NCBI GenBank assembly: GCA_027382625.1
Contig: JAJKFJ010022083.1
Span: forward strand, 1 to 64,000
Reading direction: 5' to 3'
DNA length: 64,000 nucleotides
Source of the DNA: Tetmemena sp. SeJ-2015
Taxonomy: Eukaryota; Ciliophora; Spirotrichea; Sporadotrichida; Oxytrichidae
Shown here: positions 1 through 64,000 of the stretch, piece after piece
How positions within the stretch are numbered: the stretch's first letter is position 1
Layout: every line of letters begins with the position of its first letter
Made by a program: the position numbers and the translations under genes
Notes under the pieces: generated by a model
Database searches by the model: none
The model's input: only the letters and a program-made list of their open reading frames with translations
Told to the model about the DNA's origin: nothing

Positions 1-304
1 AGGAATAAAGTGGCCGTATTTATAAATTAATAAGGTAATTTTTTTCGACATCAACACAAATTTCTACTACGAGATTAATTTTATTATTTATTTTAAAAAG
101 TATAATTTAGATATTAAAAATGAAATATGAATTGAATTATATATTGGTATAAAATAAAAAGGATGCTTAAATTGTTATGAAGTAGTTATGAGGAATCAGA
201 GACTTAGTGACTTAATAAAAGTATCAAAGAGAATTTGAAGGCACCTTCTTTAATGTTTTCATAATTTTTAAAATAATTTTGAAGCTGTTTTAATTTGATG
301 ATGA

Positions 305-892
305 GAATATTTGCTCGAATATTGCTATGTATACTAATTATCGATTACACAATTAAGGTTTTTAAAGAGGATCTAAAGGCTTAAAGCTGAAATGATGGTC
401 TCGTTAGAGAAAACTAGTTAGATGGTGTTGCTAAAGGTTCTCTTTAAGAAGCTTTTTGATATAATGATTGTTTGTGAATCCTCACCTCACTCCAATAGAG
501 TTAACCATTCTCTTTATTCTACTTCGGTTATTATTTACCTTATTGCATTTATCTAATTTTATGACAAATATTTTATTAAAATTCAATATTATTTATAAAC
601 TATAAGAGATTAATATTTATAAGTTAAAACTTATTTAATAACTTAATTAATAAAGGATTTCTGGTAATTTATTATTTTTAAAAATCATACTGCTTCTTTT
701 TTTAAATTTTAAATAAGTATAATGAGATTTTAGGTGAATATTATTAGATAATCTTTTATTAATTTTAAGAAATAAAAAGCATGTAAAAGCAGACCACCTG
801 GAAAAAATATATAAAATAATTAATTTTGTATGAAATTAAAAGTTAATCTATTGAAAAGTGGGTGTGAATATGAGGGGTTATAATTATTTTGA
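305..892 (+). CDS. Unassigned coding segment, 195-codon TGA-free frame
   Basis: Read with TAA/TAG as Gln, this frame has no TGA although more than ten TGA triplets lie in the other two frames. The more GC-rich part, about 360-530, gives a helical, Lys/Leu-rich peptide (residues such as LRFLKRIQRLKAEMM) and is the likely retained segment; the rest is AT-rich and may be eliminated DNA. There is no recognisable domain and no convincing start. It stands alone, so it is probably one piece of a gene continuing elsewhere. Confidence 0.35.
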
Positions 893-1299
893 GATTCAAA
901 GTCGTGTGAAATAGTAAGTTATCTAAAGCGTAGCTCAATATCTTAATTAGTACCCCTCTCCCCATAAATTGAGATAAAAGGAGTAAAATCTAAAATTCGT
1001 TAAGGATAAATGATTTGAATGCAAGTTGATCGTTATAGGTAAACTTGCTAGGGCCTCTTTTGAAGAATTTATTAGGATTAGACAGCTGACTATTTTACTC
1101 ATCAATTAACTTTAAGGTGTAATATTATACATTTATCGTTTGAATTTTGAAATTGTAGAAATATAATCAACTTTTGATTAGTTAACGAATTACTAATCAA
1201 TTAATTAACGAGTGCCCTAAGGGGTATTCAGGCCGTAGTAATATAACAGTAAGTAAAAGTTTTTTAATAGAGATTAGTAAGCAAAAGTTTAAATATAGA

Positions 1300-1800
1300 G
1301 ATTAACTATATATAACTTACTTCAGATTTAAAAAAAAATTAGATATGGAGTTTTTTTCTCCATTAACCCTATGGCCCTCCTGATTAATTTTCAATTTTAA
1401 TAATTCCCAAGCCCGCCCACCACCCAAAACGTGCAAGACAACTACAAACTAGGTAAATAAATATGCTTCTTAATTTTCTATAGATATATTTTAGAGATCA
1501 AGTCAAGAAAAATAAAAACTCAAAATATTTCAGGAGCTATATAAGATGGAGTTCCACAGAATAAAAATAAAGATAATAATTATTCTGAAAAACATGGAGT
1601 AAATCAAAAATTGTGTAATTATTTTAAATCCTTACTTTGCTTTCTTTTAGGTTTTTGCACGCCGAGGGTGGTGGGTGGGCCTGGGAATTATTAAGATAGA
1701 AATTTAATAAGTAGGCGTAGGGATAAACGAGAGAAAAATTCTCCATTACTAAAATTCGTAATGTGATGTAAGTTAATATAACAGATGTCTTTATTTATAA
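1300..1800. repeat. Inverted-repeat element with about 100-130 bp imperfect arms
   Basis: The left arm around 1345-1435 (TAATAATTCCCAAGCCCGCC) matches the reverse complement of 1660-1755 (GGTGGGTGGGCCTGGGAATT on the plus strand). Similarity fades outward to about 1300 and 1800. The size and layout suggest a MITE or foldback element. No coding frame was recognised. Confidence 0.6.
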
Positions 1801-2725
1801 TTTGGCTAATTAATTCATTATTGATATTAAGACTCACAGTTATATATCTAATGGATGAGTTCCTAATTGGCATATTATTATTAGTTTAAATTCCCATAAC
1901 GTTATTAACACATTCATTAGATTAGTTTTTACAATTCATAATAAACTTTAAATGGTGATAATATATTAAGAAGAGTCTGAAAAGTTTACTACGAAGACTT
2001 AGTAAATTTATCTTCCTCAAAGTAAAGCCAACTGCAGATCAGGTTTTGGACTTATTATTGTCCACCATATGAAATAATATCAGATTAACTGGAGAGGAGT
2101 GTGTAAATATGCTAAAGTTCATTTTTCAATTTTGATGCTTCTATATAGTGAAATATAAAGGCTAATCATAAAAATTAAAAAGAAACAGAATACTTGCTTC
2201 ATAGAGAAAAAATTAAATAAAAGTGGTTTAAATTAAAATTTCTTCCATATTTTAATCAATAAAGGCGAAATAATATTTAGCATTCCTAGAGCAATGAAAT
2301 GACAATTTAAACATTTTTAACTATTTAATTATAATTATTTATCACTTTTGAAATGCTGTGAGATTTTAAGATAACCTAACTCTATCCTAAAACTGTTAAT
2401 GATGACAATAATTAACTCTTATTTCAATAATTAAAAATAATAAGTATATTATAGTCGTCTTAATACTGCGATCTTAGATATATCTTTACCACAGTTTCTA
2501 ATATAGTTATAATATCTTATTTTAATAATTATTAGTGAGGTGTGAAAATTAATAATGGTAAATGATAAATTTTCGGGGCCTAAATATGCAGATTATTCAA
2601 ATGACAATCAAAAATTAAATTCTTCAAGCTTAAAGTCAATAAAATAATGAGCTAGTACTTCTAAAGACAAGCGTAATCGATATAAAATAGTGATATGTTT
2701 TTTCTTTAAGTTTTAATATAATGGC
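1801..2725. other. AT-rich stretch without recognised features
   Basis: Nothing supported on either strand. Composition matches the surrounding presumed eliminated DNA. Confidence 0.4.
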
Positions 2726-3226
2726 ATGTAGGGACTCAACAAGTTCACCAAGGACAAGGTCAGGCTGAAACCACTTCCACAATAGATTCTGTCTTTCTTG
2801 CACTTGCATTCTTTCTTCCTTTTTAGAGGAGCTTTCCGAAGCATTTAGAGATGATCTTTATTTAGTGAAAGTTTCAAAGTCTTAATGATTGACCTCACTT
2901 CAAAAAAATTTAATGATGAAGTTTTGTATAAATTATTCTTAAAGCTCAAGGTTTTGACGCAAGCATTTCTTTTATGGAAGGAAAACTGCTAAAGCAGGAG
3001 AGAGAGACAGGCTATTTTGGAGAAGGTTTTGTTATTATTTGTTGCTAATTATCTTGCTGAGCTTCTGCCTCTAACTGCCATTAGATCAAATACTTATATT
3101 AAATCAATTTTAAAATAATTCTTTTAAAAAATTAGATCTCATTATATTATTGACCTTTTGTTTAAAGATCTTATATAGTTAAAATTAATTGAAAAAAGGG
3201 GAAATTTAAATTAAAATTATAAATGA
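2726..3226 (+). CDS. Unassigned coding segment with one in-frame TGA
   Basis: An ATG at 2726 opens a frame to a TGA at 2852-2854, and the same frame stays open from 2855 to a TGA at 3224-3226 (123 codons). The second part gives amphipathic helices (for example FNDEVLYKLFLKLKV and ERQAILEKVLLLFVANYL). The opposite strand is also open over much of this stretch, so strand choice rests on peptide character. No family was recognised. The internal TGA means an IES boundary, decay, or two separate segments. Confidence 0.35.
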
Positions 3227-3419
3227 AGAATTTTAAATGTTGGCCTTTAAATTAGATATAGCTAGTTTAAAAAGGGGCTTATTCGATAGCTCTATAAATT
3301 ATAATAGTTTTTTTATGATTAAAATTTTGTCAAAAAGAAATTTCAAATGTTAAAACTTTGATCCAAAATAATAATTATAAATAAAAGGTATTTTGAATAA
3401 ATTTTTATAAAAATAAATT

Positions 3420-3830
3420 TATAAAAAAACTTAAAATAATATAATTTTTTTGAAATTTTTTAAAATTTTTTAAACCTTAATTATATTTTTTTATTTTACC
3501 CCTAATTTTTCCCATGTTAATTTTAAATTTTTAAAACTTAAAAGGGTTTTAAAAATTTTATATTTTATAAAAAAATTTAAAAGGGTTGAATAGAATAATT
3601 ATAGAAAGGAAAAAGGAAAACCTAATCATAAATAGAAACAGGAAAAAGTTTATATTTTTAAAAATTAAGATATTTAAAACTTATGTTTTTTAAATTTAAA
3701 AAGGGATCAGTAAAAAATTTAAGTTTCCTTTTTAACCCCCCAGGTTTAGTTTATTTTTATTTTGGGGTTTGAGTAGTTTTTTTTAGTAGGGGGGGGGGTA
3801 ACTTTTTAAATTTTAAAACCAATTTAAAGC
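3420..3830. other. Homopolymer-stuttered, probably poorly resolved stretch
   Basis: Runs of A, T and G and near-repeats of words such as AAATTTTTAAA dominate, including a G9 run near 3788. Similar blocks occur near 16.3-17.5, 24.6-25.1, 52.2 and 56.2 kb. They look like unreliable consensus rather than biology. Confidence 0.45.
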
Positions 3831-4713
3831 GAAAAATAATTAATCACAGAACAAGGAAGCAAACTCAATCTATTTCTAAGTTAAACAAATCAATGATCAT
3901 GTATTCATAATCACCCTATAATTAATCAATTGCATTAATTTTTAAAGAACCCGTATGATTTATGCTAATTTTTGGAGATTGTTCATGTGTTTGCTTCTTC
4001 TATTGAATAGTCTTGCTTGCTAAGATGAGTAAATTAAAGCTCATAATAATCTTCAAATAAAAAATGATTGGGTATATTTTATAAAAATTAGAAATTAGTA
4101 TAATTGAAGACTACGCCTGATCATTGAGCCTTCTCCCTTCTTTTAATAATTAATTTAATTATCTATCAATTAATAACATAAACTACTGCTGCACAAAATA
4201 ATTATTTTTGTTTATTTAATGAATATTAATAATATAAAATCAATTAATATTCTATATTTATATAAAATATTTATTAATTTATAAGAGATAGCGCATGACT
4301 GTTAGATTGTTTAAAACCATTAAATATAATTTTAAAACTAAAACATTATTTATTATAATTTAAATTTTATTTGAGGTCTATTACTAATAAATAAACAAAA
4401 TTTAATAAACTTATAATAATTTTTATTAAAGAATCAGAATGAAGATATGTAAATTTTGTAGAAGCCTTAATTTCTTTGAAGAGTGTTTGATCCATTTAAT
4501 AAACATACAGATTGAGAATAAACTTTATTTTAGAATGTTATCAAAAGCAAAATTAAATATTTACTAATAAATATTATAGATTAATCGAGGTAGGCCAAAT
4601 TAATTGTGTCAAGAAAGCACCACTTTATATAATTCAAGAATTCTATACTTCTTTCACTCTGCTGTGTTAATCATAAAGTATATAATAAAAGACAGAAGAT
4701 ATATGGCACGTGA
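3831..4713. other. AT-rich stretch without recognised features
   Basis: No coding frame or repeat could be supported here. Confidence 0.4.
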
Positions 4714-5400
4714 TATGATTTATTCAAAATAACATAATTTAAACTAAAAATAGTTTATCTTTTAGCTGAAAATATCAAATTTTGCATCAAAATTATATTA
4801 CAAATTAAATTTAGATATACAAATAAATAAAAGAGAATTCAAAAGGACAAAGTAAGCTTGTGTTAGGGAGATTCAACTATCATTAAATTCCTCTGCCTAG
4901 TTGTATATATATCCCACTTGCTATATAGTTTAGTAGTGTGTCTGTTGGAGGCTAGCCCTGAAACTCTAGGGATGATATTTTAAGAATATCTCTGGACTAA
5001 GAAATAAAGTGCATGGTCTGCTGTTGCTTCTTTTATCAAACTTCAATTAGAAGGGACTAAGCTTATGGGCATTTACACTATTTTACAACACGAAGGTATC
5101 ACTTATTGCAAGGGAGCATCTCTAAGAGATATTGGGAACTATCTGCTTTTTATTCAAAATAATATTTTTCGCGAGACATTATTTTTAAAAGTGTAGAGCT
5201 CGTTTGGTTCAATAATTTCTGAATAATTAATTATTAAAAATCAATTATTTATGAAAAATGGATCTCTTAGCAACTACTTTTTTTACCTATTTTTATTAGA
5301 AGCTATAATTCATTTAATCAAACTAAAATTAATCTTTCTATTTGATTTTCTTCCTCATTATTAAGGACTCCCTTTTAGAAATATAATTTTATTGGAATGA
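4714..5400 (+). CDS. Possible mitochondrial-carrier-like coding segment
   Basis: The frame is TGA-free for 228 codons (TGA at 5398-5400). The core from about 4927 to 5200 includes a module like a mitochondrial carrier repeat: a small-residue helix with SAWSAVASFIKLQLEG, then IYTILQHEGITYCKGASLRD, reminiscent of the family's Gln-rich helix end followed by EG...YKG...LRD. The family's Pro-x-Asp-x-x-Lys signature is not intact. Known carriers exchange metabolites across the mitochondrial inner membrane. That role is inferred only. The AT-rich 3' part after 5200 is probably not coding. Confidence 0.35.
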
Positions 5401-6140
5401 GATATAGCTATTTCATATTAAAAAAAATTTAAAATACAAATATAAAATGAATGAATTTGTATATATTTGTTATTTAGAAAGTAAATTGTTATTTAATATG
5501 GGATGAATATGATTCCACGATAGTGGGTAAGCAAAATGTAATAAAGATTGAGAGCAGGATAAAAGTGGTATATTTTAAAATAGAGATAAAAGCATTAAGT
5601 TTTTAAATTGAATAAGGTAACCAGCTGGAACAAGAGCACTAATAATTATTAATACCACCTAAGTATAGATTTTAGTTTGAGTGTCTTTGCTTTGAACAGT
5701 TGTGTGCTAAATGTGAGAGATGACTGCTTTTGAATAATTTAATCCCTGAAGATTGTGCTTGCTGTTGATGAAATATTGTTCTTGATGTTGTTCAAAAGTA
5801 CGCAAACAGAAGCATACTTTTGTAGCTCTTTGAGCTTGCCAGCGAAGATGAGTCTCTGTTGATAGGGAGGATTGTTCTCAAGGGTTGCCTAATCGGTTTT
5901 CACCTTCAAGTTTTTTAGCCAGAGTTTGTTGTCATAGTTGTGGATGTAGTTGTTGTAGTTGAAATTTAATTTAAATTTGCTCATTATTTAAAACGTAATT
6001 TATTAAAAATCTTAGAGCAAGGGCTCAATTGGAAAATATTTCTAAAGAATAACAAACCACGATAAACTAATCATATCCAACCTATAATATAATTTGGGAT
6101 ATATTGCAGCCAATACTTATACGAAATTAATATTTATATA
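5355..6140 (-). pseudogene. Ubiquitin-like coding remnant, copy 1
   Basis: The minus strand is TGA-free for 261 codons. The core (about 5955 to 5700) contains YQQRLIFAGKLKEL, matching the DQQRLIFAGKQLED core of ubiquitin, preceded by LWLKNLKVKTDQATLEN (compare ubiquitin strand 1-2) and followed after an insertion by RDQIIQKQSSLTF, like ubiquitin DYNIQKESTLHL. The segment between the second strand and the PP turn is shorter than normal and about 25 residues are inserted after AGK, so the fold would be broken unless internal segments are removed. There is no C-terminal Gly-Gly. It is probably a germline remnant or an interrupted gene piece. Copies lie at 23.9 and 59.2 kb. Confidence 0.5.
5498..6086. 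mobile_element. Small element with TATGGGATGAATA-type inverted ends
   Basis: The left end reads TATGGGATGAATATGATT, and the right end, reverse-complemented, reads TATAGGTTGGATATGATT. Related ends occur at 10.94/11.38, 24.20, 27.28, 31.35, 48.28 and 49.11 kb. The interior holds the ubiquitin-like remnant on the minus strand. This is a MITE-like element that may have captured a gene piece. Confidence 0.5.
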
Positions 6141-7010
6141 TCATGCAACTAATATTCTTATATTTTAATTGATGAGTCCTATTTAAAATAAATAAAAATA
6201 TAAGAATTTACAGAATAATCAATTTATCAGGGCAAAAATAAAATGAATGATAAACTTTAGAACCTGCACTTGTGTTCAAGTTTTAGCCATATCTAAAACT
6301 TTTCAGTTATAACAAAGACATTTGGATATCCCTACAGCCCGTAACTAGGGCATGCTAAAAACAAATAAATTCCACTAAGATAAATCAATTAATCAAACAT
6401 TCACTTTATTTTTTTTACTATATATAGATTTTATTTAGACAATCAAAAATTTTAAATTGTATTTTGAAATTATACGGCCAAAATTAATTAACAATGAGAT
6501 AAAATTAACAAATGACATGGAGATATTTTTTTAAATATTATTTAATACTCAATGATTTTGTCATTGCTTATTTGTAATGAAAAAAATATTATGAAGCTAA
6601 TAAAATTTTATTAAAAGTAAATGATGTCCGTTCAGCCCCGATTTTTCAAAAAAAAATTAAGTTTGGTTATGATAAGAAGGAACAAAGAAGGACAAATCTC
6701 TAGTCTACTATTTTAAAAGTTAGCACTGTAAGCGATCCTTTTCGGATAAGTAATTTGTATCTATTTTTTCTAACTAATACTTTCAGCTTCTCGTGATGAC
6801 TAAAATTATACGGAACCTTCTCTCCACCAGCTTCTAATGAATCAAAGACCAACATCAAACTCTAAAAGTTCTGTAAAATACTAAAAAAAGAAGGAACAGA
6901 TAATGTTATAGTAATAAAGTTTAAAAATTTAAATCTCCGTGCCAAAATGTTACCTCTATGTGGGAGGCAATATTTAATTTATAAATTTTACCAGATCTTA
7001 AACTATTAAA
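6141..7010. other. AT-rich stretch with one repeat-end motif
   Basis: At 6628 the motif CCGTTCAGCCCCGATTTTTC matches the inverted ends of the nested element at 48.43-48.76 kb, so a solo or degraded copy may lie here. Nothing else was supported. Confidence 0.45.
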
Positions 7011-7262
7011 AAGTAATGTGGATTATTCATCACAATTAAAGATGCAATCAATATATTATAGTATGAATTTTAATTAAAATCGGTGGCTAGCTTAAATAAT
7101 AAATAGAGAGTTGCAGTATCTACAGCTTGTTTTATAGCTTATAAAAAATTAATATGAGTTTCTTTAATCATCTTCGAAGCACCTCTCAGCAGAAAGATAT
7201 GACTCACGCATTTTTCGTTATCCTCATCGTCATCTTCATTAGAACTTGTGTTGCTTATAACT
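7011..7262 (-). CDS. Repeat-family coding segment (SHI-RGA family), best copy
   Basis: The minus-strand frame is open through an acidic stretch (SSNEDDDEDNEK) followed by CVSHIFLLRGASKMIKET and FLQAIKQAVDTATLYLLF. A plus-strand copy near 25.89-26.02 kb gives CAHHISLMRGAIKIIKED and QAIEQAAEQ in register, and weaker copies lie at 26.56-26.83 and 42.6-42.77 kb. Conservation at protein level across copies argues that it was coding. Function unknown. Confidence 0.45.
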
Positions 7263-7792
7263 CTTGAGTGAGCATTCTCACGCAAAAAAGTTACAAGGTT
7301 ACAAAATTATTAGGATTTTATGCCGAATCGAATGGTGTAATTATTATTTAAATTAGACACACACTTCAATTGCCACTAATTTATTCCATTTTAATTTAAT
7401 AACTTATTTTATTTTATTTTTAATTCAATTATCATCAATAAATATTACCAATCCTGTCAATATTCATAGGTTGAATTATCGGATTTAATTTTATAAAGAC
7501 TAACTACAAAGCATTTTAAAAATTTAGTATCAATTAGGAATTTAGTATAATATGATGTTCTTCTATTCCTTAAATACATTATTGATAATTAAAAGATTTT
7601 ATATATAATTATTATATAAATATATAATTTTACAAAAAATGTATATACTTATCGATTAGGATTATTCTTCAACTTCTAAAATTAAAATGTAATTTTATTA
7701 TAAATTTAATGCTAGCATTTAAAAATTAAAAAACATTTATCATTTATAGCGTCTCTCTTTAATCACTATAATCTGAAAACTGTTATACTTAT
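7263..7792. other. AT-rich stretch without recognised features
   Basis: No supported feature. Confidence 0.4.
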
Positions 7793-8037
7793 TAATAAAG
7801 AGTGAATAAAAGTGCATAATTGTTAAAAAGTATAATGATAATTTTTGAGGTTGTTCCCAAGTGGCTCTATTAAGAGGTATTATCTTTGAAATTTTTATTA
7901 AAGATTTTAAAGTAAATTAAAATAGTTAAACCTTATTAATACACTTACGCTATAATTTTATAACCACATTTTAAGCGATTGGGACAATTACTGCGTAGTT
8001 TTATCCAGAATCACGCTCTAACTGTGCTTTTGACAAT
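7793..8037 (+). repeat. Left terminal inverted repeat of Element 1
   Basis: Pairs with 10617-10862 with only a few differences. Confidence 0.75.
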
Positions 8038-8478
8038 GGTGCCAATCAAACACAACAAAATGCAGCTACTCTTATCTTTTCGTCCGCACAGCAGTCCTAT
8101 ATTGGTCTAGGTAACGAGGATAGAGCAAGGCTACTCTCGCTAAAGATTTAACAGTTATACTGCCCTAAAGATATCGGGGACAAGAGCTCGAAAATAACCA
8201 TTTATTTTTGCCATACCTAACTATTTGTACTGATCGCCTCTATTTTTAAAGTCTTCTCTAAAGCCACTTCATACTATCACATATGTACAGCCAACCCGAG
8301 GTATTCGAGCTCTTGTCCCCGATATATTTAGGGCAGTATAACTGTTAAATCTTTAGCGAGAGTAGCCTTGCTCTATCCTCGTTACCTAGACCAATATAGG
8401 ACTGCTGTGCGGACGAAAAGATAAGAGTAGCTGCATTTTGTTGTGTTTGATTGGTACCATTTAGTAAAAAATTTGTGA
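7849..8478 (+). CDS. Unassigned 209-codon frame crossing the Element 1 left end and nested hairpin
   Basis: TGA-free from 7849 to the TGA at 8476-8478. The most protein-like part runs from the left repeat into the first hairpin arm (about 7960-8200), with motifs such as TITAQFYPESRSNCAFD and QQSYIGLGNEDRARLLSLK. Past 8200 the frame reads the reverse arm and looks less natural. The first 60 codons of this protein are therefore also encoded, inverted, at the far end of Element 1. Family unknown. Confidence 0.4.
8037..8459. repeat. Inverted repeat, about 155-bp arms and 110-bp loop
   Basis: Arm 8037-8193 matches the reverse complement of 8303-8459 (words GCAGCTACTCTTATCTTTTC and GGGGACAAGAGCTCGA). 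The arms are nearly identical, so the copy is young or kept homogeneous. Confidence 0.75.
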
Positions 8479-8570
8479 AATAAATAATTAATCTACTTTT
8501 TTTGATAACTAATTAGTTTTTAATTTTCCATCTTCTAAAACTATTCCATTCTAGACTAGATAATTTTCAA

Positions 8571-9395
8571 TCACATTAATCTCTTAAATTTTTTTTCATC
8601 CATGATTTATCTAAGCTAAGCGAGCGATATGACTTTCTCTTGATTTTAAGAAGCTTATACTTAATTTCCACTTTAGGATTTAATCTTTATCAGATAAATA
8701 TTTTTCATCCTGCTTTCAATATTATCCATTTCTTGAATCGATATTTTCTTAATTCTAAGAATAATCTAAGTTTCCACTATTCTGCTATCAGGCTTATAAT
8801 CAAGATTTTTTCTGGATGTGTAAAAATTTGAAATCGATTTGTACTCCTTGAGACAGCAAAATTATTTAGGTCAAGGATACCAAATATTCCTCGTGTATAT
8901 ATTATTCGGAGTTTTTATATCTACCGGCTCATTATTAGAAGGCAGTCTGTCAGAAGTTTGATAATTTTAAATGTATTTGAGAGCGAGAGTGTAATTCTTT
9001 GTAAAATTTTTTTTAATGAGATTGATGGCCATTTCTCTTATTTAGATGGACGAATTCTCGAAGATCTAAAATTTTAATTGCAAGAAAAACTTACTCAATT
9101 TAGCAAAAAATTTATTTTTATTTTTCTTTGGTCCCTCAGCCTTTGATAAAGTATAGTCTTATCTAGTGTGGTTAGTATTGATTGGCTCTGTGAAAAATCT
9201 AAAGTAATCACAGTCCTACTCTACTTCTTGGAATCTGCTCAAATCTAATTTTAAACTATTAATTTATGATTAAATAATGTATGAGCAAATATATAGCGGG
9301 CAAGATTAATGCCTGTGATTAATTAAATTCACTTTGTGATTATTTTTTAACCTTACTGATCTGAATTCAATTCTGATCAGAAAAATCACAAAAAA
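8571..9395 (-). CDS. Element 1 interior gene candidate, minus strand, one in-frame TGA
   Basis: Reading leftward, the frame is open from 9395 to a TGA at 8873-8871 (174 codons), then again to 8571 (99 codons). The convincing part starts near 9110: FLAIKILDLREFVHLNKREM, then RLPSNNEPVDIKTPNN, and after the TGA KNLDYKPDSRIVETQIILRI. An ATG sits at 9032. The even mix of charged residues supports coding. The single TGA suggests decay or a removed segment. No transposase triad or other domain was identified. Confidence 0.4.
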
Positions 9396-10616
9396 TCACA
9401 AAAAAAGGCAAAAAATCACAAAAAATCACAAGATTTCTGATCATTTTGAAAATAATCACAAAACATAAATCTAAAATTTTCATCACTTAAAAGTAAGTGT
9501 GATTTCGCTAACTCAAATTTTTCTTTATTGAATGCATTTACTATAAGGATTTCCAAATTATAACAATTTATAGAGAGGTGGAAGATAAACTTACAAATAG
9601 GAAAATGAAAAGTTAGAAAAAAAGCTGGAGTTAGTTTGAGCAATCAGTCGAATTAGCCTTGGATGAGACTCTGTTGATGGTGGGCACTGCAGATCTAGTT
9701 GTAAGATTAAGATCTAAGCATTATCTGCGAAAATAAATTTTGGCACATAAATTTGTCATTTTTTCATTCTCCATGATGTCGAAGAATGCATTATTTTTTT
9801 TCATGCTTATATTTTTTCACCATTGAGGGATTAGTTTTATCTTCTCTCTATTGTCTTGATTCTATACCTTGGAGAAGTAATATTTAATTAGGTTTGATTA
9901 AGGGGTGTAGAAAGGTGAAAATATTAGCAGAATCAATAACTCCTATGAGAGTTATTGAAAGACATAATTTTTATCTGACGTATAAATTGAATCAGATGAG
10001 AGGAGTGAATGGCTTATAAAAGCTTAATTTAATAAAAAGTAAAAGGTCGTAAAATTTCCTTCTGCATTTCAAGAGCAAATATTGATAGTGTGAATTTTTA
10101 TACTTACTGTCGATAGCGTGAAAAGAATTTATTTCAACAGGACTAATGGAGCTATGTGCAAAATTTTCTAGTTTCTAAGATTAAGATATTGATCCAAGGT
10201 GTGCTCTTCAAGAGTCCCGATGCTAGATTAACTGTTGAAGGCAGCTAGGTAATTCATAGAATGGTAACTTTTTCAAATGCACCTATAAGAATATTTCACA
10301 TCCAAACTTGATAAATTATAAAAAAAAAGATTGATTTTAAATAATGAAATATTGCCCGGGCAATCAATCAATACACTTTGCTCTAGATAGAAAAAGAAGA
10401 TTAAATTAATTTCGTTAGAGAATAAATTATTAGTTGAGAATATTGTAAATGATTACTTTTTGAGAGCTTAAATATTTAAGTTGTAGTGGGCGCCTGAGAA
10501 TAGTCTGATTATTTGAAATAAAAATATAATTTAGTCAATTTATTAAAATATAAATCTAATCATCTTTAGTCTGCATTAATAATTTAATTTCCTTCTTTTA
10601 CTAAAAAATTTTACTA

Positions 10617-10862
10617 ATTGTCAAAAGCACAGTTAGAGCGTGATTCTGGATAAAACTACGCAGTAATTGTCCCAATCGCTTAAAATGTGGTTATAAAATT
10701 ATAGCGTAAGTGTATTAATAAGGTTTAACTATTTTAATTTACTTTAAAATCTTTAATAAAAATTTCAAAGATAATACCTCTTAATAGAGCCACTTGGGAA
10801 CAACCTCAAAAATTATCATTATACTTTTTAACAATTATGCACTTTTATTCACTCTTTATTAT
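10617..10862 (-). repeat. Right terminal inverted repeat of Element 1
   Basis: Reverse complement of the left repeat. Its minus strand re-encodes the start of the 7849-8478 frame. Confidence 0.75.
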
Positions 10863-10938
10863 TATTTTTGCTCTCTTTAAATGCATTGAATACAAAAGTT
10901 TTTTGTTTTTTGTTTTAAATTGATTTTCTTTTCATAAT

Positions 10939-11384
10939 ATAGGATGAATACGAAAGCAGAATCTGAGGTGAGATATATTTGAAAGAAATTAAAAAGTAGA
11001 CTTTGATTGAAGACCTGATGTTCAGATGGTTAACTCCTAGATGAGTCGTTTTTTAGTCCAAGGTTCGAAACCCAAAGGTAAAACACTTTTTTAATTTTTT
11101 TCGGACCAATATATTTAATAGCAATAGTAATAGCAACAACAATAATAGCAATAGTAAAAGTAAAAATAATTAAAGAAATAGTTTAGATGAAGACGATGAT
11201 GATGAAAATAAATAAGAAATGTTCAGAAAAATTGATAATCAAGTCTGATACAGTAAGGCTCAAAAGTACGCAATTAAAGATCTAGCCAGTTATTTATATT
11301 CAAATGATTATTTACATTTAACGATTAGAGTATTTATACATCTCTTTTTTGCAATAAATCTAATTTATTCATACTCAACCTATA
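10939..11384. mobile_element. TATGGGATGAATA-family element
   Basis: The left end TATAGGATGAATACGAAAGC pairs with the right end, which reverse-complements to TATAGGTTGAGTATGAATAA. About 445 bp, with no convincing frame inside. Confidence 0.4.
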
Positions 11385-11459
11385 ATATTTTCCTTTAAAC
11401 CGAAAATTTTTTAATAAATTTTTAATGAAACATGTTTTTTATTTATTGTTTGCTTTATG

Positions 11460-11618
11460 CATCAATGAAAACAGAGAATTGAACTCCATCTCCAACCAGC
11501 TTCAGCAACTTGAGATTAGATCTAAAACATAATCTTACTCTGGCGAATCCTTTACTTTTCTTATTTTAATTACTTCTCTGCTAGAATTTAGAAATGCCAT
11601 CATAGATGTAATTCTAGT
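11460..11618 (-). CDS. Short coding-like fragment
   Basis: The minus strand reads EVIKIRKVKDSPEQDYVLDL up to a TGA at 11504-11502, then stays open as SWLEMEFNSLFSLMHKANN. The acidic-basic mix is protein-like, but the piece is short and broken by the TGA. Family unknown. Confidence 0.3.
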
Positions 11619-11649
11619 TCAATTATGGTTGAATCTCAGTCCTTATTTG

Positions 11650-12170
11650 CATTTTTGGGGATGGTCTTTCCTCCCCAGTAAAATTTTATAATGAATAAGG
11701 TAAATGTTTATCGGATAATTTTCGCTCCTAAATCTGATTCTACCAGTTATAGAGGTGTATTTGAACATCTAAGGCTTCAAATTTAATCCTAATTCAGCAA
11801 TTATGAAATGGTGCAAACTTTTTGAGTACCGAAATTTAACTTATGAATAAGGGGCAAATGCTTTAATTTCTCAGCTAGACTTCTTAGGGTTATACGGAAG
11901 AATTTCGGTACTCAAAAAAAATTTAAACCATTTCATAATTGCACTTTAATTTTATTTTACAATGGCGAAAAAATAGCATAAAATATAAATTTATTTAGGT
12001 GCACCATTTCATAACTGACTGAATTATTATTAAATTTTTGAAGCCTTTGATTTCAAAACCCTCTATAACTGGAAAAATCAGATTTAGGAGGAAAAAATTT
12101 CCTGTAAACATATATTTTCTTTCCCCTTAATTATTTTAAAATTTTTACTGGGGAGGAAAAGGCACATTTT
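11650..12170. repeat. Imperfect hairpin with about 170-bp arms
   Basis: GATGGTCTTTCCTCCCCAGT near 11655 pairs with TACTGGGGAGGAAAAGGCAC near 12147, CTATAACTGG-type words pair further in, and the inner core around 11795-11940 pairs ATTATGAAATGGTGCAAACT with its reverse. Foldback element of unknown class. Confidence 0.6.
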
Positions 12171-12297
12171 TTTGAACTAAATAAGATTGGTCTTATTACT
12201 CTATCTGTGTCTAATTTTAATTTAGCTAACTATTTCACGTTTAAGCCTTTTTAAAAATATGAGATAAAAAGAAGCAGTGAATTTTTGTTGTTTACAT

Positions 12298-12880
12298 TAT
12301 ACTAGAGAATTTAAAGGAAAACCTTTTTGAAATACAACTCATTCTTGCTAGATTCCATTAAGAATAGTGAAATAAATTACATAATTATAGTTAATAATTT
12401 AAACAATGACTCGCAACAAAAAAACGCAAAAATTTGAAGTTGGCACGGGAGCTTGACCCAGCCGGTCTGACCACGACGACACCTCCAAGCTCAGCGGCAC
12501 CCAGTCAGCCTTTGACACCATTCTCTAAGCAACTGACGCCTTGATCCTCTCACACAGACCTAGAGTGAGGTCTCTCGGGTTTGCAGAGATGAGAGCTAAA
12601 GATGGTCGAGGAAGACATGAGCTCCAGCTCCTCCGTCAGCTGCTTAGAGAATGGTGTCAAAGGCTGACTGAGTGCCGCTGAGCTTGGAGGTGTCGTCGTG
12701 GTCAGACCGGCTGGGTCAAGCTCCCGTGCCAACTTCAAATTTTTGCGTTTTTTTGTTGACAAGGGAGTCATTGTTTAAATTATTAACTATAATTATGTAA
12801 TTTATTTCACTATTCTTAATGGAATCTAGCAAGTATGAGTTGTATTTCAAAAAGGTTTTCCTTTAAATTCTCTAGTATAA
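12298..12880. mobile_element. Foldback element A (STGAR-frame family)
   Basis: About 195-bp arms (12298-12492 and 12687-12880) are near-identical inverted copies. The outer end TTATACTAGAGAATTTAAAG matches the end of the element ending at 20006 and resembles the element at 38361. The inner arm holds a GC-rich block, GGCACGGGAGCTTGACCCAG, shared with the foldbacks at 19.6, 38.5 and 46.3 kb. Confidence 0.7.
12550..12771 (-). CDS. Foldback A small reading frame
   Basis: A complete ATG-to-TGA frame of 73 codons running inward from the right arm, with a basic start (TKKRKNLKLARELDPAGL) and a Thr/Pro/Ser-rich middle. In the frame homologous to the STGAR frames of the 38.5 and 46.3 kb elements, both arms carry TGA where those have CGA (Arg), so that frame looks inactivated here. 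The plus strand also has a TGA-free stretch, 12457-12677, with SKLSGTQSAFDTILQATDAL. Which frame is used is unclear. Confidence 0.35.
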   Translation of the reverse strand: MTPLSTKKRKNLKLARELDPAGLTTTTPPSSAALSQPLTPFSKQLTEELELMSSSTIFSSHLCKPERPHSRSV

Positions 12881-13243
12881 TGGAATTTATTTTGTAAATT
12901 GAGAGTAATACCCATTACCATCTCAAAGACTATTTTTATAATTATTTTGAGATATTATTTTGTATCCTCTCTACTAACAGGCTACTAAAATATATATCAA
13001 ACCCATTGATAATACTCTTTATATTTTATTAAAATATAATTTAAATTTAAAATCATATCATTTTTAATTAACTACTATGGAAAGGCTAGTTCTGATTTTA
13101 ATTTATAATATTTTACTTTTATTTTAAATAAAATTAAATTTAGATAATTTAATCATCATTTAATATGAAAATGAAAATATCATTAATTTATATGTTTGAT
13201 AATATAATTATAGAATGGTGATATTTATTATGTAAATATCTAA

Positions 13244-13880
13244 TATAATTTTCGTCAAAATTATGAAATAAGAAAGTTAAAATCAATGACTCAGGCTTGA
13301 CTTAAGAAAGGAAATTTTCGCCTTTTTATTCAATGCCTCTGTCATTTTACATATCACCAAGTTGTGTCAATTAGCTGGTTGCGTAAATATTGGTCAGCCC
13401 TGAAGCCTTGCAATAACTGTACTACTTCCCAAGCCGTAACCCGTTCCCTATGATAAAGACTTCCCTGTGATGGAATTATGGGACTCTAGCAAGTAGTAAT
13501 AGTTGCCGCAGAAATCCTCAAAGGAACTCAGCGGGATTGTAAGCTGCGAAGATTTGCATGTGAGGCCCGACCATTGATGTATGCACTACCCATGCTACTT
13601 AATGGTGATAACTTAACACCTAGGAGTCAATTTGGTAAGATAACAACGCTGAATTCGAGGTTCTATTGCGCACAGCTAGCAGATTCAAAAGTACTCAGAG
13701 GATTAGCGGGAGGGGGGGGCAAAAGTCATGTTCCACAGAGATTTCGCCCTACCCAAATGAGAGCGGTTCGTCATTACTGACTAACTGACTTCATGGGGAC
13801 ACGTGTTTATTTGGCGCAGCTACATCTGCTATGATCGTATTTTATATATGCCTTTAGGGCTTACTCTTTTATTCAGATTA
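13244..13880 (+). repeat. Left terminal inverted repeat of Element 2
   Basis: Pairs with 20041-20660. One stretch near 13540-13610 has diverged by small indels. Confidence 0.75.
13404..13780 (+). pseudogene. Left-arm copy of the Element 2 terminal-repeat protein, frame-broken
   Basis: The frame from 13404 runs to a TGA at 13575-13577 (PKPQPVPYDKDFPVMELWDS), and the rest of the protein resumes in another frame to about 13780 (LNGDNLTPRSQFGKITTLNS). The intact counterpart is the minus-strand frame at 20500-20135. The break lies in the diverged stretch of the repeat. Confidence 0.5.
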
Positions 13881-14753
13881 TATGTTTAATCATATCCTTC
13901 CTAAAGCCTAATTATTACTATTTTAGTGATAACTTAATTTTTTCGCAATTTTAATAGGTATACCAGGTCAGGGAAAAAACTAAAACTTTAATAATTACTG
14001 GAGAATAACAAAATAGACAAATATGGTCTCATTAAGAGTTAATTATCTATCTTATAGGTTATGCTTTACAAATCTTATATAACTCGGATTATAGGGGATT
14101 ATTTTACAGAGACTAAAAAATAGATCTAAATTTTTAACTAAATTCAATCAGTATTTTAAACCATTTTGTAAAAGCTAATAGAAAAATCTGTAAAAGCTCT
14201 TCTATTTTAACAAAAGGAATAGTTTTTATAATTTAGCTCAGAATGAATATACTTACTATTTATTATATATTAATCACCTTAAAAGAATGCTAATTTTCAA
14301 TATAAATCTAAAGCAGACATTAATATTTTTATGCTAATATTTATAAAAATTTATAATTAAATTGGATTATTAAAAATATTTAATATTCTGGTGAAATTCA
14401 ATACTAAAGGTCTTAAATGGTAATAAATATTGCTCTTAATGGTTTAGACTTATAATACAACTCTTATAATTAATTTAGAAAAATAATTTAATAATATGTG
14501 AGATAAAGAAGTGTTAATGAATTTAAAATGATAAAAAATACATCACAAAATACAAGACAAATATTAGTGATATTCGTTCAAATTGATAAGTTTTTTATTT
14601 CATGATATCATGTTTTTTAATACTTTTATTTCATAATAGTTTGATTCTATTTCATAAAATTTTATCTTCATATTTTCAGATGAGTTTGCTAAATTAAAGT
14701 TGATTATTATGCGAATTTCGAGAGCAAACTATAAATCTGTTCCTTAGGTTTTC

Positions 14754-15398
14754 TCAATTAAAGTAAAAAGATTGGTCTATTAATCGCTTCCAATTATTAA
14801 ATAAATCAATTTTAGCTTATAATTAATAATTTTCTAAGATTGTGATAAAAATAAGTTAAAATAATTAAGATTAAAATTAAAAGGGATCTAATCTAAAAAT
14901 CAGAATTGAGGGATTCAATAAGCTCTTTAGAGTGATTGAGAAATTGAAGTAGTTTGGCTCAATCAGAAGAATCTGGATAAGGAAGAATCTAAACTCTTTG
15001 CTGCATTTCTCCACAGGAAAATTTTGTAGATTCCTCTTGATCTTGACAAGACTTCTCCTCCCACTTCTTGGTGACGTTGTCTTCATGATCATAACGTTAG
15101 CCATCTCACGCTTCGTTTAGTAAGATTATATATAACTTCTTTATATCATAATAGTAGTGTGGTAGAAAGCTTCTCCTGGTTCATCGTGCATTCTATGTCG
15201 AGGTGTGACTCCAATATACTAAAGAGAAATAAGTGAAGTGAATCGTGGGTTATAACAATAATTATTTATCTTTAAGCAAGAGGTTAGAGTCTATGAAAAT
15301 GCTTTCAGGTTTGAGATGAAAAGTAGGGTATGATATATTTTGATTATTAAATAGGAAAATATTAGGTTTTAATTAATATTAGACACTCCATTGGTTAA
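14754..15398 (-). CDS. Element 2 interior gene, segment c (214 codons)
   Basis: TGA-free from 15398 to the TGA at 14756-14754. The best part runs from about 15260 to 14890 and reads GVTPRHRMHDEPGEAFYHTT, then MIMKTTSPRSGRRSLVKIKR, then FPVEKCSKEFRFFLIQ. It follows segment b on the same strand with a short gap. The flanking 15.24-15.60 kb DNA is repeated at 28.75-29.11 kb. No known domain was recognised. Confidence 0.45.
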
Positions 15399-15455
15399 TC
15401 ACTGATCTCTAGCGGGAAATCCAATTAAACATTAGGGTTTTAATTATATCTCTGA

Positions 15456-16193
15456 TCATTATATTAAACACCAATCAATATTAGAATTAATCTGTATAGG
15501 CCAATCACTGATCTCTATTTAATATAGTCTCAATGACATCTCTAATTAAGAATTGGGCTTTCTTCTTATTCTTATAACCCAAGATTCACTTCTCTTATAT
15601 CTCTTTAGCTTCAGTAGTTTAGTCTAAAGTTAAGTTTCTTGAGTAGCTTGAGTTTAGAAATCTGTATATCATGCTTTCCTGCTGCTTGTAAAAGAATTTA
15701 TTCTCTCTTGACCTTCCTTTCTTTCTCTTGCATCATTCTGCATAAGCGAAATAAGGAGCATTTAATGTACGTTATAATTAGAAGAATTCTTAATTGCGTA
15801 AGATAGATTCTTTAGGTTCTTATTACGTTGCTCAACCAAATGCTCTAAATGCTAAAAATTATTTCTGAAAGATACTATTCTTCGTCTTTCTTGGACAATT
15901 AGATAGGTTACTTACAGATAATTCATCACTGAGGATTTAACGAGCTTTATCATCAGTCTCCTCATGCCCTCTTATGCAATACCATGCTGAAAGTGATTAG
16001 CTAAAAGAGGTGCCTCATCTATTTTTGAAGCTTCTTTTTTTGGGTTCTTTCGATTTCCTTATTTTTTTATACCGATTCTCAATGAAGTGGATGAGTCAGT
16101 TTGATCTAATTCTTATTGTTATTTAATATATAGGCTCAAGATTCCTTAGACTATTATCAATTTTGTCTCAATATTCTAGAAAAGAGCACTAAG
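15456..16193 (-). CDS. Element 2 interior gene, segment b (one in-frame TGA)
   Basis: The minus frame is open from 16193 to a TGA at 15671-15669 (174 codons), then continues in the same frame to 15456 (70 codons). Highly charged and probably coiled-coil: KQGNRKNPKKEASKIDEAPL, HLVEQRNKNLKNLSYAIKN, NDARERKEGQERINSF. After the TGA it continues as LLKLKRYKRSESWVIRI, so the TGA interrupts a natural-looking protein. Probably one gene with segments a and c. Function unknown. Confidence 0.5.
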
Positions 16194-16290
16194 TCATCAC
16201 CTCCAGTATTGTCACTTTGTTTTATGAAGTCACTTGTCCTATTATGATCTTAGGAAACAAACCTCTTCAAGAAAATATAACTTGGAAAAA
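16157..16290 (-). CDS. Element 2 interior gene, segment a
   Basis: The minus strand reads FLKRFVSQDHNRTSDFIKQS and NTGGDDLVLFSRIL before a TGA at 16159-16157. It overlaps the start of segment b in another frame, which implies a frame change (a small removed segment or an indel) near 16180. Upstream the sequence runs into the unreliable homopolymer block. Confidence 0.4.
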
Positions 16291-16339
16291 GGAGAGAATA
16301 ATTCTATTAAAGGTGATAATTGAATTAAAAATAAAATAA

Positions 16340-17520
<1,181 letters not shown>

Positions 17521-17918
17521 AATTTTTGTTTTATTTTGTTATGAGAGTGCTCAGTCCAGCACCAGCTAATTAAGCCTCTGTTTGATTGAAGTTATCTTGC
17601 ATTAATGGTGCACTCAGAACTAATAAAAATTGATAATATAACTTAAGTAAGCTTTAAATTATGATAACTTTGTGAAAAGTAGCATTTATTGAGCTATTAA
17701 ATAGTAAATTAAATTTTAATATAACTTTCTTCTAATATGAAAAATTTATCTTTACTCTATTTAATTGATAAATACTAAAAATATTAAGCTACTTTGGGCT
17801 TTTAATTATTATTTTAAACTAAAATTTATATTTAAAAATATCTCTGTATACTCCAGGTTGGTATTTAATTTCGGTCACTGCAGATACTTCATCTATTTTT
17901 ATTAATTTTTATTAATAT

Positions 17919-18415
17919 AGGTAAAATACGAATAGTTGATTGCTGATTTTAAAATACAGAAAAACAACGAACATTAATTACAAGTCAGAGTTTAATTAAT
18001 TCAGTACAAAAATTAAAATGAAAATTTAATGGAAAACCCGTGGAAGAAAAATACTCATGACATCGGATTCATACTATAAAATGCATTACCAAATTCTAGA
18101 AATCATAGACTTGAAATCCTATTAGCTTAAAATGATTCCATTGATGAAGAGGGGGAATTACTGTATAATTCGCACATTTCCACCAATAAGATAAAAGTAT
18201 TAGTAATCCTAATGTAGATATGCGATCAGTTAAACCCTTTTTAAAAACAACTGATTCCTTCATAATGAAGTTAAAAGTACATGATTTTCCAAAAATAAAC
18301 TTTCTCAAAATATAGAGTTCACAAAGGATTTAGACTTGTAATTTAGATTCTTGCACTTTTTGGTCGTTGTATTTATGAATTTTAAAATCAGCAATCAACT
18401 ATTCGTATTTTACCT
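17919..18415. mobile_element. MITE with about 40-bp inverted ends, copy 1
   Basis: The left end AGGTAAAATACGAATAGTTG (17919) pairs with the right end CAACTATTCGTATTTTACCT (ending 18415). The 497-bp unit is flanked by TA-rich bases, consistent with TA-targeted insertion. A related unit lies at 30.59-30.95 kb. No supported gene inside. Confidence 0.65.
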
Positions 18416-19559
18416 ATATTTTAAATTTATATAATATTTTCTTTGAAGATAAACTTTTGATTTTTATTTAAAAATTCTTATATTTCAAAAAGCTTAAGGA
18501 GTTATTAAGATTTTTAAAATTGATTAAAAAAATAGAATTCGGAAACCTATTAACATTTAAATGTCTTTTTCTCTATATAAACTGGAAAAATAATACTCTT
18601 GTTGATAATGCACCTATTTATATAATGGCACAATAGATTAATGCATTTAGTAATAAGACGGAAATAAAAAATGATAAAATACGGATTTGATTGAATCTAG
18701 ATTATTAATTTGTTTGCCCAATTTATATTACTTCCTGATAATAAGTAATTAATTTACTCATCAGTAGTATCAACAACAAAAAGAGCAAAGCACATAATAT
18801 TTTTTCTTAAGCCAGACAAAAAACTACATTTTTAGATAAGTGAAAAGGGATTTAAGTTAAATGGATGGCTGAACGAGAGAATTAATCGTACTCAATTACT
18901 AATAAAGTCCATAAATTATATATTCCTTTGGCATGTATCATCAAAATGTAACAAAAAATTTTATCAAAGTTACTCAATATGTTTAAAAATAATATCATAA
19001 TCAATCATATTATATTAAATTAAAAAAATTATCTAGCATTATCTTTAACTACACTACTCGAGTTAGAGGTCCCTGGGGTTTATATGATACTTTTACATCC
19101 AATTTTTTAATTTAAAACAATTATATATAAAATGTATCAAATTATTTTTAAATTATAATTATTATAACAGTTGTATTTATTTTCAGACTTAAATCATTTT
19201 TATTGAATATTTTGTTAATTTAAAATTATTCAATAATTAAAATTTCAATAAATATAATTTAATAAATAAATAAAATTTTAAAATAAATTTTTAAAAAAAA
19301 AAATTTTTTTGCAAGTTCTTTTAATTTTTAAATTTTTTTATATAAAAATTTTTTTTTTCCTAAATTTAAAATTTTTTAAAAAAAATAAATGTAAAAAAAA
19401 AAATGGAGAAAGCTCTTTTTTCTTTAGAACTAATATTCCCTTTTGGGTTAAACTTTGTTAACGTTAAATTATTAAATTTTTTTTAAAGAAAGATCATAAT
19501 TAATAAAAAAAGTTCTTTAAAGCCGCCTTGGTTATAATAAACTTCATATTAAAAAAATT

Positions 19560-20006
19560 AATTTTACAGAGTTGGCACGTGAGGTCGACCCAGCCATTCC
19601 GGCCACTATGCCATTAACTGCCATTAATGCACTCAGGCAGACACTAGGACCTACCTCCACCATGCTGACGGGGTAAATATCGATTCGGACTCCCTCTAGC
19701 ATTTTTAGATCTAACACTCGGTCTGTGCACATCCAAGGTCTGTAAGAAGTTCGAGCCGTCAGCATGGTGGAGGTTGGGCTCAGTGTCTTGCTGAGTGAAA
19801 GTGTGAAGGCTATTGGCGTAGTGGCCAAAATAGCTGGCTCTACCTCTCATGCCAACTCTGTATAATTTCATTTTTTAAGATATGGTGATTAATATAGAGT
19901 GAGGAAGATATTATTTATATTTAAGCTATGAACTAGAATAAAGAAGAAATATGATGAGAAAGGGATTGCATTTGAAAAATGTTTTCTTTTATATTCTCTA
20001 GTATAA
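19560..20006. mobile_element. Foldback element B (STGAR-frame family), nested in Element 2
   Basis: GAGTTGGCACGTGAGGTCGA (19570) pairs with the reverse arm near 19830-19866. The right end TTCTCTAGTATAATT equals the end of foldback A. The left end is lost in low-complexity DNA. The nesting shows insertion after Element 2. Confidence 0.55.
19644..19871 (-). CDS. Foldback B reading frame
   Basis: An ATG at 19871 opens MKLYRVGMRGRASYFGHYAN, aligned with the STGAR block of the sister elements, followed by a His/Asn-rich region and a Gly-rich HGGGRS. The TAG at the end of the standard frame would be read as Gln, extending the frame further left into the other arm. The plus strand is also open here. 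Function unknown. Confidence 0.35.
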   Translation of the reverse strand: MKLYRVGMRGRASYFGHYANSLHTFTQQDTEPNLHHADGSNFLQTLDVHRPSVRSKNARGSPNRYLPRQHGGGRS

Positions 20007-20134
20007 TTAAATAAGAAGATAATATTTCTATCATTAAGGAATTAATCTGAATAAAAGAGTAAGTCCTAAAGGCATATATAAAATACGATCATAGCAGAAG
20101 TAGCTGCGCCAAATAAACACGTGTCCCCATGAAG

Positions 20135-20500
20135 TCAGTTAGTCAGTAATGACGAACCGCTCTCATTTGGGTGGGCGATAATCTCTGTGGAACATGACTT
20201 TTGCCCCCCCCCTCCCGCTAATCCTCTGATTACTTTTGAATCTGCTAGCTGTGCGCAATAGAAGCTCGAATTCAGCGTTGTTATCTTACCAAATTGACTC
20301 CTAGGTGTTAAGTTATCACCATTAAGTAGATGGGTGCGAGTACTAATGCAACATACTCTTACACCTATCCTGCTGAGCTCCTTTGAGGATTTCTGCGGCA
20401 ACTATTACTACTTGCTAGAGTCCCATAATTCCATCACAGGGAAGTCGTTATCATAGGGCACGGGTTGCGGCTTGGGACGTAGTACAGTTATTGCAAGGCT
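20135..20500 (-). CDS. Element 2 terminal-repeat protein, intact copy (121 codons)
   Basis: The minus frame is TGA-free from 20500 to the TGA at 20137-20135. It reads VLRPKPQPVPYDNDFPVMEL, then SSKQQQLPQKSSKELSR, then LTPRSQFGKITTLNSSFYCA and a Gly-rich RGLAGGGG. The left arm encodes the same protein broken by indels. Being encoded inside a terminal repeat is unusual. There is no known family match by eye. Confidence 0.45.
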
Positions 20501-20660
20501 TCAGAGCTGACCAATATTTACGCAACCAGCTAATTGACACAACTTGGTGATATGTAAAATGACAGAGGCATTGAATAAAAAGGCGAAAATTTCCTTTCTT
20601 AAGTCAAGCCTGAGTCATTGATTTTAACTTTCTAATTTCATAATTTTGACGAAAATTATA

Positions 20661-22214
20661 AAATCTGATTATCATCAAACTTATAAAAAGAAAGTATAAC
20701 TACAATTAATTTTCCCATTATATATTTTAATAGTACGGATCTAGTTTTAAAATAAAATGAGAGGAGGTAAATTCTTCTTTATTTATTTTCATGACAATTT
20801 GTATTTTTTATTCTGTAATCTCGAGTTCTTTTACAAAATTGCAAGAATTAAAATCTCAAAGGATTGATATCATTTTAATTATTAAAATGATGATTTAGAT
20901 TTGAATTTTAAAATATCAAAATCTATTTTTTATAATTTAAATATAATTTGTTAAATTATCTCTATAAAAATTGATTAAATACCCTTATTTTATAGAAAAT
21001 AATTACTCTACTTAATTTCTGAAAACTGAGAATTAAAAGGAGAATTATTTATGCTTTTTTGGAATATTATTAATATTGAATTTAATCTAGTTAAAGATGA
21101 GTTTCTATTTGAGAAAAGGTGAGATATGAGTTAATCTCATTATACCACTCTTCCCAAGAGACTTGTACTTTAATACCAGGAGGTTTAGCTCACTAAGAAG
21201 AAATTTAAAAAAATTTAAAATTAAAGTAAACATTTTATTTGCTTGTCCTATATATTTCTGGAGTTAGTTTTTTTCTTCTTAATAAAATATAAATTGAATT
21301 TTGTGTTCTATTATCTTTTAAGAATGATAATTCTAATTTATTGTTATAAATGTTGTGTATAAATTAAATTACTTTATCATTTGTTTAATATAAACATTAA
21401 ATAAAATTTCATTGATATATTTTCAAGTTGTTAATATCTAAGCTAAATAGATTTATATCTTAGAGCATTGCTAAAGCATTATTATGGGAGAGAACCTGAT
21501 AATTTTATATATAATCAATTCCTTTCAAATGTATATGATATTATTTCTGAGCAATTTTAAGCTAGGGAAACAAAAATATTAAGATATTAAAATTTAAATA
21601 GAGCATATTAATTTAATAATTATAATTATTAAATTAAAAAATACATATTACCAGAACTATTTCTCGTTTGATTTTATTTTGATGAGTCCTTATTTTCAAC
21701 TAACAAATCAGACTTCTAAATATATTTAAATTTCTAAATTGATTATTTAATTCAAAAATCCATAAAATAATCGCATTATTATCTTATATATAATATTTTT
21801 ATTGAAGTAATGATAAAATATATAAATGTAATAAGATTTAATGATAAATGCTTTTACAAATTATTATATTTATTTGAGTTTAATAGAATAAATTTTATTA
21901 ATTATTTTTATTTAAGAGAAAGAATTTTATTGTGAAATATCTTCATTTAAAAATGGAGATATAGATCCTTCTTAGAGCTAATTTTATTTATTTAATCTCC
22001 TTTTATCTATTTCTATTTTTTTCTACCTTGATAAGGCATTTTTATAGCATAAATTTGACTAAAATGTTAATAATTTCTGAAGGATTCTCATAAATTTATT
22101 ACAATTTTTATTGCTTTATTTCTAAACTTTTTATCATCAAAATTTTTATAGATAATTAAATTTAATTTCCAGAAGAAGATTGAGTTGCTTATGGAGCTGA
22201 CTCAAACTCAATGA
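20661..22214. other. AT-rich stretch, little supported
   Basis: A weak minus-strand coding-like patch near 21200-21090 (LLVLKYKSLGKSGIMRL) is the only signal. The rest shows nothing. Confidence 0.35.
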
Positions 22215-22355
22215 AGGAAAACAAAAGGAATTAAAAAAAAGAGTGGTAGCAGCAGACGTCCCACCGACTACGGCGATTACAGTGCTACTAGGGCATTCCA
22301 AGACAAATCGAACCTAGTTGAGGATGACTAGAAACTGACAGCTGCTACCCTATGA
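22215..22355 (+). CDS. Short coding segment
   Basis: TGA-free for 46 codons and much richer in G+C than its surroundings. It reads KKKSGSSRRPTDYGDYSATR then AFQDKSNLVEDDQKLTAATL. Probably one retained segment of a gene with other parts elsewhere. No domain recognised. Confidence 0.4.
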
Positions 22356-23889
22356 CTACCGCTATGAGGCACTCCTAAAATCAGACATCGGAAGCAGAAT
22401 GTTGGAACTTTATATTTCTTTTTTTTTATACTCAATTCAAGTTCAAGTTTAAATTTTTATTGATTATATTCTTAATGAATAATATATTTATTTATAAGCA
22501 AAGTTAAAGATAGTTATTAAATAAATTATTAATAATAAATTATATTTGTATAGGATAATTGCTACAATAAAATATAAAATATTTCTACATTCAAACCTAT
22601 TTAATTTTAAAGTTATATAATTTTAAGTGAGGAAAGTATTATAAAAGAATTTATAAAAGGCTTTATTTTAAACTAATGGAAACTTAATGCCAAAAATAAA
22701 ATTAAGTATTAAGTTTATTAAGATTTTGTAGAGTAGAAAAACAGCATTTATAGAACTTAAATCTAAATCCGTTTTCTAATTTCAATCAATAAAATATATA
22801 AACTCTATCTAAAGCTTTATTTTAGATAAAATTAAATTATGCATGCTTACTCTTTACTTTAATCTGGGATGAAATATTGTTTTTCTATTATATTTATAAA
22901 TAATATAAAATAAAAATTGAGTTAGTATCCAATTAGATAGTTAAATCTAAGACAGTTAAATGAGACTAAAGCCAATTAGATTAGGAGGTCATTCGGCTTT
23001 GTCTAGCCAGTAAAATTGCCGATTATTCGACTTAGTTAAATAGTGCGTAGGTTATATAAATAAGAAGTATGGGCTATGGAGGCTCTGAACCCAAAAAGGG
23101 AAAAGGGAATATTTCCAAATCACGGGGTTTAAAAAAAAATTTAAATAAAAAAAACCCCCCCCAAAAACTGCTGGTTTAAAAATTAAATAATAGTCTTAAA
23201 AAATTATGCAATTTAATGGTGATAAACTAACGAATTGGAACACAGATTAGTTACAAATCAAACTCAAAGAAATTTATAAAAACCCTCGCAACCAGATATT
23301 TATGTTTTTATAAATACTCAGAAGCTTAGACCTGGCCCTTAGAATTTTTAAAAGCGGGGGTGTCACTCGCTAAATTCAAAGCTTCACGATTAAATCATCA
23401 CACATTTTGGCTTTTTAATTTACTTTAAATAAATATCAAATATTTTTAATATGCATGTCTCTTTATAAATATTTGTTCTATTTATTTAGGGTTTGATTGG
23501 TGCCTCATGCTTAATATATTTTTAACAAAAATAAATATTAGAAGATTTTCTTTAATAACAATCATTTAATAAATTAGATATTATTTAAGAATTAAATTCA
23601 AATATATTTGGTAGTAATTATTATAAGACGAATATGAATATATGTGAGAGAGAAAAAAAGAAGCAAATAAAGATTTTAGTTCTCAAGCAAAACGCTGTTT
23701 ATTAAATGTACAATAGTTTTAAAGAATTATATTAATGCATTTAAAGAGGCAGTGAACTAGTAGTAATTGAGTAGCCGGTTTTAACCTTCCCCCACCCTTG
23801 GGGGAAAGGTTTTTGTTTCCGCGGGTTGAGCCCCCCCCGCCTGTTAATTGGCCCCTTCTAGGGTTTTTTTAAATTTGGGCTTTAATTTG
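22356..23889. other. AT-rich stretch with two stuttered patches
   Basis: Patches near 23090-23170 and 23780-23880 have C7-C8 and G-run stutter like the other unreliable blocks. No gene supported. Confidence 0.4.
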
Positions 23890-24095
23890 ACTAAGTGCTT
23901 GATGTTGTTCAAAAGTAAGCAAATGCAGGTATACTTTTGTAACTATTTGAGCTTCCCAGAAAAGTTGAGTCTCAGTTGATTTGTAGTGATGCCTTAGTAA
24001 TACTCAACGCTTGCTTTATCTGCTACTAATTCAAGATTTAGTATCTGAAGTTTATTTTGTAAATTTTTTGGTATTAGTAGTTGTTGTAGCTTACT
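23890..24095 (-). pseudogene. Ubiquitin-like remnant, copy 2
   Basis: The minus strand reads NQLRLNFSGKLKQLQKY then CLLLNNIKH, colinear with copy 1 at 5.8 kb (QQRLIFAGKLKELQKY, LLNNIKNN). The Ile-Phe-Ala of the ubiquitin core has changed to Asn-Phe-Ser, and there are frame problems upstream, so this copy is degraded. A TATGGG-family end begins 100 bp to its right. Confidence 0.45.
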
Positions 24096-24198
24096 TTTAA
24101 ATAAAGAGCTAAATTATTTAAAAAGTAATATATTTATGAATCACAAAGCAAGGAGTCTAAATCTTATTAAAGCAAAGAAAATCATGAATCCTTATTAA

Positions 24199-24530
24199 TA
24201 TGGGATGAATAGGAATAGATTATCGATGGATTTTTAAAAAATAAATTAATAAAAACTCTTATTCATTTAGTAATTATTGCTTTCCTAAATCTGATTCGTT
24301 TTTACAATTAGTTATATTTCAATCGCAAAATTGAGGTTATTAATCTATTTAATTTTTCCCATAATCACTACCTACCGTCACCTCGGCTTACTTATTATCT
24401 ACCGCCTAATTTACAACTGATCGTTATTAGCGAGAAGTGAATGATACATTTAGAGTAGATTTATCTAAGATTTTATTATCTCTATTAGCTGAATTCGGTA
24501 TTATTGTTAATTCCGGTAATTATTTAAATT
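24199..24530 (+). mobile_element. TATGGGATGAATA-family repeat, one end
   Basis: Starts TATGGGATGAATAGGAATAG and continues about 330 bp with similarity to 31350-31680 and to the reverse complement of 48790-49110, including a shared ACCT(C)GGCT...TTATTAT word. No partner end was found. Confidence 0.45.
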
Positions 24531-24589
24531 TTTGAATTTTGCAAGATTCGAACCCCCGATCACTTATTTTATTTCCAGTTATTAAATTT

Positions 24590-25189
24590 AAAAATAGTAA
24601 AATTAAATTTAAAAAATTAAATTAAAATTTTAAAAAAAGGGAATTTTAAAATGGATTTTAAGGGTTTTAAATTTAATAATTATTAACATTCGATTAACAT
24701 AAAATTTAAGTTTTTAAATTTAAATTTTTGGGGTGCTATTTAAAATTATAACAAAAATTTAATAAGATATTTGGTAATGGTTTTGGGTAAATTTATTTCG
24801 CTTAAGAGGTCCCTCAAAGATTTTAAAAGAAATATTTTAAATTTTTGATGCATAAACAAGCTGAGATGGGGTAATTTGATTTTAAAAATTCCCATTTATT
24901 TTTTTACAAATTTCAAATTTTAAATTTAATTAAAATGGGATTGGTTAAAATAAAAAAATGGAGAGTTGAATTTCTGCAGTTGAAATTCATCCTTATTTTT
25001 TAGTTTGTTGGGGATGCTTATAAAAAAAATTAATATGATTTTTTTTTTAATCTTTTTTAAGCCCCTCTAGTTTTGAGATATGTCGCACAGCACTCCTCAT
25101 CATCCTCAAAAAAAATATTTCTTTAAAGTGTCGCTATACTCTTGATTAGCCTCCTCACATAATTTACAAGGAAAAAAAGTTTTTGATTT
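24590..25189. other. Low-complexity, probably unreliable stretch
   Basis: Repeated AAATTTAAATTTT words without codon structure. No feature supported. The adjoining open frame 25190-25492 has no protein character beyond A/T-rich codons. Confidence 0.4.
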
Positions 25190-25869
25190 TTGCTGAACAA
25201 AGGGTTTAATTTAAAAATTTCCCTGTATCATTTTTTTCCCTTTTTAAAATTTAATTTTTTTTTTTTAAAAATTCTCCAAAGAAAAAATTTATTTAGTTTT
25301 CAAAACATATTAATCTCTTTTAATTTAAAGAAAAAATATGAAATTGATCTTATGTTAATTTTTGAAATGATAAGAAAGCTTTTATTATTTTATAATGATT
25401 TATTATTGGATAAGCCTCTTATAAATATAATAAAAAATTACAAAAAAGAAATAACTGATGATAGCATTATTAAAGATTCTCTTTTTTGTTAGTTGTAATA
25501 CCATTTGATTTTAAGCAGTTTATAACTCAAATAAGTTGCTTCTTCATCAGATTTTTAGGTTGCATCCACTTCTTTAACTCTTTTTTTAAAAGCTATTTTT
25601 GATTAAATGTATTTTTAAAATCAGCGTTTATAATAAACATTAAAATAAATTTGACTATTCAGATCAATATTCAAACCTCGATATTATAGCTAAGAATTTA
25701 ATAAAAAAAATAATTAATAAAAATATTAAATTAAATTGGGTTAATCTATTGAAGGATGTTTAATTTAAATAATAATTACACAATTGCATAAAATCTTATA
25801 ATTTTTTATTATCGTAACTTTTATGTTAGAGCGATAAATAAAGAGTTTGAAACGATGAAAGTTACCAGA

Positions 25870-26830
25870 GATTTGATATTAGAAATGGAGAACAATGTGC
25901 ACATCATATCTCACTGATGAGAGGTGCTATAAAGATTATTAAAGAAGATACTCATATTAAATTTTGATAAGCTATAGAATAAGCTGCAGAACAGGAGGAA
26001 TCTGTAATTTCAACAACAACGAAGTTGCAACTCCCTATTTAGTATTTTAATCATTCACAGATTTTAATTATAATTTCTACTTTACTTTACTAAAAAATAT
26101 CTGATGATACTATCCTCTATAATGTGACAATAAATGTATTAAATTTATTTATTCTACTCTAAATTATATCTTCCTTAAAATTTATCCATTCAGACATATA
26201 TACACAAAATATTTAATTTAAATTAAATGGCTTCATAAGAAGGATTCCAAATTTCAATTTTGCAATTAAAATTAATAAATTTAAATATTTATTTTTTAAT
26301 ACATAAATTATATTTATTTTTTATATTTATCTAATAGATTGTCAGTTATATAACTATGACTTATTGTTAGTATTTAGTTATTTAGTATGATTAAAGCTTT
26401 CTCCGAATTAATTAAATTAGATTATTTTATATTAAAATTATAAAATGATTGTAAATTGAGTATATTCTAATCTTGTTATTAAAATTATTTTCAAGTCGTA
26501 TTTTAATTATAAATTGATATCTTAATTAGTTTGGGAAATTAAATTAATGCTTATCAAATCCTGGCAATGGAATTTACACCAATTCATATTACAATAAATT
26601 AGAGTTGAGAATTAAATTAAATCTATGGTAAGTTAAATAATGAATGGAGAGTTGCATCTTTTAGAAAGTTGTAATCATAGATTCACTACTTTATTTGTAG
26701 TTTGTTAGAAAGCCTTTCAAAAATTAATATAAATTTCTTCTTTAATTAACATAAAAGAACCTAAGACTCGTTCCTTCTTCTTCATCTTTTATTTCATTTG
26801 AACTTGTATTGATATAATTTGAATAGTTAA
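25870..26830. repeat. Inverted pair of SHI-RGA family copies
   Basis: 25.87-26.05 kb (plus) and 26.56-26.83 kb (minus) are diverged inverted copies sharing TTAAAGAAGA...ATATTAATTTTTGA and GCAACTCTCC-type words. The plus copy reads SLMRGAIKIIKEDTHIKF, then TGA, then QAIEQAAEQEESV, matching the 7.2 kb copy, where Leu stands at the TGA position. Both copies look decayed. Confidence 0.45.
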
Positions 26831-28749
26831 ATTAATTAAAAAAAAGATGTTTTAAAATAATTGACAATGTAAAAATAAAAAACTATCTTGATATGATAAA
26901 TAGTTTAAGTTATTTATAAGAGAGTATTTAATAAAGGAATTTATTAGTGAGATGATTATTTTTGTAATCCCTGATTAAATTAATATTAAAACATTTGATA
27001 CTCTAATTTGTTGATGATAATTTCTGGCTTATTTAAATAAATAGCAAGAGTTGATTTATAAATTATAAATGAAATTTTAAAATAATTACATTATAAATGA
27101 TAAATTGATAGTTTCTCTTATGAATAAATTAAAAGGTTTATAACACAGCCTATACCTAGAAAAACAAACTCTTCTAAATAGAGCTTTTAATGATTAGCTC
27201 TCAAAGTATAAAATAGTGGTCGAAGTATATTCGATATTTTTATTTTTTATTTTAGTTTAGAATTATCTAATTTTATAAATATAGGATGAATAGAATTAAG
27301 TTACCAAAATTAGATTGATTAATTTAGAAAGTTATTTAATTCGCGAATTTATCCCATAATTAATATATTGCATTATTAAAACTCAGATTTTGTTTTTAAA
27401 AGTTTTTTCCTTCAAAAAAATCAGCTTTGATGAAAATTTTCTGCTGATTTATCTTTTTCGGTTAGAAAAATGAAAGATTTTTTTCTAGTCATAAGTTATA
27501 TGTCAAGATTACTAAATTTTCATAGTTTATAGACAAGATGGAAGACTTTTGAGAATTTCTATGCTTAAAAGTAAAATGGGAGACTGAAATAAAGAAGCCA
27601 AAGAACTCAAGTTTCAAATTAAATCCTAAATTATTAGAAGACGTGCACTGATTTAGAGGTCTTGCTTAGAAATACTTGCAAGCTACTTTATCTTTCGTGT
27701 AGTTTTGTCTTTTAATCAAAAATTTTGTGATCATCTAATTCTATTAATCCTATAATTCAATTCAATTATTTTTGAATTTTAAGTTCTAAATTTATTGTGA
27801 AATTTATTTTATGATATATTTAATTACTAATTAAAAAGCTTAAAGATAAAATTTAAAATTTGATAAAGTTATTTATGAATGGAGCCTCATTCACAATGTC
27901 TAGGATGTATTTTTGGAAAAACTATGCCAACTTATTATAATTTTATTTACAAATATATTTATTGTTAATTATATTTAAGATTAAGAATTTAATACTTATT
28001 ATTATTTAAATTGATATAATATATTATTATCTTATTGTAATTTTAAGATTCTTCAAACCTTACTTTAAAAATAAATAATACAATGAAAACAAATGATGAT
28101 GCTTAAGTATGAAAGAATTTAATTAAAAAATATTGAAAAGGGTATCTTTATTCCAGAATTAAAATAATATTTGAGAAGTATAGACAATGTAGATATATTT
28201 AATAGTTATTAAAAAAAATGAATTCATAATCCTTAGAAATGTATGAAATCTTATAATTTTTGTTTAAGGCATGTTTGTGTTCAAATTATTGAATGAAAGT
28301 AACTTATATTATAAATTATTGAAAATAATAATTAGATATGAATAATTATTTTAACTTAAATGATCAAGTCAAGTTCGATAGATTCTTTTTCAGAAAAGCA
28401 GGAACATTAACCACCAACTAAGCAACTTATTTAATTTATTTACAAATTAATAGCTCATTTAATTATCATTTTGATAATTAAAATTGATACATAAAATAAT
28501 ATGATTATTTAATCTTAATGATTGTCGGTGATAAAGAATATAGGATTGAAGATATAGTACTAACTGTAAAAGAATGATTACTGAAAATCTTTATAGTCTG
28601 TAATTCATATATGATTAATTTATAGTGGTATAATTATGGGTTGCATTATTTATTGGCAATCCAGAAGCTTAAAAGTAAAGACAGATGCTCAAGTTGAATC
28701 GTAATTAACATAGATGTGTGCACTCTTTTTTTTTATATTAATTGATAGT
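26831..28749. other. AT-rich stretch; one TATGGG-type end at about 27281
   Basis: The motif ATAGGATGAATAGAATTAAG at 27281 belongs to the TATGGG family, with no partner recognised. Otherwise nothing is supported. Confidence 0.4.
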
Positions 28750-29110
28750 AATAATATTAAAATAAAATATATGAATTGGATAGTGGGTTGTATTATAAGT
28801 TTAAGCTTAATTTAATGACAAAAATAATCATCTTTTGATCTATTCACTGCTTCAAAATATGAAGGATTGATAAAGATATTAAATAGGAAATTTAATTAAA
28901 TTTAGATACCCAATTGGTTAATCATTGATCTCTTCTGCTAAATCCAATAAAACATTAAAGTTTTAATTATGTCTATAAACATTAAATTAAACACTAAGAG
29001 ATATTAGTTTCGATCATTATTAGCAAATTAGAGATGTTTAATTTAGACACTCGCTCATATAGATTATTAAGAATGGGTTTTCATTTTATTTCCACAACTC
29101 ACGATCCAAT
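28750..29110. repeat. Dispersed repeat shared with 15.24-15.60 kb of Element 2
   Basis: Matching words in the same order include TTGGTTAATCA(C/T)TGATCTCT, AAACATTA(G/A)(G/A)GTTTTAATTAT and TTAAGAAT(T)GGG(C/T)TTTC. This places part of Element 2, or a source of it, at a second site. Confidence 0.55.
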
Positions 29111-29256
29111 TGAGCGATTTATTGGTTAAAATAGTTATGGGTATCCGAGAGGAAGATAGAGGCTTATGCTTTGATGCCCCTATTTGCTGCTCTTTTTAGG
29201 ATAAATTTTAAAGCTCTACCTATTGCAATATTCAGCATCTATTAATATAAAGGTGA
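28969..29256 (+). CDS. Coding-like frame, 95 codons, ATG start
   Basis: The ATG at 28969 is followed by a TGA-free frame to 29254-29256. The second half is the most protein-like: LTIQLSDLLVKIVMGIREED then RGLCFDAPICCSFQDKF. The first half lies in the repeat shared with Element 2, where the other strand is the better frame, so the start is doubtful. Confidence 0.35.
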
Positions 29257-30124
29257 TGCTAAGCATTTTTAATTTTCTATATACAAGGAAGATTTTGTAA
29301 TTTTGCGTCTATAATTACTATCCAATAAAAATAGATGGGTTTCATTAATTCAGGTTTCCAAAGATAGTAGTAGCAAAGCTCATAAAAATTTCTTTGGGGT
29401 ATTTAGTTTGATTTAGCTTGAATATATTATGAAAATTCTATTAATATACTCTTAAATATTTTCGTGCTTGGGAGAATTCAAATACTCTATATTTATGATA
29501 TAATCAAATTTAATTAAAATAACTTATAAAAATAAAAATGAACTAAAATATTAAAAATATTTGTAATTTAATCTTTAGATAATAATTATATGTTTATTTT
29601 TAATTAATATTTAATTTTTAATAAATGAAGCATATTATGTGATGCCTGTTACTAATGGGAAAATAAATTGTAGCACTTCAGTGGTTGGTTATTATACAAT
29701 TAAAAGAAAAAATAAATAAATATTAAAAGTAACTAAAATTATTATTTATATATGTATTGATTATTTATAAATTAGATAAATTATGAATGAAAATTACTGA
29801 TACCAAATTTCCCTTTTTCTTAATATTTCCTCTAAAAATAATCTGATAAAATTCTGGTGTAATCATTTAAAAAATTAGTAGTCATATGATTATAAACAAA
29901 ACTGTCACTTTTTACAAGAGGAAACTTGGTGGTTCATTTGAGGGATCTTCGAAAGACACCAATAGACAAACATGTAAAGAAGACGTGCGCGGGTTGCTAG
30001 TTATTCTTTCTTTGGAAAGAAACTTCTAATTTATATTAATTAAAACATGCTTTATATTTAAATTCCATATTAATCATATTTAGATATCATTAATCAATTT
30101 TGTATTATAAGCAAAATAAAATGA
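29257..30124. other. AT-rich stretch without recognised features
   Basis: No supported feature. Confidence 0.4.
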
Positions 30125-30484
30125 TGCAGTTTGCTTTTATAAAGAAAGTAATAATTGTAAATAATTTAAAGCATAATAGCTAAATAAATTTAATTGTCTC
30201 CTTATGTGGCTGACTTCAGCTGGACAGCTAGAGATGAACATGTTGGATATAAGGCCGGGAATAAGAGGAGAAGAGATAGACATGCCAAATATAAAGTGAC
30301 TAGATAGAATGAAGTTGAGAGAATTGGCTCAAGACTAGAGATCAAGGCGATTGCAGATACAGGCTTACCGGATACGGAAACCGAGTTCTCTCAGACCTAT
30401 CTGCATGACATTAAGCGTAGTCTTCCGAATGAGCCCCCACTGTAAGCTGCAACACTAGAGTCCTCTTGCTGCTATTAGAAGTGA
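30125..30484 (+). CDS. Unassigned coding segment, 119-codon TGA-free frame
   Basis: From about 30200 it reads YVADFSWTARDEHVGYKAGN, then KRRRDRHAKYKVTRQNEVER, then LPDTETEFSQTYLHDIKRSL. Base composition is near 45% G+C against about 25% around it. A basic stretch followed by an acidic one might suit a nucleic-acid or scaffold protein, but no family was recognised. A Gln-rich tail (QQQKNLQQQKG) follows in another frame near 30510-30560, suggesting a boundary near 30480. Confidence 0.45.
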
Positions 30485-30590
30485 TTCTATCGCTGAGTGA
30501 AAAAATCAGGCTAGAGAGTACCAGCAACAAAAGAATCTGCAGCAACAAAAGGGTAACAAACTAATAATGCTGGTAGGCATATTTAATAAC

Positions 30591-30949
30591 TAAAGATAAA
30601 ATACAAATAGTTGATTGGCGACTGCTATATTTTAAAAATAAATTAATTTAAATGTTTTTTAGTATGAATCCTTGACTGTTTTAACTATTTAAATTTAATA
30701 ACAAATCTAATCTTAAAATGGAAGAGGAGGTTGAGCTGACAAACAAAATAAATAAACAATGACTAAATTTAGGCAGCTTAAACAAAGCTGACCAGCACCA
30801 ATTCTCTGATATATTCATTTAAATCCTCAATTCTTTGTATTAAAAAAATACAAACAGTCAAGGACTGGCGCTCACCCTAATATATATTAAAATTCATTTA
30901 TTTTTGAGATATAGCAGTCGACAATCAATTATTCATATTTTTGACCTAA
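30591..30949. mobile_element. MITE with AGGTAAAATACG-type ends, copy 2
   Basis: The left end AAGATAAAATACAAATAGTT with TGATTGGCGACTGCTATATT pairs with 30890-30949. The ends resemble those of the unit at 17919-18415, but the interior differs. Confidence 0.55.
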
Positions 30950-31349
30950 AATATAATATCTCCCCAATGATCTTTCTAATTGATAATTAAAACCACATCA
31001 GTAAAAATATCAATTATAATGGGTAATATAATCTTAACCCTTGAAGTTATTATTTAATTTATACCCTCAAATTCTTATTCTATCTCATAATTTCAATATT
31101 TTAAGTTTCATATATTTAAATTATAATACCCGTTCCCCTCAACATCAGCAAATAATTTGACACTTGACTGCGTAACTAACACCATTTAATTATATTTAAG
31201 ATAAAGATCTTTATTGGGCAATATGGAACTTAAAACAATTTTGCTTTGAATATAGCCAAAATAAATTATTGTTGTAATCAATGAGGGCTTCAAATAACCA
31301 GCTTGTTAAAACCTCTCATAGTGTGATATGTTTGAATTTAAATTAGATA

Positions 31350-31680
31350 TATGGGATGAATTCGAATAGAAGATCACTGATTGTAAAATAAAGATTAATT
31401 AAAACTTTACACATTTAGTAATTATTGTTTTCAACCCGAATAAGATTAGTTTACTCTTACTTTTATTTGAAATTCAGAAATGAATTTTTCACCTTATCCA
31501 GTTTGATAATTATTCTGGACCCACTACCAACTCGGCTATCTTATTATTTATGGATCCATCATCTTTATATTAGCAAATTCAGTCATGAATTTCTCCGATT
31601 ATTAATTTTCGCAAAATTTTTTGCGAATTATATAGATTTTTATAATGAGCATCTTTATTATTGATATCTGACATTATATT
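31350..31680 (+). mobile_element. TATGGGATGAATA-family repeat, one end
   Basis: Begins TATGGGATGAATTCGAATAG and is clearly related to the reverse complement of 48790-49110 (CCACTACCAACTCGGCTATC in both). Short open frames here are shadows of the repeat. Confidence 0.5.
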
Positions 31681-32474
31681 AAATCTGTTTATTATTTGAA
31701 ATTACGAATTATTAATTCTGGTTACCGATTAATCATCAGGTCTTCTCCAGTCACCCATCTCTTGATTTTAAATATATTACCTCCGATTCTCTATTCCAAA
31801 TAATTATATGATTCTATTTAGATTAACTTATTATATTATTTATTTATAAAGAAGATACTCTAATATATTTCAATATTAATTCACTAATAAACTCTATTAG
31901 GCACATTTTAAAGCAATAAAATAATTAAATTACTAATTGATGAAAAATATTTAACAACTAATTATTTTATTTAGTAATTTAAGATAATTTTATTTATTAT
32001 TTAAATTTAAAATATTATTAAGGAACTTTGATGACACCACAAATACATTTTTAAATTATTTTTTTAATACTTTTAATTTGTTTATTCCTAACAAAAAAAT
32101 TATAAGATTCATTATGTTAATTAAACTAAATAACTCAAATTAAGGGTTTCAAAATTAAATTAAAAATATTTTATTAAAGCAAGCAGATATTAAAACCTTG
32201 TAATTATGTTTAAGATTATTGAATATATAGCTTATGAATTAATCATTTGATAAAAAATAATCTTATACAGAAAATTATTTATTTCTAATCATTTTCTAAA
32301 TAAGTTAAGTTATTAAATTTTAAATTTTAGAATTGCTTGTGGATCAAATTTTCTTATGTGAGATATAAAATATAATCATTAATTTAAGACATTTATCAAA
32401 GATTACTATGATTTAAGAGAAATTTGAGGTATAAAAAATGAAATTTGCTTTGGTTTATTAAAAATAATTGATGA
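31681..32474. other. AT-rich stretch without recognised features
   Basis: No supported feature. Confidence 0.4.
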
Positions 32475-33284
32475 ATATTATATAATCTAAGCTTGCTGAG
32501 TACTTTAAATGAAATAGCTAAGCCCTTCGTGACTTAATCTAATAAATTATAAAGCTAGTAGTAATGTCACTCATTTTCTCACTTCCTTGTAGATAGGGAT
32601 ATGTGGCCATCTAAATAAATTATATCATTATTAGTCTGTGAGCTGAAAGATGATGTTCTAACAAGAGTCACATATTCAGTGATTATGATGCGAAGCAACA
32701 ACTTGAATCAGTTCCTCATTAATTATTTAAAAATCTTTGCTTATTCAATCTAACTCATTCCTTTTTAATATTTAATGGTATAGTTGTAGTTGCTCTTGCT
32801 AGCTTAACGATTGGAGAATCAAATTCTACATTATTTTAGTATTTTTTTAGATATCAAGTCTGCTGATTTAGTCATTCTTCGCGTTTTCTCTCTCTCTAGA
32901 AATAAAAGAAGGAAGTTAACATTAATAAAATATATTTAAAAGAAAAATAACTTCTGTGCTACCCTTTTTTGCAGGAATTTTTGTACTTAATAGATTCCAT
33001 ATAGACAATCAAATATATTTATTTATTAAGGTGAGCTTATATAATAAGAAGTCTTTTAATGCTTCTCTCTTATTCGCTGTTATATTTTTGTGTTGTCATT
33101 TATTTTATTAAGAAAATGGTATATTTAATTATTTTTGTAAAAAAATATAATTGATAATTTAATTTATAATTTTGTAATTTAACTTAAAAAGAGTGTACTT
33201 CTAATTATAGTAAAGAAATTTAAATAAAAACCTAAAGACCACATTGGATAGAATGCAATCTTTAAATTGTATTTGATTGCATGA
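32475..33284 (+). CDS. Unassigned 269-codon TGA-free frame
   Basis: I checked the TGA triplets between 32475 and 33282. About fourteen occur in the other two frames and none in this one until the stop at 33282-33284. The N-terminal half is the most convincing: LNEIAKPFVTQSNKLQSQQQ, then FLVDRDMWPSKQIISLLVC, then VLTRVTYSVIMMRSNNLNQF, then long Leu/Gln helices. The pattern of paired helices could suit an armadillo or HEAT-type repeat, but that is a guess. The last 60 codons are AT-rich and may not be retained. No start ATG was identified. Confidence 0.5.
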
Positions 33285-33432
33285 TAACCTTTTCATTGAT
33301 ATAGTAATTATCTCTGGAGATATTTTTTAAGATAAAAAAGTGTTTATAGTTAAAAATAACTTATTTAGATTTCGTCTGCAATTTATAATTTAATAAGAAT
33401 TTTCTATAATATAAAAAAGAATTGAAAATACA

Positions 33433-33624
33433 ATGACGTCTTAGTACGTTCTTGACTTTTAAATAAAATAATACTTAAGTGGAAATAACAACCACCTAAT
33501 GAAGAACCCAGTTGATAGCATTGGCTCTGATGAAGTTATTTTTAAAGTTTTCAGAATATACGGATAAGGTTTGATGTTCTACAATTATGCTTATAATATT
33601 ATTCATCTAATAAATTTTGGATGA
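33433..33624 (+). CDS. N-terminal coding segment with ATG, 63 codons
   Basis: The ATG at 33433 opens MTSQYVLDFQIKQYLSGNNN, continuing through NPVDSIGSDEVIFKVFRIYG to a TGA at 33622-33624. The composition is well balanced. Probably the first retained segment of a gene, with the true boundary just before the TGA. Function unknown. Confidence 0.45.
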
Positions 33625-34561
33625 CAGAACTTCATTAACCATTCCAAATTTATATTAAAAATATATTAGGGGGCCTTTCCTCGTCATCCACTTTTTTCAT
33701 TCAAAAATGAAAAATCATGATCTAGCCTAAAATTAGCCAAATAAATCAATTTTTTAGTCAATTCAAATTCAAGACTCTTTCCATTTATTTTAGTATTTTA
33801 AAAGATTTTGAAATAATATTTATTTTTTAGAAAAAAATTGAATTGCAAAATAATGTTATATTAATAAATTAGGTGAATTTCATAAGTTTATTATAAATAT
33901 TTCAGACAGAGATCTCTCAATTAATTAATCAGACTCTTAGAATCTTGTTTATTCTTAAAGCACCTAATAAAAGCAGCTATTTTTTTAATTAAATATAAAT
34001 ACTTTTACTACAACTATTTTCTATGATATTCTATAATTTGTATCTAAAATACAGCTAGTTTACCATAAAATCTCCTTAAAGATAAAATCTAAAGACTTAT
34101 TTAGGGAAAAATGAATGCTAATTTTTTCTAAATAAAGAATATGGCATGGATAGAGCCTTTGAATTTGAATTTGGACTTAAAACTTGGTGTTATTGCTGAT
34201 TTTAGGCGAGATCGTATTTTTCATATTTTCATGAAAAAAGTGGATGAAGAGGAAAGCCCCTCCCCATATATTAAAATTTTAAATCGATATCTACATTTTA
34301 TTTATATTTCAATATATACCTTTATTAAAAATTCTTGAATATAAATAGGTCCTAAAAAGTTTATTAAAGATTATAAATGATGGGACACATTTATAAAATG
34401 TTAAGTACAAATGATTTGAAGAATTTAGGGAGAATATAGTATCATATTTATAATTAACTACTTATTGTGGCTGTTTGGAATTACCATCTATATATGAAGT
34501 AAGTCATCTATCTCCAAGACATTTTTGTTTTTTTCTTAATCTCTTTCTTTCTTATTCTGGG

Positions 34562-35026
34562 TCACCGAATCTAACTCTTAAATCGGCTACTCTGAAGTAT
34601 CTTGTATTATGTCAGGCTTTCCGTAGCTGTCCTCGATAAAGCAAGGTCGGAATGTAGATACTCGCTCTTAGGAGGAGAGGAAAGGAAAGTAGGCCTCCAC
34701 CTCTGCTGAAACCTTTCTTTTCCAAAGAAAAATCTTTCTTCCTTGCTTTGCAAGTAGAAATTGGAAGCAACTAGTCCCAAGGAGCTACTTTGGAGTAATT
34801 AGTTCTCTTCATTTTGTGCCACAGAGGTCAGCAACTCCAAGTGGTCTCGCCATAATAAGTATGAGCATCCTAAGTTTTTTCTATATTTTTAGCTCTACTT
34901 CCACAATAAGTAGGTTAAAATTATTAGTACATATGATTAGATTAGATTAGATTAGATTAGATTAGCAGAATTAAGAACTCCGCAAGGGTATATAATAGGC
35001 TTTTATATCACCATATTAAAACACTC
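34562..35026 (-). CDS. Unassigned 154-codon frame, minus strand
   Basis: TGA-free from 35026 to the TGA at 34564-34562. Below 34900 it reads CSYLLWRDHLELLTSVAQNE, then FYLQSKEERFFFGKERFQQR, then SSPPKSEYLHSDLALSRTAT. The plus strand is also open, but its peptide is less balanced. The first 40 codons read through the GATTA microsatellite and are unlikely to be coding. Confidence 0.45.
34935..34966. repeat. Microsatellite (GATTA)6
   Basis: Six tandem GATTA units. Confidence 0.9.
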
Positions 35027-35928
35027 TCATAAGCTAATGTTATCGGTCCCTCATGCTACGTGTTAACCCATGACGAGAATATATGATAATCTATTAGTTT
35101 TAAAACTTTCTTAAAAAAGGCAAATATTATTCTATTTTAAAAAAATTTAAGGGAATATAATTAAAAAAATAAAAAATCATACTCATAAAAATTCATGCTA
35201 AACAATATTTAATTAAATCAACTCATTCAGTTTATATTATGAAAATAAATATTAGTGAAGTTATACAAGCAATAATCTTTATTATAGTTGAAAATCATGC
35301 ATTGATTTTTGTAGAATAAGAGAAAGTAATTTCATTTAAAAACCAAATTATTATGAGAGTTAAATATATTTAAGGCAAAACCTTAATTAAAACTACTCTC
35401 TTCACAAAAGATAAACTTAAAAGCTCTTATATACAGATAAAAAAAGAAAAATAAATAATTTCGTTTACTATTTCATGACTTAAATGCCTTTCTTTTTCTT
35501 AAGAAATATTTGTAAGAATGAAGATCTCTAACTTAAGATCCACTCTTTAATTCTTTTTTAAGAATATAATTTGATTTTATTTAGTTTTTTAAGAAGAAAG
35601 TAAATAATTGGTTTAGGTTTTAATGATTTTCATAATATAAACATCATTAAAAGTTTTTAAATTTTATGAAAAGAGTTAAGTATCATCCTCACCCAATTTT
35701 ATTTTTTGCTCTATTAAAGAGTGCAGGTCCAATTTTAAATAATCGAAGATAATATAACTATAATTTAAATTAAAATTAAATATCCTTATAAATAAATATA
35801 TGGGAACTTTGATAAAATTAAAATCAAGCTAAATTTTTTAGAAAACTAGTTTAAGGTTAGCGTTATAACTTGTAACATTAGCAAATGCTGATATATTTTT
35901 CGTCATTATTATTCTTGTATTAATATTA
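35027..35928. other. AT-rich stretch without recognised features
   Basis: No supported feature. Confidence 0.4.
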
Positions 35929-36369
35929 TCAATTATAGTTTGTAGTACTAATCTATGGAATAGATATTCTAGCATTGCTAAGCTTGATATTAGTATTCAT
36001 TGACACTCTAAAGTACATATCAATTAAAAAAAGCTTTGATTTGAAATGATTTTCCAAGTGTATTATAGATTTAGCGTTGATTTAGCGAAATTTTTTTTTA
36101 ATTTATTACCAGTACTTATAGTTAAGTTTTTATTGATGAGATCCCTACTGTAGTTCTTCATTCTCCTTGGCTGTTGAAAAGTGGTATTTTTGCGCCATCT
36201 AGGGCTCATTGGATAGCTCTTGCAAAATTAGGTGGACTTTATCCTGTGCGTTGACCCTCTATCTGCTCTCCTGGTGGAGTTAACTGGACTTTAATGTGGC
36301 AGGTGCCAATTGTTCATAAATGTAACCTCCTAATTAAGTGAGCCTCAAAAATTGAGGATTAAGCCAGAG
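35929..36369 (-). CDS. Outward-facing frame from the left palindrome arm, 146 codons
   Basis: The minus frame opens inside the left arm and runs out past the palindrome edge at 36064. The arm part reads LAPATLKSSQLHQESRQRVN, then DKVHLILQELSNEPQMAQKY, then TAKEYEELQQG. Beyond the edge it continues naturally (LFLIDMYFRVSMNTNIKLSN) to a TGA at 35931-35929. This looks like the complete copy, while the right arm has a different, AT-rich ending. Helical, Gln/Glu-rich; family unknown. Confidence 0.5.
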
Positions 36370-37485
36370 TCAACAGGATCTTTTTTCCTCGCCTTTAAAT
36401 GAGCTTTCATTTGATACCCATATTGTTAGGGTTTGGAATAAAAACTTAAATAAATTTAAATAGCTAAATATAAAATTTTAAATATATAGACAATAATCTA
36501 ATCCAGGATGATAAGAAATAAAAAACTAAAATTATTTGAACTATAATAGAAGAAAAAAAGAATTTTTAGTGATGGAGTTGATAATATCTGACAAACAGAA
36601 TGGTTTTAGAAATTATTTAAAGTTAGAAATGGTTTATCATAATTTTCAGACGTTATAAATCACACTTTTTAATTAATGAGTTAATCAGTAATCGCTAATT
36701 AAAAAACCACTGATCTGGGGTGGGGTTCGAACATCCGTCCTCCAATCATAAATCAGACTCAATAGTAGGAATACCATTGAGCGGGGCGGAGTCTGATTTA
36801 TGATTGGAGGACGGATGTTCGAACCCCACCCCAGATCAGTGGTTTTTTAATTAGCGATTACTGATTAACTCATTAATTAAAAAGTGTGATTTATAACGTC
36901 TGAAAATTATGATAAACCATTTCTAACTTTAAATAATTTCTAAAACCATTCTGTTTGTCAGATATTATCAACTCCATCACTAAAAATTCTTTTTTTCTTC
37001 TATTATAGTTCAAATAATTTTAGTTTTTTATTTCTTATCATCCTGGATTAGATTATTGTCTATATATTTAAAATTTTATATTTAGCTATTTAAATTTATT
37101 TAAGTTTTTATTCCAAACCCTAACAATATGGGTATCAAATGAAAGCTCATTTAAAGGCGAGGAAAAAAGATCCTGTTGACTCTGGCTTAATCCTCAATTT
37201 TTGAGGCTCACTTAATTAGGAGGTTACATTTATGAACAATTGGCACCTGCCACATTAAAGTCCAGTTAACTCCACCAGGAGAGCAGATAGAGGGTCAACG
37301 CACAGGATAAAGTCCACCTAATTTTGCAAGAGCTATCCAATGAGCCCTAGATGGCGCAAAAATACCACTTTTCAACAGCCAAGGAGTATGAAGAACTACA
37401 GTAGGGATCTCATCAATAAAAACTTAACTATAAGTACTGGTAATAAATTAAAAAAAAATTTCGCTAAATCAACGCTAAATCTATA
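36064..37485. repeat. Near-perfect palindrome, 697-bp arms, 28-bp centre
   Basis: 36064-36760 and 36789-37485 are inverted copies with almost no differences (one is CATTCTCC against CATACTCC). The unpaired centre is 36761-36788. Such near-identity implies recent formation or ongoing correction. It also warns of a possible assembly foldback, although the flanks differ on the two sides. Confidence 0.8.
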
Positions 37486-37575
37486 ATATTAAAAATTTTA
37501 ATTTTAGCGAAACTTCTTATCAATTTTGAGTATAAATTAATGATTAATTTTTTCTTATATTGTTTATAATTGTGA
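37180..37575 (+). CDS. Outward-facing frame from the right palindrome arm, 131 codons
   Basis: Mirror copy of the 36369-35929 frame for its first 100 codons. After 37485 it reads an AT-rich tail (LAKLLINFEYKLMINFF) to the TGA at 37573-37575. Probably a truncated duplicate. Confidence 0.4.
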
Positions 37576-38360
37576 TCTATAAATATATATATATTAAATT
37601 TCTTTCGATAGTGCTTATCAATTTACTGTCGAGACTTGGGCAAGAAGACTGATAGCAGATAATTCATTTTACAATGCCCCTCAATTTTGGTCTTTTGTTC
37701 CTTTAAAATTAATATAAATTTAGAATGATATATCCTTTAGTTGTTTCGAGTAGTTCCTAAAATTACTATTCATAAATTATAAGATTATTCTGTATCTTAA
37801 ATTTTATATAATTATTTTTCCTTATTGAATAAATAATATTATTTCCAGCAAACTTTAGATTATGTATCTTCACTTTGTTTATATCACAACAATATGAAAT
37901 GACATGCCATCTAAAAATGAACAATAAATATAATTGAATCTCTCAAAATATAATATGATATCTCAAATTAGAGAAAATTTAGATTAAATATATAAATATA
38001 ATAAAAAGGAAATATGAGATATTTTTATATAATTGCAAAATTTATGCAGCAATTAAATTATATTTTCAATTCGTATGCCATGATTAATAACAATTTTTAA
38101 TATTATTAATGCTTTAAATTTAATTAAAAAGCTATAAACAAACTAACTAACCAATACTTTTCTCAATTATAAGCAAATTTCTTATTAAAAAAAAAACTTC
38201 TAATCTTTACTCAAACTGAACCTTTCAAAGATATTTTTAAATTTTAGAAAAGTCAAAGCAAATAAACTTATGGTGCCTAATGAATAGATAATTTAAAGGT
38301 TTTTTATTTATGATTTGAAAAAGTCAGAAAACTTTACTAATAAAATAAAATTAATTTAAC
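37576..38360. other. AT-rich stretch without recognised features
   Basis: No supported feature. Confidence 0.4.
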
Positions 38361-38447
38361 TGAGAATCTAAAGGAAAATAATTGTTAAATACTTCTTATC
38401 TTTCTTCTTCTAATTAAATATCTTTATTGACGTTAATTTTTAAAAGA

Positions 38448-38621
38448 ATGGCTGCTTCTGACGCTCTCAAACTCCATCAGCAACAAAAAACTTAGTTTGC
38501 TCAAGCTAGCACCGGAGCTCGATAAAGCCAGTCTGACCTCCACGATTCCTGCCAGTCAAGCGGCACGCAGTCAGCTACCGAAAGAGACCTCAACTCTGTC
38601 GGCGGGGGGCTGTAGCTCTGA
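38448..38621 (+). CDS. Foldback C small protein, left-arm frame (57 codons)
   Basis: ATG at 38448, TGA at 38619-38621. It reads MAASDALKLHQQQKTQFAQ, then ASTGARQSQSDLHD, then SGTQSATERDLN. TAG and TAA codons supply Gln, so the frame exists only under the ciliate code. The ASTGAR...S..HD block recurs in the 46.2 kb element. Polar and low in hydrophobics, so not obviously a globular enzyme. Function unknown. Confidence 0.45.
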
Positions 38622-38637
38622 AATCCCTTGACCATCT

Positions 38638-38853
38638 TCACATCTCACACTCGGAAAGTCCGAGCGACCTCATCCAAGGTCGATGAGTGATCGAGCCGCC
38701 GACAGAGTTGAGGTCTCTCTCGGTAGCTGACTGCGTGCTACTTTCCTGGCAGGAATCGTGGAGGTCAGACTGGCTTTATCGAGCTCCGGTGCTAGCTTGA
38801 GCAAACTAAGTTTTTTGTTGCTGATGGAGTTTGAGAGCGTCAGAAGCAGCCAT
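38638..38853 (-). CDS. Foldback C small protein, right-arm frame (71 codons)
   Basis: The ATG at 38853 opens the same MAASDALKLHQQQ...ASTGARQSQSDLHD sequence, with a longer, different C-terminus (RPWMRSLGLSECEM) to a TGA at 38640-38638. The two arms thus encode proteins sharing the N-terminus. Confidence 0.45.
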
Positions 38854-38940
38854 TCTTTTAAAAATTATCGTCAATAAAGATATTTAATTAGAAGAAGAAA
38901 GATAAGAAGTATTTAACAATTATTTTCCTTTAGATTCTCA

Positions 38941-39392
38941 GATATAATTAGCCATAATTCTCATGTCTTAATTTAAACATTAATATTTATAAAGGAAGAG
39001 ATATATAGCTAATTATATATCAGTATTTAGTAAAGATATGAGGTTATAAAAAAATATGGGGCAAATAAAATTATATGATCTGGGAAATTACTTAATTTAT
39101 TTTAGAGTTATTTAAATTAAACACTTAGCTTATAGTAAATTGACTTATTTAAGATGTTATTTTATGAAAATTTGTTTTAAAAGAGGTGACCCAACAACAA
39201 TTGCGCAACCTTAAGATAAGATAAGGAAAATCAATCCCCCAATTAAAAATCCAAAGAAGAATGTTAGGAAAATTAAGCAATTGAAAGTGATAACTTAATA
39301 TTCAAAACCTAGTCTTAGGAATAAATTTTCAAGCAGACCGCAGAAAATTAAGAAATTATCATAGAAAACTCTTGTCATCTTGCGTTTTTTGT

Positions 39393-39461
<69 letters not shown>

Positions 39462-39764
39462 TTAAAAATCTATTTCGCAGAATTTAAAATTGTATTTTCC
39501 CTATTTTATATATTAAAGCTGGCTATATAACAAGTTTAAAAATTATATTGTAATGCTATTCACTTAAATTCATAATTATACACATAATAATCAATAAATT
39601 TATGGATCATATATAAATTAAATTGATAATTTTAAAGTATAAATTAAATAATCCATCCAAAGACATATCTGATTGATTAATGCTGATATTATTACACCTA
39701 TTTTAATTGTTTATACTAGAAGATTTGACTTTATATATTTTTAAGAGAGTGAAGTCTATTTCAA
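38941..39764. other. AT-rich stretch containing the (TA)n tract
   Basis: No coding frame was supported. Confidence 0.4.
39399..39457. repeat. Microsatellite (TA)n, about 59 bp
   Basis: Uninterrupted TA dinucleotides; the length may be inexact. Confidence 0.9.
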
Positions 39765-40050
39765 TGAGGAAGGTTATTAAAAATGCCTACCTATTCTATT
39801 AGATAAGGTCTTACTCGTCTAGCAGATATATAAGAGAGCTTGCTTTCTGTCTGTGGTAGTGAAACTTAGATTGTGATCTTTGGAGGTATGAAGTTATCGG
39901 TAGTCACCTTGACTTCTTGTCCAGTATTACTTGCCAACTCTCACCTCTCAATACCATTTGGTCACTTCATTTCCGTATGTGCGCCCCTTTTCCTCTATTT
40001 GTACTCCAAAGGTCCACCACTTGTCCTCAGTCCCATCGACTAAGTAACAA
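39765..40050 (-). CDS. Possible discoidin (F5/8 type C)-like coding segment, frame-broken
   Basis: The minus strand first reads YLVDGTEDKWWTFGVQIEEK then GRTYGNEVTKWY. After a frame change near 39950 it continues as ELASNTGQEVKVTTDNFIPP then KITIQVSLPQTESKLSYI. The order (Trp-rich start, V.I..KG..YG.EVTK, then ...D.F.PP) is like F5/8 type C carbohydrate- or lipid-binding domains, common in ciliate surface proteins. The frame change may be a short eliminated segment or an indel. The assignment is by eye and tentative. Confidence 0.35.
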
Positions 40051-40138
40051 ATAATTTATAAAAAATGTAAATGCATAATTTTATAAAATTTAAATTATTA
40101 TTCTAATTGTGATAACATATTTTATTATTTAGAACATC

Positions 40139-41227
40139 TCATAAAATTCTTGAATTTATATGGGAATTATTTATAAAAATGAAAGTTTAATTTATAAATG
40201 AGTTAAAAATAATTTGATATTAAATATGGTTTATTTTATATATTTTTGGATTTCCTAATTATATTTAGATTTTACTATATAATAGCGAAAAGATTTAAGT
40301 GAATTTATAATAGAGATGATGATATATTTTATAATTTTTATCTTTTTTTCTCTTTTTTATATTTTAAATATAAACTAAGCATTCTTAGATTATTTTTCCA
40401 TCTATTATATTAAGAATAACTTAATATTTATAATTATTTTTTTTACAAAAAATAAATTAAATATTTTTATATTCTTAATTTTACTTTATTTGATATAAAC
40501 TGTAAAAATTTAATTTGCTTTAGGAGTAAAAATAGATTTAATTTTTATAATAATCTATTTAAAAATATTTTATATGAGTTAGAGCATTTTATAATATTTT
40601 GTTTTATTGATACTACATAACGTATGATGCTGTCAATAATTAATCAGTTTTTGCTTATCGAAATGGGAGTTAAGCTTCGAGGAAGACTTTTAATTTTAAA
40701 TATTATGTATTAAGAAATACAATTTAATTATTTTTTAATAAAAAGACATTAAAAATAATTTAGTTATAAATATAATCTTAATTCGCTTTTAAAGGTAAAT
40801 TATAAGGTAATTTTGAAATAAAGGTATTTATATAATGTTTAAATAGAATAACACACCCCTTAATTAGGATGGAATGATCTGTAGGATAATACTAGCTCTC
40901 CTTCAACCAACTTGTATGAGCTTCTGACTGTGACTGGACAATTCCAATCACAAAGTGTCTGTTGTTTTTAGTAAGCCTAAGATGCTAAAAAATAACCAAA
41001 GCGTCCTAGTTTTGCTTTTTGTTGTCATAGGTGCATAATATAGTCAGTGATTTAGCCTGAAATATTATCTCCACTAGATCCTCCATATCAGTACCAACAG
41101 CACAATCTCTCTCCTGAATTCTCATGCAGTTTTAACCACGATGATTAATCCTTCTGGAAGAAATGGAATCCTTTTTTTATGGTTAGGAGATCCACCTTGA
41201 CGAGCAATTATTTTTTCTAGCACAACT
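40139..41227 (-). CDS. Unassigned long minus frame, 362 codons, 5' part coding-like
   Basis: None of eight checked reverse-strand TGAs lies in this frame between 41227 and the stop at 40141-40139. The convincing part is 41125-40840: RIQERDCAVGTDMEDLVEII, then ILCTYDNKKQNQDALVIFQH, then GIVQSQSEAHTSWLKESQYY. Below 40840 the codons are almost pure A/T and may be eliminated DNA. Upstream, better peptide lies in other frames (EVVLEKIIARQGGSPNHKKR at 41230-41130; SKRHESLLGNGNEIKRQF near 41395-41280), so at least two frame changes occur. Family unknown. Confidence 0.45.
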
Positions 41228-41399
41228 TCAGAGCTTAGACTAACCAATCACTCTTCAATTCAACAAGTATTACTAAACTAGATCTACTATAGGGGATTGA
41301 ATAAATGCAACAACGCTTGAAGAAATTACCTTTTAATCTCATTTCCATTTCCAAGCAGACTTTCATGCCGCTTCGATGTTCTTAGAAAGTAAAATTATA

Positions 41400-43619
41400 A
41401 TTCAATTATTCAAATCTCATTATCAAATTCTAAAATTTACACATCTTTTTATTGAGAACTTGAGATATAAAAAAAGTGAGGAAGAAGAGTGATAAGAGTT
41501 AAATCTTAAAAATAAAAGAATTAATATTTATGTAAAATGTGTGTGTTTGGATCTGAAGTTTTTATTTTAGAATAATATTTTTTTCTTTAAGGTTTTTTTT
41601 TTACGGGCAAATAAAGTCAATCAACTGTAACACAATTGTTGTGAAAGCAATTTCAACGAAATATTAGTTAAATAATTATTAGAAGACACGCATTTACTAA
41701 ACTTATAAATACATTGACCGATCATAAAATTCATAAAGAATCTTTTGCAAATTTAAATCGCAATTGATTTTAATAATTAAATCCTAAATTTTTTTTATAG
41801 GATTTAATTTTTTTTGAAAAAGTGAATTAAGGCAGAAATTCAAATTCTATTTTTAAGGAAAGGCAAAGACAAAATAATAGTGAAATATTTTTTTATATTT
41901 CTAAAAATTTGAAGTATTTACAGTATTTGATTATGAAAGCTCTATTGCGATAAAAACAATCTTCTTGAATCTGAAAGTAAAATTACTGAATGATTCTTAG
42001 ATGCAAGTTGAAACCTCAGTAATAGAGTGAGTTAGTAAAAATAGAAGAATACAAATTGGGAAAAAGAAATAAGCTTTTCTCTCTATCTTAATTCCTTATT
42101 TTTATTGGTTTTAAATAAGAAACATTTTTAACAATTAGGGATAACTTATGTTGAAAATTGAATTTACAAGCAGGAGAGAAGGAATAAATTTCATAATTAT
42201 GGTGATAAATTTAATAGTACTAAGCGAACTTTGGAATAAGACTGAGTGACTTCTCCATAGTATCGTTTAAACTATTAATTTTAATTTAGTAATAGATATT
42301 AATTACAATTATTTTGTATTAAATTTTTACCTATATTTAAGTTTATTTTAAAGTAGACTTTCAATAATCCCCTTAATTTTATATTTTATTAATAATTTAT
42401 TATGCTGAGAATTTAAAAGATAATAGAACTAAATTAGTAATTATATTAAAAAATATCTAAGATTGGCAGTTAAAGTGTGTCTAATTTAAATAATAATTTC
42501 ACCAATCAATTTAGCATAAATTTTAATAACTTTTTATCCTTGCGACTTTAGTGTGGGATCGCTAAATTCATAGTTATAAACCACAAAAACTTAGTTTAAG
42601 TTGAATTTAGAGAGGAGAAGGAACTTGCATCTCACTGCTAACTAAAGAAGAACATTTAATATTTTTGATTGATTTTTGAATAAGTATCACAAGTGATTGG
42701 AGAATCACTTATTTCAATTGTTTTTAAGTTCCAACTCTCCATTTAATATTCTAATCAATAACCAAATTTAATTATATCATCTGCAATAATTAATAGAGTT
42801 TTAAATATAATATAAATATAAATTATGATTAGTTACATTGCTTACTTTCTTGTGATGATAAAAATTAAATTTTCAGATATTTTCTTCTCCGAACTTTAGG
42901 ATTAGATATAACTGGAAAAGTTTCAACTTTTGATTGATAAAAGAACCTATAAGCAGAGAATTATGATAAATCTTTATCAATTTTATTTCTCATCTTATTT
43001 TTACAATGATAAACTTTAGAAGATGTTTGTAATATCTTTTAAGTAAAATTACTCAAATTAAGAAAACATTTTGTTCAAATTTAAAAAAGAAATCTTCTAA
43101 TAAAATATTTAGACTACTCTATAAATGATAAATCAAGAAGAATTAATTTACCATTTATTACCCTAATAATTTATAAAATTATAAATTATTTCTAGCAAAA
43201 ATAGGCTTAGAGTTGATTTGCAGAGATTTGCAAATAATTACAACGTGTTTAAAAGCTGTGATCCCCTTTAAAGACATTCTAATTTGATAATCTGCTGAAA
43301 ATGAAGTTGAGAGTTTAATTGAGGGTTCGTGAATTAAGGATTGCTCTTTGAAGTGTCAATTAGGATCATGGAATGTTTTAAATCTAGTTGATTAGCTGAG
43401 ATTATTCCCTTTTAAATTATCTCACTTATGCACAAAGGATTTATTTGTATTATCACTTATATAAAAAGAAATTTGAAGAAAGATAGAGAAATTCCTGGAA
43501 GGGGGTTAATATTAATGAATTTACTTTATTTTTCCAGTTATAATTTGGCACTTTGTCTTTAACATTCTGCGATTTCATGAGCTTTCAGATGAACTCTTTA
43601 GTGCCTACTAAATTACTGA
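41400..43619. other. AT-rich stretch with a degraded SHI-RGA family copy near 42600-42770
   Basis: The 42.6 kb copy shares CTTGCATCTCACTG and TTAAAGAAGA-type words with the 25.9 kb copy. Nothing else was supported. Confidence 0.4.
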
Positions 43620-44261
43620 TGTGATTTATCTATTTCAAAAAATTTACTCCAAATACCATTTGAATCCCAAAATATTGAAGAATCTTCAATATTAGCTTTT
43701 CCCATCCTTATTTTAATATATTATAAATTTCTAAAGATTATTAAAATTCAAATATTTTAATTATTAAACTAAATATCATCCTTTTAAGAATGCAAGGCAT
43801 ATAAAGAAATGTTTGAAAAGCTGTATGCAATAATCGATAAACTTAAGAAAAGCTTTGCTAAATACAAGAGTCCCTTAAGGTCTAAAAGATTTTCTATAAT
43901 GCAAAGGAAAAGAACCTCAGAACTTAGAGCTTACATTTAATTATTCTTTTTTGCAGTTGCCACAACATTGGAAAGTACAAGGCCATAAATTAAAGATGGT
44001 CTAGACATAAAACCAAAGGTAAAAGACCCTTTTTTAATGAAGATAAGCAGGAATGCGAATACAAACAGATTTAATATTGTGACACAGGTATTAAAAAAGC
44101 AAACTTTCACTTTTTTGAAGAGTTCAGATACTGAAACTTAATTGGAGTGGAAGACTGTTAGAGTCGTGAGCATGTCATCTCAGAGCATGAATGTTACTTT
44201 CTCAAGAAACAAAGTCAAAAAAGAAATAGATGATAAGGTAGAAAAACTAAATGATTTATGA
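43620..44261 (+). CDS. Unassigned 213-codon frame, strongly coding-like
   Basis: TGA-free from 43620 to the stop at 44259-44261. From an ATG at 43809 it reads MFEKLYAIIDKLKKSFAKYK, then SPLRSKRFSIMQRKRTSELR, then a hydrophobic FFFAVATTL, then TQLEWKTVRVVSMSSQSMNV and KKEIDDKVEKLNDL. The natural TGA end and basic composition suggest the 3' end of a real gene. The AT-rich lead before 43800 may be eliminated DNA. No family recognised. Confidence 0.5.
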
Positions 44262-45457
44262 TAAACTTGAGAATCCACTTTCTCAACTAAGAACTTCAAT
44301 TAACTTGTGAAAAATTAGATGGTAGTTATATTTAGCATGAATTGAAAAGCCATTTCTAAATTAATTAAATAAAAAAAACGTTTAATATTTAAATTCCATA
44401 TTAAGAATATTGCAAATCCTGTCAGAAAAAACTTGAAATTTCATATATTCAAAACTTTTGAGGGTTTATCATCAACTATTAATCCACTCTCTATGAGAAA
44501 GACAATCACATATTGAGAGTGAGAAATAACATCCTATTTAATATCAAGGTTATTTTCTATTTTTAACAAAACTTTAAATAATTTTTTTAAAAAGAATTTG
44601 ATGAGCAGTATGGCATATTTGGTTATTGCTTAAATACAATTATGTATTGATGCCATAAATAAAATATTTTTTTATTTGAATAATTTTAAACAAAATGTGT
44701 ATTGTGGACCTTTAAATTAGGGTGTCCCTCACATATATTTAGTGATTTAGTGTGAGTTTTAACTTTTTTTATTAACTAAAACTCAGTCTCTCCTTTTTTA
44801 AATAATCTTACTTTGTTCCTGATGTTAGTTTCATAATTTCGCAAATAAAATGAAAGTTATCATAATATTTACTTAATTATTGAGATTTACTGACTATAGT
44901 ATCAACATTCTTTGAGGAATCTCTTATAAGTGAAGAGTTCAAATTATAAAGTAAAGTAAAATTTTAGGAATATTATTAATAATTAATTTCTTAAAACAGC
45001 TCTTATCGAACTCAATTAGAAAATAAGTAATTATCCTATGTAAAGTTCATATTATAAATTACCACCTCCAGTAAATAATCAGATTAAATCAAAATATATC
45101 TCCTACTTTTGTCTATAGAAGGTCTAAACTCAATAATTAAATATAAAATAACATAAAATTCTTCTGGTTATTTTACATAGCATTTCTCACGAGATTTGAG
45201 GACAAATAAATATGCTGATCACATGATTTCGGCAAGTCCACTCCTTTCATTTTATTAAATACAATAAATTAAATATTATCTTAATTTATTATTTGTATTA
45301 TAGTTAAATATTCCTTGAATTATTTTAAATATTGAAAACTGATAACCTATTTCTGTTCTACCTATATTATTAAAATAAAAATAATAATAACTACAAATAA
45401 TAAAAAATAATATATAATGACTGAGATTCAATCAAGAATATCTTCACTTGGAGCTGA
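44262..45457. other. AT-rich stretch, little supported
   Basis: A short plus-strand patch near 45065-45200 (PPPVNNQIKSKYISYF) is weakly coding-like. Otherwise nothing. Confidence 0.35.
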
Positions 45458-45961
45458 AAATATAAAGGCTCATTCATAACAGTGAGATGGTTTATTAGTT
45501 TTAACTATAATCTAATGCTTAGACTGAGTGTGCATCAGAATAATATGAATTATCAACAAAACAACAGTTGCTCAGTCAAAAATAGTTATGAAGATAACCT
45601 TAAGTTTCAAACTTCCAGTATTAAGGAAATAATATTTTGTTTCCCTAAGTTTAGCAAATACTAATAACATTATTATTTCTCAATAAACTAATTTTAAGCA
45701 AAAAGTTAAAAATAAATTTAAACTTACTTTTTAGTGTTTAAAGATATATAAGTTAAAGAAATTATTTCAATCCTTTAACGATTTAACTATATCAATAAAA
45801 AAAAAATTTAAAATTAAAAATATCCATTCAGTTCATTCATAAAATAAATTGCTAACCATTTAATTACTTACTCAACAATTATTTATAATAAATTGATAAA
45901 ATAAAATTGTTTTAAAAAAATAGTTTATAAATGGAGTCATAAGAAAAATTTAATAAATTGA
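45458..45961 (+). CDS. Unassigned 167-codon frame, first 70 codons coding-like
   Basis: TGA-free to 45959-45961. It begins KYKGSFITVRWFISFNYNLM and continues with Asn/Gln-rich NNMNYQQNNSCSVKNSYEDN to about 45665. After that the codons are almost only A/T. Function unknown. Confidence 0.35.
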
Positions 45962-46218
45962 TAATATTTATTTTTAAATAAAATAAATAATTTAAATATA
46001 TATAATATAATTTCAAAAATGATTTCATTTTAATTTTTATATCCGAAGTTAATAATGATTATAATTTAGATTAAAGTTATCATATTTTAGTATAGTAAAC
46101 CTAGAAAAAATTAAGTTCTATTATAGGAAGAATATGAAAAGAGGATAAAAAGTTAAATTTAAGCTATCTTTGTCCAAGGAAAAATGAGTATGAGCTCTTT
46201 AATACTTACTCGCTAACC

Positions 46219-46398
46219 ATGGAAAAAAATACTCACCTTTCCAAAGCCAGCACGGGTGCTCGACACATCCAGTCCGCCCACGACCACGCTTCCCTCAGTT
46301 TCAGTATCCGCACTTCCTCATCTTCCAGTCTCCTGGTCGTTGGCGACTCGATTCTCTCACTAGCCTATACTCTGTGGTCTCGAAGTTGTCGAAGTTGA
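46219..46398 (+). CDS. Foldback D small protein, left-arm frame (59 codons)
   Basis: ATG at 46219, TGA at 46396-46398. MEKNTHLSKASTGARHIQSA is followed by HDHASLSFSIRTSSSSS and a hydrophobic LLVVGDSILSLAYTLW. The STGAR...QS.HDH block matches the opposite arm and element C. Function unknown. Confidence 0.5.
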   Translation: MEKNTHLSKASTGARHIQSAHDHASLSFSIRTSSSSSLLVVGDSILSLAYTLWSRSCRS

Positions 46399-46566
46399 GA
46401 GCCAAAATAGAACGAGAACTTGGGATATTTTGCTGCTTCCCCAATGACGACATGAAGACTGAAAGCTTGAAAGCGTGGAGGCTTATACAAGAGTAGCGTG
46501 GTCATGGGGAGACTGGTTGTGCCAAGCTCCCGTGCTGGCTCTGGAAAAGTTTATTTTTTTGTGCAT
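46357..46566 (-). CDS. Foldback D small protein, right-arm frame (69 codons)
   Basis: ATG at 46566, TGA at 46359-46357. MHKKINFSRASTGAWHNQSP is followed by HDHATLVQASTLSSFQSS. Relative to the left arm, many differences in the shared 20 codons fall at silent positions (GGT/GGA, TCC/TCT, CAC/CAT, CTC/CTT), as expected if the peptide is selected. Confidence 0.5.
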
Positions 46567-46660
46567 AAATAGGAAGGCATCAACAGCCATATCATTTTAA
46601 AATAGTGCGAGTAAATATTAAATAGCTCCTACTAAACTATTCGTTAAACAAAGATAACCT

Positions 46661-47700
46661 TTTTTAATTTTTAAATAACCTATTCGAACTACTTACAATA
46701 GAAAATATACATTATTACTATGAAAAGTTTATTATTTATAATTAACATAGCAGTTTTAAAGCGAGGTGGCATCAAATAAAAAAAGATGATGAAAATAAAA
46801 AACAATTGGGGAAAAACTAATTATATTATTATAAAATATAGTTTAATAAACATAATCTAAAACCATTTATAAATATGATTTGCTATAAAGTATGAAATAT
46901 TTTATTTAATTATTATTGTTCATATTTTTGAAATTTATATTAGAGTCGAATTAAAATTATTAAAAAAAGAGTTACAAAAGCAAAACAAAACAAAATCCTA
47001 TTAAATTTTAATAAAATATAGACCTATCTCTCTTTTAAAATATCTGTGAAGAGAGATTTTTACAAAATTTGAACAATAAAATTTGCCAAGTTAAATACCT
47101 TGGCTTAAATAAATATTTCTTACGTACTAACTGAGAAACTGACAATAATGAAAGTTGCTTAGAATTTAATATTAGTAAACAAATTAAACGAAGGCTCATA
47201 CTTCAACTAACTGGAATAAATAGCTTTTAAATAAAATTCTATTCTAATTTTAAAAACTTCTCATCTTTATGTTTTACTAATTAAATTTGAAGCTGAATTT
47301 TCAAATTTATATAATAACAAAATGTTATTTTTTTTAGTCATGACTACAACTAAATGGCATTTCTTTTCATGGAGTTTTGTTAATAATCTCGCTCATAAAT
47401 AAATATAGATCATATAACAGCTGCATCTTTCTCAATTTACCATCAAATATATTTTAAATATAATTATTAGATATATCTTATTTCAGATAAATTAATTCTT
47501 AAATTATAATAAATTTATTTTGTATTTTTAAAAATACTTTTTGATTTTTATTTTATTCTTATATAATTTAGAATTTAATTATTAATTGATAAAAATAAGA
47601 ATGGAACTACAATTTGGTGACAGTTGAGTCACTTATTAATTTCCTGATAAATTGCTTTTACTAGAGCTAATCAAAAAATATTATTTATATATTAAAGGGA
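46661..47700. other. AT-rich stretch without recognised features
   Basis: No supported feature. Confidence 0.4.
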
Positions 47701-47847
47701 GATGATGTGAACGATAATATCTTCTTCATTATAGTATCCTTGAAAAATTGTGACTATAACATTATATTGAGCTCCCACACAAAAGGTGCAAGGAAATTAA
47801 GTTCAGAAAGATTTTTTTCGAATGTAGTAATATTTATTCAATTATGA
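47701..47847 (+). CDS. Short coding-like segment, 48 codons
   Basis: Reads DDVNDNIFFIIVSLKNCDYN then IILSSHTKGARKLSSERFFS to a TGA at 47845-47847. It lies 3.3 kb upstream of the cysteine-rich gene on the same strand, so it might be one of its 5' segments, but no junction could be demonstrated. Confidence 0.35.
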   Translation, partial: DDVNDNIFFIIVSLKNCDYNIILSSHTKGARKLSSERFFSNVVIFIQL

Positions 47848-48279
47848 TACTTAAACTGCCAGTGACTTGATCCATTATGATTTATTTTATCAATTAATTT
47901 GATTGTCATTAAATCCTCAGCTATAATGTATTAAATTAAAAAAAATTGATTGTCTCATCCAATTATTAGCATATAATATTCTTATTTTAAACAAATAATT
48001 CTAGATTGTTATCAAGAAAAGCTCTTTTTAGACCTTAGTTATTTAATTACTTTAAGAAATGTAGTAAATAATTGAATTCGTATTAAATTTAAATACTTTA
48101 TAAATTCTCGGAGACTCTTATCATCATTATTATTATTAAGAACCAAAGTAGTTTAAGACTTTTTCAATTTTTAAATTCGATTAAGGTGATATTAAGAATA
48201 ATATCTTTATATTATTGCTTAAATGAAATATTTTATTCAACTTAAAATAACTTACTCAGAAGGAGCTTATTTTTTAACT

Positions 48280-49110
48280 ATAGGATGAATACGAATACAG
48301 AATCAAGGGCAAGATATTTAAAATGAAAAGTTAAAGAAAGTTACTGAAGGAGTCGTGATGATCGATTTGTAATGACTACGGAATTAATAATATAGAAAGG
48401 AGTTCAAATCCCTCTAATTCATAACTTCAAATATTATTCGTTCAGCCCTGATTTTTCAAAATCTTTTAATTTTCCTTCTGTAAGGCCTTGACAAACGAGG
48501 ACGAAGCACTTGCCATCTGGGTTAAAACTTGGTACTGTAAGCGCTCCTTGTCGGCCGGGTATTGCTACAAAAATGTCACAAAAAAGGTAATTTTACTTTA
48601 TTAAATCCCACAATTATAGGGAAAGTGCTAATATTGAAGAAGATAGTAGGATGGATTTGAATTCACTTCTCTAAAGTTCAGTAAAAAGACGAAATGCAGT
48701 TGCTACTTACTGGGCAAGCTTGCTTCCTAGTCAGTAGTCAAATATCAGGGCTGAACGGATAATAATTAATGAATTAAATATCAAGTGAGATTTCAATCAT
48801 AGATTAGATTATCTCCAATAGCTCTATCATTCACCAAAATAAATGCGAGCATTAATATTCGGAGAAAATCAAAATCGAATCTGACATAGTCAGATAAAGG
48901 ATTGTTGTGTAATAAGATAGCCGAGTTGGTGGTGGATCCAGAATAATTATCAAATGGAATAAGGTTAAAACTTTCATTTCGGAATTCCAAGTAAAGTAAT
49001 AGTAAACACAAATCAGATTCAGAGAGAAACCAATAATTATTAAATTTGTAAAGCTTTTTATTGATCACTTTTTTTGTAATCAGCGATCTTCTATTCCTAT
49101 TCATCCCATA
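48280..49110. mobile_element. TATGGGATGAATA-family element with both ends, 831 bp
   Basis: The left end TATAGGATGAATACGAATAC pairs with the right end TTCCTATTCATCCCATA. The right third matches the repeats at 24.2 and 31.35 kb. A second element is inserted at 48433-48764. The minus-strand open frame 49104-48793 belongs to the repeat and is not a recognised gene. Confidence 0.6.
48433..48764. mobile_element. Nested 332-bp element with TTCAGCCCTGAT ends
   Basis: The left end ATTATTCGTTCAGCCCTGAT and the right end ATCAGGGCTGAACGGATAAT are inverted. A related end occurs alone at 6628. Confidence 0.6.
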
Positions 49111-49184
49111 TTATTGGGTTTTTATTTTAATATTTTTAGAATAAATACAACTTATTTTTATTGTAATAATAATAATTAAAGGGA

Positions 49185-49690
49185 ATTAAAGGGCCCCCGG
49201 CATAAATAAGATAGGCCGTGACGTCAATGATATTGCTAGGACGCACTTATCTGACGCACACAAACCTACCAGCCGAATAGGGATATTAAACACGTGGCAC
49301 CCACCTCACATTCTGAGCAGAAGCCCCCGGCTTCTGCAGACCATCCAAAAAAACCTAAAAGGAAAAAAAAATCCGGTAGCTTCGGACCGAGAGCAAGTTG
49401 CTGCTCCGTAGCGTCTGGCTTCGCTGTCCAATTGCATGACTGAGTGTTTGCCCATAGATCACATCCCTCCACGCCTAACAGGATTAGGAGGGTGAGTGGA
49501 AACCACTCACCTTTGATTATCTCTCCAGTGAGCAGCTCAACCACCTTCCCCAGGGCTTCGGCTGCCATTATCCCTTGCCTCTTTTAAGCACTCACCCACC
49601 AGCCAATGGATTACCAAACCAAAAAGCCTTCAGGGAAAGGGCGACCGGTGCCTAGTGCCGGTCGTGTGCGTCCTGAATTTTAACTTTCTA
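49185..49690. other. GC-rich island of about 500 bp
   Basis: Over 50% G+C in a 25% surround, with a hairpin GGTGAGTGG-AAA-CCACTCACC near 49491-49512 and GACGCACAC/GTGTGCGTC inverted near its ends. The right flank TTTTAACTTTCTAATTT also occurs just inside the outer tip of both Element 2 ends, hinting at a related element end. Confidence 0.5.
49266..49568 (-). CDS. Possible gene fragment in the GC-rich island
   Basis: ATG at 49568; the frame begins MAAEALGKVVELLTGEIIKG. A 35-bp GTGAGT...CTAATCCTGTTAG stretch right after GEIIK has the form of a short intron and would splice to VEGCDLWANTQSC. The composition is unlike every other coding segment here, so it may be foreign or noncoding. Unassigned. 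Confidence 0.25.
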   Translation of the reverse strand: MAAEALGKVVELLTGEIIKGEWFPLTLLILLGVEGCDLWANTQSCNWTAKPDATEQQLALGPKLPDFFFLLGFFGWSAEAGGFCSECEVGATCLISLFGW

Positions 49691-50721
49691 ATTTAATAAT
49701 TTATTTTTATTGAATGATATAATTTGTATGCTGAAAATTTGTATGGCAATAATTTTGAAGCAATAATCTTGAATTTAATTTTAAAATAATGATTTGTGTA
49801 TTTATATTAATAATTATTTATCAAGTTGATTAGAATATACAGTTGGACTAATTATAATTTGAAAATTATTAATTCAATTACTGATATAATTTTATTGATG
49901 TTAAGTTTAAAAAAAGCAAATGAATCTAATAAGAATCAGTTGAATATTTGCTTTATATCTATAGCAGATTGTATTTGATTCTAAATAAGCAATTTATCTT
50001 TTTAATTTGTAATAATCATAACAATTACTTACCAAAATTTACGATGCGCTCATAATAATAAAATTAAAATTCTAGTGCTACCTGATTTAGCATAGTATAA
50101 TCTTTTAACTTATACCAAACAAAAAAGTAGCAAGTATTATTTTTATTAAAATATTTGAGAAGGTGAATTTTAAACCATTCAAAACTCGATAAATATTTAA
50201 TTTGTTAAAGTCAAAATAATACTCAGTTATAACTAATAGTAATTCGGAGATGATCAAAAGTATACAAAATATGAAAATGAAATTAATTATAACTCAAAAA
50301 TTTATTTTCAAATTATAAATTAATAATTATTAATTTTATAAAGTCTAGATAAAATTAATTTTATTAAAAAAAAAGCAACATACAAACTATATAATCGATA
50401 AATTATTTTGTAATGAACTCTTATTATATTAAGCATTTTATATTGGAAAATTGATTAAAAATAAATGATTAGATGAAATAATTAACATTATAGAGCAAGT
50501 TTAAATTACTTATTCTGAATCTTAAATTTGTTCTAGAAAAAATATAAGATGCTATTATTGAAGCACATCAATAGGGCTGCTCTGTTGTAATTAATTATTA
50601 CATATATTTATGCCACCTCGATTTTGCTTTACTGAGTAGAAACTCAGTTTTTACTGTATATAGCCAGTGTTTTTAAAACTTACACAAGTTTAGATAATTT
50701 GAGTTGAATTCAAGATTTTGA
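49691..50721. other. AT-rich stretch without recognised features
   Basis: No supported feature. Confidence 0.4.
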
Positions 50722-50913
50722 GAATGCTGGTAGCAAAGAGAGAATTCTATGATTACTTTTGTAGAAATCAGAGTGATAGTCAAAAGTTAAATTAAATACA
50801 TTCAGCAAAGGTCAAAATTCTCTCCACATCCTAAAAATAGTTCTGAATCAATCTCCTATATTAAAGTCCCATAATCTGCTTAATTTTAGAGTGAGAAAGA
50901 TAAAATAGAGTGA
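50722..50913 (+). CDS. Short coding segment, 63 codons
   Basis: TGA-free; reads ECWQQRENSMITFVEIRVIV, then QIKYIQQRSKFSPHPKNSSE, then YIKVPQSAQFQSEKDKIE. It lies 280 bp upstream of the cysteine-rich gene's first recognised segment and could be a 5' piece of it, but this is unproven. Confidence 0.4.
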
Positions 50914-51191
50914 AGTTAGCTGTAATCATGACTAGCTCGCTAGAATTAAACTGATCTCGCTAAAATAGAGACCAGATAGGTAAATATAGAGAGAGCTAGA
51001 TAATTTTAGGAGGTATTTTAAAAATACAAGCCCTATATTAAAATGCCTATCTCTCCAGTAAATTTATTGGAATTATACCTTTTCATTTATTAATGTGATT
51101 TAAAAAATAATCCCATTTTTTATTAAAAATTGATGATATGATAGGAAGTAATAAATGATTTTATATAATAAATAAAAAGTTAATTAATTGA

Positions 51192-54100
51192 TTAAAGTAA
51201 TTTATGATTTAATATTCTCTGCTAGGGAAGGGGTTGTACTTTAGAATAGGTTCAAGTTAATCTACTGTAATTATGAAGAGCATGAAGATCTACAAGTATG
51301 CTAGGTTGCAAAATGAGTATTAATTTAGTATTTAAAATGATGACTTGGATACAGATGTGTATGCAGGGAGCTAATGCTCACCATTAGGAACATAACCAGC
51401 TTGCGACATCTGTCCAAGAGAAACAGGAGTCATTTATAATAAAATTAGTCTGCTTGAGCACTTGCCCTTTAAACACATATGGTCCAAACTGCTCCCCTTG
51501 TCATCCCATGTGTGGCCATTCATTACTCAATTTTTTTAATTTTTAAACAATTTTGCATTATTCTAAATAAATATTTGTAATATAATAATTTACTCATAGG
51601 GTATCAATCATTTATGGAAACCATTAAAATTAATAACGCGCATTATCATACCTATGAATAAATTATGAAATCAATAGATTGAGTTCATAATATTTTATGT
51701 AATAATTATAAGATATAAAATAATTAATTTATAAAATATCACTATTCCTTTTTATTTCGAAGTCGAGAACTTAAAATAATCAAGTATCAATTTATCCTAA
51801 AAGTGAATCAAGAAATTAAAATACTATCAAAATATTAAGTTTATCTTAATGCTATGAGCCATAGACTAAAATATTCTTAGTCTCCTACTTTTAATCAAAG
51901 TGTTTAATAATAATTTTATAATTTTTAATGATTGAATAAAACAGGCTTGTTATGAGCTAAAAGTAAGTAAGCCTCATTGATCCTAAGAATGGAAGCAATA
52001 GTAGCCTTGATTTATATAATTATTCCTTAAATTTGTTCATAAATTATGTATTCATTTCTAAGTAAATTTATTGCTCTGATTGGAGTATTTGTAATCCTTA
52101 TCAATGAATAAAATTTTAAGAATATTTTATTTTTTTTAAAAATTGAGAAGATATTAGTTTCTTTTTAACAAGGAAATATCTGTTAAACCAGAAAAGAGAA
52201 ACATTTTAAGAAAATAAATAAAAAATTTTATTATAAAAAAAAAAATTTTTTTAAGTTTTAATATTTTATTAAATAAATAATATGGAAAAAAAGGGTTGAA
52301 AATATATTGTTTTTTGTTAGAAATGGATCCACTGCAACTTATTCTTAATTTCGAAACCCTTTAAATTCATTTTAATTATAAATTTCATTTTTTTTTTTTA
52401 TTTTTTAAAAAAAAATTTTTTATTACAAAAAGAGTTTTAAATAATTTTTTTTTAAAATTTTTATAAAAATCAAATTTTTTTTAAAAATAAAAATATCTAA
52501 AATATTAATAATTTTATGATACATTTTATCCTTTTGAGTTAAATAATGATCCGCTTCATATAAATTAAATTTAAATGAAAAAGTGTAAATTTTATAATTA
52601 GTTAAAAATATCTGATTCTAAATAGATTTTATAATGAACTAATTCAAAAATACTAGCTCTTTAGCTAATTTATTTTTAATTAAAATTAATTATAAGAATA
52701 TTCAAGAGTTAAATATATAGTATATATTTTACTCATATTAATAAAAATATAGGGAAGATAATAATAGATTATATCGACATTTATTTCAGAAAAACAATTT
52801 ATTTACAAATGAGAAAGAAAAGACAAGAAGAGTCATTGTGTTTGTAAGCAATCTATTTTTAGTTCTACTGCGAGTTTATTGCTAAAGATTAGATGATTTA
52901 TCGTCTCTATTTAACTCTGAGTTTGCAATTTTAATTGAAAACTTTGCTATTATTATTGTCTGGATCCCAAAATTTATTAGGAATAATTTACCTTAAACTG
53001 TGATTGGAAAAAGAAGGTACGCTGGCTTTTAAAATTCCTGAAAAATACTGAAGTCTGAATTAGAGTTCAAGGCGGATTCAATGTTTTTATATTTGTGAAT
53101 GAAATCCCATTATCATTAATTTAATTTATAATTTAAAGACTTAATTTATTTTCAATTGAAGAAGTAAAATTAATATCTTTTGTATTTCGAATAATGATTT
53201 CTTGATCATCTATTCATATCCACCCTATTGTATGGCAAATTTTATATATATTTAAAAGTGAAATTGGAATATTATAATAATTGAATAAATAAAAGTTTTA
53301 TTATAAAATTAAGATCTTTATTTAAGAATGTGAAGTATTTTTATTTAATTCTTTTTAATTAATTTTATAAATTTTAAAATCAGAAGCTGATTTTAGTTAA
53401 ATCAGATTCTACAAAATACCATATAAATCATAATAAGAAGTTTTACACTACTATTTTGAATTTTTGAGACAGTATTTTTTAAAAGTAAAAAATGCATGAA
53501 TATAATAGGTAAAATATCAAAAGCTTGAAATTTTAAAATAATTGTGGTGATAAGTTTATTACAACACGAGCACAATGGCATGCTAGAGTTGCCATGCTAA
53601 CTGCGCCACTTGCTATGGCCCAAACTATTATCAGTGTACAAGTTGCATTACCACCACTTATTTCTTCAATGATACTGTATGTGCCACAAATTGCCAGGAT
53701 CCAGTCATCAAAATCATTTAACTCAAATTTAATTCAAACATATAAATACACAAATAAATAAACAACAAATATAATTAACAAATTCTTAAAATTAAATCTC
53801 TTTAAAGGAAAATTCAAAATTAATCAAAATTTGTTTAAAAATTTTATTTTAAAAGGTAAAATTAACTTATTTTATTTTTTTCATAAATAATTTTTAAAAA
53901 ATTTATTATAAAATAGGAGAAGTATTTTCCAAGTTTAAATAAATAATTTCTCGGTTATATTTTAGCTTTAAATTTGATATAATGTTTTTATGTACGGAAA
54001 TTAAGATTAATTAATATTCTGTTTTATTAAAAGTAAATATATTTATGCAATAAATATATTTACTGAGAAATGAAGAATAAAAAAAATTACATATAAATTT

Positions 54101-57100
54101 CTTATAGTATAGGATTGACGTATATTAGGGGTAATTCTTGATAAATACATTACACAATCCTAAGGTAGACTGAAACTTTATCGCCTATCTTAAATGCATT
54201 TCTATATACCTTGACATCCTTTAACTGCTTCCATCTCCACCTCAGGCGCTTCCACATAGTTTGGAACCTCGTCGTAGTTTACGAGAATGAACTTGTTGGC
54301 TTCAAGCATAAACTCCAGGTCAAGCTAAGTTGATTTAATTAGAATTCGCTATTGCATTGCCTACTTCTCCCAGTCGTTTCTCTCGCTTCCTTGATAGCGT
54401 GGATTCAATATTCTGTCTTGCCTGCGGCACTTCCATTTGTAATAATACTTGCACACCCTGCGCTTTATGTCCTGTAACTTAGGCAGCAGTCTCCTTAACC
54501 CAAATACTGCGCACTCGATGATGGTGACCTTGCGCGCAGAAGCCTTTCTCATTGACTTGTTGAGATCCTCGTAGGCGCCCAGGATCTTCTCTGCCCCTTT
54601 CACCAACTTAAACAGCTCGCATAAGTTCTTCTCAATTCGCAATCCTATGTCTCGCCATTCCACTTGCTTCATCCAATCGGCATATTTTATGGTAACCTGC
54701 CGTTGCTTATTTGTAATACCAGTTACCGAGAATCCTCCGAATGATCCTTCGAATTTATAGACTTAGGCTCGCTTGGAGTGGGATTAGCGCGCCGAGAAAC
54801 TCTGTGCCACCAATCTTAGCAAGTAGTTCCTCTAGTTGCTTATGTTTGCGCAGATCTTCTTCAAATCATTTTCAAAGTCTTTGAGTTCTGTGTGAAGGGG
54901 TGGGGGTGTAATGTTGGACTTTGACTCCATAGTCTCAAATGTCTTCTTGAGCTTTTTCCCTTGAGTCGCTTCGCTCGATTGTGAATAGCGAGGGAATCGT
55001 CGAAGGCGAAAGTAGACTGCCTGGACTTCTCGCTCGCTTAACATTCGCTCAGTGATCAACTGCTATTAAATCTGAATGACCTCCACCTTCTCTTCCTCCT
55101 AGTCGTCAATTTCTATCTCGATCTCATAGAGGCGGTTCAAGATTGCTTGAGTTTGTAACCCAGCAGAGGACGGCGGCGTCTAAGACTCTGGCTGATGCTC
55201 TTGCCTTGGCCTAGATACCTGCATTTTCCCTTTGCTCCAGATTGCAAGTGATCTTATTTTGAGTGGAGAAGTTTCCCCCTTTCCCAACTGCTCGGAGCTC
55301 ATTTTTATATTTCTACCTTCCCTCTCTGCAGATTGATTTCACTTTCTCAAGGAGGCCTCTCATTCTCTTGTTCCGGTTTTCTCCCTCGACTCGAATTTTT
55401 TTGCGCTCCTCAAGTCGGAGGGCGCCCTAAAGTTTACAAGATCTTTCCCTTGGAAGCCTCGAGTTTTTGGACGGAGCTTGTTGAGTTTCTTTGCGGGATA
55501 GGTTTGTGTGGCGTTTTGGCAGGGGGCAGAGCTGTGGACTTCCTGATTTCAAAGGTCTCAAAGCCTGGGCGGCGCGGGATTCCCGGCTTTTGACCCCTTA
55601 GCAGCAAATGGGGGAAAAAAGGGTTCTTTATAGTGGATGGCTTCGATCGTATGTTTTTTTCTCATCAACTCACCAAGAGAATTTTCCACTGCGAGGAGGG
55701 CCGACTAAAACTTCATAAAAGTTTTTTTCTTAGAGTTTTTAAGATTTCTTAAATTTTGCTGTTGCACTCTGGCCGTGCCTTTGGTATCTCAGGGAGAAAC
55801 CCCGATTTAGGGTGCCGACCCTTGCCGGGTTTTCGTGCTTGGTCCGTGAATAAAAATTTCATGCTTGCGAAGGGGTTCGTGTCATCCAAGACGAGGGTGG
55901 AGTGGTAGCGGTTGACCGGGGAGATGGGCCAAGGGGTTTTCCAAAATATTCCAGTTTGGCTGGCCCTTTATCATCTTTTTGATCAAATGTATCTTCATTT
56001 CAGAGGGGAAGAGGGTTTCCCCTCGACTAACCCCTGCTTTGGACTAAAATTGGGCATTGCTGACTCTTAAAAGGGCTTGGCTGAGCTGGGGGAGGTCGTC
56101 GTGGCTTTAAACGGACTCAAGATATAAGGGGGCGGAAACCCGCCAGGGGGAGGCGGTGGTTTGGGGGGCGGCCCCGCATTTTTTTTGATTTTAAAAATGA
56201 TCCGTTTAAAATTTAAAGGGAAGGGGGTGTTGGTGGGGGGGGGGGGGGGTTAGGATTCCCAAAAATTTTAATTAAGGAGGGGGGGGAAAGGTTTCCCGAA
56301 AATTTAATTTTTCCAATGAATCGCTGTTAAATTTCTAACTTTTACTCTACTACTACCCACTACTCTACCTTTCTATCTACTACATTCTACTACTCCCACT
56401 ACTACTACTACTTACTTTAAAAACTTCCCCCTTATTTTTATTAATTACTAAATAACCCATCAATTTTCCTTTAAATTTTTTTTGAAAATTCCCGGGTTTT
56501 TGGGGGAACCCTTTTATTTCATTAACTATTGCCAATTTTTGGGGGCCAAAACTTTAAAAGTTAAAAAAGGGGGTTTTTATTAAAATCAATTTTTTTTAAA
56601 AATTTTTAAAATTTAAAAAAAAATTTTTTCCCTTTTAAATTTTGGAATTTTGGAATTCCAAAAAGTTTTGAAATTGGCCAAATTTTTTTAGGTTTGTAAT
56701 ATATTTTAAGATTCCATTTAATGGTAACAAGAAACCAAAAATAATTTAAAACTACAAGGTCCTTTTAAAAAAAATTCCCCAAATTTAAAAGCCCAAAATT
56801 TGAATTTATTTATTTTTTTAACTAAAAATTCCCCTTTTAAAATTTAAAATAACTTAAAGTCATACACTGGACGTAAAATCCTTATCTTTAAATGATTAAT
56901 GAGAAAATGATTTGAATGTAATGGTGATACATATATTAAATTGGTATGAGTATTAATATAGTTATAGTACTATGGAGTAACTGAGACTATAAAATCTGTT
57001 GCGGTTAAGACTTGTAAGAAGTGTCATTTGTATTGCTCAGTTTGTTCTGGAACTCTAAATACGCAGTGTTCAGCGTGTAACACCGGATATTTCTTGCAAA

Positions 57101-60100
57101 ATACTTCCATCTGCTACTCCACTTGTCCAGATGGCTAGTACCCTGACACAGCCACCAAAAAATGTCTTCCATGCCATACTTCATGCAATATAATATATAT
57201 ATTCTATCGAATAATGCAATAAAATAGTTAAATAAAATATGCAAGACTTGCACAGGACCTGCAATTAATAATTGCACAACTTGCACAGTAGCTACAAATG
57301 TGCAATAGGATGGAGTGTGCTAGGCTAATTGCAATACAGGATATTTCTCTAATGATGTTAAAGTTTACTCAAATACAAATATTTCTAAATTACATCTCAA
57401 ATTTATATTTTTATTAGATATAATTTAAAATTTATATGTTAATTTTAGTCAGAATTTAGATATCTAAATTAAAAAATAAAAATAAGTTACTTTGAAAATA
57501 CATATTTTTAAATAGAAAATTTATATTTCGAATCATCTAGCAAAAATTATAAAATTTACATTGCTCAAAACAAAGGACTTTTTTTAAAACTTTAAATCAT
57601 TCATTAAATTTTAGTATATTTAAAATATACCTAAAAATAAGCTATAAATAATTTTATAATTTTTGCAAATTTATTAAAGTATGATAATAATCCTTTATCG
57701 CGAATTGATTTTTTTCATTAAAAACTTGCAATTATTATCCCCTTCTTTGATTGGAGCTTGATACGTGATTGACCTGTTTTAAACTCTAGAGTAATTCTTG
57801 ATGCTTCAAAGTTCAAGCCATGCATATCCTGTAAATGCTTCTCTTTGTTGCAATTAAGTTCTATAACTTAACTATTATGTCTCTCGCGCCAAAGCGAAGC
57901 ATTCTGAAGGTAGTGCCTAGCTCACATTCAGTTAATTATGCTTCCCATTCTTGATTTGCTCTGTAATTTTGCTATAGGCAATTTTAGGTGGGCTTAGTGA
58001 TAGAGGAAAGGGATAAGTTTAGGAGAAGGCCTGAAATGATATTTCAAGTTTTGGCCTCGCCAATTTGAGCGTGAAAATTTTCCAAATTTAGCTAATGACT
58101 TATACCCTGAGAATGTTTTCAGTAGCCTTCTATTCTACTCTAAAAAGGGACATCCCCCTTTGATTGAGCAGCTTCTAAATGAGTTTGAAGTTTCTGCACC
58201 AAAGATCCATTTAAAATTTATAGTATCTGCATCCTTTTAAATAGCACTGTACAGAGAAAACTACACTCATACGATTCTAGACTTCCTTAAACTGTTCATT
58301 AAAATGCATTGCAGTTTCTAGCTAATTCTTTGCATAACACTTGGTTTTTCACAATCCAATTTTCAAGTGTGGCAGTCTTTCATGATTATCTTCAAATCAT
58401 AGAGTGGCCGTGCTCTATAAAATAATCTCTAAATGGTTAAAGATGTATTAGGGAAACTAATACAATTAGGATTAATCGTTCAATCTCTGAGTAAATAAAT
58501 CATTCCATTTTAAAACCACGAGATGAATCTTCAAATTTAATTAATTAACAGTTACTTATAGAAACAGCAATTAGTGAAAAGGCCTTCATTTTCTTGCTAT
58601 AATCTTCCTTATTCTTGATATTTTATATTAAAAATAGAATTAATATAAAGAATAATAAAATTTTATTAAATGATATTGATAAATTAATTAAATTAGTTTG
58701 CAGCCTTTGTAATTCTGCTTGCAAAACCTGCACTGGAGTTGGGAATGAAAAATGTCCCTCTTGCAATTATTTTTAAACACAGGATACTACTAAAGATATT
58801 AATTAATTTAAACTTACTTACAATGGCTAAGCACCACCTGCCTCACTTCCTGTTAAGATGGATACTACAAAGACAATAGTACTATTAACCAATTGTAAAT
58901 AATAGCATATATCATATAAGAGTGCATAGATTTAATTAATATTTTTATTATTTCTATCACAAATAATTTAAAATAAATTAATTATGAAAATCATTATTTT
59001 TATTTAAATAATATAATTGAGAATTAAAGACATAATCGATGATCAAATTCTTAAGAAAAACAAAGAGAAGAAATCTCAGAAGCCTGATTCTTATAATATT
59101 ACGTTTTAATTAGCTAATTAATTTAATTTTAATGTGGTCTTTAACTTCTTAGTTCTCAAAAAGTTGAAGGAGACTGGTGAAACTTTTGTATTGTAAGAAT
59201 GCAATTTTAGATTTGACTACAACTAAAACTCCCTCCTTTCCAAAGAAAGCATTCTTCCAGACCAACAGAGGATTATCTTCGCAGGCAAGCTTAACCAAAA
59301 AGTAAATTATTTCAAATTTTGAACACTTTTGACAGAAAATCATGGAAATCACTCTCGATAACAAGAATATCATTGTCTCATTACAATACCCAAAAGGGCT
59401 TTGCTCACAACAGCTTAAAACTCAGGAACATGCTTTGGTATGAGTTCAAAATATTTATCTAAAGTTTTTCAAGAAAATTTCTTTACAAAAATATGCATTC
59501 AACCTCTCCCTTCATAAATAATTAAAAATATTAACTATTAAAACTGTCAAATATATTAGATATCAATTTTTTAAAAGTTGATCTCTACTAGATCAGTTTC
59601 TACAACCTACGATTATACATTAAATTCTCTAAAATATTTGGTATTGCAATAACAGTTGTTTGCAATGTCATTACTCTTAAATAAAATTCTTGTAACACCT
59701 GTTCTGCTGGAGGTCCGGATTCTTGTGTGAAGTGCACCTCTGGATATTTGAAACGAGGTTCTTATTGTGTTACTTAATGTGCAGATGGTGAGTTCGAAAT
59801 TAATGGAGAGTGCAAATCTTGCGATTCAAAATGCTCATCCTGCTATGGTACTCAAGACACTTAATGCTACACTTTTAGCAATGTATTTTAATTCTTGCGC
59901 TGAAAATGTTCTATTGCATTAGGTAAAACTTTTTAATGAAAATAAATAAAATAATTTATTTAAGATGAGGTCTAGGCTATTTTTTAATTAACTTTGCATA
60001 ATTTAACTGAGCAATAACTGGGCTTGGTTACTATTATCTAAGTGATTAGTGCCTTGTAAAGTGTCCTGAAGGATTTTTCCCTGATAATCTGAGAAGAGTA

Positions 60101-63100
60101 TGCTTAAAATGCCCCTCAAACTGTGCTACTTGCATCAGTGCTACTTATTGCACATCTTGCATATATGGTCCTTACCAACTTAATAATGGTGAATAAATAA
60201 TATTTATTTGAGAATGCACCTATTTCACTTGTCTCGACACATTTATAAAATTAACACTCAATATAGGTCAATCAAGCCTATCCTGTCTTGCTATGGCTGT
60301 GACAATTCTTGCTTAACTTGCCAAGGATTCAGCAAGTTTGACTGTATTTCATGTCGTGCTCAGGACCAATTTTTGAGCTAGCAATATATATTAAATTATT
60401 AAATCTTGATTTTTATCATAATTATTATTAATGCCTTTCGTGTGACTAATAACCAGGCATGACTTATCCAAGTGATGGTAGCTCTACTTCTTGTGTTGAG
60501 ATTTGTGCATTAATATAATTTATTTAAGTTTAATAAATATGTGGAGATGGTTTTAACTATGGTTAAGTATAATGCGATGATGGAAATATTATAAATGGAG
60601 ATGGCTGCTCTTCCAAATTAATACAATATTTTTAATGTACGATTGAGAGTGGATTCAACTGTACCTCAGGTTCTAAATTCAGTCCAAGTGTGTGCATGGA
60701 TAACTAAAACCCAACACCAAGAATAAGTTTGGTTGGATCTGATAATTCAGTTTATGTCTCCTTCGACGAAGAAGTTTACTTGCAGCAAACCCTTAGCACC
60801 TCCAACGTTCTTATTTTAAATTATTGAAGTGAGTGGCCCCTAAGGAACTTACAAGTTCGATTGGATGCTTAAGGATGAGTACAAAACTTCAGCAGCCGTC
60901 TAATTGATAGCCTTTAAACTAGACTTCTATACATCAGTAAAGGGTAGTCAAATGGAAACTGTGAAAGTATAATTCCTGAGTGATTCTGTCTATGTATTTA
61001 TTATAAAATTGAATTTAAGTAGATGCAACAGGAAACGGGCTTGTAACTATTCCACTTTCTTCTTATTTGAACAAGTATGACTATATCGATCCAGCTACTA
61101 AGGCAAACTTGGATTCTGCTTCAAGCACATCTATAATGGCAACTTATGGTGTTGTAGCATTAAACTTAGTAATATCTTAACTATTTGGTGGTTCAATTGC
61201 AGCTATGTGGACCATGGTCAATACTCTCCAACTAATGTCTCTGCTTCCCCTATGCAACGTTCCTTACTAAATATTAATTACCCAACTATAGTAATTATGG
61301 TTCTATAAAAGATGCTCACAACTCATGGTGAGTCAACGATGATTCCAAATGTTCCCTACACTTATCTAATTGACCGAAGTGGCTCTGCTGTCAAATTAGA
61401 AAGAGCACTTAATACTAGATTTAGTGATTACGGATGGGAGATCAGTAACTTTTTGTATTTAAGTGGAAGGAAGATAGTACTCTGGACTACACTGATATTT
61501 GTTAGAATTTTAAAATTGTGTACCCAATAGTTTGGTATATGAAAAGAAAGTATGCTGATAAGCACAAGCTTTGCAGACCTTGGGTTAAGATTGAACAAAA
61601 GTTCAGATATACTCTCTTGCTTAGAGGAGTAATTATGTCTTACGTGTCTATGTATTTGGCATTCATACTAGGCATATTCAAAATGAATCTTACAACCATG
61701 GAAAACTCCATATTTTACAGCATTTTATATATCTGCCTTCACAGCAATAGCATTTGGAATAAATAAATTAAATCTTGCTAACCTATTTGCCCATATTGCT
61801 AATGAACATACTTCAAAGAAACTATGAGAAAATCCAAACTGAAAAGTTTATGATATAGTACTCTACAATAGTGAAGGAAGTAGACCTGTCCCACCCAATA
61901 AGATACATGTACTATCCAGTTTTCCTAATGAGAAGAGCATTATTTGCAATACAGTTAGTGATTTTTGCAGAATCACCAAAACAGTAAATAGGTGTGATGT
62001 CATTCACTGCTCTAGAATATTATTTATTCTAGTGATGATAATCTATGTGATAGTGATTAAACCTCAATAAGATGTATTTAAAATATTTATAGATAGGACT
62101 ATGATGATATTGACTGCTCTAGGTGAGGGACTGATAATGTTTTTACACTTGTTCTCTTTGTTGTTCCTACAGGAGAACTTAACAGACGAGAAAGCAAATT
62201 AATACGGCTGGCTTATGCTAGTCACGATTGGGCTCTATATTTATAGATTATTATGAATTACCAAATTAATATAGAGAAAGTGTTTTTATTGTGAGCAACT
62301 GGATAATAATAGTGAGACTGACAATTGCCTAGCTGAGAGAGAAATGGAGGGACTACAAGTAAAACAAAATTACCAAGAAGAAGAAAGAAGAAGATGACAA
62401 AGAGTATTTCAAATGGAAAAAGAAGAGACAGATCAAGCAGGTCATTCAAGCTCATATTGAGAGAGAGCAGATTATTATCAACTTTTTTTTAGATGCTTAA
62501 TATGATGGAGTAGAAGCAGAGAGAAAGACAAATGAAAAACACCTTTGCATTTTATTTGGCTAGACAGAGGAAATTGATGATATGAAAAATCTTCCTCATT
62601 ATAACAGCTTCCGCCCAACTGAAATGGGATATAATCAATCCCCTTAATAATATAATCCTCTGATGATGAATAGCCCTGCTCATGGGTACGATCACTTTAA
62701 CTTCTAAATGCAGGCAGAAGAGGCCTAAGACTAAAGCTAATATCTGAATCTGCCCTCTGTGAGACCTAAATCTTAATTCGCCAGCCCTTTTTCTCCCTAA
62801 CATAGTATGGGTTCAAACAGATCAAAGTTCGGGTAAGTAAATGATTTGAACGAGGGTCAAGGAATGGGTCCCTAGGATTAAGAATTTGGAATGTAACAAC
62901 TAGTAAATGAGGATGGAAATGACGAGTAAATGACCAATAGAGAGGCTTATTTTAATGCAACTGGAACTCAGCTGTTCCAAAAAGATAATTAAGAGGATCA
63001 AAATATTAATTCTAGTTCTCCCATTAATGAAAACAACTATATTCCAGAAAACTAACATGATAATCATCAGAATTAACCAAATTAATTCACCCTAGACATA

Positions 63101-63328
63101 ATACCTAAAATAAAAGATTTCATAATTATTTATTTTGATTTTTATATTTAAAATTTAATTAAATAAAACATGTAACAAAGAGAATAACAGAAATATTGGC
63201 ACTTTTATAAGTAAGTTTTAATTTTCACTTAATATTATTAATTTAGCATTGATTTCGCAAATTTTTTAATTAATCAACCTTAATAATTAGCCAGAGTTTC
63301 AATATTCAAGTTATGTGATTTATAATGA
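51192..63328 (+). CDS. Interrupted gene: membrane-anchored cysteine-rich (furin-like/DUF4215) surface protein
   Basis: Read across joined segments the product has, in order: a possible LamG-like end (YFRIGSSQSTVIMKSMKIYK); at least six furin-like cysteine repeats of C-x2-C-x3-C-x2-C spacing (CSPCHANCATC, CKKCHLYCSVC, CHTSCKTCTGP, CNSACKTCTG, CYGCDNSCLTC); one DUF4215-type repeat (CGDGFNYGQVQCDDGN, NGDGCSSKC); a folded linker; several membrane helices including MWTMVNTLQLMSLLPLCNVP; a Lys-rich loop; and a Gln/Asn-rich cytoplasmic tail. The tail frame is TGA-free from 62257 to 63326-63328. This architecture is a familiar ciliate receptor-like family of unknown ligand. The true start lies upstream of 51192, possibly beyond other IESs, and the last AT-rich 200 bp may be eliminated. 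Segments are collinear, so this gene is interrupted but not scrambled. Confidence 0.8.
51429..51447 (+). other. IES, 19 bp, pointer GTC
   Basis: GTC occurs at 51429 and 51448. Removal joins CDICPRETGV to CLSTCPLNTYG in frame. Confidence 0.7.
51502..53592 (+). other. IES, about 2.1 kb, pointer CAT (alternative GCCAT)
   Basis: CAT at 51502 and 53593 joins NCSPCH to ANCATCYGPNYYQC, giving a normal repeat. GCCAT a few bases on would also keep frame but adds PMCG. The interior is AT-rich, with a stuttered patch at 52190-52470 and a coding-like patch near 52900-53060. Confidence 0.6.
53881..55302 (-). CDS. Gene-like 473-codon minus frame nested in the 3.3 kb IES
   Basis: An ATG at 55302, preceded in frame by TGA 36 bp upstream, opens MSSEQLGKGETSPLKIRSL. 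Then come Gln/Glu-rich helices (LYEIEIEIDDQEEEKVEV), TERMLSEREVQAVYFRLRRF, ELKDFENDLKKI, then IEKNLCELFKLVKGAEKILG and KLQDIKRRVCKYYYKWKCRR. No TGA occurs until 53883-53881; the AT-rich end below 54120 is probably not coding. Between about 54845 and 54690 another frame gives better peptide (KQLEELLAKIGGTEFLGALI), so a frame change may exist. Mostly helical, possibly coiled-coil. Unassigned. Nested inside another gene's IES, opposite strand. Confidence 0.5.
55333..56870. other. GC-rich then stuttered, unreliable stretch
   Basis: 55.33-56.16 kb is GC-rich with a plus open frame (MISLSQGGLSFSCSGF...) but no family match. 56.16-56.87 kb has G13, AAATTTT and TTTGGAATTTTGG stutter plus a CTA-rich microsatellite near 56340-56420. 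I would not trust bases here. Confidence 0.4.
57183..57238 (+). other. IES, 56 bp, pointer ATGCAA
   Basis: ATGCAA at 57183 and 57239 (a third copy lies inside at 57214). Removal gives CHTSC-KTCTGPAINNC, an exact cysteine repeat. Confidence 0.85.
57362..58694 (+). other. IES, 1333 bp, pointer AGTTT, hosting another frame
   Basis: AGTTT at 57362 and 58695 joins GYFSNDVKV to CSLCNSACKTC. It contains the minus-strand frame 58348-57806. Confidence 0.8.
57806..58348 (-). CDS. Gene-like 180-codon minus frame nested in the 1.33 kb IES
   Basis: TGA-free from 58348 to the TGA at 57808-57806. It reads AMHFNEQFKEVQNRMSVVFS, then FKLIQKLLNQRGMSLFRVEQ, then SPPKIAYSKITEQIKNGKHN, then ALARETQQLSYRTQLQQREA. 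It uses TAA/TAG as Gln throughout. The plus strand is also open over part of this stretch but is poorer in charged residues. Probably a segment of a different gene, or a germline-limited gene. Unassigned. Confidence 0.5.
58896..59677 (+). other. IES, 782 bp, pointer TAAATAA, hosting the ubiquitin-like piece
   Basis: TAAATAA at 58896 and 59678 joins LLTNCKQ to NSCNTCSAGGPDSC in frame. Confidence 0.8.
59041..59500 (+). pseudogene. Ubiquitin-like segment, copy 3, inside an IES
   Basis: Reads FNFLVLKKLKETGETFVLQ (compare ubiquitin QIFVKTLTGKTITLEV), then LLSKESILPDQQRIIFAGKL (compare [20 protein letters not shown]), to a TGA at 59320-59322. A 34-bp GTAAAT...TTGACAG stretch follows that could be an intron. 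Beyond it the C-terminal strand is visible in another frame (LSHYNTQKGFAHN, compare LADYNIQKESTLH). Gly-Gly is absent. This is the closest of the three copies to ubiquitin. It may be a diverged ubiquitin-like gene segment or a remnant. Confidence 0.55.
59872..59893 (+). other. IES, 22 bp, pointer CTT
   Basis: CTT at 59872 and 59894. Removal gives QCYTCAENVLLHQ and takes the TGA at 59901 out of frame. Confidence 0.75.
59929..60022 (+). other. IES, 94 bp, pointer CTT
   Basis: CTT at 59929 and 60023 joins LLHQVK to LGYYYLSDQCLVKC. Confidence 0.75.
60191..60211 (+). other. IES, 21 bp, pointer GAAT
   Basis: GAAT at 60191 and 60212 joins QLNNG to ECTYFTCLDTF and removes a TGA. A further unresolved frame change follows between 60240 and 60275. 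Confidence 0.65.
60383..60429 (+). other. IES, 47 bp, pointer AAT
   Basis: AAT at 60383 and 60430 joins AQDQFLSQQ to CLSCDQQPGMTYP. Confidence 0.75.
60504..60539 (+). other. IES, 36 bp, pointer TGTG
   Basis: TGTG at 60504 and 60540. Removal yields SCVEICGDGFNYG, the expected start of a DUF4215 repeat. Confidence 0.85.
60616..60633 (+). other. IES, 18 bp, pointer AAT
   Basis: AAT at 60616 and 60634 joins GDGCSSK to CTIESGFNC, restoring DUF4215 spacing. Confidence 0.8.
60811..60820 (+). other. IES, 10 bp, pointer TTATT
   Basis: TTATT at 60811 and 60821. Removal joins TSNVL to IEVSGPQGTYKF and puts the TGA at 60824 out of frame. Confidence 0.8.
60994..61018 (+). other. IES, 25 bp, pointer GTA
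   Basis: GTA at 60994 and 61019 joins LSDSVYV to DATGNGLVTIP. Confidence 0.8.
61265..61278 (+). other. IES, 14 bp, pointer TTAC
   Basis: TTAC at 61265 and 61279 joins LLPLCNVPY to PTIVIMVLQ within a membrane helix region. Confidence 0.85.
61499..61515 (+). other. IES, 17 bp, pointer TTGT
   Basis: TTGT at 61499 and 61516 joins LWTTLIF to VYPIVWYMKRK. Confidence 0.85.
61678..61687 (+). other. Probable IES, 10 bp, pointer TC
   Basis: TC at 61678 and 61688. Removal changes frame from FILGIF to LQPWKTPYFTAFYI. A further 4-bp (TAAA) frame change is needed near 61760-61768 to reach LLTYLPILLMNILQRNYEK. These two could be indels instead. Confidence 0.45.
62011..62027 (+). other. IES, 17 bp, pointer TCTAG
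   Basis: TCTAG at 62011 and 62028 joins VMSFTAL to VMIIYVIVIKP and puts the TGA run after it out of frame. Confidence 0.85.
62247..62256 (+). other. IES, 10 bp, pointer ATTA
   Basis: ATTA at 62247 and 62257. The 10-bp segment ATTATTATGA contains the TGA. Removal joins GLYIYRL to PNQYRESVFIVS. Confidence 0.85.
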
Positions 63329-63439
63329 GCTAGATTATCTTACTTTAATATATAGTTACTCTTTGAATAGATAGAAATACAAGTAGCTACATTATCAGAA
63401 GTAATGTGATTCATTTGCCATAAGGTAGAATGGTTTTGC

Positions 63440-63640
63440 TAAACACAGTTAGCATCTAGAAATGGGGTTACAGTCGCTTGCAAAGACTCAGGGTAGTTGC
63501 TTCAAAAGAGTGATTGTCAATACATCTTCCAGTGAAACTTAGTTAGCCATTATCGAGGGCTAAGTGAGTCATTCATCCTTGCGTGTTTGGGCAAGATAGA
63601 GGTTCTTACTCAAAGCGAGACATCATAATGCAAGAAACGT
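63440..63640 (+). CDS. Possible ABC-C transporter segment (second membrane domain)
   Basis: One frame reads SRLQRLRVVASK. After a frame change it continues as VNTSSSETQLAIIEG and SSLRVWARQRFLLKARHHN. This order is like ABC-C (MRP) transporters: R-x-x-x-R-L-x-x-x-x-S-P...SET...G...S-I-R-A-F...F. The frame change suggests a small IES. It lies just after the cysteine-rich gene on the same strand. Confidence 0.35.
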
Positions 63641-63649
63641 GGAATGTCA

Positions 63650-63905
63650 CACCAGCTCTGTCCATTGAGCCTTCGCACTTTTACAATATTCCTTGAGTAA
63701 TAAAATCCCACACTCGAGATCAAGTTAGTGAATAAGGCAACTAGATCCGCATTTCAAAGACGAACGCAATGCCACACTCCTATCAACTAGCCAACTGCAT
63801 TACTAGAGGCACTTGCCTTTAATACTGCTCGTATGATCAGTACCCGAACCGACTCAAGAAATTTTCACTCTCCTCAAAAGTTCAGATCATTTTCAGATGT
63901 AATCT
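63650..63905 (-). CDS. Possible inverted ABC-C transporter segment
   Basis: The minus strand reads NAVGQLIGVWHCVRL, then TGA, then NADLVALFTNLISSVGF, like the late membrane helices of ABC-C proteins (W-L-x-V-R-L...G-x-L-V-x-L-F-x-x-L). If right, it is an inverted segment between two direct ones, as in scrambled spirotrich genes. The in-frame TGA argues for caution. Confidence 0.3.
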
Positions 63906-63950
63906 TGGTACCTCTTCTTTCTTAATTCCTTTTTTTGTTTTTGTTTAAAG

Positions 63951-64000
63951 GTTCATCTGAGGCAATTATACTCGATGAGGCTCTGAGTGCAGTAGACACC
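63951..64000 (+). CDS. ABC transporter Walker B/D-loop segment, cut by window edge
   Basis: Reads GSSEAIILDEALSAVDT. The AIILDE core is a Walker B motif with the catalytic Glu, and SAVDT is the D-loop of an ATP-binding cassette. It continues beyond the window. Just upstream, 63899-63950 starts GTAATC and ends TTTAAAG after a pyrimidine run, like a short intron. No ABC signature (LSGGQ) is visible upstream, so that part lies elsewhere or is scrambled. Confidence 0.6.

What the first reader, a model, noticed from the sequence alone, without database searches (positions are those of the whole stretch)
51192..63328. One gene split by about 20 pointer-bounded internal segments
Direct reading shows frame breaks or in-frame TGAs in a cysteine-rich membrane protein. 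At nearly every break a direct repeat of 2-7 bp (ATGCAA, AGTTT, TAAATAA, TGTG, TTATT, TTAC, TTGT, TCTAG and others) allows removal of the segment and restores both frame and cysteine or helix pattern. This is the germline MDS/IES layout known in spirotrichs, and it gives a precise, testable map.
Basis: partly seen in the sequence, partly recalled or inferred. Interest (0 to 1): 0.85.

Follow-up and report, generated by a model that had tools for sequence, protein, structure and literature searches.

The report
Ciliate germline gene in pieces
In a ciliate's DNA, one gene for a predicted cysteine-rich membrane protein is broken into more than twenty pieces by mostly tiny AT-rich inserts bounded by short repeats, which would likely be cut out to make the working gene, and sister copies carry the same junctions in plain or shuffled order.

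Summary
The finding is real and the reading is right, but its coordinates are too narrow and a few boundaries needed correcting. Eight relatives taken to be somatic (six named Stylonychia lemnae, two probably Oxytricha) match the gene at 62-72% identity over the region searched. Aligning window DNA to them while ignoring repeats gives 21 removed segments between 57.2 and 62.3 kb: 18 have the same length in all eight alignments, three in seven of eight. Those sites carry direct repeats far above an offset-shifted control: summed length 78 against 44.5 +- 4.7; 13 of 21 reach 4 bp against a control rate of 10%. Joining gives 1,186 codons without a stop, 69% identical to P0121 over 913 residues with three gapped positions. 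A GT-AG intron of the same length is possible at 2 of 21. The gene runs beyond the report on both sides, from 33.4 kb or earlier (probably 27.9) to a probable stop at contig base 66,454. Five paralogs share junction positions with different pointers. In two sister paralogs one segment is scrambled (8-12 bp pointers) that is in order in the window gene and two others. Known kind of system, useful paralog series. No somatic DNA of this species was found.

The parts
27863..28433 (+). Two probable N-terminal coding pieces (27863-27940 and 28359-28433), outside the reported interval; model positions 239-264 and 264-287, back to back
   Evidence: profile of 8 relatives, iE 0.016 and 0.39, collinear
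33439..33594 (+). N-terminal coding piece, model 333-374
   Evidence: iE 1.1e-6; tblastn E 5e-5
37556..37732 (+). N-terminal coding piece, model 367-424
   Evidence: iE 3.1e-5
47280..47426 (+). Possible N-terminal coding piece, model 439-486 (weak)
   Evidence: iE 0.63; only its order and strand speak for it
51240..51309 (+). Coding segment (MDS) ending ...KIYKYARLQN
   Evidence: profile iE 1.9e-8 for 51240-51428
51310..51333 (+). IES, 24 bp, pointer AAAATGA (found with pointer-aware scoring only)
   Evidence: join read in frame
51428..51446 (+). IES, 19 bp, pointer AGTC (junction J1, shared by the paralogs)
51520..53553 (+). Eliminated region with unresolved ends; relatives have about 35 residues here that I could not place; holds an interspersed repeat at 52744-53228
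53554..53709 (+). Coding segment YYNTSTMACQSC...CQDPVI
   Evidence: profile iE 7e-13
53710..56967 (+). Long eliminated region, ends uncertain; holds a multicopy 2.3-kb element at 54101-56412
57183..57238 (+). IES, 56 bp, pointer ATGCAA
   Evidence: same length with 8 of 8 relatives
57362..58694 (+). IES, 1333 bp, pointer AGTTT
   Evidence: 7 of 8
58765..58775 (+). IES, 11 bp, pointer AA
   Evidence: with the next one totals 38 bp in 8 of 8; split supported by a continuous paralog
58788..58814 (+). IES, 27 bp, pointer TACT
58883..59649 (+). IES, 767 bp, pointer TA; mostly one copy of a ~640-bp interspersed repeat (about 58996-59640)
   Evidence: 8 of 8; repeat
59675..59687 (+). IES, 13 bp, pointer TCTT
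   Evidence: 8 of 8
59872..59893 (+). IES, 22 bp, pointer CTT
   Evidence: 7 of 8
59912..60014 (+). IES, 103 bp, pointer TA
   Evidence: 7 of 8
60191..60211 (+). IES, 21 bp, pointer GAAT
   Evidence: 8 of 8
60237..60253 (+). IES, 17 bp, pointer ACAC
   Evidence: 8 of 8
60383..60429 (+). IES, 47 bp, pointer AAT
   Evidence: 8 of 8
60504..60539 (+). IES, 36 bp, pointer TGTG; absent from all four paralog groups
   Evidence: 8 of 8
60616..60633 (+). IES, 18 bp, pointer AAT
   Evidence: 8 of 8
60811..60820 (+). IES, 10 bp, pointer TTATT
   Evidence: 8 of 8
60994..61018 (+). IES, 25 bp, pointer GTA
   Evidence: 8 of 8
61264..61277 (+). IES, 14 bp, pointer TTAC
   Evidence: 8 of 8
61499..61515 (+). 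IES, 17 bp, pointer TTGT
   Evidence: 8 of 8
61710..61728 (+). IES, 19 bp, pointer ATAT; absent from all four paralog groups
   Evidence: 8 of 8
61758..61770 (+). IES, 13 bp, pointer AAT
   Evidence: 8 of 8
62011..62027 (+). IES, 17 bp, pointer TCTAG
   Evidence: 8 of 8
62070..62090 (+). IES, 21 bp, in frame, pointer AGAT
   Evidence: 8 of 8
62238..62286 (+). IES, 49 bp, pointer TATT
   Evidence: 8 of 8
62287..63092 (+). Last long coding segment in the window (hydrophilic tail)
63093..64000 (+). Start of a predicted 3272-bp IES (pointer TAGACA, second copy at contig 66365) holding an inverted-repeat element; the stop TGA would be at contig 66454

Best explanation
The window likely holds the germline (micronuclear) copy of a hypotrich ciliate gene for a predicted cysteine-rich, eight-helix membrane protein, whose coding segments are interrupted by at least 23 segments that would be excised as DNA at short direct repeats, one repeat copy being kept (MDS/IES with pointers). 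Shown: the inserts, the lengths of 21 of them against eight relatives, the repeats, the restored reading frame and the multicopy elements inside several long inserts. Inferred: that excision happens during development of the somatic nucleus and that it uses these repeats. Recalled, from no call here: that such excision is guided by maternal RNA and involves transposon-derived enzymes. Most inserts are 10-56 bp and very AT-rich; a few are 0.8-3.3 kb. The segments that could be placed are in linear order in this gene.
For: Eight relatives at 62-72% identity over the searched region, six of them named S. lemnae and lying on contigs of 6.07-6.37 kb. Repeat-blind alignment: 21 removed segments, 18 with the same length in 8 of 8 and three in 7 of 8. 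Repeat excess over shifted offsets 78 vs 44.5 +- 4.7. Joined frame: 0 TGA in 951 codons of 56968-62476 against 30-41 per unspliced frame; 68.8% identity to P0121 over 913 aa with 3 gap residues. Third codon positions differ from paralogs B, D and E at 57-59% of codons, second positions at 13-18%, so the gene is under selection. Five of eight predicted helices span a junction in the first map (simple hydropathy). Nine junctions are continuous DNA in at least one paralog (a tenth matched only in part and was not counted). W shares 7, 8, 8 and 7 of 13 junction positions with B, C, D and E within 3 residues against 1.4-2.0 expected. Telomere-type C4A4 repeats in the assembly, at base 1 of nine contigs.
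Against: No insert-free copy of this gene from the same species was found, so excision is not observed. That the eight relatives are somatic rests on a paper title and abstract for S. lemnae and on recall for the other two. Pointers at 8 of 21 sites are only 2-3 bp and would not stand alone. About 35 residues after 51519 and 7-8 before 56968 have no located coding segment. The N-terminal pieces at 28.4 and 47.3 kb are weak (iE 0.39 and 0.63), and off-order or off-strand matches of similar strength occur (11.3-11.6, 58.0-58.2, 66.7-66.9 kb). In the divergent tail after 62.46 kb the eight references call one or two further junctions each, mostly of different lengths (22 bp at 62468 in two of eight); I left these out.
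Confidence: 0.96

Rival explanations
1. The segments are spliceosomal introns removed from RNA.
For: A GT...AG pair of the same length exists near 2 of 21 sites (60493, 61999). Intron-IES interconversion is reported in PMC9797194 (section 10 read).
Against: 19 of 21 sites allow no GT-AG of the right length nearby; 13 of 21 inserts are 10-25 bp; the 767-bp insert is mostly an interspersed repeat; direct repeats are in excess; the same sites in paralogs have other lengths and repeats.
Confidence: 0.02
2. The locus is a decayed pseudogene with random insertions.
For: A literal reading shows stops in every frame. About 35 residues are unaccounted for.
Against: Removing the inserts leaves no stop in 1,186 codons; strong third-position bias of differences; inserts at the same sites in five paralogs.
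Confidence: 0.015
3. The breaks are sequencing or assembly errors.
For: The stretch around 56.2-56.3 kb looks poor (homopolymer runs).
Against: Errors do not make 10-56 bp AT-rich inserts bounded by direct repeats at sites shared with paralogs on other contigs.
Confidence: 0.005
4. The pieces at 27.9-47.4 kb belong to a second paralog and not to this gene.
For: They lie up to 23 kb upstream, some are weak, and this is a gene family.
Against: All are on the same strand and in the right order, and no 3' part of a second copy turned up upstream of 51 kb at iE below 1. In paralogs E and D the same N-terminal pieces sit in order just upstream.
Confidence: 0.15

Closest known systems
Nonscrambled IES-interrupted genes of Oxytricha trifallax and Tetmemena sp. 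(PMC9797194, sections 5, 6, 8, 9 and 10 read)
   Same: MDSs in order, short direct-repeat pointers, transposons inside inserts, junction positions kept while pointer sequences change
   Different: Another, unnamed species (146 Mb assembly); this gene's median insert is 21 bp, against a median of 73 bp reported for O. trifallax in PMC10901763 (section 18 read)
Scrambled genes associated with local paralogy (model of Gao et al. 2015 as described in PMC9797194, section 8 read)
   Same: Paralogs C and D carry one MDS moved upstream with 8-12 bp pointers
   Different: Here the in-order and moved states of the same segment are seen side by side in five paralogs of one genome
Stylonychia lemnae 'fu domain containing protein' family (P0123-P0128; three of the six are 'UNKNOWN' at NCBI and bear that name in UniRef)
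   Same: 62-66% identity over the searched region
   Different: Those are protein records on contigs of about 6 kb; here the gene is probably spread over about 38 kb

Membership tests
Hypotrich MDS/IES gene (nonscrambled) | Short direct repeat at both ends of each removed segment | tested here: met
   21 sites: summed length 78 vs 44.5 +- 4.7 at shifted offsets; 8 of 21 only 2-3 bp
Hypotrich MDS/IES gene (nonscrambled) | Removal restores the somatic reading frame | tested here: met
   Eight relatives from other species
Hypotrich MDS/IES gene (nonscrambled) | Segments absent from the somatic genome of the same species | not testable with these tools
   No somatic copy of this gene found in the held assembly
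Hypotrich MDS/IES gene (nonscrambled) | TAA/TAG read as Gln, TGA as stop | tested here: met
   1,186 codons open under table 6 with a TGA end
Hypotrich MDS/IES gene (nonscrambled) | C4A4 telomere repeats in the genome | tested here: met
   67 matches of a 20-mer, nine at contig base 1; the built-in reversed control is uninformative because the pattern reads the same backwards
Hypotrich MDS/IES gene (nonscrambled) | Segments in linear order | tested here: met
   All located segments are collinear; two short stretches unresolved
Scrambled gene (paralogs C and D) | Permuted segment with matching pointers | tested here: met
   C: GAAAGTGT and GATAGTTGCACT; D: AGGAAAGTG and TGATAGTTGCA; joined peptides match the order in the relatives
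Spliceosomal introns | GT...AG ends | tested here: not met
   Possible at 2 of 21

The most novel reading that the evidence does not exclude
Five paralogs of one genome record the birth of a scrambled gene step by step. One junction (J1) is an ordinary IES in the window gene, B and E; a second junction (J2) appears as an ordinary IES in B; and in the ancestor of C and D the segment between J1 and J2 moved upstream, with pointers of 8-12 bp at the same two places. Scrambling would thus reuse pre-existing IES junctions.
Probability: 0.5. Interest if true: 0.7.

Novelty: new member of a known kind. Interest (0 to 1): 0.45.

Why it matters
The map is checked against proteins of related species without use of the pointers, so it is a test of the pointer rule and not an assumption of it. 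The paralog family gives a small series (in order, in order with both junctions, scrambled) for the open question of how scrambled ciliate genes arise. It also shows that a gene found by eye in 12 kb probably spreads over about 38 kb of germline DNA.

Tried and rejected
First joins that the relatives corrected: 59677 (10 bp), 60385 (44 bp), 61498 (11 bp), a missed in-frame 21-bp insert at 62070, an unresolved 59870-60017, and an AGT join 53703/56976 that skips residues present in relatives (vs 66, 68, 71). A candidate coding piece at 52866-52925 was dropped because it lies inside an interspersed repeat. A piece at 48509-48601 was dropped because a similar stretch occurs in C1622 outside the gene order. 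The first protein search (916 residues) could not list the close relatives, which are longer than its length window, and its repeat with the C-terminal part gave nothing. Pfam gives only weak or generic cysteine-rich matches; the VSP match (4e-8) is read as cysteine spacing, not kinship. No structure was predicted.

Full report
What was checked. The window is part of contig C3000 (68,935 bases) of an unnamed 146-Mb assembly. Read with TAA/TAG as Gln, pieces of a cysteine-rich protein with a hydrophobic second half appear in changing frames from 51.2 to 63.1 kb. TGA occurs 30, 41 and 39 times in the three unspliced frames of 56968-62476 and not once after joining.

Relatives. With the full joined sequence as query, the third protein search found eight proteins of 1,773-1,970 residues at 62-72% identity over the whole searched region (residues 470-1030): six named Stylonychia lemnae and two (P0121, P0122) with EukProt numbers that I recall as Oxytricha trifallax; no call shows that name. 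The six lie on contigs of 6.07-6.37 kb. That the public S. lemnae genome is macronuclear rests on the title and start of the abstract of PMC4122937 (search listing); that the two others are somatic is recalled.

Repeat-blind test. I aligned 56900-62700 to each of the eight proteins with a dynamic program that allows any deletion at a fixed cost and does not look at repeats. Twenty-one deletions recur: 18 with the same length in 8 of 8, three in 7 of 8 (57362, where P0128 gives 1330; 59872 and 59908, which P0127 merges). Further calls after 62.46 kb, one or two per reference and mostly of different lengths, were dropped before counting because the tail is divergent. At the 21 sites the longest direct repeat at exactly that offset sums to 78 bp within 8 bp (80 within 12); the same sites with offsets shifted by multiples of three give 44.5 +- 4.7 and 50.6 +- 4.7, and none of 50,000 draws reached the observed value in either. 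Repeats of at least 4 bp occur at 13 of 21 sites against a control rate of 0.10; at the other 8 they are 2-3 bp. An earlier test with nine junctions whose length is fixed by a paralog that is continuous there gave 35 against 15.4 +- 3.3 (within 4 bp), 19.2 +- 3.4 (8 bp) and 21.9 +- 3.4 (12 bp, p = 0.001).

Product. The joined segments from 56968 give 1,186 codons to a TGA at contig 66,454, and 68.8% identity to P0121 over 913 residues with three gap residues. Differences from paralogs B, D and E fall at 57-59% of third, 23-30% of first and 13-18% of second codon positions, as expected for a gene under selection. A simple hydropathy scan predicts eight helices, five of which span a junction; this was computed on the first map. 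Inserts under 110 bp have 12% GC, coding 38%; the median insert is 21 bp, the shortest 10.

Extent. The reported end lies in an inverted-repeat element with 1,311-bp arms, 99% complementary, at contig 63207-66363. A TAGACA repeat at 63093 and 66365 joins the tail to ...NSNNGEASNVGPTADDQLNIAQENTSSN and a TGA; a shared 6-mer between two 70-bp stretches is common by chance there, so this join rests on frame, the element and the short end to a stop. Upstream, a profile of the eight proteins finds collinear plus-strand pieces at 27863 (iE 0.016), 28359 (0.39), 33439 (1e-6), 37556 (3e-5), 47280 (0.63) and 51240 (2e-8), and perhaps 17820 (0.63); off-order or off-strand matches at 0.37-0.66 occur too. 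The gene thus reaches from 33.4 kb or earlier, probably 27.9 kb, to the end of the window, and probably to 66.45 kb.

Inside the inserts. Whole-genome DNA searches show multicopy elements at 52744-53228, 54101-56412, about 58996-59640 and from 63.2 kb; the listed copies are a capped part (40 of 143 and 40 of 217 candidates scored). The 767-bp insert at 58883 is mostly one copy of the ~640-bp repeat; in the 1333-bp insert no copies were listed. Repeated inserts at unrelated loci are reported as 'mobile IESs' in PMC10901763 (section 18 read).

Paralogs. Four paralog groups were mapped: B (C3049, 19.8-23.7 kb), C (C3049 minus strand, with C1105), D (C3384, with C1502), E (C2397, with C1622 and C1192). 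Between residues 285 and 950 the window gene shares 7, 8, 8 and 7 of 13 junction positions with B, C, D and E within 3 residues; random placement gives 1.4-2.0. Lengths and pointers differ. These paralog maps are pointer-aware and use the first window map, in which several sites were later shifted by a few residues and one insert (62070) was missing.

Scrambling. In C, the segment KCLSKCSDNTYGDSCT lies at 40838-40789 on the minus strand, upstream of the segment it should follow. The pointers are GAAAGTGT (40838 and 40447) and GATAGTTGCACT (40800 and 40429); the join reads CPRETGKCLSKCSDNTYGDSCTPCHPFCGHC, the order seen in the relatives and in the window gene. D has the same layout with AGGAAAGTG (26863/27056) and TGATAGTTGCA (26902/27075). 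C and D are sisters with support 1.000; the place of W beside them is weak (0.442). In W, E and B the segment is in order: J1 is an ordinary insert in W (AGTC, 19 bp), E (TGGA, 32 bp) and B (AACTT, 34 bp); B also has a likely insert at J2 (TAT, 22 bp), read by eye and giving a peptide about two residues shorter than the relatives. The scrambled state is therefore probably derived in the C/D ancestor. PMC9797194 (section 8 read) reports that scrambled genes go with paralogy and describes a duplication-and-decay model; two searches listed that paper and others, and I did not look further for a paralog series of this kind.

Verdict. The observation and its interpretation stand. It is a new member of a known kind; the paralog series is the part worth following.

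Noticed in passing
window 61332-61422 and C1924:7668-7758 (minus): A 91-bp stretch of coding sequence is repeated with 100% identity in another contig; beyond it the flanks do not match. An isolated copy of part of a coding segment.
   Followed up: partly
C3000:63207-66363: Inverted-repeat element with 1,311-bp arms (99% complementary); related ~170-bp ends occur in inverted pairs about 3 kb apart in three other contigs of the list (C3480, C1779, C2713).
   Followed up: partly
window 54101-56412: Multicopy element of up to 47% GC in an AT-rich locus, copies of 66-99% identity in many contigs, a 429-residue open frame on the minus strand without Pfam match.
   Followed up: partly
window 57762-58615: Open frames inside the 1333-bp insert with no convincing family match and no copies listed in the genome search.
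   Followed up: no
window 49176-49728: Stretch similar in several frames to C1622:2807-3390 (66-88% at protein level), probably another repeat.
   Followed up: no
window 36037-36261 (-) and 37297-37449 (+): Nearly identical open frames in inverted orientation, likely parts of another element.
   Followed up: no
C298, C586, C672, C739, C770, C1030, C1301, C4311, C4966 at base 1: Contigs of the assembly that begin with C4A4 telomere repeats, perhaps somatic chromosomes mixed into a germline assembly.
   Followed up: partly
C1105 and C3049: Two copies of paralog C, 85-98% identical by segment, perhaps haplotypes.
   Followed up: no
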